Notes: generated by a model from the sequence alone, not told the origin. 64,000 bases of DNA from a virus (IMGVR_UViG_3300007640_000004:1-64000), one strand, 5' to 3'; counted from the stretch's first letter, positions 1 to 64,000 are shown. Numbers and translations are program-made.

Positions 1-3000
1 AACTTTCCCTTCGGCAATTTTGACAATGACTTCAGCCAACTGTTGCTCAGGGGTCAAGTTATCAAAACCAAAATAGACCGACTTCATCTTCTTGAGGAAC
101 GACGGGTTGTTCTGAAGCGCGTCCTTCGCCGCGTTATACATCTCAGGATGGTCCTTCTGAAAAGCACGCGTGGCGATGTGAAGGGCTTCGTGGGCGAGGA
201 ATTTCTCAAGCCCCTCGGGAGTATTGTTCACGCGGTCCTCAAAGATGAACAACGTAGGCACGCCCTTGTGCTCAGTCACCAGTCCGCGATGACCCTTGGA
301 ACCTTCCTTGGGGGCCGCCGAGGTCAACTTGCGACCGAGGTATTCCTCAAGCGCGGCGCGGTCCTTGACCACAACGATGGCCCCACCTTCCTTATTCACA
401 TATTCGATAAGATCTTTACCCGCCCGAGTTTTGAACAGTGCCTTGAGGAACTTGTTCCGTGTCTTAGGTGCCTTTACCTTCTTGGCTACGAAGGGTGCGT
501 TCGGGTTTTCGGCGCGTAGAATCTGGTTTGTCGTGGCCCGAATCTCTGAAGGGGATGGGTAAACCACAACGCGGGTCGTCACACCACCTCCGGCTTCACC
601 GATAGTCGCGGCACTCGACGACACCTTATCCACTGCTTCCTGCTGCGTAGCAAAAGGCTCCGTAAAACCCTTAGCTGTGGTCGGCCTACCGCTGACATGG
701 ACAGCCCATGGGCCACGGCCCCCGTTAACGGGCTGAAGGGTAATGTTGGTAGCCTGCCCCTCAACAGTGATACGGCGAATGGTGTTTCCGGCCTTGGTCT
801 TGCTAATCTCGACCTTGGCTTGAGAGTCATTAGGAAAGGGATTGTGTTGGGTGACTGTTTTCGCGCCCTTTTTGGCTACGTCTTTGGCCTTGGCGATCCA
901 AGCGGGGGATACGTCGCCCCTCCCCATAACAGAACCGTCTTCCAGCGTGATCTCCTCAGCCTCTGGCGTGACGAGGACGTTGCTCCTAATCGTGGTGTCC
1001 GCACTTTCGGTTGTCACAGGTGGGGTAGCTGAGTCGGCTCGCTCCATGCGGATTGCGGCCTCGACATTACTCATCCCTTCCTCGTAAGCGGCTTGGAAAG
1101 TCTTCACACCACGGCGTTGTTCCGACGTCCGGTCCCGCATCCGCTTGAACTTATCCAACTTAGTCTGGTTGTGGGTCGACATGGCTTCCGCAGATTTGCG
1201 GGTAAGCCCTTTGTCCTTCGCGGTGTTGTCCGTGTTGGGTGCCCTTTTACTGGTCCCTGCTGCGGGAGAAGGGGAGGGGCTATACTCTTCCGGCACCGTC
1301 CTTGAGGGGCGCATCGGGGATTGCAACTCCTCCTCCATGGCCTGAAAATTAAACAGGCGTTTGGCTTCTTCAGTGATGGGGTCATCACGACGGTAGATCT
1401 GAGGAGGTCCGGTCACCGGCTCCCGTCCTTCGTAGTCTATCTCAAACTCGCCTTCTTCAGTTACGCGGCCAAGCACGACGTCCGCAGCCATGTCTTTTCC
1501 TGCGTTGAGCGCCTCCACGATCATCGCCACCTCCTCAGCGACCAAGGGCGTATCGCCCTCACCACGGGCAACCGATCGATCTCGCGCCAACTCAGCCTTG
1601 ACCTTTGCGGCCAGTGCTACCTTATCCACGCTGGGGTCTTCGATGGCCTCGATGGCCTGTATGATCTCCGAGTGAGCCAGCCCTTTTTCTGTCACCCCCT
1701 CAATGGGCGTAACCACGGGGACTTTTTGCGCCAAAGATTCCTGCACAGCGGCCTGTTCCTCCGGAGTAGCTTGGGCCATGATGAGGCGCACAGCGTCGTT
1801 CCTCGAAACGGTGTTATTTTCGTCGCCGTATCCCTCTTTGACCTTCATCCTGCCCGTCGCCCCTTTACGTAACAGGTTTTGGATAACGGCTGCCGTTGTA
1901 GGGGAACCGCTCTTTTCCAGATCTTTCGTAATCGAGTTAACAAAGTCGTCCTCTACTTTCTGGAGTTGGAGCGCCTTGATCTTTTTCTGGTCGTAGCGCA
2001 GATTGTTGACGCCGGACATCGTGGCAGTCATACCACCCCCGAGAATACCGCCGACCAGACCGGCGTGGAACGTCTGGGACAAACGATCCCCCATAGACAT
2101 CCGGTCCTCTCCGGTAAACGACTCTTCCACCCACGAGTTAACGAACTGGTCGGTCGCCTCTTCCACGGATTCGTCGAGGCCGTTTTTGACGAACGCGGGG
2201 AGCGCGAGCTTCCTGCCCTTGTCCAATCCCTGTGTCTTCAAGGCATGGCTGAGTTGCCTTTTGACCAGCTTCTTGAAAGCCTCGTCCGAGATGTCGTCTA
2301 CCTTCGCCAGCTTAGCCAGCACAGCCTTGGCTTGCGTGCGAGTAGCTCCTGCAAGAATCAAGTCCTCGACACCTCCGTGCCCGAGGCCCATAAACGCCGT
2401 GGTGATTATTCCGGTTACGGCAGCCCCCGCCAACGCACCCCCAAGGGCGGTCTGGTGCATCTCTTCAGGAGTCAGCTTGGAGTCGGGGTCATTCCGAAGC
2501 GTGTTATAGATCGAGCCGTAGTTGGCTCCCCCAGCACGGTTAGCCGACGAGATGAACACCGCCGACATATTGCCGAACATATCCTTAGACATCAGCTTGG
2601 TGTAGTCGTCGATCAACTTCGTGGCGTCCTTGGGGCTAACCGAAGATCTGATCAGGCCGGTAAGCAATGCGCGGTCGGCAGTCTGAGCAGACTCCTTCCC
2701 CGCCTCCTTCATAAGTGTCCTACCCACAACCGACTTAATAACCCCCTTGGACGTCAGCTTCCCTCCCTGCTTGGCGGCAAAACCGAGGGCCGAGGCACCA
2801 CCAGTCACGGGAGCGAGTATAGCGGTAGCCGCGAGATCGACAAGCATGGGCGCGATAGCTTCGGCAACGTCTTGGCCCAGCCCGAACTCATCCCCGAACA
2901 CCCGAGCGACTTCGCGTCGGTCGGCTCTCTCCTGCATATTGTCCGCCAGATACTCCTGTGCCCACGTAGCCCCCGTAGCGGCGGGCAAAAAGGCAACCAG

Positions 3001-4467
3001 TTCCCCAAACCCATCGGCAATGGAGGAGCCTACACCCCCGAGGCGGTTGGCCACCGCTGAGTAGTTGTCCTCGTCTTCCAGAAACGTCTCAAGGATCGCC
3101 CCGTTGGACATACCGGAGGCCATTTTCTTGGCGCGGTAGTCAATCCAGTTTTCCCCCACCAAGGAAGATCGCTGCAACAACGCGTTGTAGTCATCAAACT
3201 TGGCGTTCAGGGTGTATTCACGCTGGGATTCCAGCAATTTTTTCTGCGTGGCCGAAAGTGTATTGCCCCGCTCGGTAACCGCCTGATCGAACATACGTTT
3301 ATTGACCAGCAAGGACGGGTGGGCATAGACGGTGCCATCCGAGTGGGTCCGGATGTTGTTTCCGACCTCACCCTCTTCTGTGAAGAACTCGTAGTCCCCC
3401 CGCGCCATCGCAGTTTGGGCTCCAATTTTTTCCAGCGCCAGCTTGATCTCCTCGGGTTCATAGGACGCCCCTTCGGGCAGCACCCCTGACTTACGCAGGT
3501 CCATGGATATACCTGTAGCCAGTGTTTCGATATCAAAGTCAGATTCACGGCCCTCATCCAGTGCGGCCATGTGCTCCGAAAGGCCCTTGGTGATAGTTGC
3601 TTGGTGTTTGATATAAAGGGAATCATCCCCTCCCTCCGTGAGCAGATCCGAAACGCTTTGGGCAACCTGACTCCCTTTGGCGACCTTGTAGATCGGGCGT
3701 CCCAGCCCCTCAGCATCCTCCGTAAGTTTCTGGGCCTGAAAAGCCCGCTCCGGTGACAGGGTTCCCGCCTTAATGGCCGCGAGAATTGACTTTTGAACGT
3801 CCTTGTCCTCTACGCCGTTGGCTACTTCGACATGGGTGACCGGATTTCCCTCTTCATCCACATCATCCACCTCGATAAAGTCTACGTCGCCCCTGTTGAG
3901 CATCCTGCGCTTGGCTCGGTTCAGTGCTGCGGTGCTCTGGGTAGCCTTTTCGGCCTCCATTTTCAGCGCGTCATACCTCCCCAGCATCTCGTTACCCTCC
4001 CGAGGGGTATCTGCGTTTAGCCCTTGGGCCTCGACGACGTTCTTCGTGGCGTTGAACTCCGATAAGACGTCGAACTCTGGGTCGCTCCCGTCGGTCCCCT
4101 TACGCAGGAGATCAAACTTGGTCTCGAAACTTTTTTCAGTCGGGGCGTAGACCCCAAGCTCGTTGGCCCTGACCGGATCTACGTCTTCCGTTATGCCCTT
4201 GTATTGCAGGAGGGCCGCAGCCCCGAAGCGGATGTCCTTTTCGGCCTCCTCGTTGTAATCCCCCTTCGCCAGAAGTGTTTCGCGAACGTAGTTTGAGTAG
4301 CGCGAAATATTTTTGGGGTCCGCAGCCTCGGGGGCTGGACCCTGTTCAAGCTCCCACTCATCGTAGTTCAGGAAGCTACTTTCGTCGCCCTCTGGTTTGG
4401 GGGTGGATAGGCCAAGATTAAGATCCTGCGATGGATCTAAAGTTCCGGAAGAGTTGAGTGGGTCCAT
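1..4467 (-). CDS. Giant polyvalent virion-type protein, N-terminal part (partial, runs off left edge)
   Basis: The frame is open from ATG at 4467 to base 1: 1,489 codons with no stop. An in-frame TAG lies seven codons upstream, which fixes the start. Much of the protein is charged and predicted helical. Hydrophobic Ala/Gly-rich segments occur in the middle (for example LVDLAATAILAPVTGGASA and ALAGAAVTGIITTAF), suitable for membrane insertion. Near the left edge, residues 1426-1430 read HEALH, an HExxH zinc-metallopeptidase motif, followed about 45 residues later by AEVIVKIAEG, which could supply the third ligand. I infer a phage polyvalent or internal virion protein that enters the cell with the DNA. 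It is the most distal gene of the operon that starts near 7.3 kb. The 54563-64000 fragment is probably the same gene. Confidence 0.75.
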   Translation of the reverse strand, partial: MDPLNSSGTLDPSQDLNLGLSTPKPEGDESSFLNYDEWELEQGPAPEAADPKNISRYSNYVRETLLAKGDYNEEAEKDIRFGAAALLQYKGITEDVDPVRANELGVYAPTEKSFETKFDLLRKGTDGSDPEFDVLSEFNATKNVVEAQGLNADTPREGNEMLGRYDALKMEAEKATQSTAALNRAKRRMLNRGDVDFIEVDDVDEEGNPVTHVEVANGVEDKDVQKSILAAIKAGTLSPERAFQAQKLTEDAEGLGRPIYKVAKGSQVAQSVSDLLTEGGDDSLYIKHQATITKGLSEHMAALDEGRESDFDIETLATGISMDLRKSGVLPEGASYEPEEIKLALEKIGAQTAMARGDYEFFTEEGEVGNNIRTHSDGTVYAHPSLLVNKRMFDQAVTERGNTLSATQKKLLESQREYTLNAKFDDYNALLQRSSLVGENWIDYRAKKMASGMSNGAILETFLEDEDNYSAVANRLGGVGSSIADGFGELVAFLPAATGATWAQEYLADNMQERADRREVARVFGDEFGLGQDVAEAIAPMLVDLAATAILAPVTGGASALGFAAKQGGKLTSKGVIKSVVGRTLMKEAGKESAQTADRALLTGLIRSSVSPKDATKLIDDYTKLMSKDMFGNMSAVFISSANRAGGANYGSIYNTLRNDPDSKLTPEEMHQTALGGALAGAAVTGIITTAFMGLGHGGVEDLILAGATRTQAKAVLAKLAKVDDISDEAFKKLVKRQLSHALKTQGLDKGRKLALPAFVKNGLDESVEEATDQFVNSWVEESFTGEDRMSMGDRLSQTFHAGLVGGILGGGMTATMSGVNNLRYDQKKIKALQLQKVEDDFVNSITKDLEKSGSPTTAAVIQNLLRKGATGRMKVKEGYGDENNTVSRNDAVRLIMAQATPEEQAAVQESLAQKVPVVTPIEGVTEKGLAHSEIIQAIEAIEDPSVDKVALAAKVKAELARDRSVARGEGDTPLVAEEVAMIVEALNAGKDMAADVVLGRVTEEGEFEIDYEGREPVTGPPQIYRRDDPITEEAKRLFNFQAMEEELQSPMRPSRTVPEEYSPSPSPAAGTSKRAPNTDNTAKDKGLTRKSAEAMSTHNQTKLDKFKRMRDRTSEQRRGVKTFQAAYEEGMSNVEAAIRMERADSATPPVTTESADTTIRSNVLVTPEAEEITLEDGSVMGRGDVSPAWIAKAKDVAKKGAKTVTQHNPFPNDSQAKVEISKTKAGNTIRRITVEGQATNITLQPVNGGRGPWAVHVSGRPTTAKGFTEPFATQQEAVDKVSSSAATIGEAGGGVTTRVVVYPSPSEIRATTNQILRAENPNAPFVAKKVKAPKTRNKFLKALFKTRAGKDLIEYVNKEGGAIVVVKDRAALEEYLGRKLTSAAPKEGSKGHRGLVTEHKGVPTLFIFEDRVNNTPEGLEKFLAHEALHIATRAFQKDHPEMYNAAKDALQNNPSFLKKMKSVYFGFDNLTPEQQLAEVIVKIAEGKV

Positions 4468-4591
4468 CAGGCAACGTGTGGCTGCCTACGGGGGCTCAGA
4501 TCAACGGACCTTTGCCTCGGCTCAAGCAGCATTTGTGAAAGAGAATACCTCCACGGGTGCCGTTAAGCAACTAACGATTTTTTGACTTACC

Positions 4592-5173
4592 CTAGAGCAA
4601 CGGGTTGGCCTGCCACGGGTCCAAGGTAAGCGAGCCCAAGAAATCGTAGTCGGCGTGGTAGAACTCACGGAGAACCCGCTTTTGAAATTCCGTGAGGTTC
4701 TCCTTGGCGGGGTCGCGAAATGACTTGTTCAACTTAGGCAAAGCGGGCACAGGATTGATACCGAACTCTTGGCACATGGCCGCAAAGGACTCGTCCAAGG
4801 TTTCGTAACACCCGATGAACCCCACCTGCCGGAGGCGATACTGGGGGCTGGTCTGAGGCAACAGATGGTGGCGGATGTTCACTCCTATGTCCGTGGGATG
4901 CTGCTCCGGCCACGAGTTAATCGGCTTATCCAAGTGTTCGATAACCTGCCAGAACGACAAATTGGGTGCCTTGTTAGCCCACCCCGATTTAAACCGATCT
5001 ACAGGGTCGCGCACGATGGAGAAGCTGCGGTCCTTGGGCCATGACTCGGGCCACGCCAGATGATGGGCCTTGGAAGTATTCCCTGCAAAAGCTCCTCGGC
5101 GAATCGACAACCCTCCCGTCTTCGGGATGTGGTTGAACACTACGTTAGGCTCGTGGAGTAGAAACGCACTCAC
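4592..5173 (-). CDS. Sulfotransferase family 2-like protein
   Basis: This 193-residue protein carries the two hallmarks of PAPS-dependent sulfotransferases. The 5'-phosphosulfate loop is FNHIPKTGG (residues 13-21) and the 3'-phosphate site is VRDPVDRFKSGW (about 54-65). These enzymes move sulfate from PAPS to a carbohydrate or other acceptor. Length fits a compact Sulfotransfer_2 domain with no signal peptide, so it should act in the cytoplasm. It starts at a GTG overlapping the TGA of the upstream gene, so translation is probably coupled. It lies inside a block of virion genes, which suggests late expression. The substrate (host surface glycan, exopolysaccharide or virion component) is unknown. 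Confidence 0.8.
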   Translation of the reverse strand: MSAFLLHEPNVVFNHIPKTGGLSIRRGAFAGNTSKAHHLAWPESWPKDRSFSIVRDPVDRFKSGWANKAPNLSFWQVIEHLDKPINSWPEQHPTDIGVNIRHHLLPQTSPQYRLRQVGFIGCYETLDESFAAMCQEFGINPVPALPKLNKSFRDPAKENLTEFQKRVLREFYHADYDFLGSLTLDPWQANPLL

Positions 5174-6165
5174 TTGGTTGTCTTCGCTGTTGGGGCTGTT
5201 GGGACCATACCCCCGAAAACTTTGCCCCCGCGTCGGCCACCAAGCTCCTGTTGCTTCTGCACTTTAATGGAACTCAGGATTTGCTTCTGTAGCACTAGGG
5301 GGTCGTCGGAACGATCTTGGATGTCCAGCATCTCAGCCATCCCACGTAGCTTGAATGCGGTCTCCTGCGTGAGGGCTCCCTGCATTAGCTCTCCAGTTTC
5401 AAAGTTCTGGACGGGGTCTTCAAAATCCATTTTGTAAGCCATCTCTTCGTAACGATCGAGATCCTTAAGTCTCTGTTCCTTCTGCTCAGTAGCAGTAGCA
5501 AATTGTTCAGCGGCCAAGCGAGCGTCTGATTCTTTAGCGATGCCTGAAGCTCGGGCCGCAGAGATGCTTTCAATCAATGCGTCTCCCTCCTCACCCAACT
5601 TCCTAGCACTGGCTATCCCCATATTACGCAGGGTTTCGTCATCCGAAGCGAGTAGGCGCTGAGACTCCCCATACAGGCGCTCATTCTTGGCGTCCCTTCG
5701 TGCGACGGACCGATCAATGATTGATGATACGGAGTCGATCAGGGCACGAGCGGTAGGGTTCTTGGCGTAATCCTTACCAAATTCGGTAGTGACGCGGAGC
5801 AACGCTTCCCCTGCGGCGGCGGGGTCACTTTCAGCAAGCGAGCGGGCTTCCCCCAAATCGTTCATCAGAGTTGGGATGCGCGTCAGCATATCCCGAGTCT
5901 CTTGGTCATTTCTTTTCTGGGTCTGAAACGCCATCTTCTGGGATTCAATTTGCATCACCCGAGACTGGTTCTGCAACGCCCGAGACTCCATGTCCATCAT
6001 CTCCCGCTTCATGGGAGCGATGTCAGTCATGTAGGAACGCATCAGCATGTTTTGCTGTTCGGGGCGCAGGGCCGACATTTCAAATTCCGATGGGTGGTCA
6101 GTAACCCCCGTGCCGAAGTAATCACCACGGAGTCCAACGATGTCGAGTTCGGGGTCGAAGGGCAT
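5170..6165 (-). CDS. Coiled-coil protein, possible internal virion protein
   Basis: This 331-residue protein has no recognised family. It is hydrophilic and rich in Glu, Gln, Arg and Met, with long predicted helices and coiled coils between about residues 50 and 260 and a Gly/Lys/Thr-rich tail. No membrane segment is visible. It lies between the 342-residue gene upstream and the sulfotransferase, with its stop overlapping the sulfotransferase GTG. Its position between terminase and the giant protein resembles the internal core or ejection genes of podoviruses. That role is an inference from context and composition only. Confidence 0.5.
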   Translation of the reverse strand: MPFDPELDIVGLRGDYFGTGVTDHPSEFEMSALRPEQQNMLMRSYMTDIAPMKREMMDMESRALQNQSRVMQIESQKMAFQTQKRNDQETRDMLTRIPTLMNDLGEARSLAESDPAAAGEALLRVTTEFGKDYAKNPTARALIDSVSSIIDRSVARRDAKNERLYGESQRLLASDDETLRNMGIASARKLGEEGDALIESISAARASGIAKESDARLAAEQFATATEQKEQRLKDLDRYEEMAYKMDFEDPVQNFETGELMQGALTQETAFKLRGMAEMLDIQDRSDDPLVLQKQILSSIKVQKQQELGGRRGGKVFGGMVPTAPTAKTTK

Positions 6166-6170
6166 TATAT

Positions 6171-7199
6171 TTATTTGTCTCTGCCGAAGTTGTAGACGCT
6201 CTTTCCGTTAGCGTCCGGAGTCATCATGTCGTTATCATCGTCCTCGTCTTCGCCAGCATACTCGGGGATCTCGTCCTCGGGATTGTCCCGTTTGTCTTTC
6301 CCGACACGGGCCATCCTTTTGAGGTAGCTCGAGGTCGTCTCGCCCTGCTCGATACCGAGGCGGTCCCGATTCTCCCGCATCGCGGGGTTGCGATCCACGG
6401 CGGTCTGCTCGTCCGCCTTGAAGATATCCTTGATAGATTCGTCGGCTGCGACCTTCTCGACTTCGCGAGCGGCGTAGTCCATGCCCCGCCTGTCGAAGGA
6501 TTTCGCTTGGCGGGCCAGCCGCGAAGTGGGGTCCGTGTTGGTGGGCCGTGTTTTGGGGCCTGCCCCGATCGGGCGGCGGTTCTCGCTGTCGTATTCGCGC
6601 TCGGCCTGAAGGCGGGCATTTGCAGCGAGCCCCCCGAACCCGCTGTCTTCAAGGCGGTTGGCCTTGGCGGACAGGGAGTTGGTGTCCTCGCGATCCAAGC
6701 GGTTGCGCTTCAGGTATGCGCTGAATGCCTTTTGGTCCACCCCAAGATCCGCGGCCTTCTTGGCGTAGCCCGACATCGTTTTGCTATGCTCCTCACGGGA
6801 CATCTGGTTAGGGTTTTTCAGACCGGCCCGAAGTTCACGGTCGAGAGCCTGCCGCGCTTCGAGGTTGGAATCAGGTCCCGCGGCTTCCGGCTCCGCAGCC
6901 CCGGCGGGGGCATACCCAAAACCCCAACTCTCTTCAGGGTCATACTGGGCCATTACGGGAGGTGGGCTATCGGCGGCAGTGGGAGGGCCGACGGACAAAG
7001 AATCTGCTTCAGCTTCAGCTTCAGCCCGTGCCCGCTTCAGATACTCAGGGTCTGCGATAGGCGGATAGTTCATTTCAGGCATACCGGCCTCTTCGTATCG
7101 GCGGCGAACATCGAGAAGTTCGGCATCGAGTTGATCAGGGTCCTGAATCGCCGCGAGCTTCGCCAACCGGCGCTTCAAAGTTTCTGCTGTTGTTGCCAT
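6171..7199 (-). CDS. Hydrophilic helical protein, possible internal virion protein
   Basis: I chose the ATG at 7199 (MATTAETLKRRL) rather than the in-frame GTG eight codons upstream, because the protein then begins directly with a regular amphipathic helix. The 342 residues are highly charged, with a Pro/Ala-rich stretch around residues 60-110 and an acidic tail (EDEDDDND) near the C-terminus. No family is recognised. It is the first gene after the palindromic control element at 7.3 kb and probably heads the operon with the next two genes and the giant protein. A structural or internal-core role is inferred. Confidence 0.5.
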   Translation of the reverse strand: MATTAETLKRRLAKLAAIQDPDQLDAELLDVRRRYEEAGMPEMNYPPIADPEYLKRARAEAEAEADSLSVGPPTAADSPPPVMAQYDPEESWGFGYAPAGAAEPEAAGPDSNLEARQALDRELRAGLKNPNQMSREEHSKTMSGYAKKAADLGVDQKAFSAYLKRNRLDREDTNSLSAKANRLEDSGFGGLAANARLQAEREYDSENRRPIGAGPKTRPTNTDPTSRLARQAKSFDRRGMDYAAREVEKVAADESIKDIFKADEQTAVDRNPAMRENRDRLGIEQGETTSSYLKRMARVGKDKRDNPEDEIPEYAGEDEDDDNDMMTPDANGKSVYNFGRDK

Positions 7200-7261
7200 G
7201 GTATCCGGATTATCTGCAACCACAGTAGCCGATTTTCCCCCGCCGAGCTATATTTTTTTCT

Positions 7262-7385
7262 CCCCTCCGGACTAGGTTACAGGCTATGGAGGGGGGTGGG
7301 TAAAAAGTCCCTAGAATCATTGCTATCTTATAGGATCTGTTCCTGTAAGATAGTAAGAGTTATAGGGGGTTTTCAAGTAGGGGGG
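7262..7385 (-). promoter_or_regulatory. Control region copy 1: promoter-like palindromic repeat
   Basis: This gene-free gap separates terminase from the next minus-strand gene. On the minus strand it reads TTGAAA (7371-7376), an 18-nt spacer, then TATCTT (7347-7352). The -10-like box lies inside an inverted repeat at 7323-7353 (13-bp arms with one mismatch or wobble, loop TCTGT). G/C-rich tracts flank it on both sides. An inverted second copy lies at 40710-40845. The position fits a promoter with an overlapping operator for the 7199-to-giant-gene operon; a terminator after terminase is an alternative. Confidence 0.6.
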
Positions 7386-9185
7386 TCAAGCAGCACCATC
7401 CCAAGGAATATCTAGGTCTGAGGTCCATGAGTCCTTGAGTTGGGCGATGGAGCGGCGGGGGCGGGGCATCCGGAACTCCCCGTCCTCATCTTCCTTCGGC
7501 GGCGTGATCGAGACGAGCCCGAATCGGGTCCGCGCTGAGTCCAGAGCAAGGAATCCGGCGTCAGCCAAGTCGGGACTTTTGCCGATGCGTTTTTTGAACT
7601 CCTTCTTGGATTCGATCTGGACTTTGAGGGAGCCGCTTTTCATCATCGTGTAGGCCCGCTTCACGATCTCGTTAACGAAATCGTTGCTCATCCCTTTTAG
7701 CTGGCGAGTTCGCAGGAGTTCCTTCCCGACATACCAGAGTTCAGTGACTCGATTCATATACAGGTCCGTCCCGATCTTGGTGTGCATTTCCGAGATTCGG
7801 TTCTCCGTCGGCTTCCCTCCGAAAACAACACGTTGGATTTTATGCGACCACTCTCCGGCGAGGACATCGCAGAACGGGGCACCCGCTCCGGTGGCATCGA
7901 CCGCCAAGTTCTCGGGTAGCACTCCGTGTTTCTCGCACATCCGTTTGACCTGCTCCACGATCTGGTAGGTTCGAGGCATCGACTTGTCCGAGGCGTCATC
8001 GAACAACAGAAAATGCTCGCCGAACTCAAAGGAGAAAGATCCGTTCCTTTCGTAGCCCACTTTGCCGAAGTGCAAAATACACCGGTCACCGCCGTTCGTG
8101 AAGCCGGGGTCCAGTCCCGCGACCATCGTAGGGGCCACCGACCAATCGGCTTTGTTCTGCCCCCTCCCATTCACCAGTTCCTGTGGGGTGTAGATAACTT
8201 CCTCGTCGTCGGAGTCAAAGAACACCGCTCGGACCATTCGCATATAGCCTCGCGACTCTTTGCCCATGACCTCGGCATCCTCGTCCAACTGCTCTTGGGT
8301 GGGGAGGTAATCGTAAAGCACCTTACCTGCAAGGATGTTAGGAGACTTCTCGCCATCGAGTCTTATATACAGTCCGCCTCTCGATGTCTCCCACTCCTCA
8401 TCCTCCAGAACATTGACCGTGTCCCACCCGCCCTTGGGTGTGGACCAGTCCCCGAAGGCATCGAACCGCGAGCTGGGGTTGGCCATCGCCTTCACCTCCA
8501 AATGTTTGTTCTTGGAGAGGTTGGACATACAAGCCTCGATAATGGCTGGAGATAATTCGGTAAGCTCATCCCCGATCACGATGACAGTGGGGGCCTTGAT
8601 ACCGATGAATTTACCAACCGCTTCTCGGGTTCTCGATTTCTCTCCGGCGATCAGGGCCAACCCCGCCGTCTCAAACAGCGTGCCGTTGCCATTCACGTAG
8701 GCAATGGAGCCGATGGAGTCCCGAATCTTGCACGGGGCAGTGTCCTCGATGACCGACATCAATTTGATAACCGAACCCCAAACCCGTCTCCGTGCCTCAG
8801 TCAAGGTGGTGGAGGTTAGCAGGACCAGCGTATCCGATGGATCGGACATCCATTTAATGATCGCGTATCCGGCCATGGTGTGGGACTTGGCCGAGTTCGC
8901 CGCCCCGCCTACAGCGAGGTATTTATTCTGAAGAGCTTTCCGGATTAACTTTTCGGACCACGGGTTGCGATCGAATAAAGGCTTCCGCAGGTCCACCCTA
9001 GTGTTCCACATCTCGTCCGCGATTCTCCAGAAGTAGTATTCCTTCTGCTGCCACAGATCGTGATGTTTAAAACCCATCAACAGGGCCGTCAGCAAGGACG
9101 TCTGGGGGATCGCGACATTCCCGACGACCATTTTCTTTGACGCTGGGTCCAGTCGGGGTTCCAGTTTACTTTTCTGTTGTCCCAT
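7386..9185 (-). CDS. terL: Terminase large subunit
   Basis: This 599-residue protein has the order of a phage packaging motor. A deviant Walker A (GGAANSAKSH, about residues 93-102) is followed by Walker B VIVIGDELTEL (about 200) and then an RNase H-like nuclease domain with AGLDPGFTNGGD (about 357-368), AVDATGAGAPF and a final D-rich segment near ADAGFLALD. It pumps DNA into the procapsid and cuts the concatemer. It is divergent from the small terminase gene with only 35 bp between starts. No Shine-Dalgarno sequence precedes the ATG. Identification as TerL is firm; the subfamily is not. Confidence 0.9.
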   Translation of the reverse strand: MGQQKSKLEPRLDPASKKMVVGNVAIPQTSLLTALLMGFKHHDLWQQKEYYFWRIADEMWNTRVDLRKPLFDRNPWSEKLIRKALQNKYLAVGGAANSAKSHTMAGYAIIKWMSDPSDTLVLLTSTTLTEARRRVWGSVIKLMSVIEDTAPCKIRDSIGSIAYVNGNGTLFETAGLALIAGEKSRTREAVGKFIGIKAPTVIVIGDELTELSPAIIEACMSNLSKNKHLEVKAMANPSSRFDAFGDWSTPKGGWDTVNVLEDEEWETSRGGLYIRLDGEKSPNILAGKVLYDYLPTQEQLDEDAEVMGKESRGYMRMVRAVFFDSDDEEVIYTPQELVNGRGQNKADWSVAPTMVAGLDPGFTNGGDRCILHFGKVGYERNGSFSFEFGEHFLLFDDASDKSMPRTYQIVEQVKRMCEKHGVLPENLAVDATGAGAPFCDVLAGEWSHKIQRVVFGGKPTENRISEMHTKIGTDLYMNRVTELWYVGKELLRTRQLKGMSNDFVNEIVKRAYTMMKSGSLKVQIESKKEFKKRIGKSPDLADAGFLALDSARTRFGLVSITPPKEDEDGEFRMPRPRRSIAQLKDSWTSDLDIPWDGAA

Positions 9186-9220
9186 AGTATCGTCATTTAC
9201 TTTAGCCGCCCCCCGATCTC

Positions 9221-9952
9221 GTGTCTACCTCCAACAAATCTGTCGCCGAAGCCAAGCGCCGCCTCCGAATGAAAGCCCTGCGCCTCCATAATGAAGGATG
9301 GAAGCACGCTTCAATCGCCCGAGAAATCGGAATCAGCACCACGACACTCCGGCGGTGGTTCCGCAAGGCGGGGGTAAAACCCAAACGTGTCGGGGGTGCC
9401 CACGACCCTAACGAACCTGTGGGTCCGAAAGTTAAAGACCCCGTGGGTGACGCGATCCAACGCGATTTGCTGAACGCCGCGACAGAGGCTGGAGCCCTCG
9501 CTCGCGGAGAAGCCATCGAAGCCGAGAACGCACAGATCGATGCTGCATCCGGCAAAGCTCTGACACCGGCCGATCAATACCAGTCCTACATCGCCACCAA
9601 GGGGATTCAAAAAATCAGGGACGGGATCGGGAACATACCCCCGCCGCGGACGATCAAGGAACTCGAAACACTCGACGGGATCGTTCGCCGCAGTCTCGGA
9701 TTGGACAACAAGAACTCCGGCGGGTCCGGCGGTTCGCTGCGCGTCGACATCAATATCCTGAACAACACCGTGCCGGACAAACTCGCCGACGGGGCCGTGA
9801 AGACTGGACCCTCCCACGCTATCGATGTCGAGGCGCTGGAGGAAGAAACCCGCCGCAAGGTCGGGGCCGGAAAAGAGTTGAAAATCTCAGACGAAGAACT
9901 TGCGGCCGCCGCGTCATCTACTAACATAAAAGATGCCTCGGAACCCAGTTGA
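9221..9952 (+). CDS. terS: Terminase small subunit-like DNA-binding protein
   Basis: This 243-residue protein starts at a GTG. Residues about 17-55 form a helix-turn-helix (KHASIAREIGISTTTLRRWF), as in small terminase subunits that recognise the packaging site. The middle is helical and the C-terminal third is acidic and low in complexity, suited to contacting TerL. An alternative ATG at 9270 would keep the HTH. It is divergent from terL and its 3' end overlaps the resolvase gene by 20 nt. The TerS call rests on the HTH, the length and the terL neighbour. Confidence 0.75.
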   Translation: MSTSNKSVAEAKRRLRMKALRLHNEGWKHASIAREIGISTTTLRRWFRKAGVKPKRVGGAHDPNEPVGPKVKDPVGDAIQRDLLNAATEAGALARGEAIEAENAQIDAASGKALTPADQYQSYIATKGIQKIRDGIGNIPPPRTIKELETLDGIVRRSLGLDNKNSGGSGGSLRVDINILNNTVPDKLADGAVKTGPSHAIDVEALEEETRRKVGAGKELKISDEELAAAASSTNIKDASEPS

Positions 9953-10472
9953 AGACGACGTTATCGTCGGGATGGATAATGGAAATAGCGGCGGCTTTGC
10001 AGCCATATCCGGATTTGACGGATCGCTGATCTCCAAACTCAAGACCCCCACCGTGTCACGCAAGCTGGCCTCCGCCAAGAAACCGATCCTTGAGCCCGAC
10101 GTAGGTGAGATTGTGCTGTGGCTCCGGTCGCTGGAATCCACGGTCCACATCTTCATCGAGGAAGCCCCTCTCCACGCCAAGTCGGCCCGCGCCCTGCGGT
10201 CCCAAGCGATCTGCTTCGCCATGGTCTACGGGCGGCTGCTCGGGGAGATGGCCAACTACATCGAGGTCCACACCGTCGATGTGAAGGTTTGGCAGAAGGA
10301 GATGCTCGGGAAGGTGCCCCGAGGCCGGACCAAGGAATACGCCGAGGCAGAAGCCCGTCGCCTGAATCCGGACGAGAACTGGTTTGCCACCGACCGGTCG
10401 ACGACTCCCCACGACGGGATCATCGACGCCTACCTGATTGCCCAATATGGCAGGGGAAAGCTAAAAGGTTGA
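9933..10472 (+). CDS. RuvC-like Holliday junction resolvase
   Basis: This 179-residue protein has the RNase H-fold layout of RuvC-type resolvases. The first acidic residue is in IVGMDNGNSGG (D15), the second in IFIEEAP (about E76), and a C-terminal HDGIIDAYLIA (about 160-170) supplies the remaining metal-binding aspartates. Such phage enzymes resolve branched DNA before packaging and act in recombination. It overlaps the small terminase gene, consistent with a role in trimming replicative DNA for packaging. The family call is strong; substrate specificity is unknown. Confidence 0.8.
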   Translation: MPRNPVEDDVIVGMDNGNSGGFAAISGFDGSLISKLKTPTVSRKLASAKKPILEPDVGEIVLWLRSLESTVHIFIEEAPLHAKSARALRSQAICFAMVYGRLLGEMANYIEVHTVDVKVWQKEMLGKVPRGRTKEYAEAEARRLNPDENWFATDRSTTPHDGIIDAYLIAQYGRGKLKG

Positions 10473-10481
10473 GTTTTCCGT

Positions 10482-10510
10482 TTGACAGTTCTGCGGGGGT
10501 TGTGTAACCT
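10482..10510 (+). promoter_or_regulatory. Sigma70-like promoter giving a leaderless start
   Basis: TTGACA (10482-10487), a 17-nt spacer and TAACCT (10505-10510) are followed by only 5 nt before the ATG at 10516. Transcription would begin at or next to the start codon, so the mRNA would be leaderless. Confidence 0.65.
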
Positions 10511-10515
10511 CCGAT

Positions 10516-10704
10516 ATGCCACAGGCGGAAATGACCGAACTCGATCCAGAATTTCCATCCGCTCGTTATGCCACGCTTGAGCGATGGGTGAAAGAACGAG
10601 CCGAGGCTGGGGATTACGCCGTGATAGCCGAGGAAATAATCGTAGCGATGAACTATGAAAGACACCCTATTGAAAGAAGAGACGCCCGATCAACTCCAAG
10701 CTGA
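10516..10704 (+). CDS. Small hypothetical protein
   Basis: This 62-residue acidic and helical protein (MPQAEMTELDPEF at the start) has no recognised family. Its ATG lies 5 nt after the -10 box of a strong promoter, which supports its being real. Its last 50 nt overlap the next gene in another frame, so one of the two starts could be misassigned. It could be a small early regulator or the first reading frame of a coupled pair; nothing in the sequence shows its role. Confidence 0.55.
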   Translation: MPQAEMTELDPEFPSARYATLERWVKERAEAGDYAVIAEEIIVAMNYERHPIERRDARSTPS

Positions 10705-11080
10705 GTCGGGTTCGCGTGCGCCGATTTGTTCTCCACGGATTAAGTTTATAGCTGGTCCTGATGGGAGTTGCGATGGGTGGGCAACAGGACTCGGGGATTC
10801 GGCAGAAGATGCAATCTTGGATTTTCTACAAAACTATGCCGAGGATTGGTGCAATGAGATGATCGGCGATGATCCAGATTGGAATAGGGTATTAGAGCTA
10901 GAGGTGTGGAGATGTAAGCATCGCGAGGATTGCGAAGAGTGGGATTTTGATTGTGCGGAAGAAGAGTGGGATTGGATCGGAATTCAAGTGGTAGAACGCC
11001 CAAGCTATCGCTGCGAACCGATTCCAAATCCGCGATACCCCGACCTTCCCGATTGGGAATACTCAAAGGAGAACGATTGA
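10655..11080 (+). CDS. Acidic hypothetical protein
   Basis: This 141-residue protein is strongly acidic and rich in Trp, Asp and Cys (clusters such as CEEWDFDCAEEEWDW near residue 94). The acidic surface resembles small phage proteins that mimic DNA or bind host enzymes, but that is speculation. Its start overlaps the preceding small gene. No membrane segment or known motif is present. It lies upstream of the helicase in the replication operon. A later internal start is possible because the first 25 residues differ in composition. Confidence 0.5.
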   Translation: MKDTLLKEETPDQLQAESGSRAPICSPRIKFIAGPDGSCDGWATGLGDSAEDAILDFLQNYAEDWCNEMIGDDPDWNRVLELEVWRCKHREDCEEWDFDCAEEEWDWIGIQVVERPSYRCEPIPNPRYPDLPDWEYSKEND

Positions 11081-11103
11081 GGACATCCAGCGAGGAAAAG
11101 ACT

Positions 11104-11364
11104 ATGGAAAAACAAACGACGTTATCGAGCTTGGATGCTCCGACTTGTTCTCTTTTGGACGGGTTGAGCGCCCGAGCAAAACAATGGCTAGAAAAAGCTT
11201 GTGAGCAGGCGGCGGACAGTCAGGGAATTACATTGGATTTAGAGGCCCGCAACGAATGCGAGTTAGCTGGTTTGATTGAGGTCGATCGTCGCCAGTGGGT
11301 CACTATCCACGCGAACGTGATGGATGCCGTTTACTCGAATGGACATTTTAAAGAGAACCAGTAA
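11104..11364 (+). CDS. Small hypothetical protein
   Basis: I start this 86-residue protein at the ATG at 11104 (MEKQTTLSSLD), because the longer open frame upstream overlaps the previous gene and looks like noise. It is mainly helical and acidic with a few Cys residues. No family is recognised. It lies 23 nt after the preceding gene and before a 112-nt leader containing a small hairpin (CACCCA 11369-11374 with TGGGTG 11394-11399). Confidence 0.5.
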   Translation: MEKQTTLSSLDAPTCSLLDGLSARAKQWLEKACEQAADSQGITLDLEARNECELAGLIEVDRRQWVTIHANVMDAVYSNGHFKENQ

Positions 11365-11476
11365 AGATCACCCATCGGAACCTTAGTGATGATTGGGTGC
11401 ATCTCAACAGTCTCGGTAAAGAGAGTATAACGAAAACGGAAAACCCTAGTCAAGACTTAAACCAACCAAGTGCCAC

Positions 11477-12790
11477 ATGAAAAATTTATTCGATGCCCAA
11501 CAGAAAGTTGCCGACCATTTCCTGTCCCGTCACCTCGACGGCAAGAACACCCTCGACACCTCAGACCTCGGAACCGGAAAAACCGTCGTAGCCTGTTGGC
11601 TCGTCGACCAACTCCAACAGTTCAATCCCGAAACCAAGTTCGCAGTCATCTGCCCCAAAGCCGCCATTGGCGCGTGGCATTCTGAACTGGAGGACGCGGG
11701 GCTTGATCCGCTCTTTGTCCTCAACTACGAGAAGCTCCGGACGGGCAACACCGAATGGATGAAGAAGATCGGGAAGAAGATCATGCACTGGAAGCTGCCT
11801 ACGAAGACCGTGGTCATCGTCGACGAATCCCATCACTGTCGCGGGCACTACACACAGAACGCACAGCTTGTTATCTCCCTTGTCCAACAGGGGCATAAGC
11901 TCCACCTGATGTCCGCCACCGCTGCCGAAGACCCGACTCACATGAGGGCGCTCGGATTTGCGCTTGGGCTGCACAGCCTGAACAAGCCAAAAGGGACTCG
12001 GCTCAATTTCGCACAGTGGATGATGTCCCACGGCTGCAAACAAAACGAGTGGAACGCGTGGGAGTTCCGCGACCGGAAGAAGTTGGAGATGCTCCACACC
12101 ACGTTGTATGAAACCCCCGCCTGTCAGGCGGCTCGGGTCACCATCGCGGATATGCCGGAAGCCTTCAAAGGGAACCGTGTCTCTGTCGAGTTGGTGGAGT
12201 TCCAGAATCTGAACAAGATCAACAGCATCTACCACGACCTCGGCATCACCCCCGCCATCGTCGAACAGTTTGTGGCCGAAGGAACGGTCGAGGATTCTGA
12301 GTTCGCCATCGTAAATATCTTACGGGCCCGCCAGTTAACCGAAGCCTTGAAGGTGCCGGAGTTCTACGACTACACCCGAGACTTTGTTGATCAGGGGTTC
12401 TCGGTCGTCAACTTCGTGAATTTCACTGAAACCCGAGAAGCCCTGTCCCAAAAACTCGGCTGTGCGTGGATCGCCGGAGGGGACGACGATCGCCAAAAGG
12501 TCATCGACAGATTTCAGGCAGACCAAGAACGGATGCTCGTGGTCAATGCCAAGGCCGGAGGCGCTGCGATTTCGCTCCATGATGTGCGGGGTAAGCACCC
12601 CCGCGTGGCGCTGATCAGCCCCGACTTCTCGGCCACGACCTACAAGCAAGTTCTCGGGCGCATTTATCGGAACGGCGCAAAGTCCGACGCAGTCCAGAAG
12701 GTGATGGTCGCCAAGGGCACGGTCGAGGAAGACGTTATGCGAGCCATCAATCGGAAACTTAAGAACCTTGAAGCCCTCCACGGAAAATGA
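11477..12790 (+). CDS. SF2 DEAD/DEAH-type helicase
   Basis: This 437-residue protein has the two RecA-like domains of a superfamily 2 ATPase. Motif I is DLGTGKT (residues 30-36), motif II is VDESHH (about 114-119), motif III is SATAAED, and motif VI is QVLGRIYRNG (about 390-399). The layout and length resemble SNF2/XPB-like phage helicases that remodel branched DNA or strip proteins. It should act in the cytoplasm during replication or recombination. Its stop overlaps the next ATG (ATGA), indicating translational coupling. No extra domains are visible. Confidence 0.85.
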   Translation: MKNLFDAQQKVADHFLSRHLDGKNTLDTSDLGTGKTVVACWLVDQLQQFNPETKFAVICPKAAIGAWHSELEDAGLDPLFVLNYEKLRTGNTEWMKKIGKKIMHWKLPTKTVVIVDESHHCRGHYTQNAQLVISLVQQGHKLHLMSATAAEDPTHMRALGFALGLHSLNKPKGTRLNFAQWMMSHGCKQNEWNAWEFRDRKKLEMLHTTLYETPACQAARVTIADMPEAFKGNRVSVELVEFQNLNKINSIYHDLGITPAIVEQFVAEGTVEDSEFAIVNILRARQLTEALKVPEFYDYTRDFVDQGFSVVNFVNFTETREALSQKLGCAWIAGGDDDRQKVIDRFQADQERMLVVNAKAGGAAISLHDVRGKHPRVALISPDFSATTYKQVLGRIYRNGAKSDAVQKVMVAKGTVEEDVMRAINRKLKNLEALHGK

Positions 12791-13176
12791 AACCAGAAGA
12801 ACAAAGAATCACCATCGCTGAAGCGTGCGGAGCCAAAGGGTTCAAGCACGAGAGCAGACGAGAGGTGCTGTCATTTAAACAACCGGAAGCCTTTCTAGGC
12901 GCAGCCCGATGGGAGTTGGATGACCAGCGCACTCTGGCGGCTGACATCCCCGACTACCTCAACGACCGCAACGCGATGGCTGAGGCTTTCAACACCCTGA
13001 CGCCTGACCAGATGAGGAGGTTTGCGGAACACCTCATGGATCTGACTTGCGAGCATCCCGTGGGGTGCGTGCCTGACTGGAAGTCGGACCTGCTGTCGTT
13101 GGCGAGGCTGACCCACGCGCCCCTTCCGTTCATAGCAGAAGCCTTCCTCAAAACCCTCGACCTCTGGAAACCATGA
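12787..13176 (+). CDS. Phage ABA-sandwich-like hypothetical protein
   Basis: This 129-residue protein contains IPDYLNDRNAMAEAF (about residues 53-67), which resembles the core of a small phage family (ABA sandwich) found widely next to replication or methyltransferase genes. The biochemical role of that family is unknown. It overlaps both neighbours by 4 nt (ATGA junctions), so it is translated with the helicase and methyltransferase. The family match is from memory of the motif and is moderate. Confidence 0.55.
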   Translation: MKPEEQRITIAEACGAKGFKHESRREVLSFKQPEAFLGAARWELDDQRTLAADIPDYLNDRNAMAEAFNTLTPDQMRRFAEHLMDLTCEHPVGCVPDWKSDLLSLARLTHAPLPFIAEAFLKTLDLWKP

Positions 13177-13727
13177 AGACCCCTGACACCGAACACCTGA
13201 TCGAACAATATCGAGCCAAGCACCGCGAGTGCCCCCGCTATGGCGCGGGAGTGACCTACCATGAGCGGGTCGAGGAGATAATGAAGAACCGGAATCTTGA
13301 AACCGTATTGGATTTCGGATGCGGGAAAGGCGGGCTGGTCCGCTACCTCCGGTCCAAGGATATCGCGGCCTTCGGCTACGACCCCGCAGTCCCGAAGTAT
13401 GACGACATGAGCGTCATAAATCACTCACTGAGATATGACTTAGTGACCTGTCTCGATGTCGCCGAGCACCTGACGATGGACTCGGTGGCTGGCACCTTCC
13501 ACGGCATTGACCTGATCGGCCCGCTATATCTGCTGTTCGCGATTTCCTGCCGCCCCGCCGCCCACCACCTCCCCGACGGAACGAACTGCCACACCTTGGT
13601 CCGCAAGCCGGAGTGGTGGAACGGGTTCATCGCGGGGGTCTACCCCTACCGAAAGATCATGTGGCGTGAGTGGCACCCCAAGAGCCGGTGCCTCCTCGTC
13701 CTTATCGGGCCGGAAGATCGGCCTTGA
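13173..13727 (+). CDS. SAM-dependent methyltransferase-like protein
   Basis: This 184-residue protein has the class I methyltransferase glycine motif VLDFGCGKGG (residues 45-54), an acidic second strand (GYDPA, about 69) and a post-motif YDLVTCLDVAEHL (about 89-101), typical of Methyltransf_23-type enzymes. No N6-adenine (DPPY) or C5-cytosine (PC) catalytic motif is visible, so DNA-base methylation is not indicated. The substrate is unknown. It is coupled to the upstream gene by a 4-nt overlap. Confidence 0.7.
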   Translation: MKTPDTEHLIEQYRAKHRECPRYGAGVTYHERVEEIMKNRNLETVLDFGCGKGGLVRYLRSKDIAAFGYDPAVPKYDDMSVINHSLRYDLVTCLDVAEHLTMDSVAGTFHGIDLIGPLYLLFAISCRPAAHHLPDGTNCHTLVRKPEWWNGFIAGVYPYRKIMWREWHPKSRCLLVLIGPEDRP

Positions 13728-13761
13728 CCATGGACCCTTTTACGTTTACATCATCACCACT

Positions 13762-14046
13762 ATGACTCCCGAGCAACGAAAAAAGAAAACCGAAGCCGTT
13801 AAGGCCCGCCAGAAAGAACTCCGAGAAAAAGGAATCTGTCTCCGGTGCGCTCGCCTGAAAGCCAACCGAGGGGAGGGAGCCACGAAAGTCTACTGCGCTG
13901 GCTGCTCCAAGAAAGTGAGGGACTACGCCCGCACACGGTATCGACTCAAGAAGGGGCTGAACGTTGACGCCCCTGTCACCGCAACCGGACGCCCACGAAT
14001 CAAACCACCCAAGAAAAACAAAACCAAAAATCAGAACCAAAAATGA
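13762..14046 (+). CDS. Small basic zinc-ribbon-like protein
   Basis: Starting at the ATG at 13762 (MTPEQRKKK), this 94-residue protein is very basic and contains two CxxC pairs, GICLRCARLK (about 25-34) and VYCAGCSKK (about 43-51), that could bind one zinc. The C-terminus is a Lys/Asn/Pro-rich tail. Nucleic-acid binding is a reasonable inference. The family is not recognised. Its stop overlaps the ATG of the following small membrane-protein gene. Confidence 0.55.
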   Translation: MTPEQRKKKTEAVKARQKELREKGICLRCARLKANRGEGATKVYCAGCSKKVRDYARTRYRLKKGLNVDAPVTATGRPRIKPPKKNKTKNQNQK

Positions 14047-14210
14047 ACTCAAGAGAAGTCACCTTCCTGATAGCCCTCTTCCTGCTCTTCACCTTCCTGA
14101 TGTGCGCCATCGAGCGGATCTGCGTCGCGCAGGAGAACATCGCCGACGATGAGGCTCGCGGGAAAATCTTCGGGGTGTCAATCGACACCCCCAAAACCAA
14201 GGAACTCTAA
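14043..14210 (+). CDS. Small single-pass membrane protein
   Basis: This 55-residue frame starts at an ATG overlapping the previous stop codon. Residues about 7-22 (TFLIALFLLFTFLMCA) form one hydrophobic helix followed by a short acidic/polar tail ending KTKEL. It could be an inner-membrane peptide or a signal-anchored protein. The overlap and clear hydrophobic pattern support it despite its size. No function can be assigned. Confidence 0.45.
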   Translation: MNSREVTFLIALFLLFTFLMCAIERICVAQENIADDEARGKIFGVSIDTPKTKEL

Positions 14211-14350
14211 TTTCTTTCAGCCCGCTGCAATAATGAAATGGGAGGAAAAGCGGGCAGCTTACTCCCCTCAAACCTGATCGTGTAAATGCGCTCACCGAGT
14301 CCGGCGGGAAGCTAAAGCAGGAACCTACGTAAATACCGGACGCTCTTTCC
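14211..14350 (+). promoter_or_regulatory. Structured leader (pseudoknot-capable) upstream of the nuclease gene
   Basis: GCCCGCT (14220-14226) pairs with AGCGGGC (14249-14255). GGGAG inside that loop (14240-14244) pairs with CTCCC (14262-14266), giving an H-type pseudoknot. A third stem, GTCCGG (14299-14304) with CCGGAC (14336-14341), ends 9 nt before the ATG at 14351. This could be a cis-regulatory RNA; it matches no riboswitch class I can name. Confidence 0.45.
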
Positions 14351-15523
14351 ATGATAACAAAAACTGAAAACCAAGATAAGGCGACCCCCGATCACTCAGA
14401 CCGTGGGCACGCAGAAGACGCTCCCTCCGGACTCAAATACAAAGCGAAGTGCGCTGGGTTCATGGGGCGGGAAGGCACCAGTGAGGCTGCCGAAAAAGGA
14501 ACCCGTATCCATGAGGCTTTGGAGGTGCGGGATTCGTCCGCGCTCCACGACGAGGAGGAGACGGAGATCTACGAGCAGATCGTGAAAATGGAGGACGAGT
14601 TCCTCTCCGGTTTCCCCGCTGGCCGCGTGGACAAATTTGAGATCCAGTTGGACATCGAATTGGATTACGGGCTTTCCACCTTCGGAACCTGCGACCGGTT
14701 CACCTACTGGCCCGCCGCCAACTCAGGCTTGCTCGGGGACTACAAGACCGGTGTCTCGGTCATTGATCCGCCCGCTGTTAACTGGCAGACCAAGTGTTAC
14801 GTTATCGGGGCGTTCCAGAAGGAGCCGGAAATGGAATCCTGTGGGTTCGTGTTCTACGTCCCGTTCCATGACGGAAGTGAAGTGGGTGATACGATGTATC
14901 ACACGTTCTACCGCACCGAGTTGCCGACCCTGATCAAGGAAGTTTCGGACGCGATCCGCGAAGCCCGTCGGGTCCGCGCTCACTGGACCTTCGATGAGAA
15001 CGGCAAAGCCTTAAGCCAACCACCGCTGAGTGACTTAGGCCCGTCCGTGGACTGCCGGTTCTGTGCGCGAGAAGAACACTGCCCCGCGATGGGTGCGCTG
15101 ATCTGCGAGGTAGCCAAGGTCGCCAGCCCCAAGGCTGCGTCCAAGTTGCAGTTCGATCCCACCTCCCAAGATCCGACCGAGATCGAGAAAAGATACTTGG
15201 TTGCCAAGATCGTGATCGCGTGGGCCGAGCGGGAGAAGCGGGCGGCGGTCGACATGGCCAAGGACGGCGTCGAGTTCCCGAGCCTCAAGCTGGCCTCGAT
15301 GGGCTCCCCCCGCTACGTGTCCGACAAGGCGTATTTCACGCAGATCGCCGCCAAGTTCGGGGTCGATATCACGGACATTATCGAGGAGGTGAGTATTCCA
15401 CTTACCAAGATCTCCAAGCTCATTGAGGGAGGAAAAGAAAAACAAGAGGAATTTCTTGACCGCTGCGATGAAGCGGGTATCATTGGCACCTCCGCTGAGA
15501 GGTTCACCCTCAAAGCAAAATAG
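14351..15523 (+). CDS. PD-(D/E)XK nuclease, DUF2800/Cas4-like, probable Fe-S cluster
   Basis: This 390-residue protein has RecB-type nuclease features. They are a GTRIHEALE helix (about 51-59), FGTCDRF (about 117-123), the catalytic GDYKTG strand (D and K at about 133-135) and QTKCYVIGAF. An early Cys in KAKCAG (about 36) plus CRFCAREEHC (about 233-242) gives the C...CxxCx5C arrangement that ligates an iron-sulfur cluster in Cas4/AddB-type nucleases. It probably processes DNA ends for recombination. The DUF2800 assignment is from motif memory. Its neighbour at 15561 may be its single-strand DNA-binding partner. A structured leader precedes it. Confidence 0.75.
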   Translation: MITKTENQDKATPDHSDRGHAEDAPSGLKYKAKCAGFMGREGTSEAAEKGTRIHEALEVRDSSALHDEEETEIYEQIVKMEDEFLSGFPAGRVDKFEIQLDIELDYGLSTFGTCDRFTYWPAANSGLLGDYKTGVSVIDPPAVNWQTKCYVIGAFQKEPEMESCGFVFYVPFHDGSEVGDTMYHTFYRTELPTLIKEVSDAIREARRVRAHWTFDENGKALSQPPLSDLGPSVDCRFCAREEHCPAMGALICEVAKVASPKAASKLQFDPTSQDPTEIEKRYLVAKIVIAWAEREKRAAVDMAKDGVEFPSLKLASMGSPRYVSDKAYFTQIAAKFGVDITDIIEEVSIPLTKISKLIEGGKEKQEEFLDRCDEAGIIGTSAERFTLKAK

Positions 15524-15560
15524 GAAAACCAAAAACCAAAACCAAAAAAGAAAACAAAAT

Positions 15561-16265
15561 ATGTCAACGAAAACCGAAGATAAGAAGGCAACTGCCGATG
15601 TGGTGGACGCAAAAGCTGAAGTAGTCAGCGAGTCTAAAAACGAGATCGGTGCTGCCGCTCCACGAGCCCGAGTCTACGAGATCGACCCAGAGGATATTGA
15701 CATCCCATGGTTCAACCTCGTCCAGAAGATGTCCCAAATTAAAGGTGATTTGGGGGATCTGATTTTGGACAAGACTGCCAAGATCGTCGGAGCCGAAACC
15801 CCCATCCGTGTTATCCCTCTCAAGCCAATCAAAGGCTGGAAGGAAGACATCGACTACGATAGCGACGAGGTTCCCCGCGTTGCCTACACCGAAGTCGAGC
15901 GCGACAAACTCGCCGCCGAATCGAAGTATAAGATCTTGGAGTTCGCGGAAGTTACCTTCCTCGTTCCCGCTCCAGATCCGGAGAACGTAGACGAGTCCGT
16001 CTACATGTTCCCTGTCGGGAAGACCCGCTACGCAGTGGGCCGCATCTACGCCCAAAAGGATGGGTTCCGCATGACCTACAAACGCCTCAAAACGTTTGAG
16101 TTATACAACACGATATCCGGAACTTCATACACGGAGCGGGTGTGGACCTTCGAGTCCACTCTCGTTGAGAAGGGGAAATACAAGTGGTATGCGCCTTCGC
16201 TACGTCCGACCGAGGAGCACACCGATCCTGAATTGCTCGCCTTCCTCAAGGAGTTCGGCGGCTAA
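15561..16265 (+). CDS. Hypothetical replication-associated protein (possible ssDNA-binding partner)
   Basis: The ATG at 15561 (MSTKTEDKKATAD) follows an A/C-rich leader. The 234-residue protein has a disordered charged N-terminus (about 45 residues) and then a beta-rich body with aromatic residues. No family is recognised. In phages, DUF2800-like nucleases often sit next to single-strand DNA-binding or annealing proteins, so that role is possible. The acidic C-terminus (EEHTDPELLAFLKEFGG) is compatible with an SSB-like protein-binding tail. All of this is inference. Confidence 0.5.
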   Translation: MSTKTEDKKATADVVDAKAEVVSESKNEIGAAAPRARVYEIDPEDIDIPWFNLVQKMSQIKGDLGDLILDKTAKIVGAETPIRVIPLKPIKGWKEDIDYDSDEVPRVAYTEVERDKLAAESKYKILEFAEVTFLVPAPDPENVDESVYMFPVGKTRYAVGRIYAQKDGFRMTYKRLKTFELYNTISGTSYTERVWTFESTLVEKGKYKWYAPSLRPTEEHTDPELLAFLKEFGG

Positions 16266-16285
16266 TTTGTGCGGATAGCACAACT

Positions 16286-16340
16286 GGGGGGCGGAGGCTA
16301 CCGGCTTATGTGACGGACACAAAGCTCCGCCCCCCTTTCA
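16286..16340 (+). terminator. Terminator-like hairpin
   Basis: GGGGGGCGGAG (16286-16296) pairs with CTCCGCCCCCC (16325-16335), an 11-bp perfect stem, followed by TTTCACTTTC. It lies between the genes ending at 16265 and starting at 16352. The T tract is imperfect, so attenuation or mRNA 3'-end protection are alternatives. Confidence 0.5.
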
Positions 16341-16351
16341 CTTTCAAGACT

Positions 16352-16705
16352 ATGGCAAAAGGAAAAGCACCCACCCAAGAACCGAAGTTTCAAGACCCAC
16401 CAAAGGTCGTGAACTTCCCCAAGGACGAACGTCCCAACCTGTCGTCTCTGGTCCCCACACCGGAGAACGTCAAAGCGGAAGACCCCGTAATCCGTAAACG
16501 CCTGATGGAACGTCAGGTTACGGAACTGGTCAACCAGAGCAGCCAGTTGCAGCAGACCATTATGGAGGCGCAATTCAAAATCGCGTCCAACAACATCCTG
16601 ATCGACTCGATTGTTTCTCAGGCTGATAAGGAGAAGATCGAACTGGAGTTCCAGATCGGTCCACCCCCCGAGGCAGTCGAGGAGCGCCCCGCGCCCTCAG
16701 AATAA
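16352..16705 (+). CDS. Small coiled-coil hypothetical protein
   Basis: I start at the ATG at 16352 (MAKGKAPTQEP), just after a strong hairpin, rather than at an upstream in-frame start inside that hairpin. The 117 residues comprise a Pro-rich N-terminus and a helical region (about 50-105) with Gln/Ile/Leu spacing that could form a coiled coil, ending in an acidic Pro-rich tail. No family is recognised. A rho-independent terminator follows directly. Confidence 0.5.
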   Translation: MAKGKAPTQEPKFQDPPKVVNFPKDERPNLSSLVPTPENVKAEDPVIRKRLMERQVTELVNQSSQLQQTIMEAQFKIASNNILIDSIVSQADKEKIELEFQIGPPPEAVEERPAPSE

Positions 16706-16717
16706 AACACCTAAGAC

Positions 16718-16748
16718 CCCCATCGTGCCCAGCGCGGTGGGGATTTTT
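16718..16748 (+). terminator. Rho-independent terminator
   Basis: CCCCATCG (16718-16725) pairs with CGGTGGGG (16735-16742, one G-T pair), followed by ATTTTTCG. It closes the operon before the polymerase gene. The sequence closely matches the terminator at 54519-54553. Confidence 0.7.
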
Positions 16749-16796
16749 CGTGCCCGCACCAAATATCACCCTCAACTAAACCTTAATTTAAACCCA

Positions 16797-16802
16797 TACA
16801 AT
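16797..16802 (+). promoter_or_regulatory. Possible -10 box for the DNA polymerase gene
   Basis: TACAAT lies 6 nt before the polymerase ATG, the same spacing as at other candidate leaderless starts here. No good -35 hexamer is seen at 16-18 nt, so this is weaker than the others. Confidence 0.35.
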
Positions 16803-16808
16803 ATACCG

Positions 16809-18635
16809 ATGAAAACCGTCGCGATTGATTTTGAAAGTTACTACGACAAGGAATGCTCCATCTCGACCCTCGGGCCGATGGGCTACTTCAGCCACCCCAA
16901 GTTCGACCCCTACATGGTGTCGGTCGTTTCAGCGGACAGCACTTGGGTCGGCGATCCCAAAAAACTGGACTGGAAACAATTTGAAGGCCGCCGCCTCGTA
17001 TCCCATAACGCATCCTTCGATGAGACACTTTACCTGTTCGGGGTAGACCAAGGCTGGTGGCCGAAGGTCGACTATGCCGAGTGGGTCTGCTCCGCCGACA
17101 TGTGCGCCTACCTCGGGATGCCCCGAGCCTTGGCCCAAGCAGTGAAGCACGCCTACGACGTCGAAGTCTCCAAGCAGACCCGCGCCAACATGGCCGGAAA
17201 GCGATGGGTCGATATGCCCAAGGACTTTCAAAAGCAGGTTCAACTCTACGCCATCGATGATTCCCGCTACTGCCTGAAACTGTGGCAGGACTACAACGAG
17301 CAGTGGCCCGAGTTTGAGCGCCGTGTTTCCCTCGCCAACCGCCGCGCCTGTCAGCGCGGTATCCCCGTGGACGCCGACGCGATCAGCGAGAACATCAAGA
17401 TCCTAAAGAAACAACTTTGGGACATGGAGCAATCCATCCCGTGGAACGGGAAGTATAAGTTGCTGAGCCGTCCGGCATTTAACGAGGAGTGCCGCAAGAA
17501 CGGGCTGGAGCCGCCCAAGTCTCTAGCACAGGACAACCCCGAGGCCCAAGAGTGGATCGATGAACACGGAGAGAAATATGTGTGGATCGGGGCCACAATC
17601 AACTGGCGTCGGGTCAACGCCTTCATCAAAAAGCTGGAGGCTTTCGAATACTCCACGATGGAAGACGGTCGGTATTATGGGAACCTGATGTATTTTGGAG
17701 CGCACACCGGACGCTTCTCAGGCTCCGGTGGGAACCTAAACCTTCAGAACCTCCCCCAAGGGGAGATGTTCGGGGTTGATCTTCGCTCCCTGATCAAAGC
17801 CCCCAAAGGCAAGAAGTTCGTGGCAATCGACTTGTCCCAGATCGAGGTCCGCACCGCATGTTATGCGGCGGGTGACTTTGAGATGTTGAAGGAAATCAAG
17901 GATTCCCCTGATGTCTACGAAACCTTCGCGATCCGATTCGGCCTGTGGTCCAAGGATCGTGGCCGCCTCTCTGAGGTTGACCCGAAGCTCCGGAGCAAGC
18001 CCGTCAAGCCTATGGTTCTCGGGTGCGGATTCGGGGCGGGCTGGAAGAAACTCGGGATGATGTATGGGCTGGAGGATGAAGAAGCGCAGGATGCGGTTGC
18101 CATTTACCGCAAGACCATGAAGCCTGTCGTCGACCAGTGGGGCGAGTATGATAGAGGATTGGTTATCGCACACAGCCAGTTCCGGCCCTACAAAATCCTG
18201 CTACCTTCGGGGCGCTACATCTCCTACAACAAGATCAAACGGATGCGTGAGAACTACATCCGGAAATATGAACAGGTCATCGACGGGGTGACAACGGTAA
18301 TCGAGGAGGAGGCGACCCGCATGGTGACCCTTGTCCAACGTATCCGTAATTCACGTAAGACTTGGGCGAACTGCTGGGGTGGCGTGGTCATGGAGAACGT
18401 GGCCCAAGGGCTGGCTCGCGACACATTCGTGGACCGGTGGCTCGCGGTCGAGGATGCTGGGTGGGATGACCATGTCATCCTCCACGTTCACGATGAACTA
18501 CTTCTGGAGGTCGACGAGTGCATCGCTGACCAGTGCCTCACGGAATGCGAGGAAATCATGTCCACTTCTCCGCAGTGGATTCCTGATCTTCCTATCGCCG
18601 CCGAGGGTAAAATCCTTGATGTCTACACCAAATAG
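16809..18635 (+). CDS. polA: Family A DNA polymerase with 3'-5' exonuclease domain
   Basis: Starting at the ATG at 16809 (MKTVAIDFESYYD), this 608-residue replicative enzyme has both expected domains. Exonuclease motifs are AIDFES (Exo I), VSHNASFDE (Exo II) and YAIDDSRY (Exo III). Polymerase motif A is AIDLSQIEVR (about 338-347), motif B is KPVKPMVLGCGFG (about 397-409) and motif C is VHDELLLEV (about 559). There is no 5'-3' exonuclease domain, as in T7-like polymerases. The residue aligning with E. coli Phe762 appears to be Leu. It follows a terminator and has its own possible -10 box. The primase-helicase gene follows at once. Confidence 0.92.
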   Translation: MKTVAIDFESYYDKECSISTLGPMGYFSHPKFDPYMVSVVSADSTWVGDPKKLDWKQFEGRRLVSHNASFDETLYLFGVDQGWWPKVDYAEWVCSADMCAYLGMPRALAQAVKHAYDVEVSKQTRANMAGKRWVDMPKDFQKQVQLYAIDDSRYCLKLWQDYNEQWPEFERRVSLANRRACQRGIPVDADAISENIKILKKQLWDMEQSIPWNGKYKLLSRPAFNEECRKNGLEPPKSLAQDNPEAQEWIDEHGEKYVWIGATINWRRVNAFIKKLEAFEYSTMEDGRYYGNLMYFGAHTGRFSGSGGNLNLQNLPQGEMFGVDLRSLIKAPKGKKFVAIDLSQIEVRTACYAAGDFEMLKEIKDSPDVYETFAIRFGLWSKDRGRLSEVDPKLRSKPVKPMVLGCGFGAGWKKLGMMYGLEDEEAQDAVAIYRKTMKPVVDQWGEYDRGLVIAHSQFRPYKILLPSGRYISYNKIKRMRENYIRKYEQVIDGVTTVIEEEATRMVTLVQRIRNSRKTWANCWGGVVMENVAQGLARDTFVDRWLAVEDAGWDDHVILHVHDELLLEVDECIADQCLTECEEIMSTSPQWIPDLPIAAEGKILDVYTK

Positions 18636-18661
18636 CCGGATCATAGATCCCCCGACGCACT

Positions 18662-20914
18662 ATGAGGTATATCAAGAACCTTCGGAGCTACGACGCTACC
18701 GAAACGACCGACCCCGTGTCCTTATCCATAAAGGCCACCGTCCCGAAAGAAGCTCAGAAAAACAAAGCCGCGTTCCGAAAATGGTCCGGCGACGAATCCA
18801 CCGACCACGTTTTCCTGTCAGCCAATGAGGGCATCGCCGCCAACCAGCGGATCACCACAGATAATCCGATCCACACCTGTCACGGGCTGATCTGCGATTA
18901 TGACGGAGCAACCGACTGGGACGAGATCGAGTCCCAAGTCACCAAGGTCTGCCCCCATCCACCCACCTACATCGCCACATCCTTCTCGGGGTGCCCCCGA
19001 ATCATCTGGATGTTTGAGGAGGCGATACCTGTGGACCCTGAGATCTACCCCACCTTTATCAAAGAGTTGGGCCATGTCCTTTCCGCTGAGAAGGTGACCT
19101 ACGGACTGGACCCTTGCTCATTCAAGCCTGATCAATACTTTGAGATCGGCAAGGACTGGAAGGAGATCGGGGGTTTTGTCCCGAGTGATCTGGTCAAGGG
19201 TCTGGTATGCAAGGCGTCGGGCAAAGTCCGGCCCCTTACCGATGACGTCGCGATCCCCATCTCGGAGATCGCGGAGGAAGTCGAGAAGCAGTTCCCCGAC
19301 CGCTGGAAGAAGGATTTCAGTGTCGGGTCTCGTGGCCCCCTGTTCTGGATCGATGACGGCATTGACCGAGAGGGCTGCGTGATTCGGGAGGACGGCGTGA
19401 CCTGCTTCAGCGATCGTGCGGGCAAAGGCTTCCTGTCATGGAAAGAGATCTTGGGTCCGAAGTTCGTGAAAGAATACGAAACCAAGAAGCTCGCCCCGAT
19501 CTTGGACACCTACTGGTATGACGGCAGCACGTTCTACAAACTGATGGGGGCTTCCCCTCTGACGGTGACCGAGCGCCAAGTGACAAGAGAACTCCGACAG
19601 CGAGGGTTCTCCAATAAACCAAAGAAGGATGAGCCACTTAGTGAGATCGACAACACGATCTTGGCGATTCAGAACCAGAACCGAGTGGACCTTGTTGCCC
19701 CGATCCTGTTTCAGAAAGACCGAGTCGTTGACCACAACAGTCTCCGGATTTTGAACTCCGCGCGCAATGCCCCAGTCCTACCATCCGATGACGGTGACCC
19801 GAAGAACTGGCCCTTCATCCATGGCTGGCTTAACCAGTTGTTCGTTGATCCGGATACGGCGGCGAGTGGCGGCCCCTGCACCCTTGATTACATCTACTCA
19901 TGGCTGGCTCGCATCTATCTCTCTGTTCTTGGGAGGTATCCGGCACAGGGACAAGCCCTTCTGCTGGTAGGTCCGACGGGCCGTGGTAAGACCCTGTTGT
20001 CCAATCTGGTTATGGGCGGGCTGCTCGGGGGCTGCGAAGACGCGTCGGACTATCTGGCCGGTAAGACTTCATTTAACAAGCTGCTCTGCGGTCGCGGGCT
20101 CTGGGTCATCGATGACACCGTTTCGGCGGCCTCGTTCCAAGACCAGCGCAAGGCCACCGAACTGATCAAACGAACCGTGGCCAACCCCAAGGTCGACTAC
20201 CACGCCAAATACGTGGACGCGATGACCCTCCCGTGGACGGGTCGGGTCATCTTATCCCTGAACATGGATTCCAATTCCCTATCCGTGATCCCCTCGCTGG
20301 ACTCATCCAATCGGGACAAAGTCATGGCCGTCAGAATCGCGGACACCTCGACAGAGAAGTTCCCACCCAACCACGTTGTAGAGACTACAGTCGAACGGGA
20401 GCTTCCTCACTTCGCCCGCTTCCTTGCAGACTGGAGTATGCCCGACAGCGTGAAGGGCCAGAGCCGATTCGGAGTCGCCTCGTTCATCGACCCGATGATC
20501 GTCTCCGCTGCCTTCGACAACTCACCACGGGCCAGTATCGCTGAGCTAGTGGACTGGTTCGTGAAGCAGGTTCGGGCCTCAGTATCCGAACCTTTCTGGC
20601 AGGGAACCATTACGGAGTTTCAGACTACCGTGGTCCAGTGCAATGACGGACGCCACCTCGGGCACTCCCACAACGTCGAATTTGTCCGCCGTGGGATCGC
20701 TACGATGGAGGAAGGATTCCGCCAAGAGCCCGGAAAACATCGCCCTGTCCTCTCTCATGGCGACGGCGGGGGGAAGACTTGGGCGATCTCGCTGGACGAG
20801 GCTTACGATCTGAAAGGCCCCGCTTCAATGGGGGCCGCGCTTGCGGTCTCAGCTACTAGAGCTACTAGAAACGGCGAGACGGCTGACGAGGAGTCACCGA
20901 AGTCACAGGGCTAG
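18662..20914 (+). CDS. Primase-helicase (AEP-like primase and SF3/D5-like helicase)
   Basis: This 750-residue protein joins an N-terminal primase-like domain to a C-terminal ATPase. In the first, CHGLICDYDGATDW (about 74-87) carries the acidic pair expected of archaeo-eukaryotic-type primases. In the second, Walker A is LLVGPTGRGKTLL (about 433-445) and Walker B is LWVIDDTV (about 480-487). Such fusions prime and unwind phage replication forks and pair with family A polymerases. A C-terminal region after about residue 660 is less conserved and Ala/Thr-rich. Its last 50 nt overlap the convergent gene at 20865-21377. Confidence 0.85.
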   Translation: MRYIKNLRSYDATETTDPVSLSIKATVPKEAQKNKAAFRKWSGDESTDHVFLSANEGIAANQRITTDNPIHTCHGLICDYDGATDWDEIESQVTKVCPHPPTYIATSFSGCPRIIWMFEEAIPVDPEIYPTFIKELGHVLSAEKVTYGLDPCSFKPDQYFEIGKDWKEIGGFVPSDLVKGLVCKASGKVRPLTDDVAIPISEIAEEVEKQFPDRWKKDFSVGSRGPLFWIDDGIDREGCVIREDGVTCFSDRAGKGFLSWKEILGPKFVKEYETKKLAPILDTYWYDGSTFYKLMGASPLTVTERQVTRELRQRGFSNKPKKDEPLSEIDNTILAIQNQNRVDLVAPILFQKDRVVDHNSLRILNSARNAPVLPSDDGDPKNWPFIHGWLNQLFVDPDTAASGGPCTLDYIYSWLARIYLSVLGRYPAQGQALLLVGPTGRGKTLLSNLVMGGLLGGCEDASDYLAGKTSFNKLLCGRGLWVIDDTVSAASFQDQRKATELIKRTVANPKVDYHAKYVDAMTLPWTGRVILSLNMDSNSLSVIPSLDSSNRDKVMAVRIADTSTEKFPPNHVVETTVERELPHFARFLADWSMPDSVKGQSRFGVASFIDPMIVSAAFDNSPRASIAELVDWFVKQVRASVSEPFWQGTITEFQTTVVQCNDGRHLGHSHNVEFVRRGIATMEEGFRQEPGKHRPVLSHGDGGGKTWAISLDEAYDLKGPASMGAALAVSATRATRNGETADEESPKSQG

Positions 20915-21377
20915 CCATCCGTGATTGGCGGGACGGGGAACGCCCCGTCCCGAGGGGGGCCGCGTTCCATGGGGTGGGGCTGTTGGCCGAGGACTGGCGC
21001 AGATTGCGAATTGCCGCGGTGCTGTTGGGGTCTCGACTCCACTGTTGCTGCTGGCTCCCAGCCAAGGGGCCGAACAACCCACCGCCGCCGCCGATTCCTC
21101 CGGCGCTCACCCCATTATCCTCTTCTTCCCAAGGTGCTTCACCTGTTTGCGCCTGCCTCCGCAGGCCCTCTAAATACTTCCGCTTCTCGGGGTCGTTGGC
21201 AGGGCTCCTATACCGGCCCTTTTCATCTAACATTCCCGCTTCACGCATCTCGTCCAGCGTCCCTTGCGCTTGGGCCTTCAATGCATCCGGTGACTGGCTT
21301 CTGAGTTGGCTAATGCGGTCCTCTCTGGACGCCTGCATAGTGTGGTTGCCGAAGCTGGGAAGTGAATAATTTGGCAT
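20865..21377 (-). CDS. Hypothetical protein with Gly- and Gln-rich linker
   Basis: This 170-residue protein has a charged helical N-terminal half (about 15-75), then a low-complexity middle (GGIGGGGGLFGPLAG followed by QQQQ) and a Ser/Pro/Arg-rich basic tail. No family is recognised. It lies just downstream of the lysis cassette and converges with the primase-helicase gene, sharing 50 nt at the 3' ends. A sigma70-like promoter ends 6 nt before its ATG. It may be a minor virion or lysis-accessory protein. Confidence 0.5.
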   Translation of the reverse strand: MPNYSLPSFGNHTMQASREDRISQLRSQSPDALKAQAQGTLDEMREAGMLDEKGRYRSPANDPEKRKYLEGLRRQAQTGEAPWEEEDNGVSAGGIGGGGGLFGPLAGSQQQQWSRDPNSTAAIRNLRQSSANSPTPWNAAPLGTGRSPSRQSRMASPVTSVTPRQPSRRF

Positions 21378-21383
21378 GGTAAC

Positions 21384-21412
21384 AGAATATCAAATAAGGG
21401 GGATAAAGTCAA
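21384..21412 (-). promoter_or_regulatory. Sigma70-like promoter giving a leaderless start
   Basis: On the minus strand TTGACT (21407-21412), a 17-nt spacer and TATTCT (21384-21389) are followed by 6 nt and the ATG at 21377. The mRNA would begin at or next to the start codon. Confidence 0.65.
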
Positions 21413-21421
21413 TCAGAGGAT

Positions 21422-21796
21422 CTATTGAACCCTTTTGTGCATCAGCTCCTCGATCCGAAGCATCGTAGTCTTGACCTCTTTTATATCCTCTGTTTGTCTG
21501 TTCAGCAGGTTTGTAAGCTCTACCCGTGGGACGAATGTTTCATACTTTGTTTCTGCTGGCATGTGCAGTCCGGTATCGGTCTTGTGAGTCAGGGCAGTTC
21601 TCTCAACCGTTCCAACTTTCTCCTCCATCTTGCCCCACGCCTGACTGAAGCCAACTATTGAGCTAACACCCCCTACCAGCATGACAATGACAGCCCAAAA
21701 CAGTTTATTCAACTTCTTGTCAAGGCTGGCATCGAGCATGACCTGCACATGCTCTTCAATCCACGCTTTTAAAGCATCTTCAGTCTCTTCGCTCAT
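21422..21796 (-). CDS. Small membrane protein of the lysis cassette
   Basis: This 124-residue protein has an acidic N-terminal helix, one membrane segment (about residues 33-50, FWAVIVMLVGGVSSIVGF) and a C-terminal helical region with heptad-like spacing. This N-in, single-pass, coiled-coil layout resembles inner-membrane spanins or XhlA-type haemolysin-like accessory proteins. It lies 5 nt after the amidase gene, supporting a role in lysis. Which of these it is cannot be decided from sequence alone. Confidence 0.55.
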   Translation of the reverse strand: MSEETEDALKAWIEEHVQVMLDASLDKKLNKLFWAVIVMLVGGVSSIVGFSQAWGKMEEKVGTVERTALTHKTDTGLHMPAETKYETFVPRVELTNLLNRQTEDIKEVKTTMLRIEELMHKRVQ

Positions 21797-21801
21797 AGTA
21801 A

Positions 21802-22587
21802 TTAACCGTTGCTTCGGAGCGCGCTCAACCCTGCGGAAACCGCCGTCAGGCAGAGATCCGCGTAGCCTGAGTGTCCGAGTTCCTCAACACGGCGGGCGTG
21901 AGTCTTGTTGTCTCCGAAGAAGGGTTCCAGCAGCACTGATGTAGAACGTGCCCGCTTCATGGAGTAGTAGCCGTTCTCGCCCGAAGTGAGTTCCACGATG
22001 CTGTCGCTATCGCCTGCGTTGCGGCTGTCTTGAATCCCAAGTGCGTCACTGAACACGGCTGCCATAGCGTCCGCCACAGCCTTCGACGGTTTGCTTCCTG
22101 CCAGATACATGACCATCGAGTAGTTCCCGCCCCCTCCATTGAAGTGCATGTCGATGGTGAGGTCAGGGGCAAACTTATCAATCTGACTGTAAACTCGGTT
22201 AATCTCGCTTGTGTAGCCCCCGCCCTTTGTCCGGTTGAACCGCTTGAACTCGACGCTACCAAGGCCACGCCCGATCATCAGATCAGCAACCTTGTTGTGG
22301 AAGGCGTATTCACTTTCGCTCAGGCTGTTCCCCACGACCCAAGCGCCGGGACTTACAGAGTTGTGGCCCACCAGTAGCGCCACCTTGCCAGTGAGGATCG
22401 GAGAGTCGGGAGCGGGCCTTGTTGGAGGCTGTGGGGTGTCGACAGGCACATCAGGAGCGCCGGTCAGCAGTTCCAGCGAACGATTGATCAATGGGAGGAT
22501 TTCATCCCTGACCTCCGCAGGGACGTTGGGTTGGTTGATTGCCCACCGTTTGGTAAACTCCAGTTCGATAAGTTCGTCGTTCTTCAT
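21802..22587 (-). CDS. N-acetylmuramoyl-L-alanine amidase (endolysin, Amidase_3 type)
   Basis: This 261-residue enzyme should cleave the amide bond between MurNAc and the stem peptide. Zinc ligands are visible at H75 (LLVGHN), a Glu near 91-93 (SESEYAFH) and H148 (TIDMHFN), and the catalytic Glu lies in LLEPFFGDN near the C-terminus. Residues 1-60 form a separate helical and Pro-rich segment that may target the enzyme. There is no obvious signal peptide, so release depends on the holin gene just upstream (7 nt gap). The family call is strong. Confidence 0.85.
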   Translation of the reverse strand: MKNDELIELEFTKRWAINQPNVPAEVRDEILPLINRSLELLTGAPDVPVDTPQPPTRPAPDSPILTGKVALLVGHNSVSPGAWVVGNSLSESEYAFHNKVADLMIGRGLGSVEFKRFNRTKGGGYTSEINRVYSQIDKFAPDLTIDMHFNGGGGNYSMVMYLAGSKPSKAVADAMAAVFSDALGIQDSRNAGDSDSIVELTSGENGYYSMKRARSTSVLLEPFFGDNKTHARRVEELGHSGYADLCLTAVSAGLSALRSNG

Positions 22588-22594
22588 GGTAACG

Positions 22595-23179
22595 TCAGGC
22601 TTCTCCAGCGAGGATCTTCTTCTCCTGCCCTCGGTGGAATGATGCTACGCCAAGAATGGACGCAGGTAAAATCATCACTCCCGTAATGGCTGTGAGAATC
22701 ATGGGGAGGTGAGGGATCAAGAGCGCCCCATCTTTGGCGATGAGGTCTACAGCTACCAGAATGGTGAGTATTCCGAGTAAGGACCAGAACCCAACGCAGG
22801 ACCACCGTCCCCACATGGGTCGCCATGCGCCAGCCGCAGGGTTGGCGATAACCTCCTGACGGATCGTCTCATTAACCGAAGTGATCGCGGTCGTCTCGGC
22901 ATTGAGTGCAGCCATGGCGATGTCAGCTTCCAGTTGTTTGGTCTGCAACATCGCCGCCAGTTGTTCGGGAGATGACGCCTCAATCGTGTGGAGGATGTCA
23001 GACTCAGTAGGTGGAACCCCAAGGGCATCGCCGATCCCTTCCAAGATACCGAAGTCATCGAGCAGCCCGCCAACGGGGGTCGCCTTGACCAACTTCCCTG
23101 CCGTCCTGATGATGGTTTTGCCGAGATTCTTCTGCCCCTTCTGGAAGAGAGCGGACCCTATTTTGTCTAGCGGATTCAT
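22595..23179 (-). CDS. Holin, GTA_holin_3TM-like
   Basis: This 194-residue protein has an amphipathic N-terminal two-thirds and then AGAWRPMWGRWSCVGFW (about 118-134) leading into two or three membrane segments up to about residue 183 and a short basic tail. The WRP motif before the first membrane helix is typical of the 3TM holin family in gene transfer agents and phages. It would form the inner-membrane lesion that frees the amidase encoded next. The start has no Shine-Dalgarno sequence. Confidence 0.7.
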   Translation of the reverse strand: MNPLDKIGSALFQKGQKNLGKTIIRTAGKLVKATPVGGLLDDFGILEGIGDALGVPPTESDILHTIEASSPEQLAAMLQTKQLEADIAMAALNAETTAITSVNETIRQEVIANPAAGAWRPMWGRWSCVGFWSLLGILTILVAVDLIAKDGALLIPHLPMILTAITGVMILPASILGVASFHRGQEKKILAGEA

Positions 23180-23201
23180 AAGCCGATTAATAGTAAGCGG
23201 T

Positions 23202-23345
23202 TTAACCTCCGGTGTAAACTTTAGAGATCATCACCAGAGCCTCGGCAAGTTCTTTGATTGCTTGGACCTGCTGCCAGAGAATCACACCGATTACAATCAG
23301 CGCGAGATTTGCAGTTCCTACTTTAGCGATTTCTTCCCAGTTCAT
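23202..23345 (-). CDS. Small membrane protein next to the holin
   Basis: This 47-residue protein has one hydrophobic helix (about residues 10-25, TANLALIVIGVILW) and an amphipathic C-terminal helix. Its ATG overlaps the upstream stop (TAATG), so it is translationally coupled. Its position beside the holin and amidase suggests a lysis role such as a second holin or antiholin. It is too short for a confident call. Confidence 0.5.
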   Translation of the reverse strand: MNWEEIAKVGTANLALIVIGVILWQQVQAIKELAEALVMISKVYTGG

Positions 23346-23725
23346 TAGTTTGGAAATAGCGCGAGAAGCTGAACTTTAGCGTCAGCTTCTTCTTGAGTTT
23401 CTGTTTGGATTTCGGAGAGTCCTTGGTAAGCTAGAGCAACTTCGCCCTCGTCCAATAAGCCTTCAATCCCTTCGCGGTAGGGTTTGAATTTCCATTGGGA
23501 CACAAGGGGGAGCGCGTCAAAGATTGAAGCCATCGCAGATCGGGCTTGAACGAGTGCGTCCTTCCCCTGCTCTTCAGCTTGAATGGTTTCCCACACTTCG
23601 GCGAGTTCTACCTCAGTTGGAATCGTGCGCTCGTCCTGCCATGTTTCAACAAGTGCAGCGTAGTCCGTCGCGAGCGCGAAATCCGCAGCGGGGAGAAGTC
23701 TATCAACGCAAAGTGCAATGTCCAT
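23345..23725 (-). CDS. Hypothetical protein downstream of the tail fibre
   Basis: This 126-residue acidic helical protein has no recognised family. It lies directly after the collagen-like fibre gene and before the lysis genes. Many phages place a fibre-assembly chaperone or attachment cap here, so that role is possible. The sequence offers no motif to confirm it. Confidence 0.5.
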   Translation of the reverse strand: MDIALCVDRLLPAADFALATDYAALVETWQDERTIPTEVELAEVWETIQAEEQGKDALVQARSAMASIFDALPLVSQWKFKPYREGIEGLLDEGEVALAYQGLSEIQTETQEEADAKVQLLALFPN

Positions 23726-23729
23726 ATTG

Positions 23730-25982
23730 TTACGGGTTGAGACGAAGCGCAGTTACAACCGCATATACTTCGTGAGCCGCTCCGGTGAGGTTTGCCTCCA
23801 CTCCGAAGCCGTAGGTTGCCATTGTCGTATCGCAACGATGCTGCAACCAGAAAGAATTGGACGATGTTGTAATGTTCACGATAGCCGAACCAACAGATTG
23901 CTCATGTCCGTATGCTGTCGAGTTGTATGAAAAACATGACGACCCGTAATACTCTGCGGCAGTCGAGGCATTAACCAACCTGCTTTGATGCCTTTGAACC
24001 ATGTATGCGTTCGCCGCCCACGTAATGAGATATAAGCCTTTTAAGAGAACCATATACGAACCGGAGATAAACGCTATACCTTCAGGGTCGTGCGCTTCGG
24101 CCAATACGGATCGAGTTCTCCATGCCCCTGAAGTGAATGTCCCACCGGAAGCCCCCTTTGTTTGCCTCTCTTCAAATACGCACGCTTTGACCTTATTCGC
24201 TGAGATGTAAGCGCCTACACTTTGTTGAGAGGCCAAGGCGCTCGCAGAGTTACTTGCGAAGTCGTCCTCGTCTTTGAAGTCCAGCAAACCCGCCGTGCCA
24301 CTGCCGGTGAAATAGGGAATCTTGTTCGCAGCGGAAGTCAGCCCAGCGAGCGCAGCCAGTTCCGAGTCCGCGATTGTTGTCGCATTACCTACCGATGTGA
24401 CGGGTCCGGTCAGGTTCGCGTTGGTCGTCACGTTGCCAGCAGTTAGCGCCGATGCCGTGCCAGTGAGATTTGTAGCAGTGCCGCTTACGGGAGTGCCGAG
24501 GGCGGGCGCAACTAGAGTTTTGTTCGAGAGTGATTGGGACGCAGTCAGTCCGACAAGTTGCTCCGCGACTCCTGCCGGATCATAAGTCGCGGCCGCCATA
24601 TCCCCACCGGCAGAAGCAAAATCGGATATTAAAGCGGACTTAATTGCGCCGTCCGAAGCATCTAAGATTATCACTTTATCCGCGCCAACTGCTGTCACGA
24701 GTGATTTACCGGAGATCGCCGACGGGTCGATTGTGAGAGCGCCCGCGCCGGTTACGTCTCCTGTATGGGTTGCGTTCGTCGCCTTAGCAGTGTTCGCCTC
24801 TAGAGCCGTAATATGTGCCGCTGTTGCCAATCCCTTTTGAGCGTTCGTCGCGCTCTGAATGTCGTCCGTTCCGTCCGTGTGGTTGCTGGCGTGCGCTGTT
24901 GGGTCAGCCGTTCCGGCAAAAGCCTTCACCGCTGCGATGTCGGTGAGTTCCGAATCCATCAGAGCGCCCGCCGCTGTCACGTTCGCCGTATCGGTAACGT
25001 CTGCCCCGTCCTCGACGTTGAGCGCCGTTCGCGCCGTTGCCGCACTGTCAAAAGTTCCGTCACAAGTCCTTGAGTCTGACAGTCTCGCGTCTCCGGTATC
25101 AATTAGGGTTGCGTCGGTGATGATCGCGTTTATCTCTGCCAACGTATCAATGTCGGTGGATTGCAAAGCGGCGTCAGCAGTCGTGCCTTGCGCTGCTGTT
25201 GCGAATGCTGTTGAATTGTTTCCGTCCAGCAGATCGGCATCAAGACCTGATCCAGTGCCGTCAACGGTGATGAGTTTAGCCAGAATTTCGCTAGCGGTAT
25301 CCGGCGACCCATCGGCTCCATCGGCTCCCGCCGCTCCTGTAGCTCCCGTAGCTCCAGTCGCGCCTGTGGGTCCGGTTGCGCCCGTAGGTCCGGTTGGTCC
25401 TACGATAGAAGTCCCTGCGGGCCAAGTTCCAGCCTTGGGGCCGTAAATGTAATCAGCAACGGTGTCGATGTAAAAGTCGCCATCCACACCCTCAGTCGTG
25501 GGGGCCACTGCTCCGTAAAGAACTGTGTTACCATCTGCACCATCTGCACCATCTGCACCATCTGCACCATCTGCACCATCTGCTCCCGCTGGTCCGGTTG
25601 CGCCTGTGGGTCCGGTTGATCCTGTGGGTCCGGTTGATCCTGTGGGTCCGGTTGATCCTGCGGGTCCAGTGTCCCCTGTCAGCCCAGCGGGTCCGGTTGC
25701 TCCGGTTGCTCCGGTTGCTCCTGTTGCTCCTGTTGGCCCTGCGGGTCCAGTTGGTCCTGCGGGTCCGTCCGAGGGGCCGATGTGGATGGTGATGTCTTGG
25801 GTGTTGATGCTGACAGTCTGCGCCTGCGCGACACCGACTGAGATCAAAGGCGTGCTATTCAGAGTAGCCGTAAGCCCGTTAGAGAAATTGACTGAATAGG
25901 TTAGGGGGCCAAGCACAACGGACTCGGGCACGACAGCCCCGACATTAACAACAACCGGACCAGTATTAACCGACACATCCAT
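23730..25982 (-). CDS. Collagen-like tail fibre protein with C1q-like head
   Basis: This 750-residue fibre protein has three parts. Residues about 1-75 form a beta-rich base. Residues about 75-225 are Gly-X-Y collagen repeats ([10 protein letters not shown] and GADGADG runs). A long central region carries repeats such as [14 protein letters not shown]. The last 150 residues resemble a C1q/TNF-like trimeric head rich in aromatic and Ser/Thr residues. It probably binds the host surface. DNA tandem repeats within it (25531-25584 and 25603-25656) allow length change. It overlaps or abuts the upstream structural gene by a few bases. Confidence 0.8.
25531..25584 (-). repeat. 9-bp tandem repeat in the tail fibre gene
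   Basis: Six copies of CCATCTGCA (plus-strand reading) encode the GADGADG collagen run. Perfect repeats of 3n length can gain or lose units without a frameshift. Confidence 0.85.
25603..25656 (-). repeat. 18-bp tandem repeat in the tail fibre gene
   Basis: Three perfect copies of CCTGTGGGTCCGGTTGAT (plus-strand reading) encode GSTGPT-type collagen units. Imperfect copies continue on both sides. Confidence 0.85.
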
Positions 25983-25989
25983 CTACGAC

Positions 25990-26355
25990 TTAGGACTCGT
26001 TAAACATTCCTCTCTTGGTAGGCCACTTGACGTTGCCTTGGAACCGAGCCGCCAGAACTCCAGACGACTCAAGGACATCGATCCCGAACTCACACTCGTC
26101 AGTTTCAATCGAGGACAACACAATGCCCCCCGTCGTAGATGAGGGCACCGCGAAAGTGATGACCTCGGACGCCACGGTGATCTCGGTGTTGGGCCCCGTA
26201 AGCTCAAACACTTTACCCGAGGCTTTACTTTCGATGGACAACTCAATGGTCCGGCCGGTGTGGCTGGTTCCTGACGGGAACTCCAGCACAAAATAGAAGC
26301 CCTTGTCGCGGGGCATGGCGATGAGTCCGAGGGATGCGAGTCTATTGCCGGTCAT
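25990..26355 (-). CDS. Small beta-rich structural protein
   Basis: This 121-residue protein is predicted to be mostly beta-strand (for example FYFVLEFPSGTS near the start and ARFQGNVKWPTKRG near the end), like immunoglobulin-type tail or baseplate adaptor domains. No family is firmly recognised. It lies between the 318-residue structural gene and the fibre gene and could link the fibre to the tail. Confidence 0.5.
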   Translation of the reverse strand: MTGNRLASLGLIAMPRDKGFYFVLEFPSGTSHTGRTIELSIESKASGKVFELTGPNTEITVASEVITFAVPSSTTGGIVLSSIETDECEFGIDVLESSGVLAARFQGNVKWPTKRGMFNES

Positions 26356-26366
26356 AGGGGAGGGGA

Positions 26367-27323
26367 TTAGTAATTGTGGAGGATTGGGTTCCCCCCGTTA
26401 CCGGTAGGGTCGAGGTTGACTTTGATCCGGATGCCTCCTCGGTGTTGGTGGGCCTCGTTCTCCAAATGCTCGCGGCACTTGGACCAGTGAAACTCGGCGG
26501 CATCTAAATCTGAATTGTTCTCAGCGACCTGCCCCAAGAGGGCGTGCTTCATCACAGCCATGGTGGAGAGGTGGACAACATCCAGAGGGCCTTTTACGTC
26601 AACCCACTTACGCTTCATCAGGATAGTGACCTCCTTGGATTCGCTGTTCTCGTTGGCAAAGCGGTAGCGTCGTGATTCTGATAACTCGTCGAGGCGTCCC
26701 CGAGATATGACGAAGGTGTCTCCGGACGTTATCGGAACAGCCGACACCTTCACCTGTTCCGGAACTCCCCGATAGATAATCTGGTTTACAACCTTGGCTC
26801 CCTCTCCCGTGATTTCGGTGGTGCTGACGGAGGCGGACCCGTCCAGAGCTAACTCGGAGCTTTGGGTGGCCCCGTCTACGTCAATCCACTCGATGTAAAC
26901 TGTGCCGGATGAAGGAAGAAGCGTGGCGCTCGGGGAATCCGGCTCGACCTTGAAATTGTAGTCCTCGTCTCCGGTGGCGTTTCCTGTCGCCAGATCGATG
27001 ATCACAGGGCGAATCCCGTCATCGACCAACCCGAAGATCGGGGCGGGGCCGACGCTCGACATCCCCACCGTTTTGTAGTCCTGCCATCTGGCGCTGCCCA
27101 AATTCGGGACTCCGCCAATCATGGCCGCCAGCAAAGCCTCGTAGCCCCGAGGCAGTCCCACATAGGCGTGGTCGGTCGTGATGACCTTCTCGACCACGAG
27201 GTCGCGCCAGTTCCCCAGTGCGTAGAGCGTAGGCCCGAGCATATTCAAATAGTCCGTAAACTCATCGTCGCTGGGGACAAATCGACCAAGCAATGCTTCT
27301 AAGTATCCGACGGTTGCGGCCAT
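26367..27323 (-). CDS. Probable tail/connector structural protein
   Basis: This 318-residue protein has a helical N-terminus (about 1-60), a beta-rich centre (about 100-220) and a helical, His-rich C-terminus near residues 275-300. The helix-beta-helix layout is seen in podoviral tail-tube A or adaptor proteins, but I recognise no diagnostic motif. It is the first gene of the fibre-lysis transcription unit and has its own leaderless-type promoter, divergent from the gene at 27410. Confidence 0.5.
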   Translation of the reverse strand: MAATVGYLEALLGRFVPSDDEFTDYLNMLGPTLYALGNWRDLVVEKVITTDHAYVGLPRGYEALLAAMIGGVPNLGSARWQDYKTVGMSSVGPAPIFGLVDDGIRPVIIDLATGNATGDEDYNFKVEPDSPSATLLPSSGTVYIEWIDVDGATQSSELALDGSASVSTTEITGEGAKVVNQIIYRGVPEQVKVSAVPITSGDTFVISRGRLDELSESRRYRFANENSESKEVTILMKRKWVDVKGPLDVVHLSTMAVMKHALLGQVAENNSDLDAAEFHWSKCREHLENEAHQHRGGIRIKVNLDPTGNGGNPILHNY

Positions 27324-27329
27324 AACTAG

Positions 27330-27357
27330 ATGATACGGCTTCCCGATAAGTAATCAA
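27330..27357 (-). promoter_or_regulatory. Sigma70-like promoter giving a leaderless start
   Basis: On the minus strand TTGATT (27352-27357), a 16-nt spacer and TATCAT (27330-27335) are followed by 6 nt and the ATG at 27323. It overlaps the upstream part of the divergent plus-strand promoter region. Confidence 0.6.
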
Positions 27358-27371
27358 GCTCGCAAGTTGTC

Positions 27372-27400
27372 TTGAAAGATGGGAACGGGCGCTCGATAAT
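27372..27400 (+). promoter_or_regulatory. Sigma70-like promoter of the DUF115-like gene
   Basis: TTGAAA (27372-27377), a 17-nt spacer and GATAAT (27395-27400) lie 9 nt before the ATG at 27410. The transcript would have almost no leader. Confidence 0.65.
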
Positions 27401-27409
27401 GGGGTCATC

Positions 27410-28357
27410 ATGCCTGATCCTCACGACACAAGAGCCCTTATACGGGGGCCATTCAAACACATTGCCTACAACCCCTTCCGAGGTAACCCGATGTTCTTCC
27501 GCGAGAACGGATCATCCGTCGATCTCGTCAACCTTTACCTGAACCAAGGGCTATTCATCTGCCTCAATGGGCCGAGCATGGCAAAAGCAACCCCTCTGCT
27601 ACGTCCGGATCTCCGGAAAGCAGGGTTCATGACGATGGCCGTCAACAACGGGGGGCATAATTTGAGGCCGGACTTCTGGATTAGTTTAGATCCACCCCAC
27701 AGGTTCATGCCCTCGATATGGAAAGACCCCCGTATTCAGAAGTTCGTCCCGATGTGCAACTTTGAGCAGCGGGTTTTTGAGGATCGCATGGTAAAACAAC
27801 AGCCCAATGTCCTTGGATTCCGCAGAAACTCCCATTTTGTATCTGAGTCATTCCTGACGGAGGAGACAATCAACTGGGGAAACAGCGCCGAGCATGGGGG
27901 CGGGCGCTCCGTGATGCTTGTGGCGCTACGTCTCGCCCATCTGCTGGGGTTTCGACGGGTCTATCTGGTGGGCTGCGACTTCCACATGGCCCAAGACTCC
28001 AAGTATTTCTTTCCCGAGGACCGCACAGATCACGCGATCACCAATAACCAGAACACTTACAAGATACTTAAGGGCATCCTCGCTGAGTTGGCCCCGATCT
28101 TTGACCATGTCGGGATGCAGGTTTTCAACTGCACGGCGGGGAGCCGACTGGAAGCGTTCCCCTACTGCCCCCTCAAGGACGCGGTGGCTCTGGAGACTTC
28201 TCAGATTGATCTGAGCGCAACAACTCTCGGAATGTATAAGGGGCTTGCGGGTGAGACGAAGCCCGTCCCGAAAGATGGGCTGAGCCGCCGCAAGAAGAAA
28301 CGCCTACATCGCCGTAAATTAGACCGTAAGAGAAATCGTAGTGCCCGGCCCTCCTGA
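27410..28357 (+). CDS. DUF115/sialyltransferase-like protein
   Basis: This 315-residue protein contains FICLNGPSMAK (about 49-59), a nucleotide-binding-type glycine loop, and later GGGRSVMLVALRLAHLLGF (about 163-181) followed by VYLVGCDFHM (about 184-193). This pattern is shared by DUF115/MAF-like proteins and GT42-type sialyltransferases. The C-terminal 30 residues are very basic. It is the only plus-strand gene inside the 20.9-40.6 kb minus-strand structural block and has its own promoter, like a late-acquired moron gene. Transfer of a sugar to a surface glycan is inferred. Confidence 0.55.
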   Translation: MPDPHDTRALIRGPFKHIAYNPFRGNPMFFRENGSSVDLVNLYLNQGLFICLNGPSMAKATPLLRPDLRKAGFMTMAVNNGGHNLRPDFWISLDPPHRFMPSIWKDPRIQKFVPMCNFEQRVFEDRMVKQQPNVLGFRRNSHFVSESFLTEETINWGNSAEHGGGRSVMLVALRLAHLLGFRRVYLVGCDFHMAQDSKYFFPEDRTDHAITNNQNTYKILKGILAELAPIFDHVGMQVFNCTAGSRLEAFPYCPLKDAVALETSQIDLSATTLGMYKGLAGETKPVPKDGLSRRKKKRLHRRKLDRKRNRSARPS

Positions 28358-28642
28358 CATCGTAGTCATAGACGGGGGGTATGATGTAGGGATAGACGCG
28401 GAGGGGGAGAGTATTGTAGACGCCGCTGCTGGGTAGTTTTGCTCAGGCTGTGGGGGAGTCTCGGAAAAAGCCAGCGCCTCGAAAGGGTTGCTCTCAATCA
28501 AGGGGCCAAATTCAACAGGCGACGACTCGACCCGCGGCATCGGCCTAGCGTCATTAGGGATGTCAACTTCCACATCAGCCAACGTCCTGTAAGGAGAAGG
28601 AGGGGGGAGTTGAGTAGGGATAGCGTTGTCTTCTTCTATCAT
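28319..28642 (-). CDS. Small Pro-rich hypothetical protein
   Basis: This 107-residue acidic protein is rich in Pro, Ser and Thr and looks disordered. It is coupled closely to the upstream 434-residue structural gene (5-nt gap). Its 3' end overlaps the convergent DUF115-like gene by 39 nt. No family is recognised; a minor structural or assembly role is possible. Confidence 0.4.
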   Translation of the reverse strand: MIEEDNAIPTQLPPPSPYRTLADVEVDIPNDARPMPRVESSPVEFGPLIESNPFEALAFSETPPQPEQNYPAAASTILSPSASIPTSYPPSMTTMSGGPGTTISLTV

Positions 28643-28647
28643 CCCTA

Positions 28648-29952
28648 TTAGTCAAAGATCCCGTCAGTCAGGTCAATGCTTGTAGCGGTCACGATAAACA
28701 TGTCGAGCGCCGTCTTCTGGACATCGACATCAATCAGATAGATGTCGCTCAGGTCAGCGACGAAGCCCGCGGGGTAGGCTGTAATTGGGTTGGGAGTAAT
28801 CGCCCGATCCCGATTGACTGTGGTGGCCCCGATCTCCGTTCCAGACGAGTCATCCACGCCATTGAAAGTCCCGTTTACCGAGATGGCAACGCTGCCATGA
28901 AAGGAAGGAGGCACCCGATACTGCCGTGCCACCGCGCGGGCTACCGCAGGGTCTTCTGACCACGCCGAGTAAGCGACTGATATGTCTTCCTGTTTAGCCT
29001 GTGGGAGGGGGGTGCCTGCGGCCAGTATGGTATCAATGATGGTATCAGGGTCCGCGGTAACCCACCGCTCAATAACCGTCTTAAATGGTCCCGTGGCCGC
29101 AGGGGTGGTCTGAAAATCGAAGTAGAAATCCTCGCTGAACTGGGCGGATGTTCCCGCGTCAGTGGTCCGCGTCACCCAAGCGGCACGGTAGACCATGTCC
29201 GCGCTGTCAAGGCGAGGAGGGAAGTTGAACTTCTGCGCCCCGTAGATCGTGGCAAGTTCCCTGTCCAGTAGGTCTGCCACGGAGAGGGTTCGGGCAATCA
29301 GAACATCATGGTAGTTGTTGCCGTGCCGGACCTCATAGTTGGAGCCCGCTGCGTTGACCAAGGCATCATCGGACAGCACATAGCCCGAGGGTTTGATGGT
29401 CTTAGTCACATTGACAGTGGTCTCAAGGGCGGGATCAAAGAGTTGTTCGGTTACCACAGCCACGATGTAGCGGCGCTGCACCCCGATGTAGAGGCTGGAC
29501 AAAGGCTCCCCGAGGGAAACGATGGAGTCTCCGGCGAACCCGTAATCAGGGAACAACGTGTCAAGGGTGCCTCCGGCGGGGATAGCAAACTCGTCAGTCG
29601 CGCCGGAGTCGTAGTCGCCACGCTTGATGACATAGGTGCGGACCAACTCCTGCCCATCCCGAAGCTCATAGTTGTAGTCGTCCTGATTCTCCCTCTCTGC
29701 GGCGTAATAAAATCGGTAGCTCAGATTGTCGTTACCAATGGGTGCCACAAACACGAGTTCATGGTTGGGCCACACCCGAACATCTGGGTGCTTGGTGCCG
29801 TAGGCGGGGGGAGTGCGCCCGTATTTCCCCAGCGTCCCGTCAGAGGAGATCGGAACGGTTTCGAAAAACAACAAGTCCTGCACCTTCGGAGAGGCGAAGG
29901 TGAGGACTGTCTGTCGGCGGGGAGCCGGTTGGCGATTACGGTCTATCGGCAT
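28648..29952 (-). CDS. Probable structural protein (tail or connector)
   Basis: This 434-residue protein is beta-rich with aromatic residues and no membrane segment. It carries repeated Asp-Gly-Thr turns and VTKTIKPSGYVL-type strands. No family is recognised. It lies two genes downstream of the major capsid protein, where podoviruses encode tail-tube or head-completion proteins. The previous gene ends 14 nt upstream. The structural role is inferred from position and composition. Confidence 0.5.
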   Translation of the reverse strand: MPIDRNRQPAPRRQTVLTFASPKVQDLLFFETVPISSDGTLGKYGRTPPAYGTKHPDVRVWPNHELVFVAPIGNDNLSYRFYYAAERENQDDYNYELRDGQELVRTYVIKRGDYDSGATDEFAIPAGGTLDTLFPDYGFAGDSIVSLGEPLSSLYIGVQRRYIVAVVTEQLFDPALETTVNVTKTIKPSGYVLSDDALVNAAGSNYEVRHGNNYHDVLIARTLSVADLLDRELATIYGAQKFNFPPRLDSADMVYRAAWVTRTTDAGTSAQFSEDFYFDFQTTPAATGPFKTVIERWVTADPDTIIDTILAAGTPLPQAKQEDISVAYSAWSEDPAVARAVARQYRVPPSFHGSVAISVNGTFNGVDDSSGTEIGATTVNRDRAITPNPITAYPAGFVADLSDIYLIDVDVQKTALDMFIVTATSIDLTDGIFD

Positions 29953-29966
29953 TACCTATCGGGGAG

Positions 29967-30707
29967 TTAATCAAACTCGCCCCGATAGATCTTCAACGCA
30001 AGTTGTGTTGACGTAGCCTCGGGGTATTTGGCCCGTGCCATGTTGATGACGTCGAGCTTGGCCCGATCCATCTTGGAGTTCGGGTCAAAGGGGCCGCCGT
30101 GGGTGACCTCGAAATCAGACAGAGTCTGCTCGTCGGGGGCCGCTGCGTCCTCGACTGTCTCGCCTGTCAGGTCTGCCTCGTTTTCTGGTTGGGCCACCGG
30201 TTCAGCCAGTGAGGTGTCGACAGGGCCCGCGTCCGCGTCGTCGATGAACTCTCCTTGGGGAGGAGCCGCGACAGCCGTATCCGCGGGCAGCATACCGCCC
30301 TGACCAAACCAAGCCTTTCCCTGCTCCTGCGGTGTGGACGACGTATCCATCTCCGTAGCTGGTTTCAGGTCGGCCTCCGTTACGGCGGCAGGGGCTTTCG
30401 CGGGGGCTTTCGCGGGGGCTTTCGCAGGGTCGTTAAACCCCGCCCGATTAACAATCGCCTCAGTAGCCCCCTTCACCACTGAGGGCATCACGTTCTTCAC
30501 AACTTGACCCATAGGGGTGTATTGGAGGGGGCTGTTTTTTGCGATCTGCGCTATAGGAGACTTTCCTGCAAGATCAAGTGCCTTGGCGGGCAAAGACTTA
30601 GCGCGGAACTCGCCCACATCTTCATCTATGCCGTTCATGTATTCATCCAATTTTTTAGTGATCCACGCCGCGAAATCGTCTCGGTTATTATTTGGGGCCG
30701 TTGCCAT
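29967..30707 (-). CDS. Acidic hypothetical protein downstream of the capsid gene
   Basis: This 246-residue protein has a helical N-terminus (about 8-100), a repeated APAKAPAKAPAK linker and an acidic, Pro-rich C-terminal half ending in a short helix (LALKIYRGEFD). It begins 5 nt after a promoter -10 box and follows the capsid terminator. The layout (helix, Ala/Pro/Lys linker, acidic region) suggests a capsid decoration or internal scaffolding-type protein. No family is recognised. Confidence 0.5.
   Translation of the reverse strand: MATAPNNNRDDFAAWITKKLDEYMNGIDEDVGEFRAKSLPAKALDLAGKSPIAQIAKNSPLQYTPMGQVVKNVMPSVVKGATEAIVNRAGFNDPAKAPAKAPAKAPAAVTEADLKPATEMDTSSTPQEQGKAWFGQGGMLPADTAVAAPPQGEFIDDADAGPVDTSLAEPVAQPENEADLTGETVEDAAAPDEQTLSDFEVTHGGPFDPNSKMDRAKLDVINMARAKYPEATSTQLALKIYRGEFD
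30391..30426 (-). repeat. 12-bp tandem repeat (APAK linker)
   Basis: Three copies of GGGGCTTTCGCG (plus-strand reading, last base varies in the third) encode the APAK repeats of the 29967-30707 protein. Confidence 0.8.
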
Positions 30708-30712
30708 AAGTC

Positions 30713-30741
30713 AAAGTAGTGTAATTTAGGTAGGGTGTAAA
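30713..30741 (-). promoter_or_regulatory. Sigma70-like promoter giving a leaderless start
   Basis: On the minus strand TTTACA (30736-30741), a 17-nt spacer and TACTTT (30713-30718) are followed by 5 nt and the ATG at 30707. It directly follows the capsid-gene terminator. Confidence 0.6.
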
Positions 30742-30742
30742 G

Positions 30743-30779
30743 AAAACGGGGGCTGCGGATTTATCGTCCACAGCCCCCG
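30743..30779 (-). terminator. Rho-independent terminator after the capsid gene
   Basis: CGGGGGCTG (30747-30755) pairs with CAGCCCCCG (30771-30779), with two further inner pairs. On the minus strand it is followed by TTTTCTTT. It would separate very high capsid expression from the next gene. Confidence 0.75.
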
Positions 30780-30825
30780 CATCATGCCTCTGAACAGAAG
30801 GAAGTGCCGCCTCCTGTCAAATTGG

Positions 30826-32202
30826 TTAGACGGTGGCTACTGCCGCACCGCGCTTGAATAGAATGACGTAACCGAACTTTGGCTTGATCGGCTTCGTGGC
30901 GCTCGCCATGATGGCTCGGAAGTATCCGATGAGTCCATCAGGGTTTGTCTGGGCGTGCTTGATGTTCGTCCAGCGGTAGTCTCCTCGGAAGGAGGCTGCG
31001 TCGAACGAGATACCTTTAGCGCCCGTGGAGGGGTTGGGGATCTGACTCTCCATCACCTGTGGGTGCATCACGAAGGCGGACTCGTAGTCAGCCGTGTCAT
31101 ACGCCGCGTTGTCGGACATGATGCCCGCCGTCGAGGTGTAGGGAAGGACACGAGTGAGGATGCCCGTAGTGATGGTGAATCGAGGAGCGAGGTCATCGAT
31201 CAAGTGGTAGAAACCACGGAAGCCTTTTTCAACACCAAGCGGTGCGATCAACTCCGACACACGCGAACTGTAGCGAATATCATCGCGGAAGCCCGACTCG
31301 GTCTGGAGTGCGTAAGACGCCTCACTGGAAAGAACCAGTGCGTAGACCGGACGGCCGTTCTCACGGCCATAAGCCTCCATGCCCGCACCCATGCGGTTGT
31401 TGCGGTTGTAGATCTTGTCCAGAACCGCGTTGGAGATGTTGCCCGTGGGGGTGACATCCGTGTTACCGGAGCCCGAGGTAAGCAAAGTAACCGTGCCCGC
31501 GGTGCCGTTGGAGTCTCCAAGGGTCAGACCCTCGAAGTCATCGTCGGCGGTGCCTGAACCAGAGACTGCGTCAACAGTCGACAGGATCGGAGTGCCCGCA
31601 GTCAAACAAGGAACCAAGTTACCGGCGATGCGATCGAACTCATCTCGGTTACGGTTCTCAAGCGAGTAGCGAGTGGACTCCGTCATGATGTCCGTGACGG
31701 CGTTAAGCTGCTGATCGCGATGAACGGCGAACATCAGGTCTTCAAGCGACATCTTAGGCGACTCAATCGTTGCACGCTGGAGCGTGTAAGGCTTGAGTTG
31801 CTTGGTGAAGCGGATGTAAGACCGGAGGTCAGCGTTGGTCAGACCGGAGCCGACATCACCACCGAACGGACCGGCGGTCTGCTCAGTCGCGTCGTCAAGG
31901 GGCTGGGTGCCTTCCTTGGTGACGGTGTCGAACAGGTTGCCGGACTGAAGAGTCGCGAGATCATGCCACGCAAGACCGGGACTTGAACCAGTCGTATCCG
32001 TGGTGGGGATCGACCGCTCATAGACCAGAGTGGTAAGCTGATAGGACTGACCCTCGGGGAACGGAGTCTGAGGAACGAGATCCAACCACGGGGATACGTG
32101 GAGGGTGTTGGTGTAGACCTGCTGGCCGATCACGTTAGCTTGCTGGGCAAGAACGGTATCGAGTGCGGTCAACGCGGTATCTGCTGCTGCATTGAATGCC
32201 AT
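30826..32202 (-). CDS. Major capsid protein
   Basis: This 458-residue protein has N-terminal features common to HK97-fold capsid proteins of this size (SPWLDLVPQTPFPEGQSYQ, about 37-55) and a C-terminal FRGDYRWTNIK...NPDG segment (about 411-430) ending in a beta-strand with KFGYVILFKRG. No long delta domain is evident; the preceding gene supplies a separate scaffold-like protein. It has a 418-nt gap upstream with its own terminator, candidate promoter and structured leader, and a strong terminator downstream, as expected for the most abundant phage protein. Confidence 0.85.
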   Translation of the reverse strand: MAFNAAADTALTALDTVLAQQANVIGQQVYTNTLHVSPWLDLVPQTPFPEGQSYQLTTLVYERSIPTTDTTGSSPGLAWHDLATLQSGNLFDTVTKEGTQPLDDATEQTAGPFGGDVGSGLTNADLRSYIRFTKQLKPYTLQRATIESPKMSLEDLMFAVHRDQQLNAVTDIMTESTRYSLENRNRDEFDRIAGNLVPCLTAGTPILSTVDAVSGSGTADDDFEGLTLGDSNGTAGTVTLLTSGSGNTDVTPTGNISNAVLDKIYNRNNRMGAGMEAYGRENGRPVYALVLSSEASYALQTESGFRDDIRYSSRVSELIAPLGVEKGFRGFYHLIDDLAPRFTITTGILTRVLPYTSTAGIMSDNAAYDTADYESAFVMHPQVMESQIPNPSTGAKGISFDAASFRGDYRWTNIKHAQTNPDGLIGYFRAIMASATKPIKPKFGYVILFKRGAAVATV

Positions 32203-32503
32203 GGCGTTTTAGTGGGGTAGGATTGTTGTGCTAATGCGGTTGTCTGGACACAAGAGTCCAGTGGTGGGGTTACTTTTCCGAAGCCCAAGGACATAGGTGT
32301 CCCGTGGGGGCTGAGATCCTTCGGGTAAAAGAACGAACTGTATTCGCGTTAGCAGGGACAGAGCAACCCACCGAAAGATTATGAATGTGGAAACCTCGTT
32401 GACTTAGAACCGGAGATGGCCGGAGCACCGTTAGTCTTCTTGGTTATACGATAGACTAATCATACAGTTAAGAAGCGTCAACCACCAAATCGCGAAAAAG
32501 CAG
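32203..32503 (-). promoter_or_regulatory. Structured leader and candidate promoter of the capsid gene
   Basis: No gene is seen here. On the minus strand TTGACG (32476-32481) and TTAACT lie upstream of TATAAC, a plausible promoter. The leader can fold into several stems: GCTAATGCG (32230-32238) with CGCGTTAGC (32345-32353), GGTGGGGTT (32263-32271) with AACCCACC (32365-32372), CCGAAG (32278-32283) with CTTCGG (32319-32324), and hairpins CTGGAC/GTCCAG (32244-32261) and GGACA/TGTCC (32289-32302). The first two stems cross, so they form a pseudoknot or alternative states. Confidence 0.45.
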
Positions 32504-32539
32504 AAAAAAGTTCGGACCGGTTTTTACACCGGTCCGAAC
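32504..32539 (-). terminator. Rho-independent terminator after the scaffold gene
   Basis: GTTCGGACCGGT (32510-32521) pairs perfectly with ACCGGTCCGAAC (32528-32539). On the minus strand a run of six T follows (32504-32509). It isolates the capsid transcript from the portal-scaffold transcript. Confidence 0.85.
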
Positions 32540-32620
32540 CCCTAACACGAATGAATACAAGAACCAAACACAGAAACGCGGGTGATGAGCCCTGCGCTAC
32601 CGAGTTGATAGCCCTGAAAC

Positions 32621-34048
32621 TTAAGACCCTACCCCCATCTTGGCAAGCGATTGATTGACGGCATCAGTGAAACTTGGTGCCTGCCCTTGGTTAGGCGAGT
32701 AGCCGACCCCACCACGAGCGGGGGATGTGGTGGGTTTGGACCCTCCTCCGGCACTGGGCTCTGAGTCGTCATACTCAGCGAGCTTCGCAGTCAACTGCTC
32801 AATCTCCTTCTGGGCCGAGGCAAGATCATTGACCACCACAGGGAACAGCTTGGCCGTGGCTGCATAATACTGAGCGTCTACAGGATGCAGCGCCGCGACG
32901 TCCACGCCACCGACATCCTTCTTGACCTTGGCCAAATCGAGACCCTCCATCTCAGCGAGGAAGGGCACACGGCTAACGATCTGATCGATTACAGCGTTAG
33001 TGACGTTGACTCGCTTCTTGGCGCTCTCGGCAGCCGCTATCTCCGTCTGCTTCTGCTCCAAGAGTTGAGCCTCCTGAAGGGCTTCGTGGGCATTCTGGTG
33101 GAGGTTGGCTCTTATCCCCATCAACTGGTCCACTTCATTCATGACCTGAAAGACCTTGGCCTGATCCCGCGGCCCCGCTCTCTCCAGTAGCTGCTGAATG
33201 CGAACGTCGCGGGGAACGTATGGGGAACCGTCAGCGTCGAACTCAGGGAGGTTGTTGGGGTCTTCAGCCTCAGTAATGAGGTCGATCAGGGCATCTCCCG
33301 AAGCTCCGGCGCGGTCGGCCACCTCGTCAAGAATGGCCAGCCGTTCTACGAGGGGCTTGGTCACAGCTTCTTTGTATGCGCGAGTGTTCTCTAAATTAGT
33401 GAACGTCTGCTGGCGCTCAAATTCTTGGATGCGCGTCTGAAGCTGCTCAACATTGTCAACCTGCATCGCGCCCTTCAACTCGTTGAGTTGGGCCTCCCGT
33501 TGAGAAACTTGGGCTTTCAACTCCTCGTTCTCCGTCAGCACTTGTTTGCGCTGGCTCTTGATGCGCTCAAATGCCTTGGCTGCTTTCGCAGTCCAGCCTT
33601 CGGTGCTGGTCATGTCGAACTCAGCAATGTCCGCAGTGGGGTCACCGTCGTCGATGCGGGCTGCGGGAGTTTCCTCGCCGCCCTCACCATCCTTCTCGGG
33701 GGTTGGCTCCTTAGCCGCAGGTTCTCCCTCGCCCTTGTTCTGGTCGGCGGCAGCGCCGGGATCATCCAGTGCCGCGAGCGCATCGTTGACCGACTTGGTG
33801 AAGTCAAACTTCTCTACCGGCGCGGGCTCCGCAGGCTTGATATCTGCTACCGAAGGAGTGGGCTCCGGCTGAGGGTGCTGGGGTTGCACCTCAACCGCGG
33901 GATTGAAATCCGGAGTAGGCTGCGAGGGGGCTAGATTAACGGGCTGCTTCGGTTGGGCAATCCCATCAACCACGTTATAGGCAGAGCTTGGGGAGTTGGG
34001 AGTTACAGGGCTGTCAGGCAGCGTGATGACGGGTAATGGGTCGGACAT
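32621..34048 (-). CDS. Scaffold-like protein
   Basis: This 475-residue protein has a Pro/Glu/Ala-rich disordered N-terminal 150 residues, a long predicted coiled coil (about 160-330, rich in Glu, Gln, Leu and Arg) and a Gly/Ser-rich C-terminus. That composition and its place between portal and major capsid genes fit a capsid scaffolding protein that guides procapsid assembly and then leaves. No protease motif is visible. A strong terminator follows the gene. Confidence 0.65.
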   Translation of the reverse strand: MSDPLPVITLPDSPVTPNSPSSAYNVVDGIAQPKQPVNLAPSQPTPDFNPAVEVQPQHPQPEPTPSVADIKPAEPAPVEKFDFTKSVNDALAALDDPGAAADQNKGEGEPAAKEPTPEKDGEGGEETPAARIDDGDPTADIAEFDMTSTEGWTAKAAKAFERIKSQRKQVLTENEELKAQVSQREAQLNELKGAMQVDNVEQLQTRIQEFERQQTFTNLENTRAYKEAVTKPLVERLAILDEVADRAGASGDALIDLITEAEDPNNLPEFDADGSPYVPRDVRIQQLLERAGPRDQAKVFQVMNEVDQLMGIRANLHQNAHEALQEAQLLEQKQTEIAAAESAKKRVNVTNAVIDQIVSRVPFLAEMEGLDLAKVKKDVGGVDVAALHPVDAQYYAATAKLFPVVVNDLASAQKEIEQLTAKLAEYDDSEPSAGGGSKPTTSPARGGVGYSPNQGQAPSFTDAVNQSLAKMGVGS

Positions 34049-34102
34049 GGGTGTAGTTCAGGGTATGATGTTAATTTAGATTACGCATGAAACGGATAAC
34101 GG

Positions 34103-34558
34103 TCAAGACTCGCTATCAGGAGTCTGATCCGGAAGCACAGGGATCTCGGGCAGCTTGGACATATCGTAGCGGGGCTTGACATAGGCGTATTCCTCCATGC
34201 TCCCGTCGTAAGTTTCGTGCTTATCCCGTGCTCGGGCAGCGGCTTGCTCCAGTCGGCTGGCCACATTGGGGTCGGTCAACTTGCGGAGAATGTCCTTGAT
34301 GCAATCAGCATATCCGGCATACCACCCCAACGAAGCGTCGGCATTGATGTTGGGCGCGGTGACCCCCACCTGAGTAGGCTGGGCCATATCCAAAAGAACG
34401 GCCAGTCCTTTACGGAAGACTGGGTTGTCGACGATGCGCCGCATCTCGGGAACATTCTCGATGCCCTCATACCAAGACTGGTAGGACACAGGGAGAGGAA
34501 GGGGTTCGCACGGAGGCGATTCGGGTTCAGGTTCGGGGGCTTTCTTTTTCAGGGTCAT
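34103..34558 (-). CDS. Hypothetical protein between portal and scaffold
   Basis: This 151-residue protein has a Pro/Glu-rich start, a helical centre (about 35-120) with conserved-looking GWYAGYADCIKDIL, and an acidic tail. No family is recognised. Its leader shares 14 nt (AACCCAAAAGTGCC) with the leader of the gene at 40607. It may be a head-completion or minor capsid protein, inferred only from its place 27 nt after the portal gene. Confidence 0.5.
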   Translation of the reverse strand: MTLKKKAPEPEPESPPCEPLPLPVSYQSWYEGIENVPEMRRIVDNPVFRKGLAVLLDMAQPTQVGVTAPNINADASLGWYAGYADCIKDILRKLTDPNVASRLEQAAARARDKHETYDGSMEEYAYVKPRYDMSKLPEIPVLPDQTPDSES

Positions 34559-34585
34559 ACTGAGGCACTTTTGGGTTTAAAGAAA

Positions 34586-37057
34586 TTACTGACCTATAGC
34601 TCCGGTTCCGCTGCCTGTCTTGGCTTCACGAAGGGCTACCTCGTTTCGAATCTTGGCCGCGACCTTCGCGTCTTCCAGAGCTTGCTTCTGCTCGTGGTCC
34701 TCACGGCGTATCGCCATATCGAGGTCTGCCTTGCGGCGGGTGATCTCCATATCGAGTTCGCTGGCCTGAACTTTGGCGTCATGGGCACGGGCGGCTTCGG
34801 CGAGTTTCATATCAGTCGGGCTGATCTCCCCCGCAGCCCCCTCTGGAGCCGGACCTCCGCCCTGCCCCTCCATCGCGGCCATCTCTGCCATCTCTGCTTC
34901 CGCAGCTTGCGCCTCCATGGCATCCCGCTCCATTTTGGCCTTGGCTTTCTGGGCGTTGTTGAGTTGCTCCTCAAGAAGTTGGAGGATCTGGCGTGTCTCA
35001 TTGACCACGGGCTCCAAATTCGGATTGGAAGACGCCATCTTGGCCGTATCGGACAAGTGGAAATAGATGGCCCCCATAATCGGAAGTGTCTCGACAGGGT
35101 CAATGTGCCCTTCTTCGATTCCGGTAAGGATATTTTGCGCCAGCGGGATATGGACCCTCAAGTGCTTGCCGTGCATCTCGGAGGACAAGGGAGGGATCTC
35201 GGTGCCATCCTCCAGCTTCAAGTTCTCCAACAGGGCGATCTTGGTGTCGATCGAATCCCGATCGGTGCCATTGGTCTTGGATGGAGCAGGAGCGTAGCGG
35301 TTCGCCATCTTGTGGCCCACCAGTGTAGCGACTTGGTCGTGGACCAAGTTCTTCTGGCCGATTTCGTCAAACTGTCCAGCCATGGCAGCGAGTTCCTTCT
35401 GGACGAGCATCCGGTTGGCCGCCGATCCGTCACCCACCGAGCGGGTGGCCTCGGTGCGCTCAAGGTCGAGGTTCTTGATGAACTCCTCGTCGACTCCGGC
35501 GAACAGACAGTCCTCGTAGAACTTCTTGACGATGGGATCTTTCCGATCGCCCTCGATGATCCGGCGGGTGATCTCGCGCTGGGCTTTCGACCACGCTTGG
35601 TAGAACAGGTTGATCGAAGAACCGGAGATCCGGCTGGTGACTTCCAGATCGGAAGCGACTTGCATCTGGTTGCGATAAGGCGAACCACGATCGGGGCCGT
35701 AAGTGGTGACTGTGTCCGTGTTCTGGAGAAGCTGGTCCGTGATGTCATTCATCATGGGTGTCAGGACTTGGTCCATGTTCGGCATCGCCTTCTCTACGAT
35801 CTTGGCGTCCGGACTCAGGACCGCATAGGCCCCGTAATAGGAAAACTCTAACTCGTCGATCCCTCGTTGGTTTAACGGCTGGATCATCACGGCGGCACCC
35901 ATCATGGACCCGTCGATTCCGTGGCAGCGCATCTTGTTCAGGATCTGAACATGGGAGCCTATCATGTGGCCAAGACCGCGGACCGAGTGGTAGGTGCCGT
36001 TGGTGCCGACCCCGTTGGTGAAAAAGATGTAGGCTTTGGTGGGGTGGGAGAACCGCTTCTCTTTCTGGTAGCAGAAGCTCTGAGGGTTGTGTTCCGCGCA
36101 CATCTTGTGCGAGATCGACCCATCCGTCTCCTTGACCCAAAAGTGCAGGATCGATATCGCAGGGTTTTCGATTCCAATAAAGACGTCGTTGTTCTTGAGC
36201 GTGGCCTGCCACGACTCAAAGGTAAACCCCGAAGTGGACGTCCGGCTCGCGCCGACCGTGCTAACGTTCTGATTCAACAGGCGGATAACCTCGTCAACAT
36301 CCCATCCGCGTGCCTTGGCCGCCTTCGGGTTCTTGATGAACCCGAACAGCTCATCGACCTGATAGTCGCGGCGGCTGACAGCGACCGAGATGTATTCCTC
36401 AGACGCGGGAGTCTGGCGGGGGATCAACATATCATCCAGTCCGCCGACTTGGAATTTGAAAGTCTGTGGGTTGTCGAAATACAGGACGCCCACCCCGTGC
36501 TTGGTGAAGGTCGAACACAGACGCAGGTAGCGGGAATGGAAGTCGGGCCAGTTGCGTTGGGCCTCGGTCAACTTCTCAGCGACGATCTGCTCCTTGGCGA
36601 AAGTCTCGTCGTCGGTGTCCGGATACTTGGACTTCACTTCCATGAACGTCTCCAAGCTCGCGTAGAGGTCGACGTAGGAAGACAGGGCGATGTTCAGAAT
36701 CCGAGCACCCTGCCCGAAGTTCACGTTGGTTTTTTGGGACTGACCCGAAGCGATCAGCTTGGCTTGGTCGAACGGGGGAGCCCCGTCGAACATGGCGTCG
36801 TGCCGTGCCCGAACAAGGGCGGAGCCTTCATCAGCGCGGCGAAGTTGGACATAGCACCCGATGGCGGCGGCGACATCCTGAAGACGAGATCCCGGAATTG
36901 CGGGGGTTTCACCGTCGTCCTCAAAGGTTTTGAGGTGGAGGCTGTCGAGTTCAGACGGCACGCGCCCCAAGACTGCGTTGCCCGCGCCCCGCCCCATTTT
37001 GGTGGCGGGATTAATCTTGAAACTACCGCCGCTGGGCTTTGATCCGTTCTTCGCCAT
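34586..37057 (-). CDS. Portal protein
   Basis: At 823 residues this is a large podovirus-type portal protein, forming the ring through which DNA is packaged and ejected. The N-terminal third has the wing features (NIALSSYVDLYASLE near 138). The centre includes conserved stem-type helices (INLFYQAWSKAQREI, about 472-486). The C-terminal 170 residues are a long Ala/Glu-rich coiled coil, as in barrel-bearing portals. It lies upstream of scaffold and capsid genes in the usual head order. No Shine-Dalgarno precedes the ATG; a 12-bp hairpin ends 8 nt upstream. Confidence 0.75.
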   Translation of the reverse strand: MAKNGSKPSGGSFKINPATKMGRGAGNAVLGRVPSELDSLHLKTFEDDGETPAIPGSRLQDVAAAIGCYVQLRRADEGSALVRARHDAMFDGAPPFDQAKLIASGQSQKTNVNFGQGARILNIALSSYVDLYASLETFMEVKSKYPDTDDETFAKEQIVAEKLTEAQRNWPDFHSRYLRLCSTFTKHGVGVLYFDNPQTFKFQVGGLDDMLIPRQTPASEEYISVAVSRRDYQVDELFGFIKNPKAAKARGWDVDEVIRLLNQNVSTVGASRTSTSGFTFESWQATLKNNDVFIGIENPAISILHFWVKETDGSISHKMCAEHNPQSFCYQKEKRFSHPTKAYIFFTNGVGTNGTYHSVRGLGHMIGSHVQILNKMRCHGIDGSMMGAAVMIQPLNQRGIDELEFSYYGAYAVLSPDAKIVEKAMPNMDQVLTPMMNDITDQLLQNTDTVTTYGPDRGSPYRNQMQVASDLEVTSRISGSSINLFYQAWSKAQREITRRIIEGDRKDPIVKKFYEDCLFAGVDEEFIKNLDLERTEATRSVGDGSAANRMLVQKELAAMAGQFDEIGQKNLVHDQVATLVGHKMANRYAPAPSKTNGTDRDSIDTKIALLENLKLEDGTEIPPLSSEMHGKHLRVHIPLAQNILTGIEEGHIDPVETLPIMGAIYFHLSDTAKMASSNPNLEPVVNETRQILQLLEEQLNNAQKAKAKMERDAMEAQAAEAEMAEMAAMEGQGGGPAPEGAAGEISPTDMKLAEAARAHDAKVQASELDMEITRRKADLDMAIRREDHEQKQALEDAKVAAKIRNEVALREAKTGSGTGAIGQ

Positions 37058-37065
37058 AAGTGAAG

Positions 37066-37095
37066 GACAGGGTATCCCGTTAAGGATACCCTGTC
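37066..37095 (-). promoter_or_regulatory. Perfect 12-bp hairpin before the portal gene
   Basis: GACAGGGTATCC (37066-37077) pairs with GGATACCCTGTC (37084-37095), loop CGTTAA. It fills most of the gap before the portal ATG at 37057 and lacks a T run, so a role in mRNA stability or translation is more likely than termination. Confidence 0.55.
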
Positions 37096-37111
37096 TACAG
37101 CGAATTAGGGC

Positions 37112-37378
37112 TCAGCGTCGGTGACACAGGTCAGCACTCCAAAGCTGACCGACTGTGAACTGGGGAAACATGGGATGAGCCTTCCCCACATCTTCAAGAG
37201 TGTCCCCAATCTCCAGCCCGTAGTCCCCCGAGGCCGCGTAGTAGCGGGCACCAGTGACAAAGCCCCTAGCCGCACGGAGGCCGAAGCCCCACGCATGGCG
37301 GGCAACGACTCGTTCGCCAAGCCCCCATCCGGCATCGGCAGGGTCACAGGGAACGCCGGTTAGCGCAGGGTCACTCAT
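37112..37378 (-). CDS. Small hypothetical protein
   Basis: This 88-residue protein (MSDPALTGVPCDPAD) is aromatic and Gly-rich with no recognised family. I prefer this frame over a shifted one because its start overlaps the upstream gene's end by 8 nt, the pattern of the whole cluster, and the protein ends with a coherent amphipathic segment. It lies just upstream of the portal leader hairpin. Confidence 0.45.
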   Translation of the reverse strand: MSDPALTGVPCDPADAGWGLGERVVARHAWGFGLRAARGFVTGARYYAASGDYGLEIGDTLEDVGKAHPMFPQFTVGQLWSADLCHRR

Positions 37379-37805
37379 CGGGAAGGAACTTCATCTCTTC
37401 CTTGCTCCCCGCACTAAGCACCATGTCTTCCTCCTTATACATAAGGTTGTGGGCCGCCCTAGTGTGTGTCTCCCCGAATCCTGCGAGACTTTCTTGCAGG
37501 TTCAGGAAACCTGTCCGGACGGCGCAATACTGATCGCCATCTTTGAAGATGTGGATCGTGTCCTTGGGGAGAGTCATAGGTTCAAGGGCATCGGAGTTGA
37601 CGCAGAGAAGACGCCCCAAATCGGTGGAGTTGGCGTTGATGTCGTGGCCTCGGTCCACAATCCCGAGTTGGATCTCCTCGTGGAGGAGGCTGGTGGCACT
37701 GTTGGGCATCTCTTGGCCTTGGGCTTTGAGGAGTTCAACTTTGAGTTCGGCGATCCGGCAGATGAACTTGTTGCGGGAGCCTTTTTTCTTGTAGTCAGGT
37801 ATCAT
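37371..37805 (-). CDS. Hypothetical protein with GDQYCAVRTGFLNLQES motif
   Basis: This 144-residue protein ends with IHIFKDGDQYCAVR followed by a GFLNLQES-GFG segment (about 85-115), a pattern that recurs in phage hypothetical proteins of unknown function. The N-terminus is a basic helix. It overlaps the neighbours on both sides by a few bases (ATGA-type junctions), so the 37-40 kb genes are probably translated as a unit. No biochemical role can be named. Confidence 0.5.
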   Translation of the reverse strand: MIPDYKKKGSRNKFICRIAELKVELLKAQGQEMPNSATSLLHEEIQLGIVDRGHDINANSTDLGRLLCVNSDALEPMTLPKDTIHIFKDGDQYCAVRTGFLNLQESLAGFGETHTRAAHNLMYKEEDMVLSAGSKEEMKFLPDE

Positions 37806-38101
37806 TTTGTTCTTGGGTTTGGGTTTGGGTTCTGGTTAGGGCTTTTGTTAGGGCTTTTGTTTGGGTAGGCTGAGGTGGTTGGTAGTCCGGTCGTGGAGAA
37901 GGGGAAGGGGGTCTTGGGCAATACGTTGGTCCATGTGAAGTCTCCTCGATAGGCGACGGGAGCGAACAGGACGATGGCTTCCTCCAAGTCCCCCTCCAGC
38001 CCGAGGATGGTGGGCTTGGCTTCCACCAAGGGGCGAACCCCGAGGAGGAAGCCGGAAACCACCGCCGCTGAACGGGCGAGTATTTTGCGACGGCTGATCA
38101 T
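37802..38101 (-). CDS. Small exported protein with twin-arginine-type signal
   Basis: This 99-residue protein begins MISRRKILARSAAVVSGFLLG, with the SRRxIL consensus followed by a hydrophobic stretch and an Ala-containing cleavage region near VEAKP, matching a Tat (or Sec) signal peptide. The mature part contains YRGDFTWTNVLPKTPFP, which resembles both the C-terminal FRGDYRWTNI and the N-terminal LVPQTPFP segments of the major capsid protein here. The tail is Asn/Pro/Lys-rich repeats. Export and a capsid-derived origin are inferences. Confidence 0.5.
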   Translation of the reverse strand: MISRRKILARSAAVVSGFLLGVRPLVEAKPTILGLEGDLEEAIVLFAPVAYRGDFTWTNVLPKTPFPFSTTGLPTTSAYPNKSPNKSPNQNPNPNPRTK

Positions 38102-39219
38102 GGTTCAGAACTCCAGAACGGGACGTCATCCTCCTTGGGAACCCCGCAAGGGGAGCCGTCCAACTGTTCCCACCATTTCAAGACATTCTCCGGTGTGTAG
38201 ACTCCGGCGCTGGTGGCATGGAACTGGATTCCTTCATCCGTATCGCTGACGTAGCAGATCACACTGATCCCCTTCGGGTTATCCTTCTTACGGATATTTT
38301 TGTTAATGGCCTCTTCCGGAGTCCATGGCCGGTGGGTGTCCGTGAGTTTCTCGGGCGTGATTTTCTGCAACACGAAGCAGGGCCAGAAGGCCGTCAACGC
38401 ACCGGATTTCAAGGGCTTCAATTTGAAACCATGGACCCCTCGGTCTTCCAGAACTTTGTGAGGTTCGCCGACGCGGTTCTGGCGGTTCTTGGCAAGTTCA
38501 CAGGAGGGGCCAGCCCACCCGCCCTCAGTCGTGGTTTCAGGAACCCGCTTTACCAAGACGGTATCGCCGACCTCGATCCCGCAGATTTTGTGGCTGCGGA
38601 GATATTCGCGCCGAGTCGGGGAGTAGTAATGAGACAAGGCGGTGTGGGGAAACACGTAGCCGGAAGCCCTGCGTAGTTTCAGATATCGGGCCCTCGACAG
38701 CGCGGTTTGCTCGAACGGGGAAGGCTCGACATACCGAAGGGTCAGGCCGTGGTAACCTCGGTCCTCTACGATCTCGTAAAGCTGAAGACTAGCGGAGTCA
38801 TGGGGGGACCGAACCGCATCGTCCATGGGGCCAACCCAAGTGCTTTTCCACCCAGCGGTGTAGCCTTCAACTTTTTGGAGAACCGACACGATGTCGCCGA
38901 TTTGGAAGTCCCGTTCGTTCTGCTGCCTGACGTATTCCTCCGTAGTGGTTTCGGCTTTGGGGTCGTGCTTCCGGATTCGGTAATAGCCTTTCGTGAAGTA
39001 GGCGAGGCTGTCGTCAGCGGGAGCCCACCCCACCTCGGGGGCGACATGGGACCGGTAATCAAGATCCGCTTTCGCCCCGCCCGCCCTGACGAAGGTAAAG
39101 GCGCGGACAGTCTCCCGATCATCAGGGCTCAAGTGGCTAACGTCGATCAGGTGTTTGGATTCTATTTCCACGAGTTCTGGTTCTGGTTGGTTCATACTAT
39201 TTTTGGGTTGGGTATTCAT
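38098..39219 (-). CDS. Hypothetical protein with two related domains
   Basis: This 373-residue protein contains two similar stretches: a first with QIGDIVSVLQK and VEDRGYHGLTL (about 96-165), and a second with EVGDTVLVKRV and LEDRGVHGFKL (about 215-275). They resemble SH3-like barrels duplicated in tandem. The C-terminus is aromatic and may be a third, diverged domain. No family is recognised. It overlaps the next gene by 4 nt. It belongs to the cluster of accessory genes upstream of portal and may be an early or regulatory protein despite its position. Confidence 0.5.
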   Translation of the reverse strand: MNTQPKNSMNQPEPELVEIESKHLIDVSHLSPDDRETVRAFTFVRAGGAKADLDYRSHVAPEVGWAPADDSLAYFTKGYYRIRKHDPKAETTTEEYVRQQNERDFQIGDIVSVLQKVEGYTAGWKSTWVGPMDDAVRSPHDSASLQLYEIVEDRGYHGLTLRYVEPSPFEQTALSRARYLKLRRASGYVFPHTALSHYYSPTRREYLRSHKICGIEVGDTVLVKRVPETTTEGGWAGPSCELAKNRQNRVGEPHKVLEDRGVHGFKLKPLKSGALTAFWPCFVLQKITPEKLTDTHRPWTPEEAINKNIRKKDNPKGISVICYVSDTDEGIQFHATSAGVYTPENVLKWWEQLDGSPCGVPKEDDVPFWSSEP

Positions 39220-39222
39220 AAT

Positions 39223-39672
39223 TCACTTTCTGTGTTTTGGTTCACCCTCGATGGGCCTCTCAAAGGAACGGTATTCCGGCTCTGTGATTTCGGGGTATTC
39301 GATTTCCAGCAGCAGGTCGATGTAGTGCTTCGCCTTCTCCAGATCCTCGCGACCTCCCTTATCCCGATGACGGCACAGGTATTTAATCGCGTTGGCCTCG
39401 CAGTAGTTCAGTTTGTTCTTCTGGCAGAACTCGACAGGCTGGATGGGTAGGTCCTTGTAGTGGACGCCGCCAATTTGGTTGGAGAGCGCAGAGCCCTTCG
39501 GTGCGTGCTTACGCTCCCTGTCGGCAAGGCAGATGGCGCAGTTGGCGCGCCCATCCTTTCCTCTGAAGATCGTGCCGCAGGTCACGCACTCCTGATTCCT
39601 CCATGTGTCGGGTTGCGCGGGCATTCGGTCTTTAGGGAAATCGTGAGGGGTGAACAAAGCGGGGTCGTTCAT
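39223..39672 (-). CDS. DUF3310 family protein with zinc-ribbon N-terminus
   Basis: This 149-residue protein has CVTCGTIF...CAIC (about 29-46), a zinc-ribbon-like pair of CxxC motifs, and then the DUF3310 pattern: HYKDLPIQPVEFC (about 71-83), EANAIKYLCRHRDKGG (about 92-107) and EDLEKAKHYID. The family is common in phages and includes T7 gp1.7-type nucleotide-kinase-like proteins; its activity here is untested. The fused zinc ribbon is not part of the usual domain. Confidence 0.75.
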   Translation of the reverse strand: MNDPALFTPHDFPKDRMPAQPDTWRNQECVTCGTIFRGKDGRANCAICLADRERKHAPKGSALSNQIGGVHYKDLPIQPVEFCQKNKLNYCEANAIKYLCRHRDKGGREDLEKAKHYIDLLLEIEYPEITEPEYRSFERPIEGEPKHRK

Positions 39673-40607
39673 GGTTTCTTCTTTTTGGATTGGGCTTCGG
39701 CGGCTTCGGCGGCTTCGGTGATTTTTGCCTCGGTCGATTTGAAATACTCCTTCACATCGAACTGCGGGTTGTATCCGGTAGTCCCGTGCCGGTCGGCTTC
39801 CATCTGAGGGGTGGTGTCCGGCCAGACCTGCTCATAGAGAACCCGAAGGGTCCATTTCGGGCGGGCCTGCGACCCATAGGGTTCATCGCGCACCAACAGA
39901 ACCTGCGGGTATTTGCCGTCGACCAGCTGAGGCACGACCTCGTAGGGCATCTCTTCTCCGGTATGTGGATTACTCGTCCGGCCGTTACTGTATTCCTTGA
40001 TCCGATAGATCCGCGCTTGGTCGGTCATCGCGTAGCCGGAGTATTTGATATCTTCCATGGACCGCCAACGCTCGCGGCCTCCGGCGGCCACATCCAGTTC
40101 TCGGTTCACAGTCTCGACCCACTCGTCGGAACCCACGATATGCCCGACCAGAAAACGGGGGAACCGGCCCTTGGCGATCTCGTCGGACGAAACCCAAACC
40201 CCACACCCGACCGGCTTGTAGTAAATCTGAGTCCGGAGCGATGTCTTGCTACCGGCGCTGCCGCTGTTCACGATGAGGTTGGCTCGGGCGGATCTCTTCT
40301 CGGGCTGGCATTTGAGAACCGTCATCCGCTTGAACGAATAGACCCGCCGCTCATACAGCCCCTCTTGGGTGATCATCCGGTAGAAGGGCATCCCCAAAAC
40401 TGGCAGCGACCCGACGAGGTGCTTCTGTTCGAACAGGGAGAGGGGGCGCTTCGCCCAAGGCAACTGAATCTGGAAAGGGTCTTCCCGTTTCAGCAAGTTG
40501 TCGATGTTGGCCCGACAGATCGGGTCGTTGTGATGAGGGGGCACCGGAACCGGTGGATCATCAATAGTCTCTTGGATTCGCGCATAGGTCGCGTTCGTTA
40601 TCTTCAT
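39669..40607 (-). CDS. Hypothetical protein, first gene of the leftward head operon
   Basis: This 312-residue protein is basic, with a beta-rich centre and an Ala/Glu-rich C-terminal helix ending SKKKKP. No family is recognised. It has an ordinary 5' leader of about 37 nt behind a near-consensus promoter (-10 at 40651-40656), so it heads the long minus-strand transcription unit. It overlaps the DUF3310 gene by 4 nt. A DNA-binding or recombination role is possible from charge alone. Confidence 0.5.
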   Translation of the reverse strand: MKITNATYARIQETIDDPPVPVPPHHNDPICRANIDNLLKREDPFQIQLPWAKRPLSLFEQKHLVGSLPVLGMPFYRMITQEGLYERRVYSFKRMTVLKCQPEKRSARANLIVNSGSAGSKTSLRTQIYYKPVGCGVWVSSDEIAKGRFPRFLVGHIVGSDEWVETVNRELDVAAGGRERWRSMEDIKYSGYAMTDQARIYRIKEYSNGRTSNPHTGEEMPYEVVPQLVDGKYPQVLLVRDEPYGSQARPKWTLRVLYEQVWPDTTPQMEADRHGTTGYNPQFDVKEYFKSTEAKITEAAEAAEAQSKKKKP

Positions 40608-40650
40608 GTTGGCACTTTTGGGTTAGAACTTTGTTCGGAGGCTGAGCCCA

Positions 40651-40679
40651 GTTATACCGCGCGCTCCGGCCGTCGTCAA
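40651..40679 (-). promoter_or_regulatory. Sigma70-like promoter of the leftward head operon
   Basis: On the minus strand TTGACG (40674-40679), a 17-nt spacer and TATAAC (40651-40656) lie 43 nt upstream of the ATG at 40607. This is the best-matching promoter in the window. Confidence 0.75.
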
Positions 40680-40709
40680 CCGATTAGTTCTTCAAAATTT
40701 ATCTATCAC

Positions 40710-40845
40710 TCTAGCTATGAAGGGGGGTGGTTGAAAACCCCCTATAACTCATACTATCTTATAGGATCTGTTCCTATAAGATAGTATGATCTCTAGGGAC
40801 TTTTTACCCCCCCCCCCTTATAAGCAGCAACCTAGTGAATTGGGG
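40710..40845 (+). promoter_or_regulatory. Control region copy 2: promoter-like palindromic repeat
   Basis: TTGAAA (40731-40736), an 18-nt spacer and TATCTT (40755-40760) form a promoter-like pair. The -10-like box lies in a palindrome with 18-bp perfect arms (40749-40766 and 40772-40789, loop TCTGT). Reverse-complemented, the element matches the 7262-7385 copy over about 110 bp, including the downstream CTAGGGACTTTTTACC and AACCTAGT. It faces the 41403 operon. Confidence 0.65.
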
Positions 40846-40849
40846 GGTC

Positions 40850-41003
40850 AATATCGGGGATTCAAGACTCAGGATTCTGGGTGCGCTGGGGTCCATGCGG
40901 GACCTCGCGAAAGGTTCGTCGAGACAGGTTCGGCGGATCGTGCGCCGAAAATCGACTTCTATTAGCTCCGCTTATACGAGCAACATCCGAGCTAATTTTT
41001 TCT
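40850..41003 (+). ncRNA. Candidate structured RNA with terminator
   Basis: TTCGGCG (40929-40935) pairs with CGCCGAA (40943-40949). A final stem ATTAGCTC (40961-40968) with GAGCTAAT (40989-40996) is followed by a T run to 41001. A rightward transcript from the palindromic promoter would end here as a short RNA. No coding or conservation evidence is available. Confidence 0.35.
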
Positions 41004-41331
41004 CAGACCCCTATATATGTATACGGGTGCGCGGGGAAAAGTCGACCCCCCTCCCGTGGCGTGGTTACCGGAACCGAGGCCCAGCTATATTGAATGTGGA
41101 ATCCTCATTACTCGTTCATTATCAGGGACTTAGGAGCCTAGATGTGGGGTTCACGGCCTGAAAAGTGAGGGCGTACTATCTAATAGGAGCCTCTGATTCC
41201 GCCTGATTCCTCGATCTTGAATCCCAAACCCAGAGCTAGCCATTGCCTAGCCTGATCGGACTGCCATGCCGCAGCCCTTATGTTTACTGGGATAGAGCGG
41301 GAAGGGTTGTGATAAAGGTGTAACGGGAAAG

Positions 41332-41360
41332 CCCGCTTATCCCGTGACGGGATAAGCGGG
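41332..41360 (+). repeat. Intergenic 13-bp-stem hairpin 1 (CTT type, loop TGA)
   Basis: CCCGCTTATCCCG, loop TGA, CGGGATAAGCGGG. It precedes the first gene of the operon. Confidence 0.9.
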
Positions 41361-41402
41361 TTAACCCAATTAACCAAAAACAAAATAAGAAAGATAACGA
41401 TA

Positions 41403-41981
41403 ATGAATAACGAACAAATCAAAGCCATTGCGGCAATCGTCAAATTCGCTACCGCCGAAGACGCGAAGATCAATAAGCAATACGTCGATCAAGTTGGTGC
41501 AGCGATGAAGGTCGCCGCTATCGCGAAGACTGAACTCGTGACCCACATCGCGACCACGCTGAAAAGCGATACCGCATTCGTGATCGATCCAAATTCGCCG
41601 GACTTGACTCGTCCGAAGGAGGTCACCGTCGACGATTGGAAGTCAATCGTGACTCGTCGCAAGATCGCCAAAAAGCGCGGTGACTTGCTCGTGATCAAAG
41701 CAACCAAGCTGGCCGTGAAAGACGCGGGCATCAAGATCAGCACCTCCGCAGTGAACGTCGCGACCAAAGCGGCTGGGCTGTCTGCCCGTGACCGCGGCAT
41801 GATCTCCGAGATGGGAGTCGACAAGCTGAACCTCGTTTGTGGCAAGTCTAAGAAAAGCACGAAGAGCAAGAAAGGCGGACACACCGTCGAGACTCTTACC
41901 GCTCTCTTGCAGTCCATCGATTACGCTACCGCAAAGGCTGCTATGGAGGCAGCCCACACTTGCAAGGTGACTCGCAAGTAA
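41403..41981 (+). CDS. Basic hypothetical protein, first gene of the hairpin-punctuated operon
   Basis: This 192-residue protein is Lys/Ala-rich and helical with a strongly basic patch (KSKKSTKSKKGG, about 149-160) that could bind nucleic acid. No family is recognised. Its leader is A-rich with AAGAAAGATAA, repeated before other genes here, and it is framed by hairpins at 41332 and 42005. As the first gene of the early operon it may be a DNA-binding regulator or abundant early protein. Confidence 0.55.
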   Translation: MNNEQIKAIAAIVKFATAEDAKINKQYVDQVGAAMKVAAIAKTELVTHIATTLKSDTAFVIDPNSPDLTRPKEVTVDDWKSIVTRRKIAKKRGDLLVIKATKLAVKDAGIKISTSAVNVATKAAGLSARDRGMISEMGVDKLNLVCGKSKKSTKSKKGGHTVETLTALLQSIDYATAKAAMEAAHTCKVTRK

Positions 41982-42004
41982 TCCGACCGACCTGACAGTC
42001 TTAA

Positions 42005-42033
42005 CCCGCTTATCCCGTCACGGGATAAGCGGG
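42005..42033 (+). repeat. Intergenic 13-bp-stem hairpin 2 (CTT type, loop TCA)
   Basis: Same stem as hairpin 1, loop TCA. It starts 23 nt after the stop of the 41403 gene. Confidence 0.9.
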
Positions 42034-42048
42034 TGTCTGCGGACCAGA

Positions 42049-42076
42049 GGACACGGAGGCTCCGGCTTTCGTGTCC
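42049..42076 (+). repeat. Second-type intergenic hairpin (a)
   Basis: GGACACG (42049-42055) pairs with CGTGTCC (42070-42076); the loop contains GGCTCCGGC. It lies directly after hairpin 2 and resembles the hairpin at 42373-42400. Confidence 0.65.
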
Positions 42077-42124
42077 CCTTGTCAGCGGATCAATTCCGAT
42101 CCCTGTAACCCAAATAACAAAATA

Positions 42125-42346
42125 ATGAAACTTGATACCATATCCCGCCTCGACAGCCAGTACCGCGCTGTCCAATCTATCCGGCGTCTACTCCTTGACC
42201 GCTACCCCCGCCACCACGACGAGGTAGACCACCTCCTCAACCACGCCGCGCCAGCAACGCTGGTCTACCAAGGTCGCATGACAATCAAGGAGTACTATCA
42301 CGACACCCGTCAGCAGATGGGTGACGCCTACGACGCCGCCTACTAA
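42125..42346 (+). CDS. Small hypothetical protein
   Basis: This 73-residue protein (start MKLDTISRLD) is helical, His/Tyr/Arg-rich and has no recognised family. The ATG at 42125 follows an A-rich leader. It is bracketed by second-type hairpins before and after. It may be a small nucleic-acid-binding or regulatory protein; nothing in the sequence decides it. Confidence 0.5.
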   Translation: MKLDTISRLDSQYRAVQSIRRLLLDRYPRHHDEVDHLLNHAAPATLVYQGRMTIKEYYHDTRQQMGDAYDAAY

Positions 42347-42372
42347 TATCCCATCGTCGTCTCTTGATCAGG

Positions 42373-42400
42373 GGACGCGACGGCTCCGGCCATCGTGTCC
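42373..42400 (+). repeat. Second-type intergenic hairpin (b)
   Basis: GGACGCGA (42373-42380) pairs with TCGTGTCC (42393-42400, one G-T pair), loop CGGCTCCGGCCA. Outer GATCA (42366-42370) and TGATC (42411-42415) extend the stem. Confidence 0.65.
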
Positions 42401-42451
42401 TCTCGTCAGGTGATCCAACTAACAGAGTGATCCTGTAAACCAAAAACAAAA

Positions 42452-42706
42452 ATGAAAGTAAACAAGAATACCCATCGCAACGTTACCGCCCCTGTCCTCG
42501 ACCTGATCGGCGAGCCTCTGAGTTCGGACGCTCACGCCGCTCCCGTCGTCAAGCTGGAGGCCGATGAGTTCCTCCGCTTCAAGCTCCAGTCGGACGCGGA
42601 CCACCGTGCCGCTCGTGCCGCTCGTGCTGCCAAGGCACGGCGCGAGGCTCTGATCGGGAAGACGCCGCTCGCCTCCGTGTTCTCCGCCCTCGTGGTGGAA
42701 GACTAA
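42452..42706 (+). CDS. Small hypothetical protein
   Basis: This 84-residue protein has a basic Ala/Arg-rich central helix (HRAARAARAAKARRE, about 51-65) between acidic segments. No family is recognised. It follows an AACCAAAAACAAAA leader and is followed by hairpin 3 after 15 nt. The basic helix could contact RNA or DNA. Confidence 0.5.
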   Translation: MKVNKNTHRNVTAPVLDLIGEPLSSDAHAAPVVKLEADEFLRFKLQSDADHRAARAARAAKARREALIGKTPLASVFSALVVED

Positions 42707-42721
42707 TCCCAACCCGATCGA

Positions 42722-42750
42722 CCCGACTATCCCGCGACGGGATAGTCGGG
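42722..42750 (+). repeat. Intergenic 13-bp-stem hairpin 3 (ACT type, loop CGA)
   Basis: CCCGACTATCCCG, loop CGA, CGGGATAGTCGGG. Relative to hairpin 1, CTT changes to ACT and the partner AAG to AGT, so pairing is kept. Confidence 0.9.
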
Positions 42751-42779
42751 CATCATACCCTGAACCCTGAAAGAAAGTA

Positions 42780-43040
42780 ATGAGATCCTATAACGCAAGA
42801 ACCGTAGCCGAGCTTCAAGATGCTCGCGTCTCCAAGCTCGATGCCTTCGATGGCTTCGAAGAAACCTTCGACTGTGCCCTTCCACAAGCGTGGCTCGATG
42901 CCTTCGTCGAGAAATCCAAGCTCGACTATCACCTCGTGTGGTCCACCACGGTCTGGTCCTATGGTCAGGCTACCGTATGGGGGGAGCCCGTCACCTGCTG
43001 CGCCGACGTCGCTGCCTTCGCTGCCTACGATACCAACTGA
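42780..43040 (+). CDS. Small hypothetical protein
   Basis: This 86-residue acidic, aromatic protein (VWSTTVWSYGQATVWGEP) has no recognised family and no membrane segment. It lies between hairpins 3 and 4, with an A-rich leader. The gene order and punctuation suggest independent control of its mRNA segment. Confidence 0.5.
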   Translation: MRSYNARTVAELQDARVSKLDAFDGFEETFDCALPQAWLDAFVEKSKLDYHLVWSTTVWSYGQATVWGEPVTCCADVAAFAAYDTN

Positions 43041-43056
43041 ACCCTGAACCAATCGA

Positions 43057-43085
43057 CCCGACTATCCCGCGACGGGATAGTCGGG
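43057..43085 (+). repeat. Intergenic 13-bp-stem hairpin 4 (ACT type, loop CGA)
   Basis: Identical stem and loop to hairpin 3; begins 16 nt after the stop of the 42780 gene. Confidence 0.9.
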
Positions 43086-43118
43086 CATCCTGTTAAACCA
43101 ATAACGAATAATCCTATT

Positions 43119-43868
43119 ATGAATAAGCGCTACATCGCCATAACATATCAACGGGCCGACGCCCCCTACCATCCGGAGCAAACATCCTGCGCCCACTTCT
43201 CCACACCCGAAGGGGCGGCTCTCCACCTCTGGTCTGCTCACCACCGTGACCTGTGGGTCCGCCAACGTGGTGGCGGCGACGGATCATACATCTCCTACCC
43301 CATCGACGACGTCGACATGCTCGTTGACCACATCACCGACGGGTATGACATCCTCGTGGATTTGGGTGAACCCAGCCTGACCCTCGACGTTGTGACCTTC
43401 CATCGCGCCCTCACCTATGTTGATGAGCCCGAGCCCACCCATCCGAGCGGGGCTGTTGGCTATGGCGTGACCGACGGGCACACCCTTCGAGTCAACCCGC
43501 CGACCGATCCACTCGATCGACTCGATTGGGCGAAGACGTTGCGTGACTGGTGTGGTTGCGATGAGCGGCCTGACTCACCCGTTAACGAGATCACGGATGA
43601 GAGTGTTACTGAGATGCTGCGCGGACCCTTCCGCCCTCCATATTATATCCGGACCGTCGAAGCCAAAAAGGCTTGGCGTGACCAAGACGAGGTCGGACAG
43701 CTCCCCGTTCATGTGATGAAGCTCGACCGTTTCTTGTTCTGCGGCGAAGGATACCGCGAAGAGAACTCGGTGCCAATGATCGTCGGGCAGTTCGATGTCT
43801 ACGAACCCATCGAAGGATGCTCGACTCACACCCGCAACACAATCTACACGCCAGCACGGCACGACTGA
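43119..43868 (+). CDS. Hypothetical protein ending in IYTPARHD
   Basis: This 249-residue protein is acidic and mixed alpha/beta, with a His/Trp-rich N-terminal part (AHFSTPEGAALHLWSAHHRD). No family is recognised. Its last residues IYTPARHD closely match the end of the next gene's product (IYLPSRHD), hinting at a shared terminal module. One base separates it from that gene, so translation is probably coupled. Confidence 0.5.
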   Translation: MNKRYIAITYQRADAPYHPEQTSCAHFSTPEGAALHLWSAHHRDLWVRQRGGGDGSYISYPIDDVDMLVDHITDGYDILVDLGEPSLTLDVVTFHRALTYVDEPEPTHPSGAVGYGVTDGHTLRVNPPTDPLDRLDWAKTLRDWCGCDERPDSPVNEITDESVTEMLRGPFRPPYYIRTVEAKKAWRDQDEVGQLPVHVMKLDRFLFCGEGYREENSVPMIVGQFDVYEPIEGCSTHTRNTIYTPARHD

Positions 43869-43869
43869 T

Positions 43870-44040
43870 ATGGTATTCAAGAACTCACCCCTAGTAGTGA
43901 AGGACTACATCGATCCGGCGACGGGTCGAGTGTGGCTCCGCACCCTTTACCGGAATCTCAAATCCACCGAGACGATTAACGTCGGAGGTAAGGACAGGTT
44001 CCGGAGGCGCGTCATCTACCTGCCATCACGGCACGACTAA
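43870..44040 (+). CDS. Small protein sharing the C-terminus of its neighbour
   Basis: This 56-residue protein (start MVFKNSPLVVKD) is basic and beta-rich. It ends RRVIYLPSRHD, resembling the end of the upstream protein, and the DNA at the two 3' ends is almost the same (CACGGCACGACT). It may be a truncated partial duplicate that kept the terminal module. Hairpin 5 follows after 22 nt. Confidence 0.45.
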   Translation: MVFKNSPLVVKDYIDPATGRVWLRTLYRNLKSTETINVGGKDRFRRRVIYLPSRHD

Positions 44041-44062
44041 TCCTTAACTCAATTACCTGTGA

Positions 44063-44091
44063 CCCGCTTATCCCGTGACGGGATAAGCGGG
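44063..44091 (+). repeat. Intergenic 13-bp-stem hairpin 5 (CTT type, loop TGA)
   Basis: Identical to hairpin 1. It precedes a 160-nt leader of the MoxR-like gene. Confidence 0.9.
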
Positions 44092-44105
44092 CAACATAAA
44101 ACAAT

Positions 44106-44135
44106 TTGACTCAACCCGCTGATGGGTTTTATGTT
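44106..44135 (+). promoter_or_regulatory. Possible promoter for the MoxR-like gene
   Basis: TTGACT (44106-44111), an 18-nt spacer and TATGTT (44130-44135) lie 115 nt upstream of the ATG at 44251. The match is moderate. Confidence 0.4.
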
Positions 44136-44250
44136 TAACGCATCAAGCCCAACGGTGGGAGCCGAGTCCCCATAAGGAAAGTCCTCCTTCATTGAACGGA
44201 CAAACAAAACAAACTGCTGAAAAGCAAAACCTAAAACGAATAAAAATAAT

Positions 44251-45459
44251 ATGAGTAACCAATCCAATACCCAGTTCCCCGTCGTCAGTATCGGCCAAGT
44301 GCCCCTCCACGCTGTCGTCGCTGAACACACTGGCTCCATGTTGTCGCTCAACGGCAAGAGCGGAGTCGGCAAGACAGAGATCGGAAAGAAAATTGCCGAG
44401 GCTATCGGCTACGAGTTCGATCCTAAACTCCATGTCAAAAACTTCTGCGGAGCTAGCCCCGTCGAAGGGACAGGCTACGGCGTGCCCGGCGAGTGGGACG
44501 ATGATCTCGGCTCCGACATCGACATGAGGTTCAGCGTCCCCGAAGGACTGCCAACCTTGGCAAAGTATGGCGATCGAAAGATCGTCTTCATGTGTGACGA
44601 GTTCAGCAACTGGGACCCAACGCTCCAGTCCCTTGCGCTTGGAGCCATGACTCCGGTCGGCTTCCCTAAGAAGTGGGGGCCGCACGACATCGCACCCAAC
44701 GTGTTCTTTGTCCTGACCTCCAACCGGAGATCAGACGGGAGCCGACAGTCGTCGGTGTTGTCAGCACCCAACGTGGCTCGATGCCTTACCTTGGTTATCG
44801 AACCTAACCTTAAGGAAACGTTGGAACACTTTGCCGTCGACAAGGATCTGTCCGACTCGGCTCATTGGAAATTCCTTTCCTTTGTTCAGCTTGGCAATGT
44901 GAACGGCAACACCACGGGAGCCTTGGACGCTGAGAAGCTGTTCGCTCCGGACCCCGTGACACCGTGGGACGGGATGCCTTATCCCAACCCGCGACAGCAC
45001 GAGCGGGTCTGCATGGCTACCATGCCTGACTCGCCTCTGATGGACGATACGCTGTTCAACCACGAGGCACGCAAGACAAACCTGTCCGGCTACCTCGGAC
45101 CTGATGCGGGGGCGGAGGTCGCCTCATGGATTGCAGTCATGGCAGACTCTGTTGAGAATGCCAAGGCTGTGCTGGCTGGCGCGGCTTCGTTCCCGAAGGA
45201 TACCAAGTCCATCTACGGGACAATGATGGCAGCGTATCGTCTCACCAAGATGATGCTGTCCGGCATGACCCAAGCCCAACGGCTGGCGGCAGTCAAAGGC
45301 GGCGACGTCGATGACTTCGTGAACCGCATCATGCTGGTTCCGGAAGCCAAGGAGTATTGCGCATGGCTCTACGAAATGGCGATCCGCGAAGACAAGGACA
45401 AGAACAGCGCCATCCCGCTGGATGTCCACCCAATGGCCGAGAAGATGCAGTGCGTCTGA
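44251..45459 (+). CDS. MoxR-type AAA+ ATPase
   Basis: This 402-residue protein has Walker A GKSGVGKT (residues 36-43), Walker B IVFMCDEF (about 111-118) and a sensor-1 region VFFVLTSNRR (about 151-160), the order seen in MoxR/RavA-like ATPases. These act as chaperones that load or remodel metal-dependent or VWA-containing partners. The VWA-metallopeptidase gene two positions downstream is the expected partner. It has its own possible promoter and is bracketed by hairpins 5 and 6. Confidence 0.8.
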   Translation: MSNQSNTQFPVVSIGQVPLHAVVAEHTGSMLSLNGKSGVGKTEIGKKIAEAIGYEFDPKLHVKNFCGASPVEGTGYGVPGEWDDDLGSDIDMRFSVPEGLPTLAKYGDRKIVFMCDEFSNWDPTLQSLALGAMTPVGFPKKWGPHDIAPNVFFVLTSNRRSDGSRQSSVLSAPNVARCLTLVIEPNLKETLEHFAVDKDLSDSAHWKFLSFVQLGNVNGNTTGALDAEKLFAPDPVTPWDGMPYPNPRQHERVCMATMPDSPLMDDTLFNHEARKTNLSGYLGPDAGAEVASWIAVMADSVENAKAVLAGAASFPKDTKSIYGTMMAAYRLTKMMLSGMTQAQRLAAVKGGDVDDFVNRIMLVPEAKEYCAWLYEMAIREDKDKNSAIPLDVHPMAEKMQCV

Positions 45460-45472
45460 TTAGCCAACCCTG

Positions 45473-45501
45473 CCCGACTATCCCGCGACGGGATAGTCGG
45501 G
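45473..45501 (+). repeat. Intergenic 13-bp-stem hairpin 6 (ACT type, loop CGA)
   Basis: Identical to hairpins 3 and 4; begins 13 nt after the MoxR-like stop codon. A CTTCTTAACC tail follows. Confidence 0.9.
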
Positions 45502-45536
45502 CTTCTTAACCTAACTAATAGAAAGACAGATAACGA

Positions 45537-46442
45537 ATGACAACGAATAATAACACCCACGGCGGTATCGACTTGATCAACAGCCTAGTTCAGGCGGCGC
45601 TGGAGACGCACAAGTATCCGCTCCATCAGAAACTCCAGCAGGTCAGCGAAGATGCTGCTGCCAAGTATCAAACGACGGCGGCGGAGATCCGCTCGATGAC
45701 CACCATAATCGAGAACAAAGGCAATGAGGTCGGTGCCATGGGGGCACGGATCGAACTGTGGAGGACGGCGACCAAGGATCTCGGGCTCCCCAACCCGACG
45801 GTGAAGGGCTCCCTGTATATCCAACGCAAGGATATCAAGGAGGTGCAGCAACTCTTCGACGACTGCGAGGCTGACCTCGTGGCGATGAAGAAGAACGTGG
45901 TCAAGGCATGGCCCGCCCTTGTGCAGGAGGCGAAGACTCGCAAGGCCAAGCTCGCTCAATTCATCGAGTGGCCGTCGGCTAACGAGTTCGTCTCCAAGTA
46001 TTCCATCGGGCTCCGGTGGATGGCCCAGCCAATGGCGATCCCCGAAGGTGTCCTGTCCGGTCTGTCTGCCGAGGTGCGTGCGGAGGCCGAGGCGAAGTCC
46101 AATGCCTACGTTAACGCAAACCTACGTCAGGCACATTACGGTCCGGTCAAGGACTTGGTCGGTAGCATCACCAAGCTGGTCGAGGACTGGGATAAGGGTA
46201 AGAAGCGTGTGAGACAGGAACCTTACGACGCGTTGAAGGAGGCGGCCAAAAAGCTGGACGACCTGAACTGGCTCCGGCTCCCTGAGCTGGCCGCCTTGTC
46301 TGATGTCCTCGACAACGCGGGTAACATCGACATGGTCAACACCCCGAAGGATGAGCGCGACAAAGCGTTCGACAAAGTCCGGACGGCGAAGCAGAAGATG
46401 GAAGACGCCATCGCGAAACAGAATGCCGCTCTCGGCATCTGA
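45537..46442 (+). CDS. Coiled-coil protein of the MoxR-VWA module
   Basis: This 301-residue protein is almost all helical with long heptad-like stretches (about 20-80 and 190-300) and no catalytic motif. It lies between the MoxR-like ATPase and the VWA-metallopeptidase. I infer it to be an adaptor or substrate of the ATPase complex. No family is recognised. It starts with MTTNNNTHGGIDL after an A-rich leader. Confidence 0.5.
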   Translation: MTTNNNTHGGIDLINSLVQAALETHKYPLHQKLQQVSEDAAAKYQTTAAEIRSMTTIIENKGNEVGAMGARIELWRTATKDLGLPNPTVKGSLYIQRKDIKEVQQLFDDCEADLVAMKKNVVKAWPALVQEAKTRKAKLAQFIEWPSANEFVSKYSIGLRWMAQPMAIPEGVLSGLSAEVRAEAEAKSNAYVNANLRQAHYGPVKDLVGSITKLVEDWDKGKKRVRQEPYDALKEAAKKLDDLNWLRLPELAALSDVLDNAGNIDMVNTPKDERDKAFDKVRTAKQKMEDAIAKQNAALGI

Positions 46443-46454
46443 TTAAACTGATCG

Positions 46455-46483
46455 CCCGACTATCCCGCCACGGGATAGTCGGG
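46455..46483 (+). repeat. Intergenic 13-bp-stem hairpin 7 (ACT type, loop CCA)
   Basis: Same stem as hairpin 3, loop CCA; begins 12 nt after the stop of the 45537 gene and is followed by CTTTCTTAACC. Confidence 0.9.
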
Positions 46484-46522
46484 CTTTCTTAACCCAACGA
46501 ACAAAAGAAAAAGTAAAACATA

Positions 46523-48136
46523 ATGAGAACAAGAACCCAACTGCCCACTACGGGCAACACCCTTGAAGCGAAGGCCATGCGGCGCGTCGAACAATGGGTA
46601 AGCTCCGCATACATCAGGCTGATTAGCTTGGTGTGCTACCTGACTGACGAAACACCATACGGTGCGACCGACGGTCGACTGCTCCTGCTCAACCCAGCGG
46701 GCATCATGAAGATCAAGGCAACGTCTGACCCTGTCGGATACCTCGCCTTCCTCCTGCTGCACGAGGCGCTGCACGCCATGCTCAACCACGGCATCAGACT
46801 GATGGGCTTCCGCGATCGGAAGCTGGCTAACATAGCCGCAGACTATGTGATCAACGCGATCATCATCAAGATCAATGAGGATGCGCGGAAAGCCGGAGCC
46901 ACGGCTGACCCGTTCCCCATGATTAATGGCGGGCTCTACGATCCTGACCTGTCAGGAGACAAGTCAGTCGAGATGCTCTACCGTAAGTTGCTTGCGGATG
47001 AGGCGGCTAAGCCACAGCTTCCCGACCCTCCCGTCAACCAAGACGGTGGGGATGATGACGACAGCGACAGCGGCGACAGCGACAGCGGCGACAGCGACAG
47101 CGGCGACATGGGAGACAACCCTGATGGGTGGGACTTCGATGACGACGAGGACGGCGAGGACGGCGATGAGGGCTCCGGCTCCGGTGGCTCCAGTCCGGAC
47201 AAGTCCAACGACGACGACACCGACAGCGGCGACGAGCGTGGTGACGGCAAGGGCGGAGGCAAGGGCGATGAGTCCGACGATGCCGAAGGCGGCGACTCCG
47301 ACGGCGGTCAGCACAACCCTGATCCGGAGAACGGCGACGGGCAGAAGCGTGTCCAGTCTGATGATGACGATGCGAAGAAAGATGCCGAGACTCTCGGTGG
47401 CTTCGCGGGAACCGGTGACGACGACGGTGTCTTTACACCGGAGTTGGATGAGGGCGAGACGATGGACGATGTTGCCAACACCATCGACGATGAGGTTCAG
47501 CGCATCGCTCTTGAAGAGGAGATCAACGAGCGGGCTGGGGCTACCATGGGTGGGCCTGACAAGGGCATCGCCGGTATCATGAAACACCGTAAGCGAGCTA
47601 ACATCGGCGACTGGAAACAGGCAGTGCAGGACTGGTTCACCAGTCGGCAGAACGCCGGATGGACTAAGCCGTTCAACGCTCCGGTCTTCGGCTCGACTCG
47701 ACTCGTGGTGGCAGGGCGTGAGTCCCGTGGCATGGGCCCGATCGTGATCCTGTTCGATGTCAGCTACTCCGTGCCCACTGCCAAGGTGGCGGAGATGCTG
47801 GGCGAGTCGCAGTTCGCATTGGATGAGTTCAAGCCGAAGTCCCTGCACCTGATCGAGATTCCCAACTTTGTCCGCAGGGTGTGGGAGTTGCGCGAGGGTG
47901 ACGTTGTTCCCGAGGAACTGAACTACGGTGGAGGCACCGCATTCGGGCCGGGATTTGACTGGGTCTACGAGAACGTCCCCGACTGCGAGGGCGTTATCTA
48001 CATGACCGATGGTGACGCTTGGGACATCCATGACCTGAAGCAGCCGGACTTCCCTGTCCTGTGGCTTGACTGGTCCTGCTGTCCTGAGAAGTATCCATGG
48101 GGTGAGGTGGTCGTGATGGCTGACCTCGACGCCTGA
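46523..48136 (+). CDS. VWA-like metallopeptidase (DUF2201 type)
   Basis: This 537-residue protein has three parts. Residues about 1-130 include HEALHAMLNH (80-89), an HExxH zinc site extended by a further His, typical of DUF2201 metallopeptidase domains. Residues about 170-300 are an Asp/Ser/Gly-rich acidic linker with DNA tandem repeats. The C-terminal 170 residues are a VWA-like domain with a MIDAS start LFDVSYS (D412) and GGGTAFGPGFDW and YMTDGD later. It should work with the MoxR-like ATPase. Cellular target is unknown. Confidence 0.8.
   Translation: MRTRTQLPTTGNTLEAKAMRRVEQWVSSAYIRLISLVCYLTDETPYGATDGRLLLLNPAGIMKIKATSDPVGYLAFLLLHEALHAMLNHGIRLMGFRDRKLANIAADYVINAIIIKINEDARKAGATADPFPMINGGLYDPDLSGDKSVEMLYRKLLADEAAKPQLPDPPVNQDGGDDDDSDSGDSDSGDSDSGDMGDNPDGWDFDDDEDGEDGDEGSGSGGSSPDKSNDDDTDSGDERGDGKGGGKGDESDDAEGGDSDGGQHNPDPENGDGQKRVQSDDDDAKKDAETLGGFAGTGDDDGVFTPELDEGETMDDVANTIDDEVQRIALEEEINERAGATMGGPDKGIAGIMKHRKRANIGDWKQAVQDWFTSRQNAGWTKPFNAPVFGSTRLVVAGRESRGMGPIVILFDVSYSVPTAKVAEMLGESQFALDEFKPKSLHLIEIPNFVRRVWELREGDVVPEELNYGGGTAFGPGFDWVYENVPDCEGVIYMTDGDAWDIHDLKQPDFPVLWLDWSCCPEKYPWGEVVVMADLDA
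47061..47105 (+). repeat. 15-bp tandem repeat in the VWA gene
   Basis: Three copies of ACAGCGACAGCGGCG encode the DSGDS acidic linker. Length change here would not shift the frame. Confidence 0.85.
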
Positions 48137-48140
48137 TCCT

Positions 48141-48201
48141 CTGACCGGTGGGCGGGGCGGGTGTGGCTGAACAAGCCGCACCTTCCCTGCCTCCCCGTCA
48201 G
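48141..48201 (+). repeat. Long imperfect intergenic hairpin
   Basis: CTGACCGG (48141-48148) and CCCCGTCAG (48193-48201) form an outer stem; GGTGTGGCT (48160-48168) and AGCCGCACC (48174-48182) form an inner stem with one G-T pair, loop GAACA. It replaces the 13-bp-stem type after the VWA gene. Confidence 0.6.
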
Positions 48202-48263
48202 GAGATACCCTTCGCCCTTGAGGTGGAGGAACCTGAGTAAAGAAAGTAAACCAAATAACTGAT

Positions 48264-49100
48264 ATGAAAGATAAAACTACTGCTACTGCTACGAACACAC
48301 CAACCATGGTGATCACCGTCGTCCCTCCGAAGCCCCGCAAGAAAGGCGAGAAGGCCAAGGCCAAACCCCTCGACCGTCTCGTGCCAGTCACGAGCCGATT
48401 GATCGACGGCATCATGGACTACGGAACGAGCGTCTACTTGGCTATCCAAGAACGGCACGTTGAAGCATGGGCCAAGACTGATGGCCCGCCTGCCTACGCA
48501 GGCGACTTGGCTTACGTGAGAATCCGTGAGGCAATCGAGGAGGTAATCCGCACCAAGGTCAGCGACACCACGCTGGCTCGACGCTTCAGCCGGAAACTCA
48601 AAACAACATACAACGGGGGGGTGAGGAGACAGGTCGCCCTGTGGTTCATGACCGACAAACAGATCAAGAAGATCGAGGACAAAGCCGAAGCGGACTTCGC
48701 CAAGTCGAAGTTCGGCAAGCTGCGGGAGGAGGCACAGGCTCCGTTCTATTATGAGCGGTGGAGTTCGGACGTTGTAACGGAGGCACGCATCGCGAAACTC
48801 ATAACAAAAAACGCGAAATACAATGCACAGATAGCCCCGCACCCCTTCATCAATAACACCACCACGGAGGCATCGATCAGGGAACGGGCACGCAAGATCA
48901 ACAACAGCCTGATCCACAAACTGCGGGCCAGTCTCTATGCGTTGGAGGACGGATCGAAAGTCCGGAAGTCTGAGATCGAAGCGAGCTTCATCGATGTCGC
49001 GGAGGCTACGGTCAAGCGGATCATGGGTAAGGACTACGTGGCTCCGACGGAGTCGCAGGTCTACCCGACCCTGACCAATGGCCGGACGCGCCGCCGTTAA
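48264..49100 (+). CDS. Hypothetical helical protein
   Basis: This 278-residue protein is basic and helical, with Arg/Lys-rich segments at both ends (KPRKKGEKAKAKP near 24-36). No family is recognised. It lies between the VWA gene and hairpin 8 in the same operon. The basic ends suggest nucleic-acid contact, but no motif supports a particular function. Confidence 0.5.
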   Translation: MKDKTTATATNTPTMVITVVPPKPRKKGEKAKAKPLDRLVPVTSRLIDGIMDYGTSVYLAIQERHVEAWAKTDGPPAYAGDLAYVRIREAIEEVIRTKVSDTTLARRFSRKLKTTYNGGVRRQVALWFMTDKQIKKIEDKAEADFAKSKFGKLREEAQAPFYYERWSSDVVTEARIAKLITKNAKYNAQIAPHPFINNTTTEASIRERARKINNSLIHKLRASLYALEDGSKVRKSEIEASFIDVAEATVKRIMGKDYVAPTESQVYPTLTNGRTRRR

Positions 49101-49112
49101 TCCAACCCTTAG

Positions 49113-49141
49113 CCCGCTTATCCCGCGACGGGATAAGCGGG
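49113..49141 (+). repeat. Intergenic 13-bp-stem hairpin 8 (CTT type, loop CGA)
   Basis: CTT-type stem with loop CGA; begins 12 nt after the stop of the 48264 gene. It is the last copy found. Confidence 0.9.
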
Positions 49142-49169
49142 CTTTCTTAACCTGTAACAAAACCACATC

Positions 49170-49352
49170 ATGAAAAAATTCACTGTAGAAATAATCGAAA
49201 CCCTGACAAGGAGTGTCCATGTCACCGTGAAAGCGCCGAACGAAGAGTCCGCTCGCGACCTTGCGGAGGGGGGAGACTACGAGGACGAGCAGATCGACCC
49301 TCTTTCCGAGGAGATTATAGATCGGACCATATGGGAAATATCTGCCGACTGA
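49170..49352 (+). CDS. DpnD/PcfM-like small protein
   Basis: This 60-residue acidic protein (MKKFTVEIIETLTRSVHVTV) resembles the small DpnD/PcfM-like family found in phages and mobile elements, a short beta-alpha-beta protein of unknown role. The match covers the N-terminal half best. It lies after the last 13-bp-stem hairpin; genes from here on are separated only by short A-rich leaders. Confidence 0.6.
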   Translation: MKKFTVEIIETLTRSVHVTVKAPNEESARDLAEGGDYEDEQIDPLSEEIIDRTIWEISAD

Positions 49353-49387
49353 AGAAGAACCCCTGAACCCTGAACCCTAACTAACAA

Positions 49388-49621
49388 ATGAGTAACACAG
49401 ATACCACTGTATCCCTCCGCCCCTTTGTCTGGCACTACTTGCCGCACCCATGGGAAGGAACGCAGCATTGCCTCCGCCGCCACGACACCCTTGGCAAAGG
49501 CACTTGCACCAATGATCACACCGGCTGCATATATAATGACGGGCACAACGGATGCACTGCGCCATCCAAGCTGCCTATCGAGGGAGACTTTGACTCCCCA
49601 CTGAAGAAGAAGAACCCATGA
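49388..49621 (+). CDS. Small Cys/His-rich hypothetical protein
   Basis: This 77-residue protein has a Cys/His cluster (CLRRHDTLGKGTC and TGCIYNDGHNGC, about 23-57) that may bind zinc. No family is recognised. Its stop overlaps the ATG of the next small gene (ATGA), so they are translated together. Confidence 0.5.
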   Translation: MSNTDTTVSLRPFVWHYLPHPWEGTQHCLRRHDTLGKGTCTNDHTGCIYNDGHNGCTAPSKLPIEGDFDSPLKKKNP

Positions 49622-49710
49622 ACCCTATGGACCCATCATCCACATCGTTAATCATCGCGCTGGTCTGTTCCATCGCGGCCTACCTAACCCTACCTAACCC
49701 TACTAACTGA
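49618..49710 (+). CDS. Very small membrane peptide
   Basis: A 30-residue frame (MNPMDPSSTSL) starts at an ATG overlapping the previous stop and contains one hydrophobic stretch (LIIALVCSIAAYLTL). The overlap and hydrophobic pattern support it; its size makes it uncertain. It may be a membrane-active peptide. The CCTAACCCTA repeats at its end are probably coincidental. Confidence 0.4.
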   Translation: MNPMDPSSTSLIIALVCSIAAYLTLPNPTN

Positions 49711-49713
49711 ACT

Positions 49714-50145
49714 ATGAATCCAAGACATAACAAACCAACGAGTTCCAACGTGGACTACGCCGACATACCCGAGAAGGGCAACTGCTTTCCGGCAGCCTTT
49801 CATCTGGCCGAGGAACACATCCGCAGTTGCCCCGACATCGAGCCGCTCCTGCGGATCGTCCATGCCGAGGTGGACTGCCAGCATCGGGAGGACGTTCCCG
49901 CTCATGGCCATGCCTACGTCACCATCGAGCACCCGCACTTGGACCCGAGGTTCCCGAAGCTGGCAACCGCGCATGACAGTTCGCTGGGGCGCGAGATCGT
50001 CATGCCCCTCCAAGTCTACGAGGACATCGGCAACATCGGAGAGATCAACAACAAGCACGTATACACCTACGAAGAGGTGCTTAAGAATCTGTTGAAGCAT
50101 GGACATTACGGGCCGTGGGATCTCGAAACCTCAACCGGATTGTAG
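49714..50145 (+). CDS. Small protein with papain-like Cys-His arrangement
   Basis: This 143-residue protein has GNCFPAAFHLA (Cys at residue 24) and later GHAYVTIEHPHLDP (His at about 66), the order of a papain-fold Cys-His pair seen in small phage proteins that begin with a GNC motif. A following Tyr/Asp-rich region could complete the site. I infer a cysteine-peptidase-like or transglutaminase-like fold, without proof of activity. The start has no Shine-Dalgarno sequence. Confidence 0.45.
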   Translation: MNPRHNKPTSSNVDYADIPEKGNCFPAAFHLAEEHIRSCPDIEPLLRIVHAEVDCQHREDVPAHGHAYVTIEHPHLDPRFPKLATAHDSSLGREIVMPLQVYEDIGNIGEINNKHVYTYEEVLKNLLKHGHYGPWDLETSTGL

Positions 50146-50149
50146 AGCC

Positions 50150-50344
50150 ATGACCAAAGATACCTTCCGCCTCCGGCGCGTCGGAGAATACAAAGGCTAC
50201 GCGATCCATCGCGGCTACTGCACAACCCACGGAATCGGCAGCACCTTCTGGTGCTGTGGAACCTGCGGCTACCGAACCTTCGCCGGACGCGGAGGCGTTA
50301 AGTCACACATCACCAAGTTCCATAAGGGACACCAAACCAGATAA
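50150..50344 (+). CDS. Small C2H2 zinc-finger protein
   Basis: I start at the ATG at 50150 (MTKDTFRLRRVG) because the longer frame upstream overlaps the previous gene. The 64-residue protein contains CGTCGYRTFAGRGGVKSHIT followed by KFH, a CxxC...HxxxxH pattern (C-x2-C-x12-H-x4-H) like a classical C2H2 finger. It is basic and likely binds DNA or RNA, perhaps as an early regulator. Confidence 0.6.
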   Translation: MTKDTFRLRRVGEYKGYAIHRGYCTTHGIGSTFWCCGTCGYRTFAGRGGVKSHITKFHKGHQTR

Positions 50345-50385
50345 CCAAACCAGATAACCAAACCAAACCTAACCCAATAAAGAAA

Positions 50386-50724
50386 ATGAATAACCTCAAA
50401 GAAACCACTGACATCATCATCACCCGCATGACACCTGAACACCGAGCCCGAGTCCTTGAGGCACTGCCCAAGATTGAGGACATGACTGGTCAGAACGAAC
50501 ACACCGATGCCATCCTGATGGGTATCCCCCTGTTGGAAATGGAGGATAAGAAACGCGAGGCCCGCATGGTCGACGAACTGTTGGCGATACGGACCGAGGT
50601 CGACAGGAAATACCTGACCCCTGAACTGATGAAGCAACGCACGGATATCTATCGGACGATGATGGACTTCGCCGAACTGCGCTTCGACACTGATGTCTTC
50701 CGCGAGTTCCACAACTGCTACTAA
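50386..50724 (+). CDS. Small helical hypothetical protein
   Basis: This 112-residue helical protein (MNNLKETTDIIITR) has no recognised family. It is acidic with a Met-rich core and no membrane segment. It follows a short leader with repeated AACCAAACC and is separated from the next gene by about 110 nt containing a possible promoter (TTGACT near 50784). Confidence 0.5.
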   Translation: MNNLKETTDIIITRMTPEHRARVLEALPKIEDMTGQNEHTDAILMGIPLLEMEDKKREARMVDELLAIRTEVDRKYLTPELMKQRTDIYRTMMDFAELRFDTDVFREFHNCY

Positions 50725-50783
50725 CCTGCTAACCTACTAACCTGATTACCCATATAAGAGATAAGAAATAAACATAAAACTAA

Positions 50784-50811
50784 TTGTTGACTAAACCATA
50801 TAGAAAGATAA
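50784..50811 (+). promoter_or_regulatory. Possible promoter before the 50835 gene
   Basis: TTGACT (50784-50789), a 16-nt spacer and TAAAAC (50806-50811) lie upstream of the ATG at 50835 in an AT-rich stretch. The match is moderate. Confidence 0.35.
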
Positions 50812-50834
50812 AACTAAACCACCTAATAAAAACC

Positions 50835-51509
50835 ATGAGTAAAGACCCTGAAGTAATCAAGACAGTAAGAGGATGGACCGACCGTAACGCCGAGTCCTTC
50901 CCCTATCTCAGCATCGCCTACAAGCAACCAGACCAACTGATCCGCGAGTTCCTATGCGGCGGCGAATATGAGCCTGACATCCTGTCGGCGCTCGACTTGT
51001 TCCCCCACCTCCAACCATCCGTGGATGACAACGCCATCTTCCTTGAAGAGATGAGCGCGGCATTGGTCCCGTTCCATTACCTGAACCGTCCGCCTTGTCG
51101 CGGAACGATTGGTGAGGCACGGGGAATGATGCCCATTAAACCCATGATCGGTTGGGACGTTATCATCGGGGACGACGAGCAGGAGGCTGCGGTCTACGGA
51201 TCGCTGACCGACGCTTGCGTATTCTTGAAGCACCTTGAACTGGATTGGGAGCTACGCGGCACACTGGAGTATCACGCCGAGTCGACGCAATGCCCCGACT
51301 GTCATGGCTGCGGCACCGATATCTTCGATGACACGAAGAGGTGCAAGAAATGTAACGGGCTCAAGTATCAGTCTCGTCCTCTGATCCTGTTGCTGATGTT
51401 CAAGTCGATCACCTCCGGAACCCCGCTGACTTTCGAGGAAGCGTTGGAGGCTTACAACTCCGAAGTCCTCAAACCTGAAACGAAACCCATTCGTGTAGAA
51501 GTCAAGTAA
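50835..51509 (+). CDS. Hypothetical protein with DnaJ-like zinc knuckle
   Basis: Starting at MSKDPEVIKTV, this 224-residue protein has CPDCHGCGTDIF and CKKCNG (about 155-180), two paired Cys motifs resembling a DnaJ-type zinc knuckle. The N-terminal 140 residues are helical and acidic. No family is recognised. The zinc site suggests protein or nucleic-acid binding. I preferred this ATG over an upstream TTG that overlaps a promoter-like box. Confidence 0.5.
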   Translation: MSKDPEVIKTVRGWTDRNAESFPYLSIAYKQPDQLIREFLCGGEYEPDILSALDLFPHLQPSVDDNAIFLEEMSAALVPFHYLNRPPCRGTIGEARGMMPIKPMIGWDVIIGDDEQEAAVYGSLTDACVFLKHLELDWELRGTLEYHAESTQCPDCHGCGTDIFDDTKRCKKCNGLKYQSRPLILLLMFKSITSGTPLTFEEALEAYNSEVLKPETKPIRVEVK

Positions 51510-51553
51510 CCCCTCCCCACCCTAACCTAACCACCCATAAGAAAGATAATACC

Positions 51554-51934
51554 ATGAGCATACGTCGAGTAATCAAGTCAAACCCCCACGAAATTTCGAC
51601 CGTCTACCCCTGCGGCCTCGACTTCAGGAGGAGCATCGTTGCCCTGTGGGATGTTGACCACGGGCCTTCGATCCTCGACCGGCGCGTCACGGATCGAAGG
51701 GCAGGGAACGAATACGGATTCCGAAGCGCATTGACCCCCGCCAATAGCGAGGGTGCGGGCTGGCAATATAGCGCGTGCTCCCCGACCCAAGCTGTGACAG
51801 ATGCCCTAGCAGACGGATGGGATGTCTTCGAGTTCGACACCTTGCTTGACCTGATCCTATGGATGCGGGACGAGCGCGTACTAGGCGAGCCGACAAAATC
51901 AAAACCAAAATCAGAACCCGAATCCCAAGAGTAA
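51554..51934 (+). CDS. Small hypothetical protein
   Basis: This 126-residue protein (MSIRRVIKSNPHE) has a mixed alpha/beta body and a Lys/Pro/Glu-rich disordered tail. Its leader CCCATAAGAAAGATAATACC matches those of the next two genes. No family is recognised. Confidence 0.5.
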   Translation: MSIRRVIKSNPHEISTVYPCGLDFRRSIVALWDVDHGPSILDRRVTDRRAGNEYGFRSALTPANSEGAGWQYSACSPTQAVTDALADGWDVFEFDTLLDLILWMRDERVLGEPTKSKPKSEPESQE

Positions 51935-51962
51935 ACCACCAACCCATAAGAAAGATAACATC

Positions 51963-52355
51963 ATGCCAAACCTACCCATGACCGAACTACAAGAAGCCCG
52001 CATCACATTCCGCCAAGCCAACGCGTTCCTCCGCGAAACCCGCGAAGGATTGTTCAGGCGGAAGTCAGCCACGATGATCCAGACGCTGCGGAAGATTCGC
52101 TCCGACAAAGGTAAACGCCGTGCGCTCCGAGCCATGGCCCGAGCCCTGATCGATGAGGGATACTACTCAGGCTCGTCCGCTATCGGACAGATCGAGTTCT
52201 CACTTATCAAGAGGCTGTGGAAACATTACCTCGCTAACCACGGCTACATGAAGTGGGAGTCCTTCGCAAGGAGGCACGCCGGAGCGTCATGGTATGCAGG
52301 GGAGCCCTTCCCTCAGCCCGCCGGAACCGAGATCCAAGGAACCTTGAACCTCTAA
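51963..52355 (+). CDS. Small basic hypothetical protein
   Basis: This 130-residue protein is Arg/Lys-rich and helical (KIRSDKGKRRALRAMARA near 42-60) with an aromatic C-terminus. It might bind RNA or DNA. Its leader is nearly identical to that of the preceding gene. No family is recognised. Confidence 0.5.
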   Translation: MPNLPMTELQEARITFRQANAFLRETREGLFRRKSATMIQTLRKIRSDKGKRRALRAMARALIDEGYYSGSSAIGQIEFSLIKRLWKHYLANHGYMKWESFARRHAGASWYAGEPFPQPAGTEIQGTLNL

Positions 52356-52387
52356 ACCCACCCACCCGTAAGAAAGATAATAACACC

Positions 52388-52861
52388 ATGGACAAAGAAC
52401 TATTCACCATGCCCGCTATCGGCGAGCGAATCCGAACCCAAAATAACAGGGGCACGGCAGACCCCGTATTCTGTATCCAAGTGCTGGAGCGTATCGGGCC
52501 TATCGATCCGGAGCATTCGGATGGCTCTGTGTATTTCTACGACCAAGAAATGTGCGAGCTATACTATGAAGATGGCCACGACCCTGATGAATGGAAGAGA
52601 CTGAACGTCCTCTACTGCAACGATTACCTTGGCGACCCAAGCCTCCCCGACCATATCGTTGTCTCAGGATACAAGGAGAAGTGGATCACGATCCAAACCT
52701 GTTTCACCGAAGTCGGTTGCCAAGCCTACCTCGAACTGAACGGGCACAACCTGCGTCACTATTTCGGACACCGCATCTACGTCGACCATTCGGGACGCAA
52801 CGTGGAAATGAATGCGATCCGCGAATACCTCCGGAGCCTACCCAGCCCCGACAATAGCTAA
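52388..52861 (+). CDS. Small hypothetical protein
   Basis: I start at the ATG at 52388 (MDKELFTMPAIGE), which follows the conserved CCCGTAAGAAAGATAATAAC leader; a longer upstream frame runs through the previous gene. The 157 residues are acidic, aromatic and rich in Asp/His/Tyr. No family is recognised. Confidence 0.5.
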   Translation: MDKELFTMPAIGERIRTQNNRGTADPVFCIQVLERIGPIDPEHSDGSVYFYDQEMCELYYEDGHDPDEWKRLNVLYCNDYLGDPSLPDHIVVSGYKEKWITIQTCFTEVGCQAYLELNGHNLRHYFGHRIYVDHSGRNVEMNAIREYLRSLPSPDNS

Positions 52862-52875
52862 CCCATCCACCCGTA

Positions 52876-53886
52876 ATGGAATTAAAGATACCCGATACCC
52901 GATACGTCCGCGCCAAGGACTTCGATGGTGAACTTCGCTACGTCATCACCGCATCCCGTCGACGCGAACTCGACGAGGTGACTGATGATATCCGCACGGA
53001 CTTTGCCGCCGCCCACCCCGACTTGCCGGAACTCCACATCCCCCCGATATCCTTGATATCGTTCGCCGGTCGCGTGACTCAGGCATTGAAGGGTTGCCCC
53101 GCAAAACTCATGCACAGCGTGAGGGCTCAGTCGGTTGGGTATTTTGGAGACGGTTCGATGGGGCGGTCTAATGGGCTTATCTCCGTGACGCGTATCCAGC
53201 GTATCAAAGGCAGTTGGTATCTGACCAAGTATGAAATCTACACCCGCGCCGAATGGATGAAGGCGCACCGGAAGAAAGATGGGATCAAGATACACGGGAA
53301 CGGAACAGTTCAGTTCAGGCAATCAGGTGGCGTGACCATATCCAGAAGGGAGTCGATTGTGGTTCCGATATCGGTGCCGCCCCACATAGGGCTGCGCCGG
53401 TTGACGGACAAGAACATCTTCATCATCACCCCAAGGGACCACCCGACCAAGGGTAGCAAGACGATCAGTAAGACACTTAAGAAGTCTGCGGCCATGGCAC
53501 AAGCGGATCGGGAACGTCTCGACTGGTTGGAGAAGAACATGATCGCCATGGCAAAGGACCATTCGTCTCCGCACAGCCCGCACCGAGTTGCCATCCTCGC
53601 CAATCCGGCGGGCAGCGACAAGGTAAGGGACCGGACGATACGGGGAGTGATCGACAAAGCCATGGCCGAGTCGCCCGCACCACCCAAGAAATCCCACGAG
53701 TCCATGGGCATGATCGTCGCGGACCTGAAACCTTCCGCCGATGTCTGCCGTCAGTGGCTCGTGACTCGTGGCGTCTTCGTCACGGACGAGGAAGCCGCGT
53801 GGTTGATCTTGGAATATGATGCGGACACCAGCGACCGTCAGCGCATTAAAGACCTTATTGATAAGGAAGATAAGAAAGAAAAGTAA
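52876..53886 (+). CDS. Basic hypothetical protein with helical C-terminus
   Basis: This 336-residue protein has a mixed fold in the first 220 residues (RSNGLISVTRIQRIKGSWYL near 98-117) and a charged helical C-terminus ending KEDKKEK. No family is recognised. The mainly basic surface would suit nucleic-acid binding. It is the last long gene before the plus-strand terminator. Confidence 0.5.
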   Translation: MELKIPDTRYVRAKDFDGELRYVITASRRRELDEVTDDIRTDFAAAHPDLPELHIPPISLISFAGRVTQALKGCPAKLMHSVRAQSVGYFGDGSMGRSNGLISVTRIQRIKGSWYLTKYEIYTRAEWMKAHRKKDGIKIHGNGTVQFRQSGGVTISRRESIVVPISVPPHIGLRRLTDKNIFIITPRDHPTKGSKTISKTLKKSAAMAQADRERLDWLEKNMIAMAKDHSSPHSPHRVAILANPAGSDKVRDRTIRGVIDKAMAESPAPPKKSHESMGMIVADLKPSADVCRQWLVTRGVFVTDEEAAWLILEYDADTSDRQRIKDLIDKEDKKEK

Positions 53887-53895
53887 AACAAAACA

Positions 53896-53923
53896 TTGAC
53901 TCACATTAGAAACCTAGTATTAT
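53896..53923 (+). promoter_or_regulatory. Sigma70-like promoter giving a leaderless start
   Basis: TTGACT (53896-53901), a 16-nt spacer and TATTAT (53918-53923) are followed by 6 nt and the ATG at 53930. Confidence 0.65.
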
Positions 53924-53929
53924 AAAGCC

Positions 53930-54076
53930 ATGAAGATAAGCAATAAAGCAGTTCCCCATGTCCACGGACAAACCAAAGCCGACGCAATGAAAGGCGTCAG
54001 TTCCCTCCTCAAGGTCATCTTGTTATCCTGCCTCGGCGGGTTGCTCGGTGCCCTCCTCCTCACCTCCTTCCAGTAG
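53930..54076 (+). CDS. Small membrane protein
   Basis: This 48-residue protein (start MKISNKAVPHVHG) has a cytoplasmic-type polar N-terminus and a hydrophobic C-terminal helix (LLKVILLSCLGGLLGALLL). It starts 6 nt after a strong promoter -10 box, which supports it. It could be a small inner-membrane effector, for example against superinfection, or a pinholin-like peptide; its distance from the lysis cassette argues against the latter. Confidence 0.5.
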   Translation: MKISNKAVPHVHGQTKADAMKGVSSLLKVILLSCLGGLLGALLLTSFQ

Positions 54077-54105
54077 CAGTAACAAACCAAACCCATTAAC
54101 TAATA

Positions 54106-54477
54106 ATGAACTCAATCCACAGAGACTTCAAACCCAGCGCCGACATCCTCGACCCGACCAAAGGGATCACGGAAACCATGGTAATTAACGGTGAAGTCGT
54201 AAAGATAAAGACCCGAATCGAATATGAATTTGGCGCGAATGACGGGCACTATGCCACGATCGTCTTCGCCCCGCTGACGTCAGTCCGGATCAGCCACGCC
54301 GACAACGAGAAACAACGGAGCGCCTTATGTCATGCAGTAGTAGTCCAGTTAGTGGACCCAGCGGTTTATGGGAACCGTGACTCGGTGGGCGCAGAGATTG
54401 CGCTCGACAGGAAAATCCTCTACCAGATCAGCGCCTTGGCCGAAATGGTTAACCCGAACAACGCATCATCCAGCTAA
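54106..54477 (+). CDS. Small hypothetical protein, last plus-strand gene
   Basis: This 123-residue protein (MNSIHRDFKPSAD) is beta-rich with no recognised family. It lies just before the operon terminator at 54519-54553. A short leader with no Shine-Dalgarno precedes it. Confidence 0.5.
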   Translation: MNSIHRDFKPSADILDPTKGITETMVINGEVVKIKTRIEYEFGANDGHYATIVFAPLTSVRISHADNEKQRSALCHAVVVQLVDPAVYGNRDSVGAEIALDRKILYQISALAEMVNPNNASSS

Positions 54478-54518
54478 CGGAATATAATTTCCCCCCGACA
54501 AGGGCGCGTTGCCGCAGG

Positions 54519-54553
54519 AGCCCCATCGAGTTCGCTACTCGGTGGGGCTTTTT
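54519..54553 (+). terminator. Rho-independent terminator of the early operon
   Basis: AGCCCCATCGAG (54519-54530) pairs with CTCGGTGGGGCT (54538-54549), 12 bp with one G-T pair, loop TTCGCTA, then a T run to 54553. It shares CCCCATCG, CGGTGGGG and TTTTTCG with the terminator at 16718-16748. Confidence 0.85.
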
Positions 54554-54562
54554 CGTGCCTTA

Positions 54563-57500
54563 CTATTTGATGTCCTCCAGCTTGATGAACTGAGGAGTCG
54601 CGTTCTTGGCGGCTTCCATCGATTGCATCCGTCCCATCCCGAACTCCTTGGACATCAGAGACTCAGCAAACTTCCGTGAGTTATCCGACCTAGCCATCAT
54701 CCCACTAAAGATCAGGTTCGTCCTGTCCTCGCCGTAGCGGAGTTCCTTCATGTAGCTGGCGATCACAGGTACCGGAATCCCCATCGTCTTGAACCCTTGG
54801 ATCTTCCGATACACATCGGAGTTGATCCGGTTCTTCAAGTCTACCTCATCCTTATAGAGTTGGCGAACCTCGGCGGGTGACATCGGTGAATCCTTCATGG
54901 CCTTGTATCGGCGAGTGGAGACATCGTTGTATTTCTCCTGAGTGCTGAACAAGTAGCGACGGAGTTGTTGCTCGGGATCGATCTGCCTTGAGCGAACCGG
55001 ATAGATGCCCGACCAGAAGATCGTCCCCGCTTTCTCCCGTGTCAGCGATCCGTCTTTGCCCAACGCGTTGAACGCTTCCCAGCTATCTGCAAGCAGCCTC
55101 GGCGTATAGGCATTACCGACAATGAACTTAAGGGACTTGGTTGCTGCCTCAAGCGGGGTGTCTACGCCCTCCAGATAGATCGGACGGCCCGACGTTGGGT
55201 CCAAGTTGCGCTTGGCCGATATGATAGTGCCCGCCAATATTTGATCATCGAGGAACACATCACTAATACCTGCCTGCACGAGGCGAGCCGCCGCCTGTTG
55301 CACGCTGCCTCCTTTCTTAACAAGATCCCCCCACGCCCTGATCCACGGGTCGGCAAGCTGGGCAAACGGGTTAACGTAAGTAAGGTCCAGCGAGTTAAGC
55401 TGCCCGCCCTTCAGGTAGTAGATGAAAGAGTGGTTGCGAAGATACTCAGGCATCGAATCCCGAAGGGCTTCGTCCTCGTCCTTGTCGACTCCGCCCAATA
55501 GCTGGGACAGCAGGACGGGCATGATGGCCGAACCTACGATCATTGAGGACATCCCGATCAGACGGTTGATACCTCGGGCACGCAACACTGAGTTACCGGA
55601 CTCCATCTCCATCTTCGCCAACGTGAATGTGTTGACTGGGATGCGGACCATCTCCGACTTCCAGCGCAGGAACGGTGCGAGCAATAATCCCGGCGCAGAC
55701 TTGGTCAGCCCGCGCACGACTGGTATCGTGTGGCTGTGCGTCGGAGCCGTCATCTTGACCTGCTCTGCCGCCTCCTGCCTGATATCCAGCTTACTCATCT
55801 GGCTGATAGCGACACCCCGAATGGTGCCTCGACCCTCTTTGTGGGCAGCCTCCATCGTCTTGAGTGTCTGCTCAAAGTAGGCGATCTTATAGTAAGCCTC
55901 GGTCGCGGCTTCAACTCGGCCCGCCAAGTCCGTAACCTTCTTGAAATACTCCTGCCCCTTGGCCCCCGCAGTTTTGGGAACCTTCGCGAACAAGTTGTGA
56001 ACTTCATCTTGGATATCATCCGGCGTCCGGTTGCCCGAAAGTAGATCCTTGAGAACTCCTGCCCGAACCTCGTCCCCAATGATCCCAAGTTTATGGAGAT
56101 CATCGAGGTAGGCTTCCTGCTCGGCGCTGTCCTTGCCGCGCATGAACTCAGGCATGAACGCCCTACCTGTCTGATCTGTCAGCGCCTTACCCATCGGGAC
56201 CGCCATCTTGAGCGCATGGAGTGGGCCGCCTTGGGACCACGCCATGAAGGGCTGGGAGATCACGTTCCTCAGAAAGTGACCCACCGATCCCAGAGTTACC
56301 ACACCCATAGATGCGCCGGTAGCCTTAGCCGCGCCACGCATGATCCGATTAACGAGTGCCGTGGACGCATCTACTGAGGCGTCAAGCTGCTCGGCGTTGG
56401 CCGCGCTGGACATCGCTTCGTTCAGTTCCGGTGGCCCATAATATCCATCAAGCGGATTGTAGAGTGAGTTCTTCCCCCGTGGCACGACGATCTTCTTGAA
56501 GCCACGGGTCGCCATGATCCGTGCGCCCTCAGCAAGACGCTCGGCCTCGGAACCCCCAATGCTCTGGACCTCGGGCAGACTCAACAAGTCCTCGGGACTG
56601 AAGATCCACTGGCCCTCTCCGGTGGTGGGGTCTTTCATCCGGCCCTGTGTCACGATGTTATCCAGAAGAACCGCGTTCGACATAACGCCGGACACTGTGG
56701 CGAAGGTGCGGAGGAGCAGGTTGGTTCCCTCCTCGGCACCGTATTCACCCAGCAGGTTGCGGATCTCCGGTGGCAGATGCTGGCGGCGCTTCAAGTTGCT
56801 GTCCACGACCTTGAGGAAATCAACATCACCCGACATCGGAATGGCGTTGGCCGTTCCCTTGGAATCGTAGCGGCTAAGGAAAGCCATCCGTGCCTCGCTG
56901 CCGAAGGACATACCGGTCGATCGGTTTCGGATGTTCAGGTCATCGATCGCGGCGGCCTTCGCATCAGCAGGGCTTTTGCCCTCGTGCTTAACGTAGTATT
57001 CCGTCTTGTGGATAAGGAACTGGCTCTCGAAAAAGGTGTCCGCTGCTTTCAGCGTGTCCCGTAGTTTGGGGTCCACAGCATCCCAGCCCGTGCCATCCTT
57101 AGCAGGGGCTCCGATCACTTGATCCCTATACACGTTGTCGTCAAACATCCGATAGGCGCGGGTCACATAGATGCCCATCTGACTGTCGAAGGTCATTTCA
57201 ATTCCGGGATTTTGGGTGCTTAGGATCTCCTTGGCCTTGTTGGACATCTCGTCGGTGAGCATCCGTAGCTCGGCGATCTTGGTCGCAAGGTCAGGGGACA
57301 CAGCCCGAACTCTTTCGAGTGCCTCGTCCCGTGAAACACGGGCGCTATCGCGCAACGTCTGCCTGAGTCCCCTCTCCCGTGTGTCGCGGCGCTCCTTAGC
57401 CAACGTATACTCATTGGCCATAAGCTCCTTGCGTGCTTCGTGGGCCGCTTTGCCGTCGCTCCACAGGGGGTTAGCCACTTTGAGTGCGGTAGCCAGAGTG

Positions 57501-60500
57501 CTAATCGAAGCATCCGTAATCTTGATAGCCGCGATATCATTCAGGTAGCCCTCTTCCATCTTGTCCCACGCCTCCTTGGTGATGAGAGGTTCCGTTGAAC
57601 CCGAAGCTGCGGCTGCGTCCTCGGCGATCTCCTCGGGCGATCCAAAGTCCCGCGCAATGATCTTGTCGATATCCTTCTTGAAGTTCTGTAACTTCTTGGT
57701 GAGCATCCGCTCCATGCCGCCCTTGTCGTTCATAAGGCGCTGGACTCGTGGGTCGAACTCGCCTTGTGCCAGCTTCATGAAGAAGTTGGAGGGTGCTTTG
57801 TAGGTGCCAATCTCCATAAGTGGAAGACGCACCGACTCGATAAAGCCTTCATAGGTGCGGGCACCTAACCTAGCTTTCGCGGACAGGTCAGACACGGTTC
57901 CGTATTTGGTGTGGAATGTCCCCGTAGTGTATGGCGCGGCTCCGGAGGCTAGGCCACGGGGCTGCTTCCCTGCCTTGGCTGCCTCTGCGGCTTCTTTGGC
58001 TTCTGCTTCAGCTTCTGCTTCTGCTACTGCTTCAGCTGCTTGGGTCGGGTCGACTTCGCCCCCGTAGTTAGCCAAGTTAGGGCGGTGACCCTCATGAACG
58101 TGCTCGGCGATAAGTGGTTCGTAATCCACATCCTCGATGGCCCCTTCTGGCCCCGCTTCTTCCAAACGTTTCGAGCTTACTTGGCTGAACAGAAGAGATA
58201 CCTGACCCTCCAACTCGTCGATGGATACCGGCCCACCCTGCTGCCGCGCCTTCCAATTAGTCCGGATGTTTGACATCTCGGCCTCCAACAGGATCAGCAT
58301 ATTGCCCTCCAGCAAGGTCGGCTTACCGGACTTTTTGATCTTCCGTTTAAGACGGGTGATGATCTGGTTGATGTAGTGAGCCAGCACCTCGCGGCCTGAA
58401 GGGTTGGACCTCCAGAAGTTCACGACGTCCTCAGTCGTGACCCCGTTCATGACCTCTTGGCTGCGCTTCCGTAGTTTCTCCTCAGCGATCGCCTTCCGCT
58501 GCATATCCGCGGCCACAGGATCGGTAGAGAACTCAAAGTCAGGGTCGAGGTGCTCGCGAGCGGTCGCGATAAGCTCCGCATCTGATGTGGCGGCGACATA
58601 CTCCTCCATCATCTTGGGAGGGATGGCGTTGATCGAGGAGATATGTCGAAGCTCCTCGTCCACGATAGCGTAGGCAACATCGCGGCGACCTTCCTCGGGG
58701 ATCGTGTCCATGACATCGGACCACGAGTCAGGGTTGATGTAGAGGACTCCGTCCGCGTCGGTCCACGCGGCACCTTCCTGCTCACGGGATATCTCGATCG
58801 TCACCTCGTCGGGCACCTTGCCGTGGGCGCGGACGATCATACCAATGGCACGGTCCAACTTCTCACGGGCGGCGATTGTCGGGCGGAACGCATCCGGCGT
58901 TACCCCACCGTTCTGTTTGACGACCGAATCGGCGCGATCCATTTCTCGGATCTCCTCCTCGGTGATCTCCCTTCCGTCATCAGTGTTCCGGCGCATCTCC
59001 TCAAAGAGGCGACGACGGGCCACCTGTCGGGCCATCTCATCGGCGGCTTGGACTCCGGCTTCAGCAAAGATCGACTCCAGTGTGAGCGGCTCGGGGTTAA
59101 GTGTAGCATACGACAGATCGATAAGGGCTTTGAAGGCCGCGTCCTGTCGCGTTTCTTTCGGGAACCCGAAGAACTCAAGGATCGCATCGATCGCTCGGCG
59201 GAATATGGAGGGCTCCGTAGTCGACTGCTCGCCTACGTTCCGGAGTTTCGCTTGGAACATGGTCGAGGTGAACATATAGGTCACGAACTCATCCAAGTTT
59301 GCCATTCCGGCGGACAAACGCGGGTCGTCGATCTCCCCTGACGTTGTTGCTGAGGCTTTAGCCTCATCGAACACCGCTTGGAGGGTTTTCAGGGCCGCCT
59401 TTTGGGCTGGGTTAAGCCCCTTGCCATCCGACTTGATCGCTCCAGACAGGAATGCGTGAAGGAACTCATGGATCAGAACGGAACCAAGGGACTCTTCGTT
59501 GGAGCCGCGCATATTCAGCATGACCATCGGCGTGCCTGACTTACCGATCTTGTATTCACCGGCAACGTCCGCGTCGAGGCTACGCATGAAGAACTTCACA
59601 TCCCCCATAAGTGGTTTAGCCATCAGCAGGATACGTGCTGCCATCCTCAGAGGCAGTGGGTAGGACGAATTGTGATCCGCGATCTTAGCGAAGGCATCGA
59701 ACACCGAGTTAGTGTCGCCGTTCACCAACCCGAGGCTGTCCGCCTCCTTCATATTCTTGGTCGCGTAGGCACTTCGCTCCTTAGCGGAGATGAATGACTT
59801 GGAGTGGAGCACATTCCGAACCTGTTGCGACAGGTTGTTCAGGATGTAGCGCCTCATGGCGGGGGTCACCTTTTCGATACCCAGTAGCTTGGCGACTCGG
59901 ATCACCGACTCATCTGCGGCGGCGTCAACCCCCTCGCTTTTATGTAATCCCCTCCCCGCGAAGCCAATGAACTCCTCATCCTCATTAGCCTTCGCCACTT
60001 TCTCATCCTTCTTCAGGCGTCTCTCATACGCTTCATCGCGGAACTCAGCCCCTACAGGGTCGGCACGCTCATCCGTTTCAACATCGACGGGCCTGATGAT
60101 CTTCTCAGTGAGCCCGATAGTTGGGTAGTAGACTTCGTCGTCTATCCAAACCTCTTCCTTCACCATCGCTTCTGGTTTACGGCGGCGAACGGGGTTGCCA
60201 TCTGCATCCACGGCTGGTGCACCTCTGCGGGATCGTCTCGCCACCCCGAGTTCGGCACCGGCCAAAATGTTCAGGATGGATCTCACTCGCTCCGCCGACT
60301 CCATCACGGGGTATCCTTGTGAGTCCACCGCGTTAAGTTTCTTATGGAACTCTAGGATATCCGTGTTCTCCTCCCAGTTGGCATTGACATACCAGTTGGC
60401 CAGACCGCTAAGCAGATCACTTGCGGTCATGTCTTTGTAGTTGATGGGATCTCCTTCCGCAGGGGTTAAGCCGTAGCGTGGCCCCGCGATGTAAAGCTCT

Positions 60501-63500
60501 ATCAGCGCATTCCGCATATCAAAATCCGCTTCCGCCTCGGCGAGGGTCAACGCGACGATGCTCGACCCGATATCAGAAACCGCTTTATCATTTCCGAAGA
60601 ACTCTTGAAGGGCTGTAGGGATATGTTCATCCGCTGGCAGCATCAGTCTGCCAGAGTTGGCAGCCTTGATCTCATCCATGATTTCCTCATCCAGCGATTT
60701 TTTGACATCGTCCGCAATAACCTCGGGGTTGTTCATGTCGGGGGACATCTCTTCACCCCGCTCCTGAGTCGCCGCCGAAACTATTTGCAGGTCATTCAAC
60801 TCATCCTCATACTGCTTATCGAGGAACTGAGGCGTGCGCCCTTGTTCGTCGATCGAGTTCATCGACTGCATCTTCCGCGCTCGGTTGAAGAGGCCGTTAT
60901 TCGTCGCTTGCTTAGTGTATCGAGCCATCACCCTGTTAGCCATCTGGCTTTGAGTGGCCAGTTGGTTAGGGCTACGGTGGACGATCTTCGTGTTGAGGAA
61001 CATGAGGACCGCCTCACGCAGGTTGTAGATGGGCAGATTCTCATCATCCAATAAAGGCAGAGTATGAGGGGGAACTCTCTTGGCCTTTCGGGCCGCCTTG
61101 TTCTCAGCCTCAAGTTGGGCAACCCTCGCTTGTATCTCCGCCTTGGGCAGGACATACACCAGTGAGTCGATATCATTCTGCGAGTGGGGTGGCTTCTTCT
61201 TTGCCAATACGGCTTCCCTGTTCGCGGCCTCCATCTCGGCGATCCGTTTCTTCCTCTCCGCCTCGGGCATGGAGGTCAATTCCTTCATGTCTCCTACCTG
61301 ATCAGCTGGGCGATGCACTAAGTCGGCGTATCCAAGAGCACCATAGATTCGCTCGGCCAGAACACGGGAGGCTGCGTCTTCCAAATCTGCGGCACCGTCG
61401 ACGCCATACATGAGGCTGACGACTTTATTGACCGCGGCCTTAACGCCATTCCGGTCATTCAGTTTAGCGTTTTCGCCGATCCCCGTGATGTGCGGGTCGA
61501 TCAGGTTGCGTATCTGGAAGTAGCGTAATTCAGCTTCCATCTCCCCACGCCACGCAATGGCTGCATCTGAAATAAGATCCCTCGCCTCAACCCGTGGGTC
61601 GTTAAACCGGATGGGAGAAAATTGAGTTAACATCGACACCAGCTTTGGAACGATGGTGAAGTTGTCCACTTCAAACGCCATGGTCCGCACATACTCATTG
61701 TATACGTCATCGATCTCCAAGATCGCCTCGTGCATCGTCTTCTGACGCGTGCGGTCGATCTGCATCTTATTGTTCTTGGGCCTCTTCTTGCCCTTCCCAA
61801 GTATATCGTAGACTTCATCAGCAGCCCGCTTCTGCTTGTTCTGGGCAATGCCCTCCTCTTCAGGATCTTCCCCCCGTGCTATTGCATCTTCAACGCGCTT
61901 CCGTTCTTCGATGTCCGCTTTGATCTTCGCGGCTTCTGCATCATACTTGAACGCGGGAACGAACTGCGTTTTCAGAATGTTCGGGTCGCCCCGCATGGAC
62001 CCCGCGATCGCGAAGGCCATATTGGTCTCGTCGAAGTTCAACTCCGCCTCGTTCATCACCTCCTTGGGTTGGCGAACAACTGACTCGCGGCTGCCTTTGT
62101 TGTCCTTCTGTTCAACAAGCGCGAGGACGTCCACGACGGCCAGTCGGCCCCCGACAGTCTTACGAGTCCGGATCGCCTTATTGATCAAGCCCATAGGGAA
62201 ATCAGCAGGGACGATGATCTCTTTGAAGCCCGCCTCGATCAAGTCCCTCATGTGGACGGGGTCATTATCGAAGAACGGGGTTTCTCCAACCAGCACTGCG
62301 CCACCTTTTATGGAGCGGCTCCCCTCGGGAGCGGGCAGCACCGGAAAGCGGCGCTGAATCGCTTCAGCGACAGCGTTGTTGATGTGGTCGTATGACGTTG
62401 GGCCATTCACCCGCCCTTTGTGGGCTGGAATGTAGGCCCCATTGTTGGATGCCCTGACGGGGTAGCCATAGGCGACCAGCTTCTCAGCGGCTCGGAACTG
62501 TTGGCGACCAAGTTCGTCGACTTCAAATATCGAGGGGTCCAAGTAATGGGTGCGTCCTTCGATATCCCGTGGGTTCACGCGAGCAAAAGGGTCGTAGCCC
62601 CGCTGTTGCTCTTTTGGTAACTGCCTGTCGTATTTCTGAATTACCTTGTCCATCAAGGTCACGAGGTCCGCAGCCCGATAAGACTGCGCCCTCACTCTGG
62701 CGGCGTTTTCATGCTCGCCCTTGGCAGAATACTTGAGAGCAAGGTCAGCCTTGCCGAATCCCCACGCTTGCAGGTCATCTCGATGCTTGATGAAGGCTGC
62801 GGGAGTGCGCCGCATCGTTGTGAATTTGGCCGGAAGCGCCATGTCATCCACAAAGGTCATCTCGCCGTCCCCGTGGATCGGGTTGGTTGCCGCCTTCTCG
62901 ATGGGGGCTATTTCGGACTCAAAAAACTCGGAGGTCCACCGCTCGTTCTTCGGGTTGTCGCTGATCTTCTCAATGATCCCCAACAACTTGACTCGGCGGG
63001 CTTGCTCGGCCTTCCGTTTCCTCCGTTTGCTCGCTACTTCACGGCGATGCTGATTCATCTTGGCCTCTTGAGCCCGCAGATCCATATCCGCTTGGATATC
63101 TCGATGAAGAAGAATCGGGATACCACTGGTGTTTACCCCCGCTTTTTTGGGATAGCGTTTTCCAGTCTCCGGATCGATCCCCGGCGCGGCTCCCTCGCCC
63201 TGCATGGTCATCGGGTAGGCCGTGTAGCCTCGTGGCATCATCTTGTCCACGCCAGAAAGGGTCATAAAGTAGAGGTTCCGTAATCCGGTTACCTTATCTG
63301 CCTCACCGTCATACCCGATAAAGAGTCCATCGGCTACGGGGCGTCCGTTGATATCATACACACGAATCAAGTCACCGGCCTCAGCGGCTGGAACATTGAT
63401 TGGGCCAGTCCCGAGCGTGAACCGCTTGGCCTTGGCCTTGGCCTCTGCCAGCGCCTTGGCCGCTTCGTCTTCCTCCGCTGCTGCGGCGGCCTCCACTGAA

Positions 63501-64000
63501 GCAAGGTCTGCCTCCGGATCAGGTTGGTCACGATTGGCGTCTTCACCGACGTCCACTCCGGACTGAGGCTTCGGCGGTGGCTGAACCTCCCCCTCGGCTG
63601 CCTTCTTGGCCATAAACTCGGCAGCGGCTACGTCCTTATTAAATTGATCCTGCGCCCGCTCCGCGAAGTTCGTGTCGAGGTCTTTCAGCACTTCAAGATG
63701 CCCATCCAAGATAGCCACTGCCTCCTCAAATATGAGCATATCACCGGACTCTTCGGCGTCTTGGGCTCTGTAAAGCGCATCCTCAGCCTCAGCCCGCGTG
63801 GCCTCCGTGTTTTTGATGTAGTCCTTGAACTCCGCACGACCTTTTTTGTCATCCGTGAACCTGTGAACGGTAGGCTCTTCCCCGTCCATGACCCATGGCT
63901 CCTCTACCAGAACATACTTGGGCTGGTTGGAGGATTGGGGCGGGGCTTTGTAGCCGGAGTTAGGCTCAGGCAGTGGTTCTCCATTCTCGGCAGCCGCTTT
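54563..64000 (-). CDS. Giant polyvalent virion-type protein, C-terminal part (partial, runs off right edge)
   Basis: The frame runs from base 64000 to the stop at 54563: 3,145 residues in this window. An internal ATG at 63889 is not a convincing start because the frame stays open to the edge. Features include VLIHEFLHAFLSG (HEFLH at 59456-59470), a second zinc-metallopeptidase motif, followed by NLDEFVTYMF, which fits the E-containing part of polyvalent-protein metallopeptidases. Long charged helices and Ala/Glu-rich linkers fill much of the length. The last 600 residues include a hydrophobic LIGMSSMIVGSAIMPVLLSQ segment and a pattern resembling large polyvalent-protein C-terminal domains. 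It is probably ejected with the DNA. Confidence 0.75.
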   Translation of the reverse strand, partial: KAAAENGEPLPEPNSGYKAPPQSSNQPKYVLVEEPWVMDGEEPTVHRFTDDKKGRAEFKDYIKNTEATRAEAEDALYRAQDAEESGDMLIFEEAVAILDGHLEVLKDLDTNFAERAQDQFNKDVAAAEFMAKKAAEGEVQPPPKPQSGVDVGEDANRDQPDPEADLASVEAAAAAEEDEAAKALAEAKAKAKRFTLGTGPINVPAAEAGDLIRVYDINGRPVADGLFIGYDGEADKVTGLRNLYFMTLSGVDKMMPRGYTAYPMTMQGEGAAPGIDPETGKRYPKKAGVNTSGIPILLHRDIQADMDLRAQEAKMNQHRREVASKRRKRKAEQARRVKLLGIIEKISDNPKNERWTSEFFESEIAPIEKAATNPIHGDGEMTFVDDMALPAKFTTMRRTPAAFIKHRDDLQAWGFGKADLALKYSAKGEHENAARVRAQSYRAADLVTLMDKVIQKYDRQLPKEQQRGYDPFARVNPRDIEGRTHYLDPSIFEVDELGRQQFRAAEKLVAYGYPVRASNNGAYIPAHKGRVNGPTSYDHINNAVAEAIQRRFPVLPAPEGSRSIKGGAVLVGETPFFDNDPVHMRDLIEAGFKEIIVPADFPMGLINKAIRTRKTVGGRLAVVDVLALVEQKDNKGSRESVVRQPKEVMNEAELNFDETNMAFAIAGSMRGDPNILKTQFVPAFKYDAEAAKIKADIEERKRVEDAIARGEDPEEEGIAQNKQKRAADEVYDILGKGKKRPKNNKMQIDRTRQKTMHEAILEIDDVYNEYVRTMAFEVDNFTIVPKLVSMLTQFSPIRFNDPRVEARDLISDAAIAWRGEMEAELRYFQIRNLIDPHITGIGENAKLNDRNGVKAAVNKVVSLMYGVDGAADLEDAASRVLAERIYGALGYADLVHRPADQVGDMKELTSMPEAERKKRIAEMEAANREAVLAKKKPPHSQNDIDSLVYVLPKAEIQARVAQLEAENKAARKAKRVPPHTLPLLDDENLPIYNLREAVLMFLNTKIVHRSPNQLATQSQMANRVMARYTKQATNNGLFNRARKMQSMNSIDEQGRTPQFLDKQYEDELNDLQIVSAATQERGEEMSPDMNNPEVIADDVKKSLDEEIMDEIKAANSGRLMLPADEHIPTALQEFFGNDKAVSDIGSSIVALTLAEAEADFDMRNALIELYIAGPRYGLTPAEGDPINYKDMTASDLLSGLANWYVNANWEENTDILEFHKKLNAVDSQGYPVMESAERVRSILNILAGAELGVARRSRRGAPAVDADGNPVRRRKPEAMVKEEVWIDDEVYYPTIGLTEKIIRPVDVETDERADPVGAEFRDEAYERRLKKDEKVAKANEDEEFIGFAGRGLHKSEGVDAAADESVIRVAKLLGIEKVTPAMRRYILNNLSQQVRNVLHSKSFISAKERSAYATKNMKEADSLGLVNGDTNSVFDAFAKIADHNSSYPLPLRMAARILLMAKPLMGDVKFFMRSLDADVAGEYKIGKSGTPMVMLNMRGSNEESLGSVLIHEFLHAFLSGAIKSDGKGLNPAQKAALKTLQAVFDEAKASATTSGEIDDPRLSAGMANLDEFVTYMFTSTMFQAKLRNVGEQSTTEPSIFRRAIDAILEFFGFPKETRQDAAFKALIDLSYATLNPEPLTLESIFAEAGVQAADEMARQVARRRLFEEMRRNTDDGREITEEEIREMDRADSVVKQNGGVTPDAFRPTIAAREKLDRAIGMIVRAHGKVPDEVTIEISREQEGAAWTDADGVLYINPDSWSDVMDTIPEEGRRDVAYAIVDEELRHISSINAIPPKMMEEYVAATSDAELIATAREHLDPDFEFSTDPVAADMQRKAIAEEKLRKRSQEVMNGVTTEDVVNFWRSNPSGREVLAHYINQIITRLKRKIKKSGKPTLLEGNMLILLEAEMSNIRTNWKARQQGGPVSIDELEGQVSLLFSQVSSKRLEEAGPEGAIEDVDYEPLIAEHVHEGHRPNLANYGGEVDPTQAAEAVAEAEAEAEAKEAAEAAKAGKQPRGLASGAAPYTTGTFHTKYGTVSDLSAKARLGARTYEGFIESVRLPLMEIGTYKAPSNFFMKLAQGEFDPRVQRLMNDKGGMERMLTKKLQNFKKDIDKIIARDFGSPEEIAEDAAAASGSTEPLITKEAWDKMEEGYLNDIAAIKITDASISTLATALKVANPLWSDGKAAHEARKELMANEYTLAKERRDTRERGLRQTLRDSARVSRDEALERVRAVSPDLATKIAELRMLTDEMSNKAKEILSTQNPGIEMTFDSQMGIYVTRAYRMFDDNVYRDQVIGAPAKDGTGWDAVDPKLRDTLKAADTFFESQFLIHKTEYYVKHEGKSPADAKAAAIDDLNIRNRSTGMSFGSEARMAFLSRYDSKGTANAIPMSGDVDFLKVVDSNLKRRQHLPPEIRNLLGEYGAEEGTNLLLRTFATVSGVMSNAVLLDNIVTQGRMKDPTTGEGQWIFSPEDLLSLPEVQSIGGSEAERLAEGARIMATRGFKKIVVPRGKNSLYNPLDGYYGPPELNEAMSSAANAEQLDASVDASTALVNRIMRGAAKATGASMGVVTLGSVGHFLRNVISQPFMAWSQGGPLHALKMAVPMGKALTDQTGRAFMPEFMRGKDSAEQEAYLDDLHKLGIIGDEVRAGVLKDLLSGNRTPDDIQDEVHNLFAKVPKTAGAKGQEYFKKVTDLAGRVEAATEAYYKIAYFEQTLKTMEAAHKEGRGTIRGVAISQMSKLDIRQEAAEQVKMTAPTHSHTIPVVRGLTKSAPGLLLAPFLRWKSEMVRIPVNTFTLAKMEMESGNSVLRARGINRLIGMSSMIVGSAIMPVLLSQLLGGVDKDEDEALRDSMPEYLRNHSFIYYLKGGQLNSLDLTYVNPFAQLADPWIRAWGDLVKKGGSVQQAAARLVQAGISDVFLDDQILAGTIISAKRNLDPTSGRPIYLEGVDTPLEAATKSLKFIVGNAYTPRLLADSWEAFNALGKDGSLTREKAGTIFWSGIYPVRSRQIDPEQQLRRYLFSTQEKYNDVSTRRYKAMKDSPMSPAEVRQLYKDEVDLKNRINSDVYRKIQGFKTMGIPVPVIASYMKELRYGEDRTNLIFSGMMARSDNSRKFAESLMSKEFGMGRMQSMEAAKNATPQFIKLEDIK

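Follow-up and report, generated by a model that had tools for sequence, protein, structure and literature searches.

Hairpins between phage genes are already known as such; what appears, from the literature searched, to be new here is a phage family in which the gene ends of one operon carry a hairpin core private to the lineage, clade-specific and outlasting the replacement of the genes around it. We describe the pattern in a window of 64,000 nucleotides, the whole stretch of DNA analysed, and in the relatives of the phage that it comes from. Our best explanation, judged from sequence, is that the hairpins punctuate a polycistronic phage transcript at the RNA level, serving in 3′-end definition or processing, and we give this reading about an even chance of being right. 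If a phage factor recognises the core, each lineage would offer a natural RNA recognition pair, and with it a way to test how phage polycistronic messages are segmented; if the role is only structural, the family would still be a large natural experiment in mRNA 3′-end definition.

The window belongs to a tailed phage record of 64,750 bases in IMG/VR, with matches to a PolA-type polymerase, exonuclease, helicase, terminase and tail fibres, a weak primase match and a gene for a virion protein of 3108 residues. A plus-strand operon spans 41403–54478 and is probably a single transcript. Its first half is punctuated by hairpins and its second half is free of them (Table 1). The genes that start at 41403 and 48264 encode small basic proteins.

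Exact matches to the 29-nt palindrome CCCGNNTATCCCGNNNCGGGATANNCGGG, hereafter type A, number eight in the window, against none expected from 100 shuffles. No further copy occurs in the 64,750-base record, and all eight are confined to the one operon. The 13-bp stem and 3-nt loop given in the first-pass annotation hold for every copy, the stem reaching 14–15 bp in several, and the window copies fold at −24 to −29 kcal/mol. We also recovered the two stem versions that it had described, with pairing kept in both (CT/AG in copies 1, 2, 5 and 8; AC/GT in copies 3, 4, 6 and 7), and all four of its loops (CGA four times, TGA twice, TCA and CCA once each). Its statement that each copy begins 12–23 nt past a stop codon is correct for copies 2–8, by distances checked by hand (for copy 5, 22 nt by hand against 194 nt by script), but not for copy 1, which has no preceding stop codon and lies in the operon leader, 42 nt upstream of the first ATG. 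Because copy 1 read in reverse has the CGGGCTTTC flank common to copies 7 and 8, it may be an inverted copy.

Table 1. Hairpins, genes and operon segments in the window, and hairpin cores of relatives (a partial list; further cores exist)
Feature	Position	Strand	Description
Type A copy 1	41332–41360	+	CT/AG stem, loop TGA; operon leader
Type A copy 2	42005–42033	+	CT/AG stem, loop TCA; 23 nt past stop at 41981
Type A copy 3	42722–42750	+	AC/GT stem, loop CGA
Type A copy 4	43057–43085	+	AC/GT stem, loop CGA
Type A copy 5	44063–44091	+	CT/AG stem, loop TGA; followed by more structure
Type A copy 6	45473–45501	+	AC/GT stem, loop CGA
Type A copy 7	46455–46483	+	AC/GT stem, loop CCA; tail TTTCTTAA; most terminator-like copy
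Type A copy 8	49113–49141	+	CT/AG stem, loop CGA
Type B copy 1	42035–42091	+	UCCG tetraloop, C-G closing pair; boundary shared with type A copy 2
Type B copy 2	42359–42415	+	UCCG tetraloop; sole hairpin of boundary 42346/42452; z −3.3
Type C	48137–48205	+	Long unrelated stem-loop filling boundary 48136/48264; z −4.0
Hairpin-punctuated operon half	41403–49100	+	Ten genes
MoxR-like ATPase gene	44251–45459	+	phrog_1297; punctuated half
DUF3150-like protein gene	45537–46442	+	Punctuated half
VWA/metallopeptidase DUF2201 protein gene	46523–48136	+	Punctuated half
Hairpin-free operon half	49352–54478	+	Boundary z −0.7 to +1.7; A/C-rich unstructured spacers
Terminator-like hairpin, then TTTTT	54520–54553	+	Operon end; unlike the intergenic hairpins; as read from sequence
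Core TTATTCCG..CGGAATAA			G030, L245, L263
Core GGACTACGGTAGTTC			G001
Core CATACTACGGTAGTATG			L250
Core GGTATAACCRACTATACC			G044
AT-rich core TTAACAACTGAGTTGTTAA			G020, L229, L247, L262 and others
Core GAGTTAGC..GCTAACTC			G049
Core CTTARTGCGTCCGCAYTAAG			L236
Core GTCAAGA...TCTTGAC			L237, L246, L249, L261, L225
Core CACTAGTGC..GCACTAGTG			L251, L242, L253, L241

Every one of the nine boundaries wider than 25 nt in 41403–49170 is strongly structured (z −3.3 to −7.1). Seven carry a type A hairpin, and the two that do not (42346/42452 and 48136/48264) hold strong hairpins unrelated to it, types B and C. The type B loop, C(UCCG)G, is an UNCG-type tetraloop, a class that is specially stable in RNA. 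The abutting gene pair 43868/43870 has no hairpin between its members, and no boundary of the operon from 49352 onward is structured (Table 1); from the absence of hairpins at both places, we infer that the genes there would be expressed together, in joined segments.

Because VWA and TerL, each used as a single-protein query, retrieved no relatives, these were recovered with PolA and VWA family alignments; the DUF3150-like alignment held no stretch conserved enough to search with. The window's exact type A pattern has no match in IMG/VR or in the genomes of 84,980 bacterial and archaeal species. The relatives form one phage family, with PolA about 50% identical and with terminase, helicase, exonuclease, polymerase, a primase-like protein and several large structural-region proteins family-wide. 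Many of them punctuate the same operon with a gene-end hairpin core of their own, a near-perfect palindrome around a centre of 1–6 bases that is nearly constant within each genome. The window core and that of G030 look homologous when their sequences are compared (CTTATCCCG versus CTTATTCCG). On a VWA tree, cores group by clade, with 16 changes against 19.4 when shuffled (0 of 200 shuffles as low); some of the contigs scored as ‘none’ in the first screen do hold the core of their clade, in fewer copies than the threshold. Among close relatives, some, L233 for example, are without a hairpin core. Repeats in G026 and G041 were rejected as punctuation; they lie away from operon boundaries and resemble repeats within coding sequence.

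Comparing hairpin-bearing with hairpin-lacking relatives, we found no gene that tracks hairpin presence. The comparison yielded only the cassette of ATPase, DUF3150-like and VWA genes, which recurs among relatives while the small accessory genes do not, and the VWA gene, present in the tabulated hairpin-bearing relatives, occurs also in the hairpin-less G043.

Two properties of the elements stand out across the family. First, they sit at gene ends. In 20 contigs, 105 of 148 copies lie within −20 to +40 nt of a stop codon, where random placement would put 16.1, with a median of 7 nt, and 7 copies lie inside an ORF; gene calls for this count were heuristic (longest ORFs), which makes some of the stop distances wrong. 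In G020 and G049, the stop codon sits within the hairpin itself.

Second, stem sequence changes while pairing is kept. Outer stems vary between copies and still pair, and 62 of 148 copies have three or more outer pairs. The G044 alignment is 91.1% paired, with five pairs changed on both sides and a covariation score of 0.223 versus 0.123 shuffled; the corresponding values are 98.0%, three pairs and 0.197 versus 0.096 for the window alignment, and 97.5%, four pairs and 0.355 versus 0.141 for the window and G030 cores together, counts that are not independent events, copies within one genome being related. The first-pass annotation had proposed a covariation check in relatives, and in all three of these alignments (91–98% paired) the scores were reached by 0 of 500 shuffles and slid controls scored far lower. 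Homologues without maintained stems, which it had named as evidence against its reading, are not what the family presents: the relatives' stems are maintained with changed sequences. Within the window itself, covariation comes down to one linked two-pair change and the basal pair and, taken alone, is thin evidence. Template switching at quasi-palindromes can lengthen arms and make them match without selection. Because it can match arms in this way, covariation is weaker here than in ordinary RNA families, and template-switch repair could have yielded matched arms without selection, a point against RNA punctuation. The annotation's step from covariation to an RNA hairpin in preference to a protein-binding site is thus borne out in part: relatives keep gene-end hairpins with changed sequences and paired outer stems, but the window's own covariation is thin, the symmetry by itself would also allow a dimer-bound DNA site, and template switching can match arms.

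Several features together favour an RNA element, as far as sequence can tell: the placement at stop codons, the complementary variable outer stems, the unrelated hairpins that occupy the remaining boundaries, the UNCG-type loop of type B and a modest excess of G-U pairs. Among isolated non-Watson–Crick pairs on the sense strand, G-U outnumbers A-C by 26 to 12 (p 0.03, from copies that are not independent), a bias that RNA, but not duplex DNA, would be expected to show. The combination of a constant core with variable but paired outer stems suggests a structure in which the tip is read and the base is stabilising. RNA polymerase would read through the hairpins, each of which would fold behind the ribosome as translation terminates; the A/C-rich spacer downstream would then be cleaved, releasing gene-sized mRNAs ending in a hairpin, and this 3′ hairpin would slow 3′-to-5′ decay. 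The constant core may be bound or cut by a factor, either a phage or host RNase or an RNA-binding protein, whose specificity would drift between lineages.

A different function for the same stems would be leaky intrinsic termination or pausing, with each hairpin halting a fraction of polymerases to give a stepwise expression gradient, perhaps with antitermination. The window stems, at 13–15 bp and −24 to −29 kcal/mol, are strong enough to be compatible with this, the first copy is placed in the leader as an attenuator would be, copy 7, with its TTTCTT tail, is called terminator-like, and copies in L249 finish in TTTT. Hairpin tails, however, average only 2.3 T in 8, with at least 5 T in 3 of 53 copies (1 of 8 in the window), and the same phages use U-tract terminators elsewhere (window 32510, minus strand, and 54520–54553; G001 34174). 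Judged against intrinsic (Rho-independent) terminators, the elements have the GC-rich stem-loop in the window but not in the AT-rich clade, and a U-tract does not directly follow the stem; read from their sequences, they are not canonical terminators. In the AT-rich clade, the cores lack the strength for this (−4.7 kcal/mol for TTAACAACTGAGTTGTTAA), and leaky termination does not need constant cores. We consider it unlikely.

The operons contain few sigma70-like promoters. Because of this, and because a U-tract is rare in the tails, polymerase would usually have to pass through the hairpins. Promoter-like sites occur at 7 of 22 boundaries in G043 (L243) and at none to three in other relatives, with or without hairpins; only G043 fits a rule of ‘promoter instead of hairpin’, which we rejected as a general one. 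A promoter-like TTGACT-18-TATGTT site lies at 44106, downstream of type A copy 5.

The symmetry of the elements would also suit a DNA operator, a palindrome at which a dimeric repressor specific to the lineage blocks elongation or silences the operon, in a layout like that of mycobacteriophage stoperators and with the hairpin as a by-product of symmetry. Near-perfect palindromic cores with centres of 1–6 bases would fit such a protein, and in two clades, the AT-rich one (most copies without an outer stem) and that with GTCAAGA...TCTTGAC, the elements are short palindromes with little or no outer stem. These appear from their sequence to be weak exonuclease barriers, which speaks against RNA punctuation. 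Copies in L225 differ in loop orientation, and in L236 the leader copy is inverted, arrangements that suit a symmetric DNA site equally well and again count against RNA punctuation; the possibly inverted copy 1 of the window would likewise fit a dimeric DNA-binding protein. A fixed DNA site, on the other hand, has no use for outer arms that are copy-specific yet complementary, nor would an operator explain why unrelated hairpins substitute for the core at two boundaries, why the elements are tied so tightly to the stop codons of one operon or why G-U pairs prevail on the sense strand. We hold a DNA operator to be quite unlikely.

The hairpin core persists while adjoining accessory genes are swapped between relatives. 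Homology blocks of close relatives end within 30 nt of a hairpin in 90 of 212 cases (20.3 expected), often exactly at its edge. This would follow if the elements were joints for gene-cassette exchange, in which homologous or template-switch recombination swaps accessory genes as units of gene plus hairpin and recombination itself keeps the symmetry: genes are replaced, hairpins stay, and template switching could perfect the arms. The enrichment is expected anyway if gene ends keep their hairpins, since BLAST blocks include the hairpin. Because block ends are similarly enriched at stop codons (85 of 212, 23.3 expected), exchange at hairpins and retention of hairpins at gene ends are inseparable here. 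We could tie no recombinase to the sites, the repeats are confined to one operon, and exchange leaves both the G-U bias of the sense strand and the placement at stops unexplained. As the origin of the pattern, it strikes us as the least probable of the explanations weighed.

RNA punctuation can be combined with this turnover in a modular-array operon. Each gene unit would close with a hairpin specific to the lineage, and an RNA-binding protein or endoribonuclease, encoded by the phage and co-evolving with that hairpin, would read it and cut or mark the mRNA into gene-sized pieces; the uniform joint would let accessory genes swap with expression control kept. We regard this fuller version as speculative and somewhat unlikely.

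The hairpins have no match in Rfam at the gathering score in the window, and none up to E = 1 in 41250–49300. In the literature searched, in which subscription journals were thinly covered, we found no described equivalent of the family-wide pattern. The nearest described layout found belongs to Cluster K mycobacteriophages, whose extended start-associated sequences (ESAS) recur as inverted repeats across the non-structural genome half, follow a subcluster-specific consensus and have no assigned function (PMC3203893). In an ESAS, imperfect 17-bp repeats flank a variable spacer, and the element is linked to a 13-bp motif where translation starts (PMC3203893). They are thus start-tied, whereas the present elements are stop-tied with paired variable outer stems, and the start-associated motif, GGGATAGGAGCCC, is absent from the operon spacers inspected.

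Other repeated sites share some of these features. Stoperators, known from Cluster A mycobacteriophages, are repressor-bound DNA sites, short and asymmetric; they too are many short repeats in the intergenic gaps of one phage genome, but the elements here are palindromic, extend into complementary arms and stay within one operon. Dispersed extragenic palindromes of the REP/BIME kind do not describe them either, given one operon only and a pattern absent from the genomes of 84,980 species. Like integron attC arrays, the punctuated operon has a hairpin-forming site 3′ of each gene unit, lineage-specific, with same-strand genes and high turnover. Among the phage proteins scanned there was no integron integrase, the tyrosine recombinase cognate to attC, and attC sites have conserved outer boxes and a variable tip, the reverse of the constant tip and variable outer stem seen here. 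Given the giant virion protein, we also considered promoter hairpins for an N4-type virion RNA polymerase, and rejected them: visual inspection showed no polymerase motif, and the elements lie at gene ends.

The closest functional parallels come from coliphages. In T7, RNase III hairpins between genes of the early and late mRNAs segment the transcript and leave 3′ hairpins. The present elements are alike in being hairpins between genes of one, probably polycistronic, phage mRNA; the T7 sites are few and longer and have internal loops, whereas here a 13–15-bp stem with a triloop carries a lineage-specific core at stops. RNase III cleavage of these stems is a prediction, and they are shorter than typical substrates. 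Phage T4 has stable UUCG-type intercistronic hairpins, which type B resembles in its UNCG loop between phage genes; type A and the hairpins of the relatives differ from them, being lineage-specific repeats with other loops.

Two contigs from relatives of the phage, L232 and L233, provide a natural pair with and without hairpins: they share 93% identity across the ATPase–VWA cassette and differ in the accessory genes immediately upstream of it, and hairpins are present in only one of them. In the relative G044, a second hairpin family, GGCTGGCCCCTTGCCTGATAAAAGGGGCAACC, replaces the first downstream of the VWA gene; it carries a compensatory change from C-G to G-C, and its loop could pair upstream as a pseudoknot. 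A further relative, G043 (L184, L212 and L243), is without hairpins and has a predicted promoter of the TTGACA-17-TATACT type in 7 of 22 gaps of the same operon. These predicted boundary promoters may be an alternative means to separate genes.

The leaders before start codons are G-poor in window positions 49353–54107 and in the spacers of the relative G001 (L191). Here, short tandem units (CCTGAAT, CCCTGAA and TAACC) often make up the leaders, and AAGAAAGATAA recurs directly before the ATG instead of a clear Shine-Dalgarno sequence.

PHROG labels the family of the VWA-like protein as HNH endonuclease, a label also borne by Vibrio phage records (for example, OZ196439.1). This label appears to be mistaken, because the protein matches the Pfam VWA-like DUF2201 and putative metallopeptidase domains and its gene lies next to that of a MoxR-like ATPase. 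A zinc-metallopeptidase-like motif, HEFLHAF, is found in the virion protein, relatives of which occur across the phage family.

Coordinates of features in the window and in the relative G044
Feature	Position	Strand	Context
AT-rich perfect inverted repeat (18-bp, 5-nt loop)	Window 40749–40789		Divergent region between minus-strand genes and the operon
VWA-like DUF2201 protein gene	Window 46523–48136		PHROG family phrog_1314
3108-residue virion protein	Window 54563–63889	Minus	
Second hairpin family	L186 (G044), reverse coordinates 10063, 11463, 12681	Reverse
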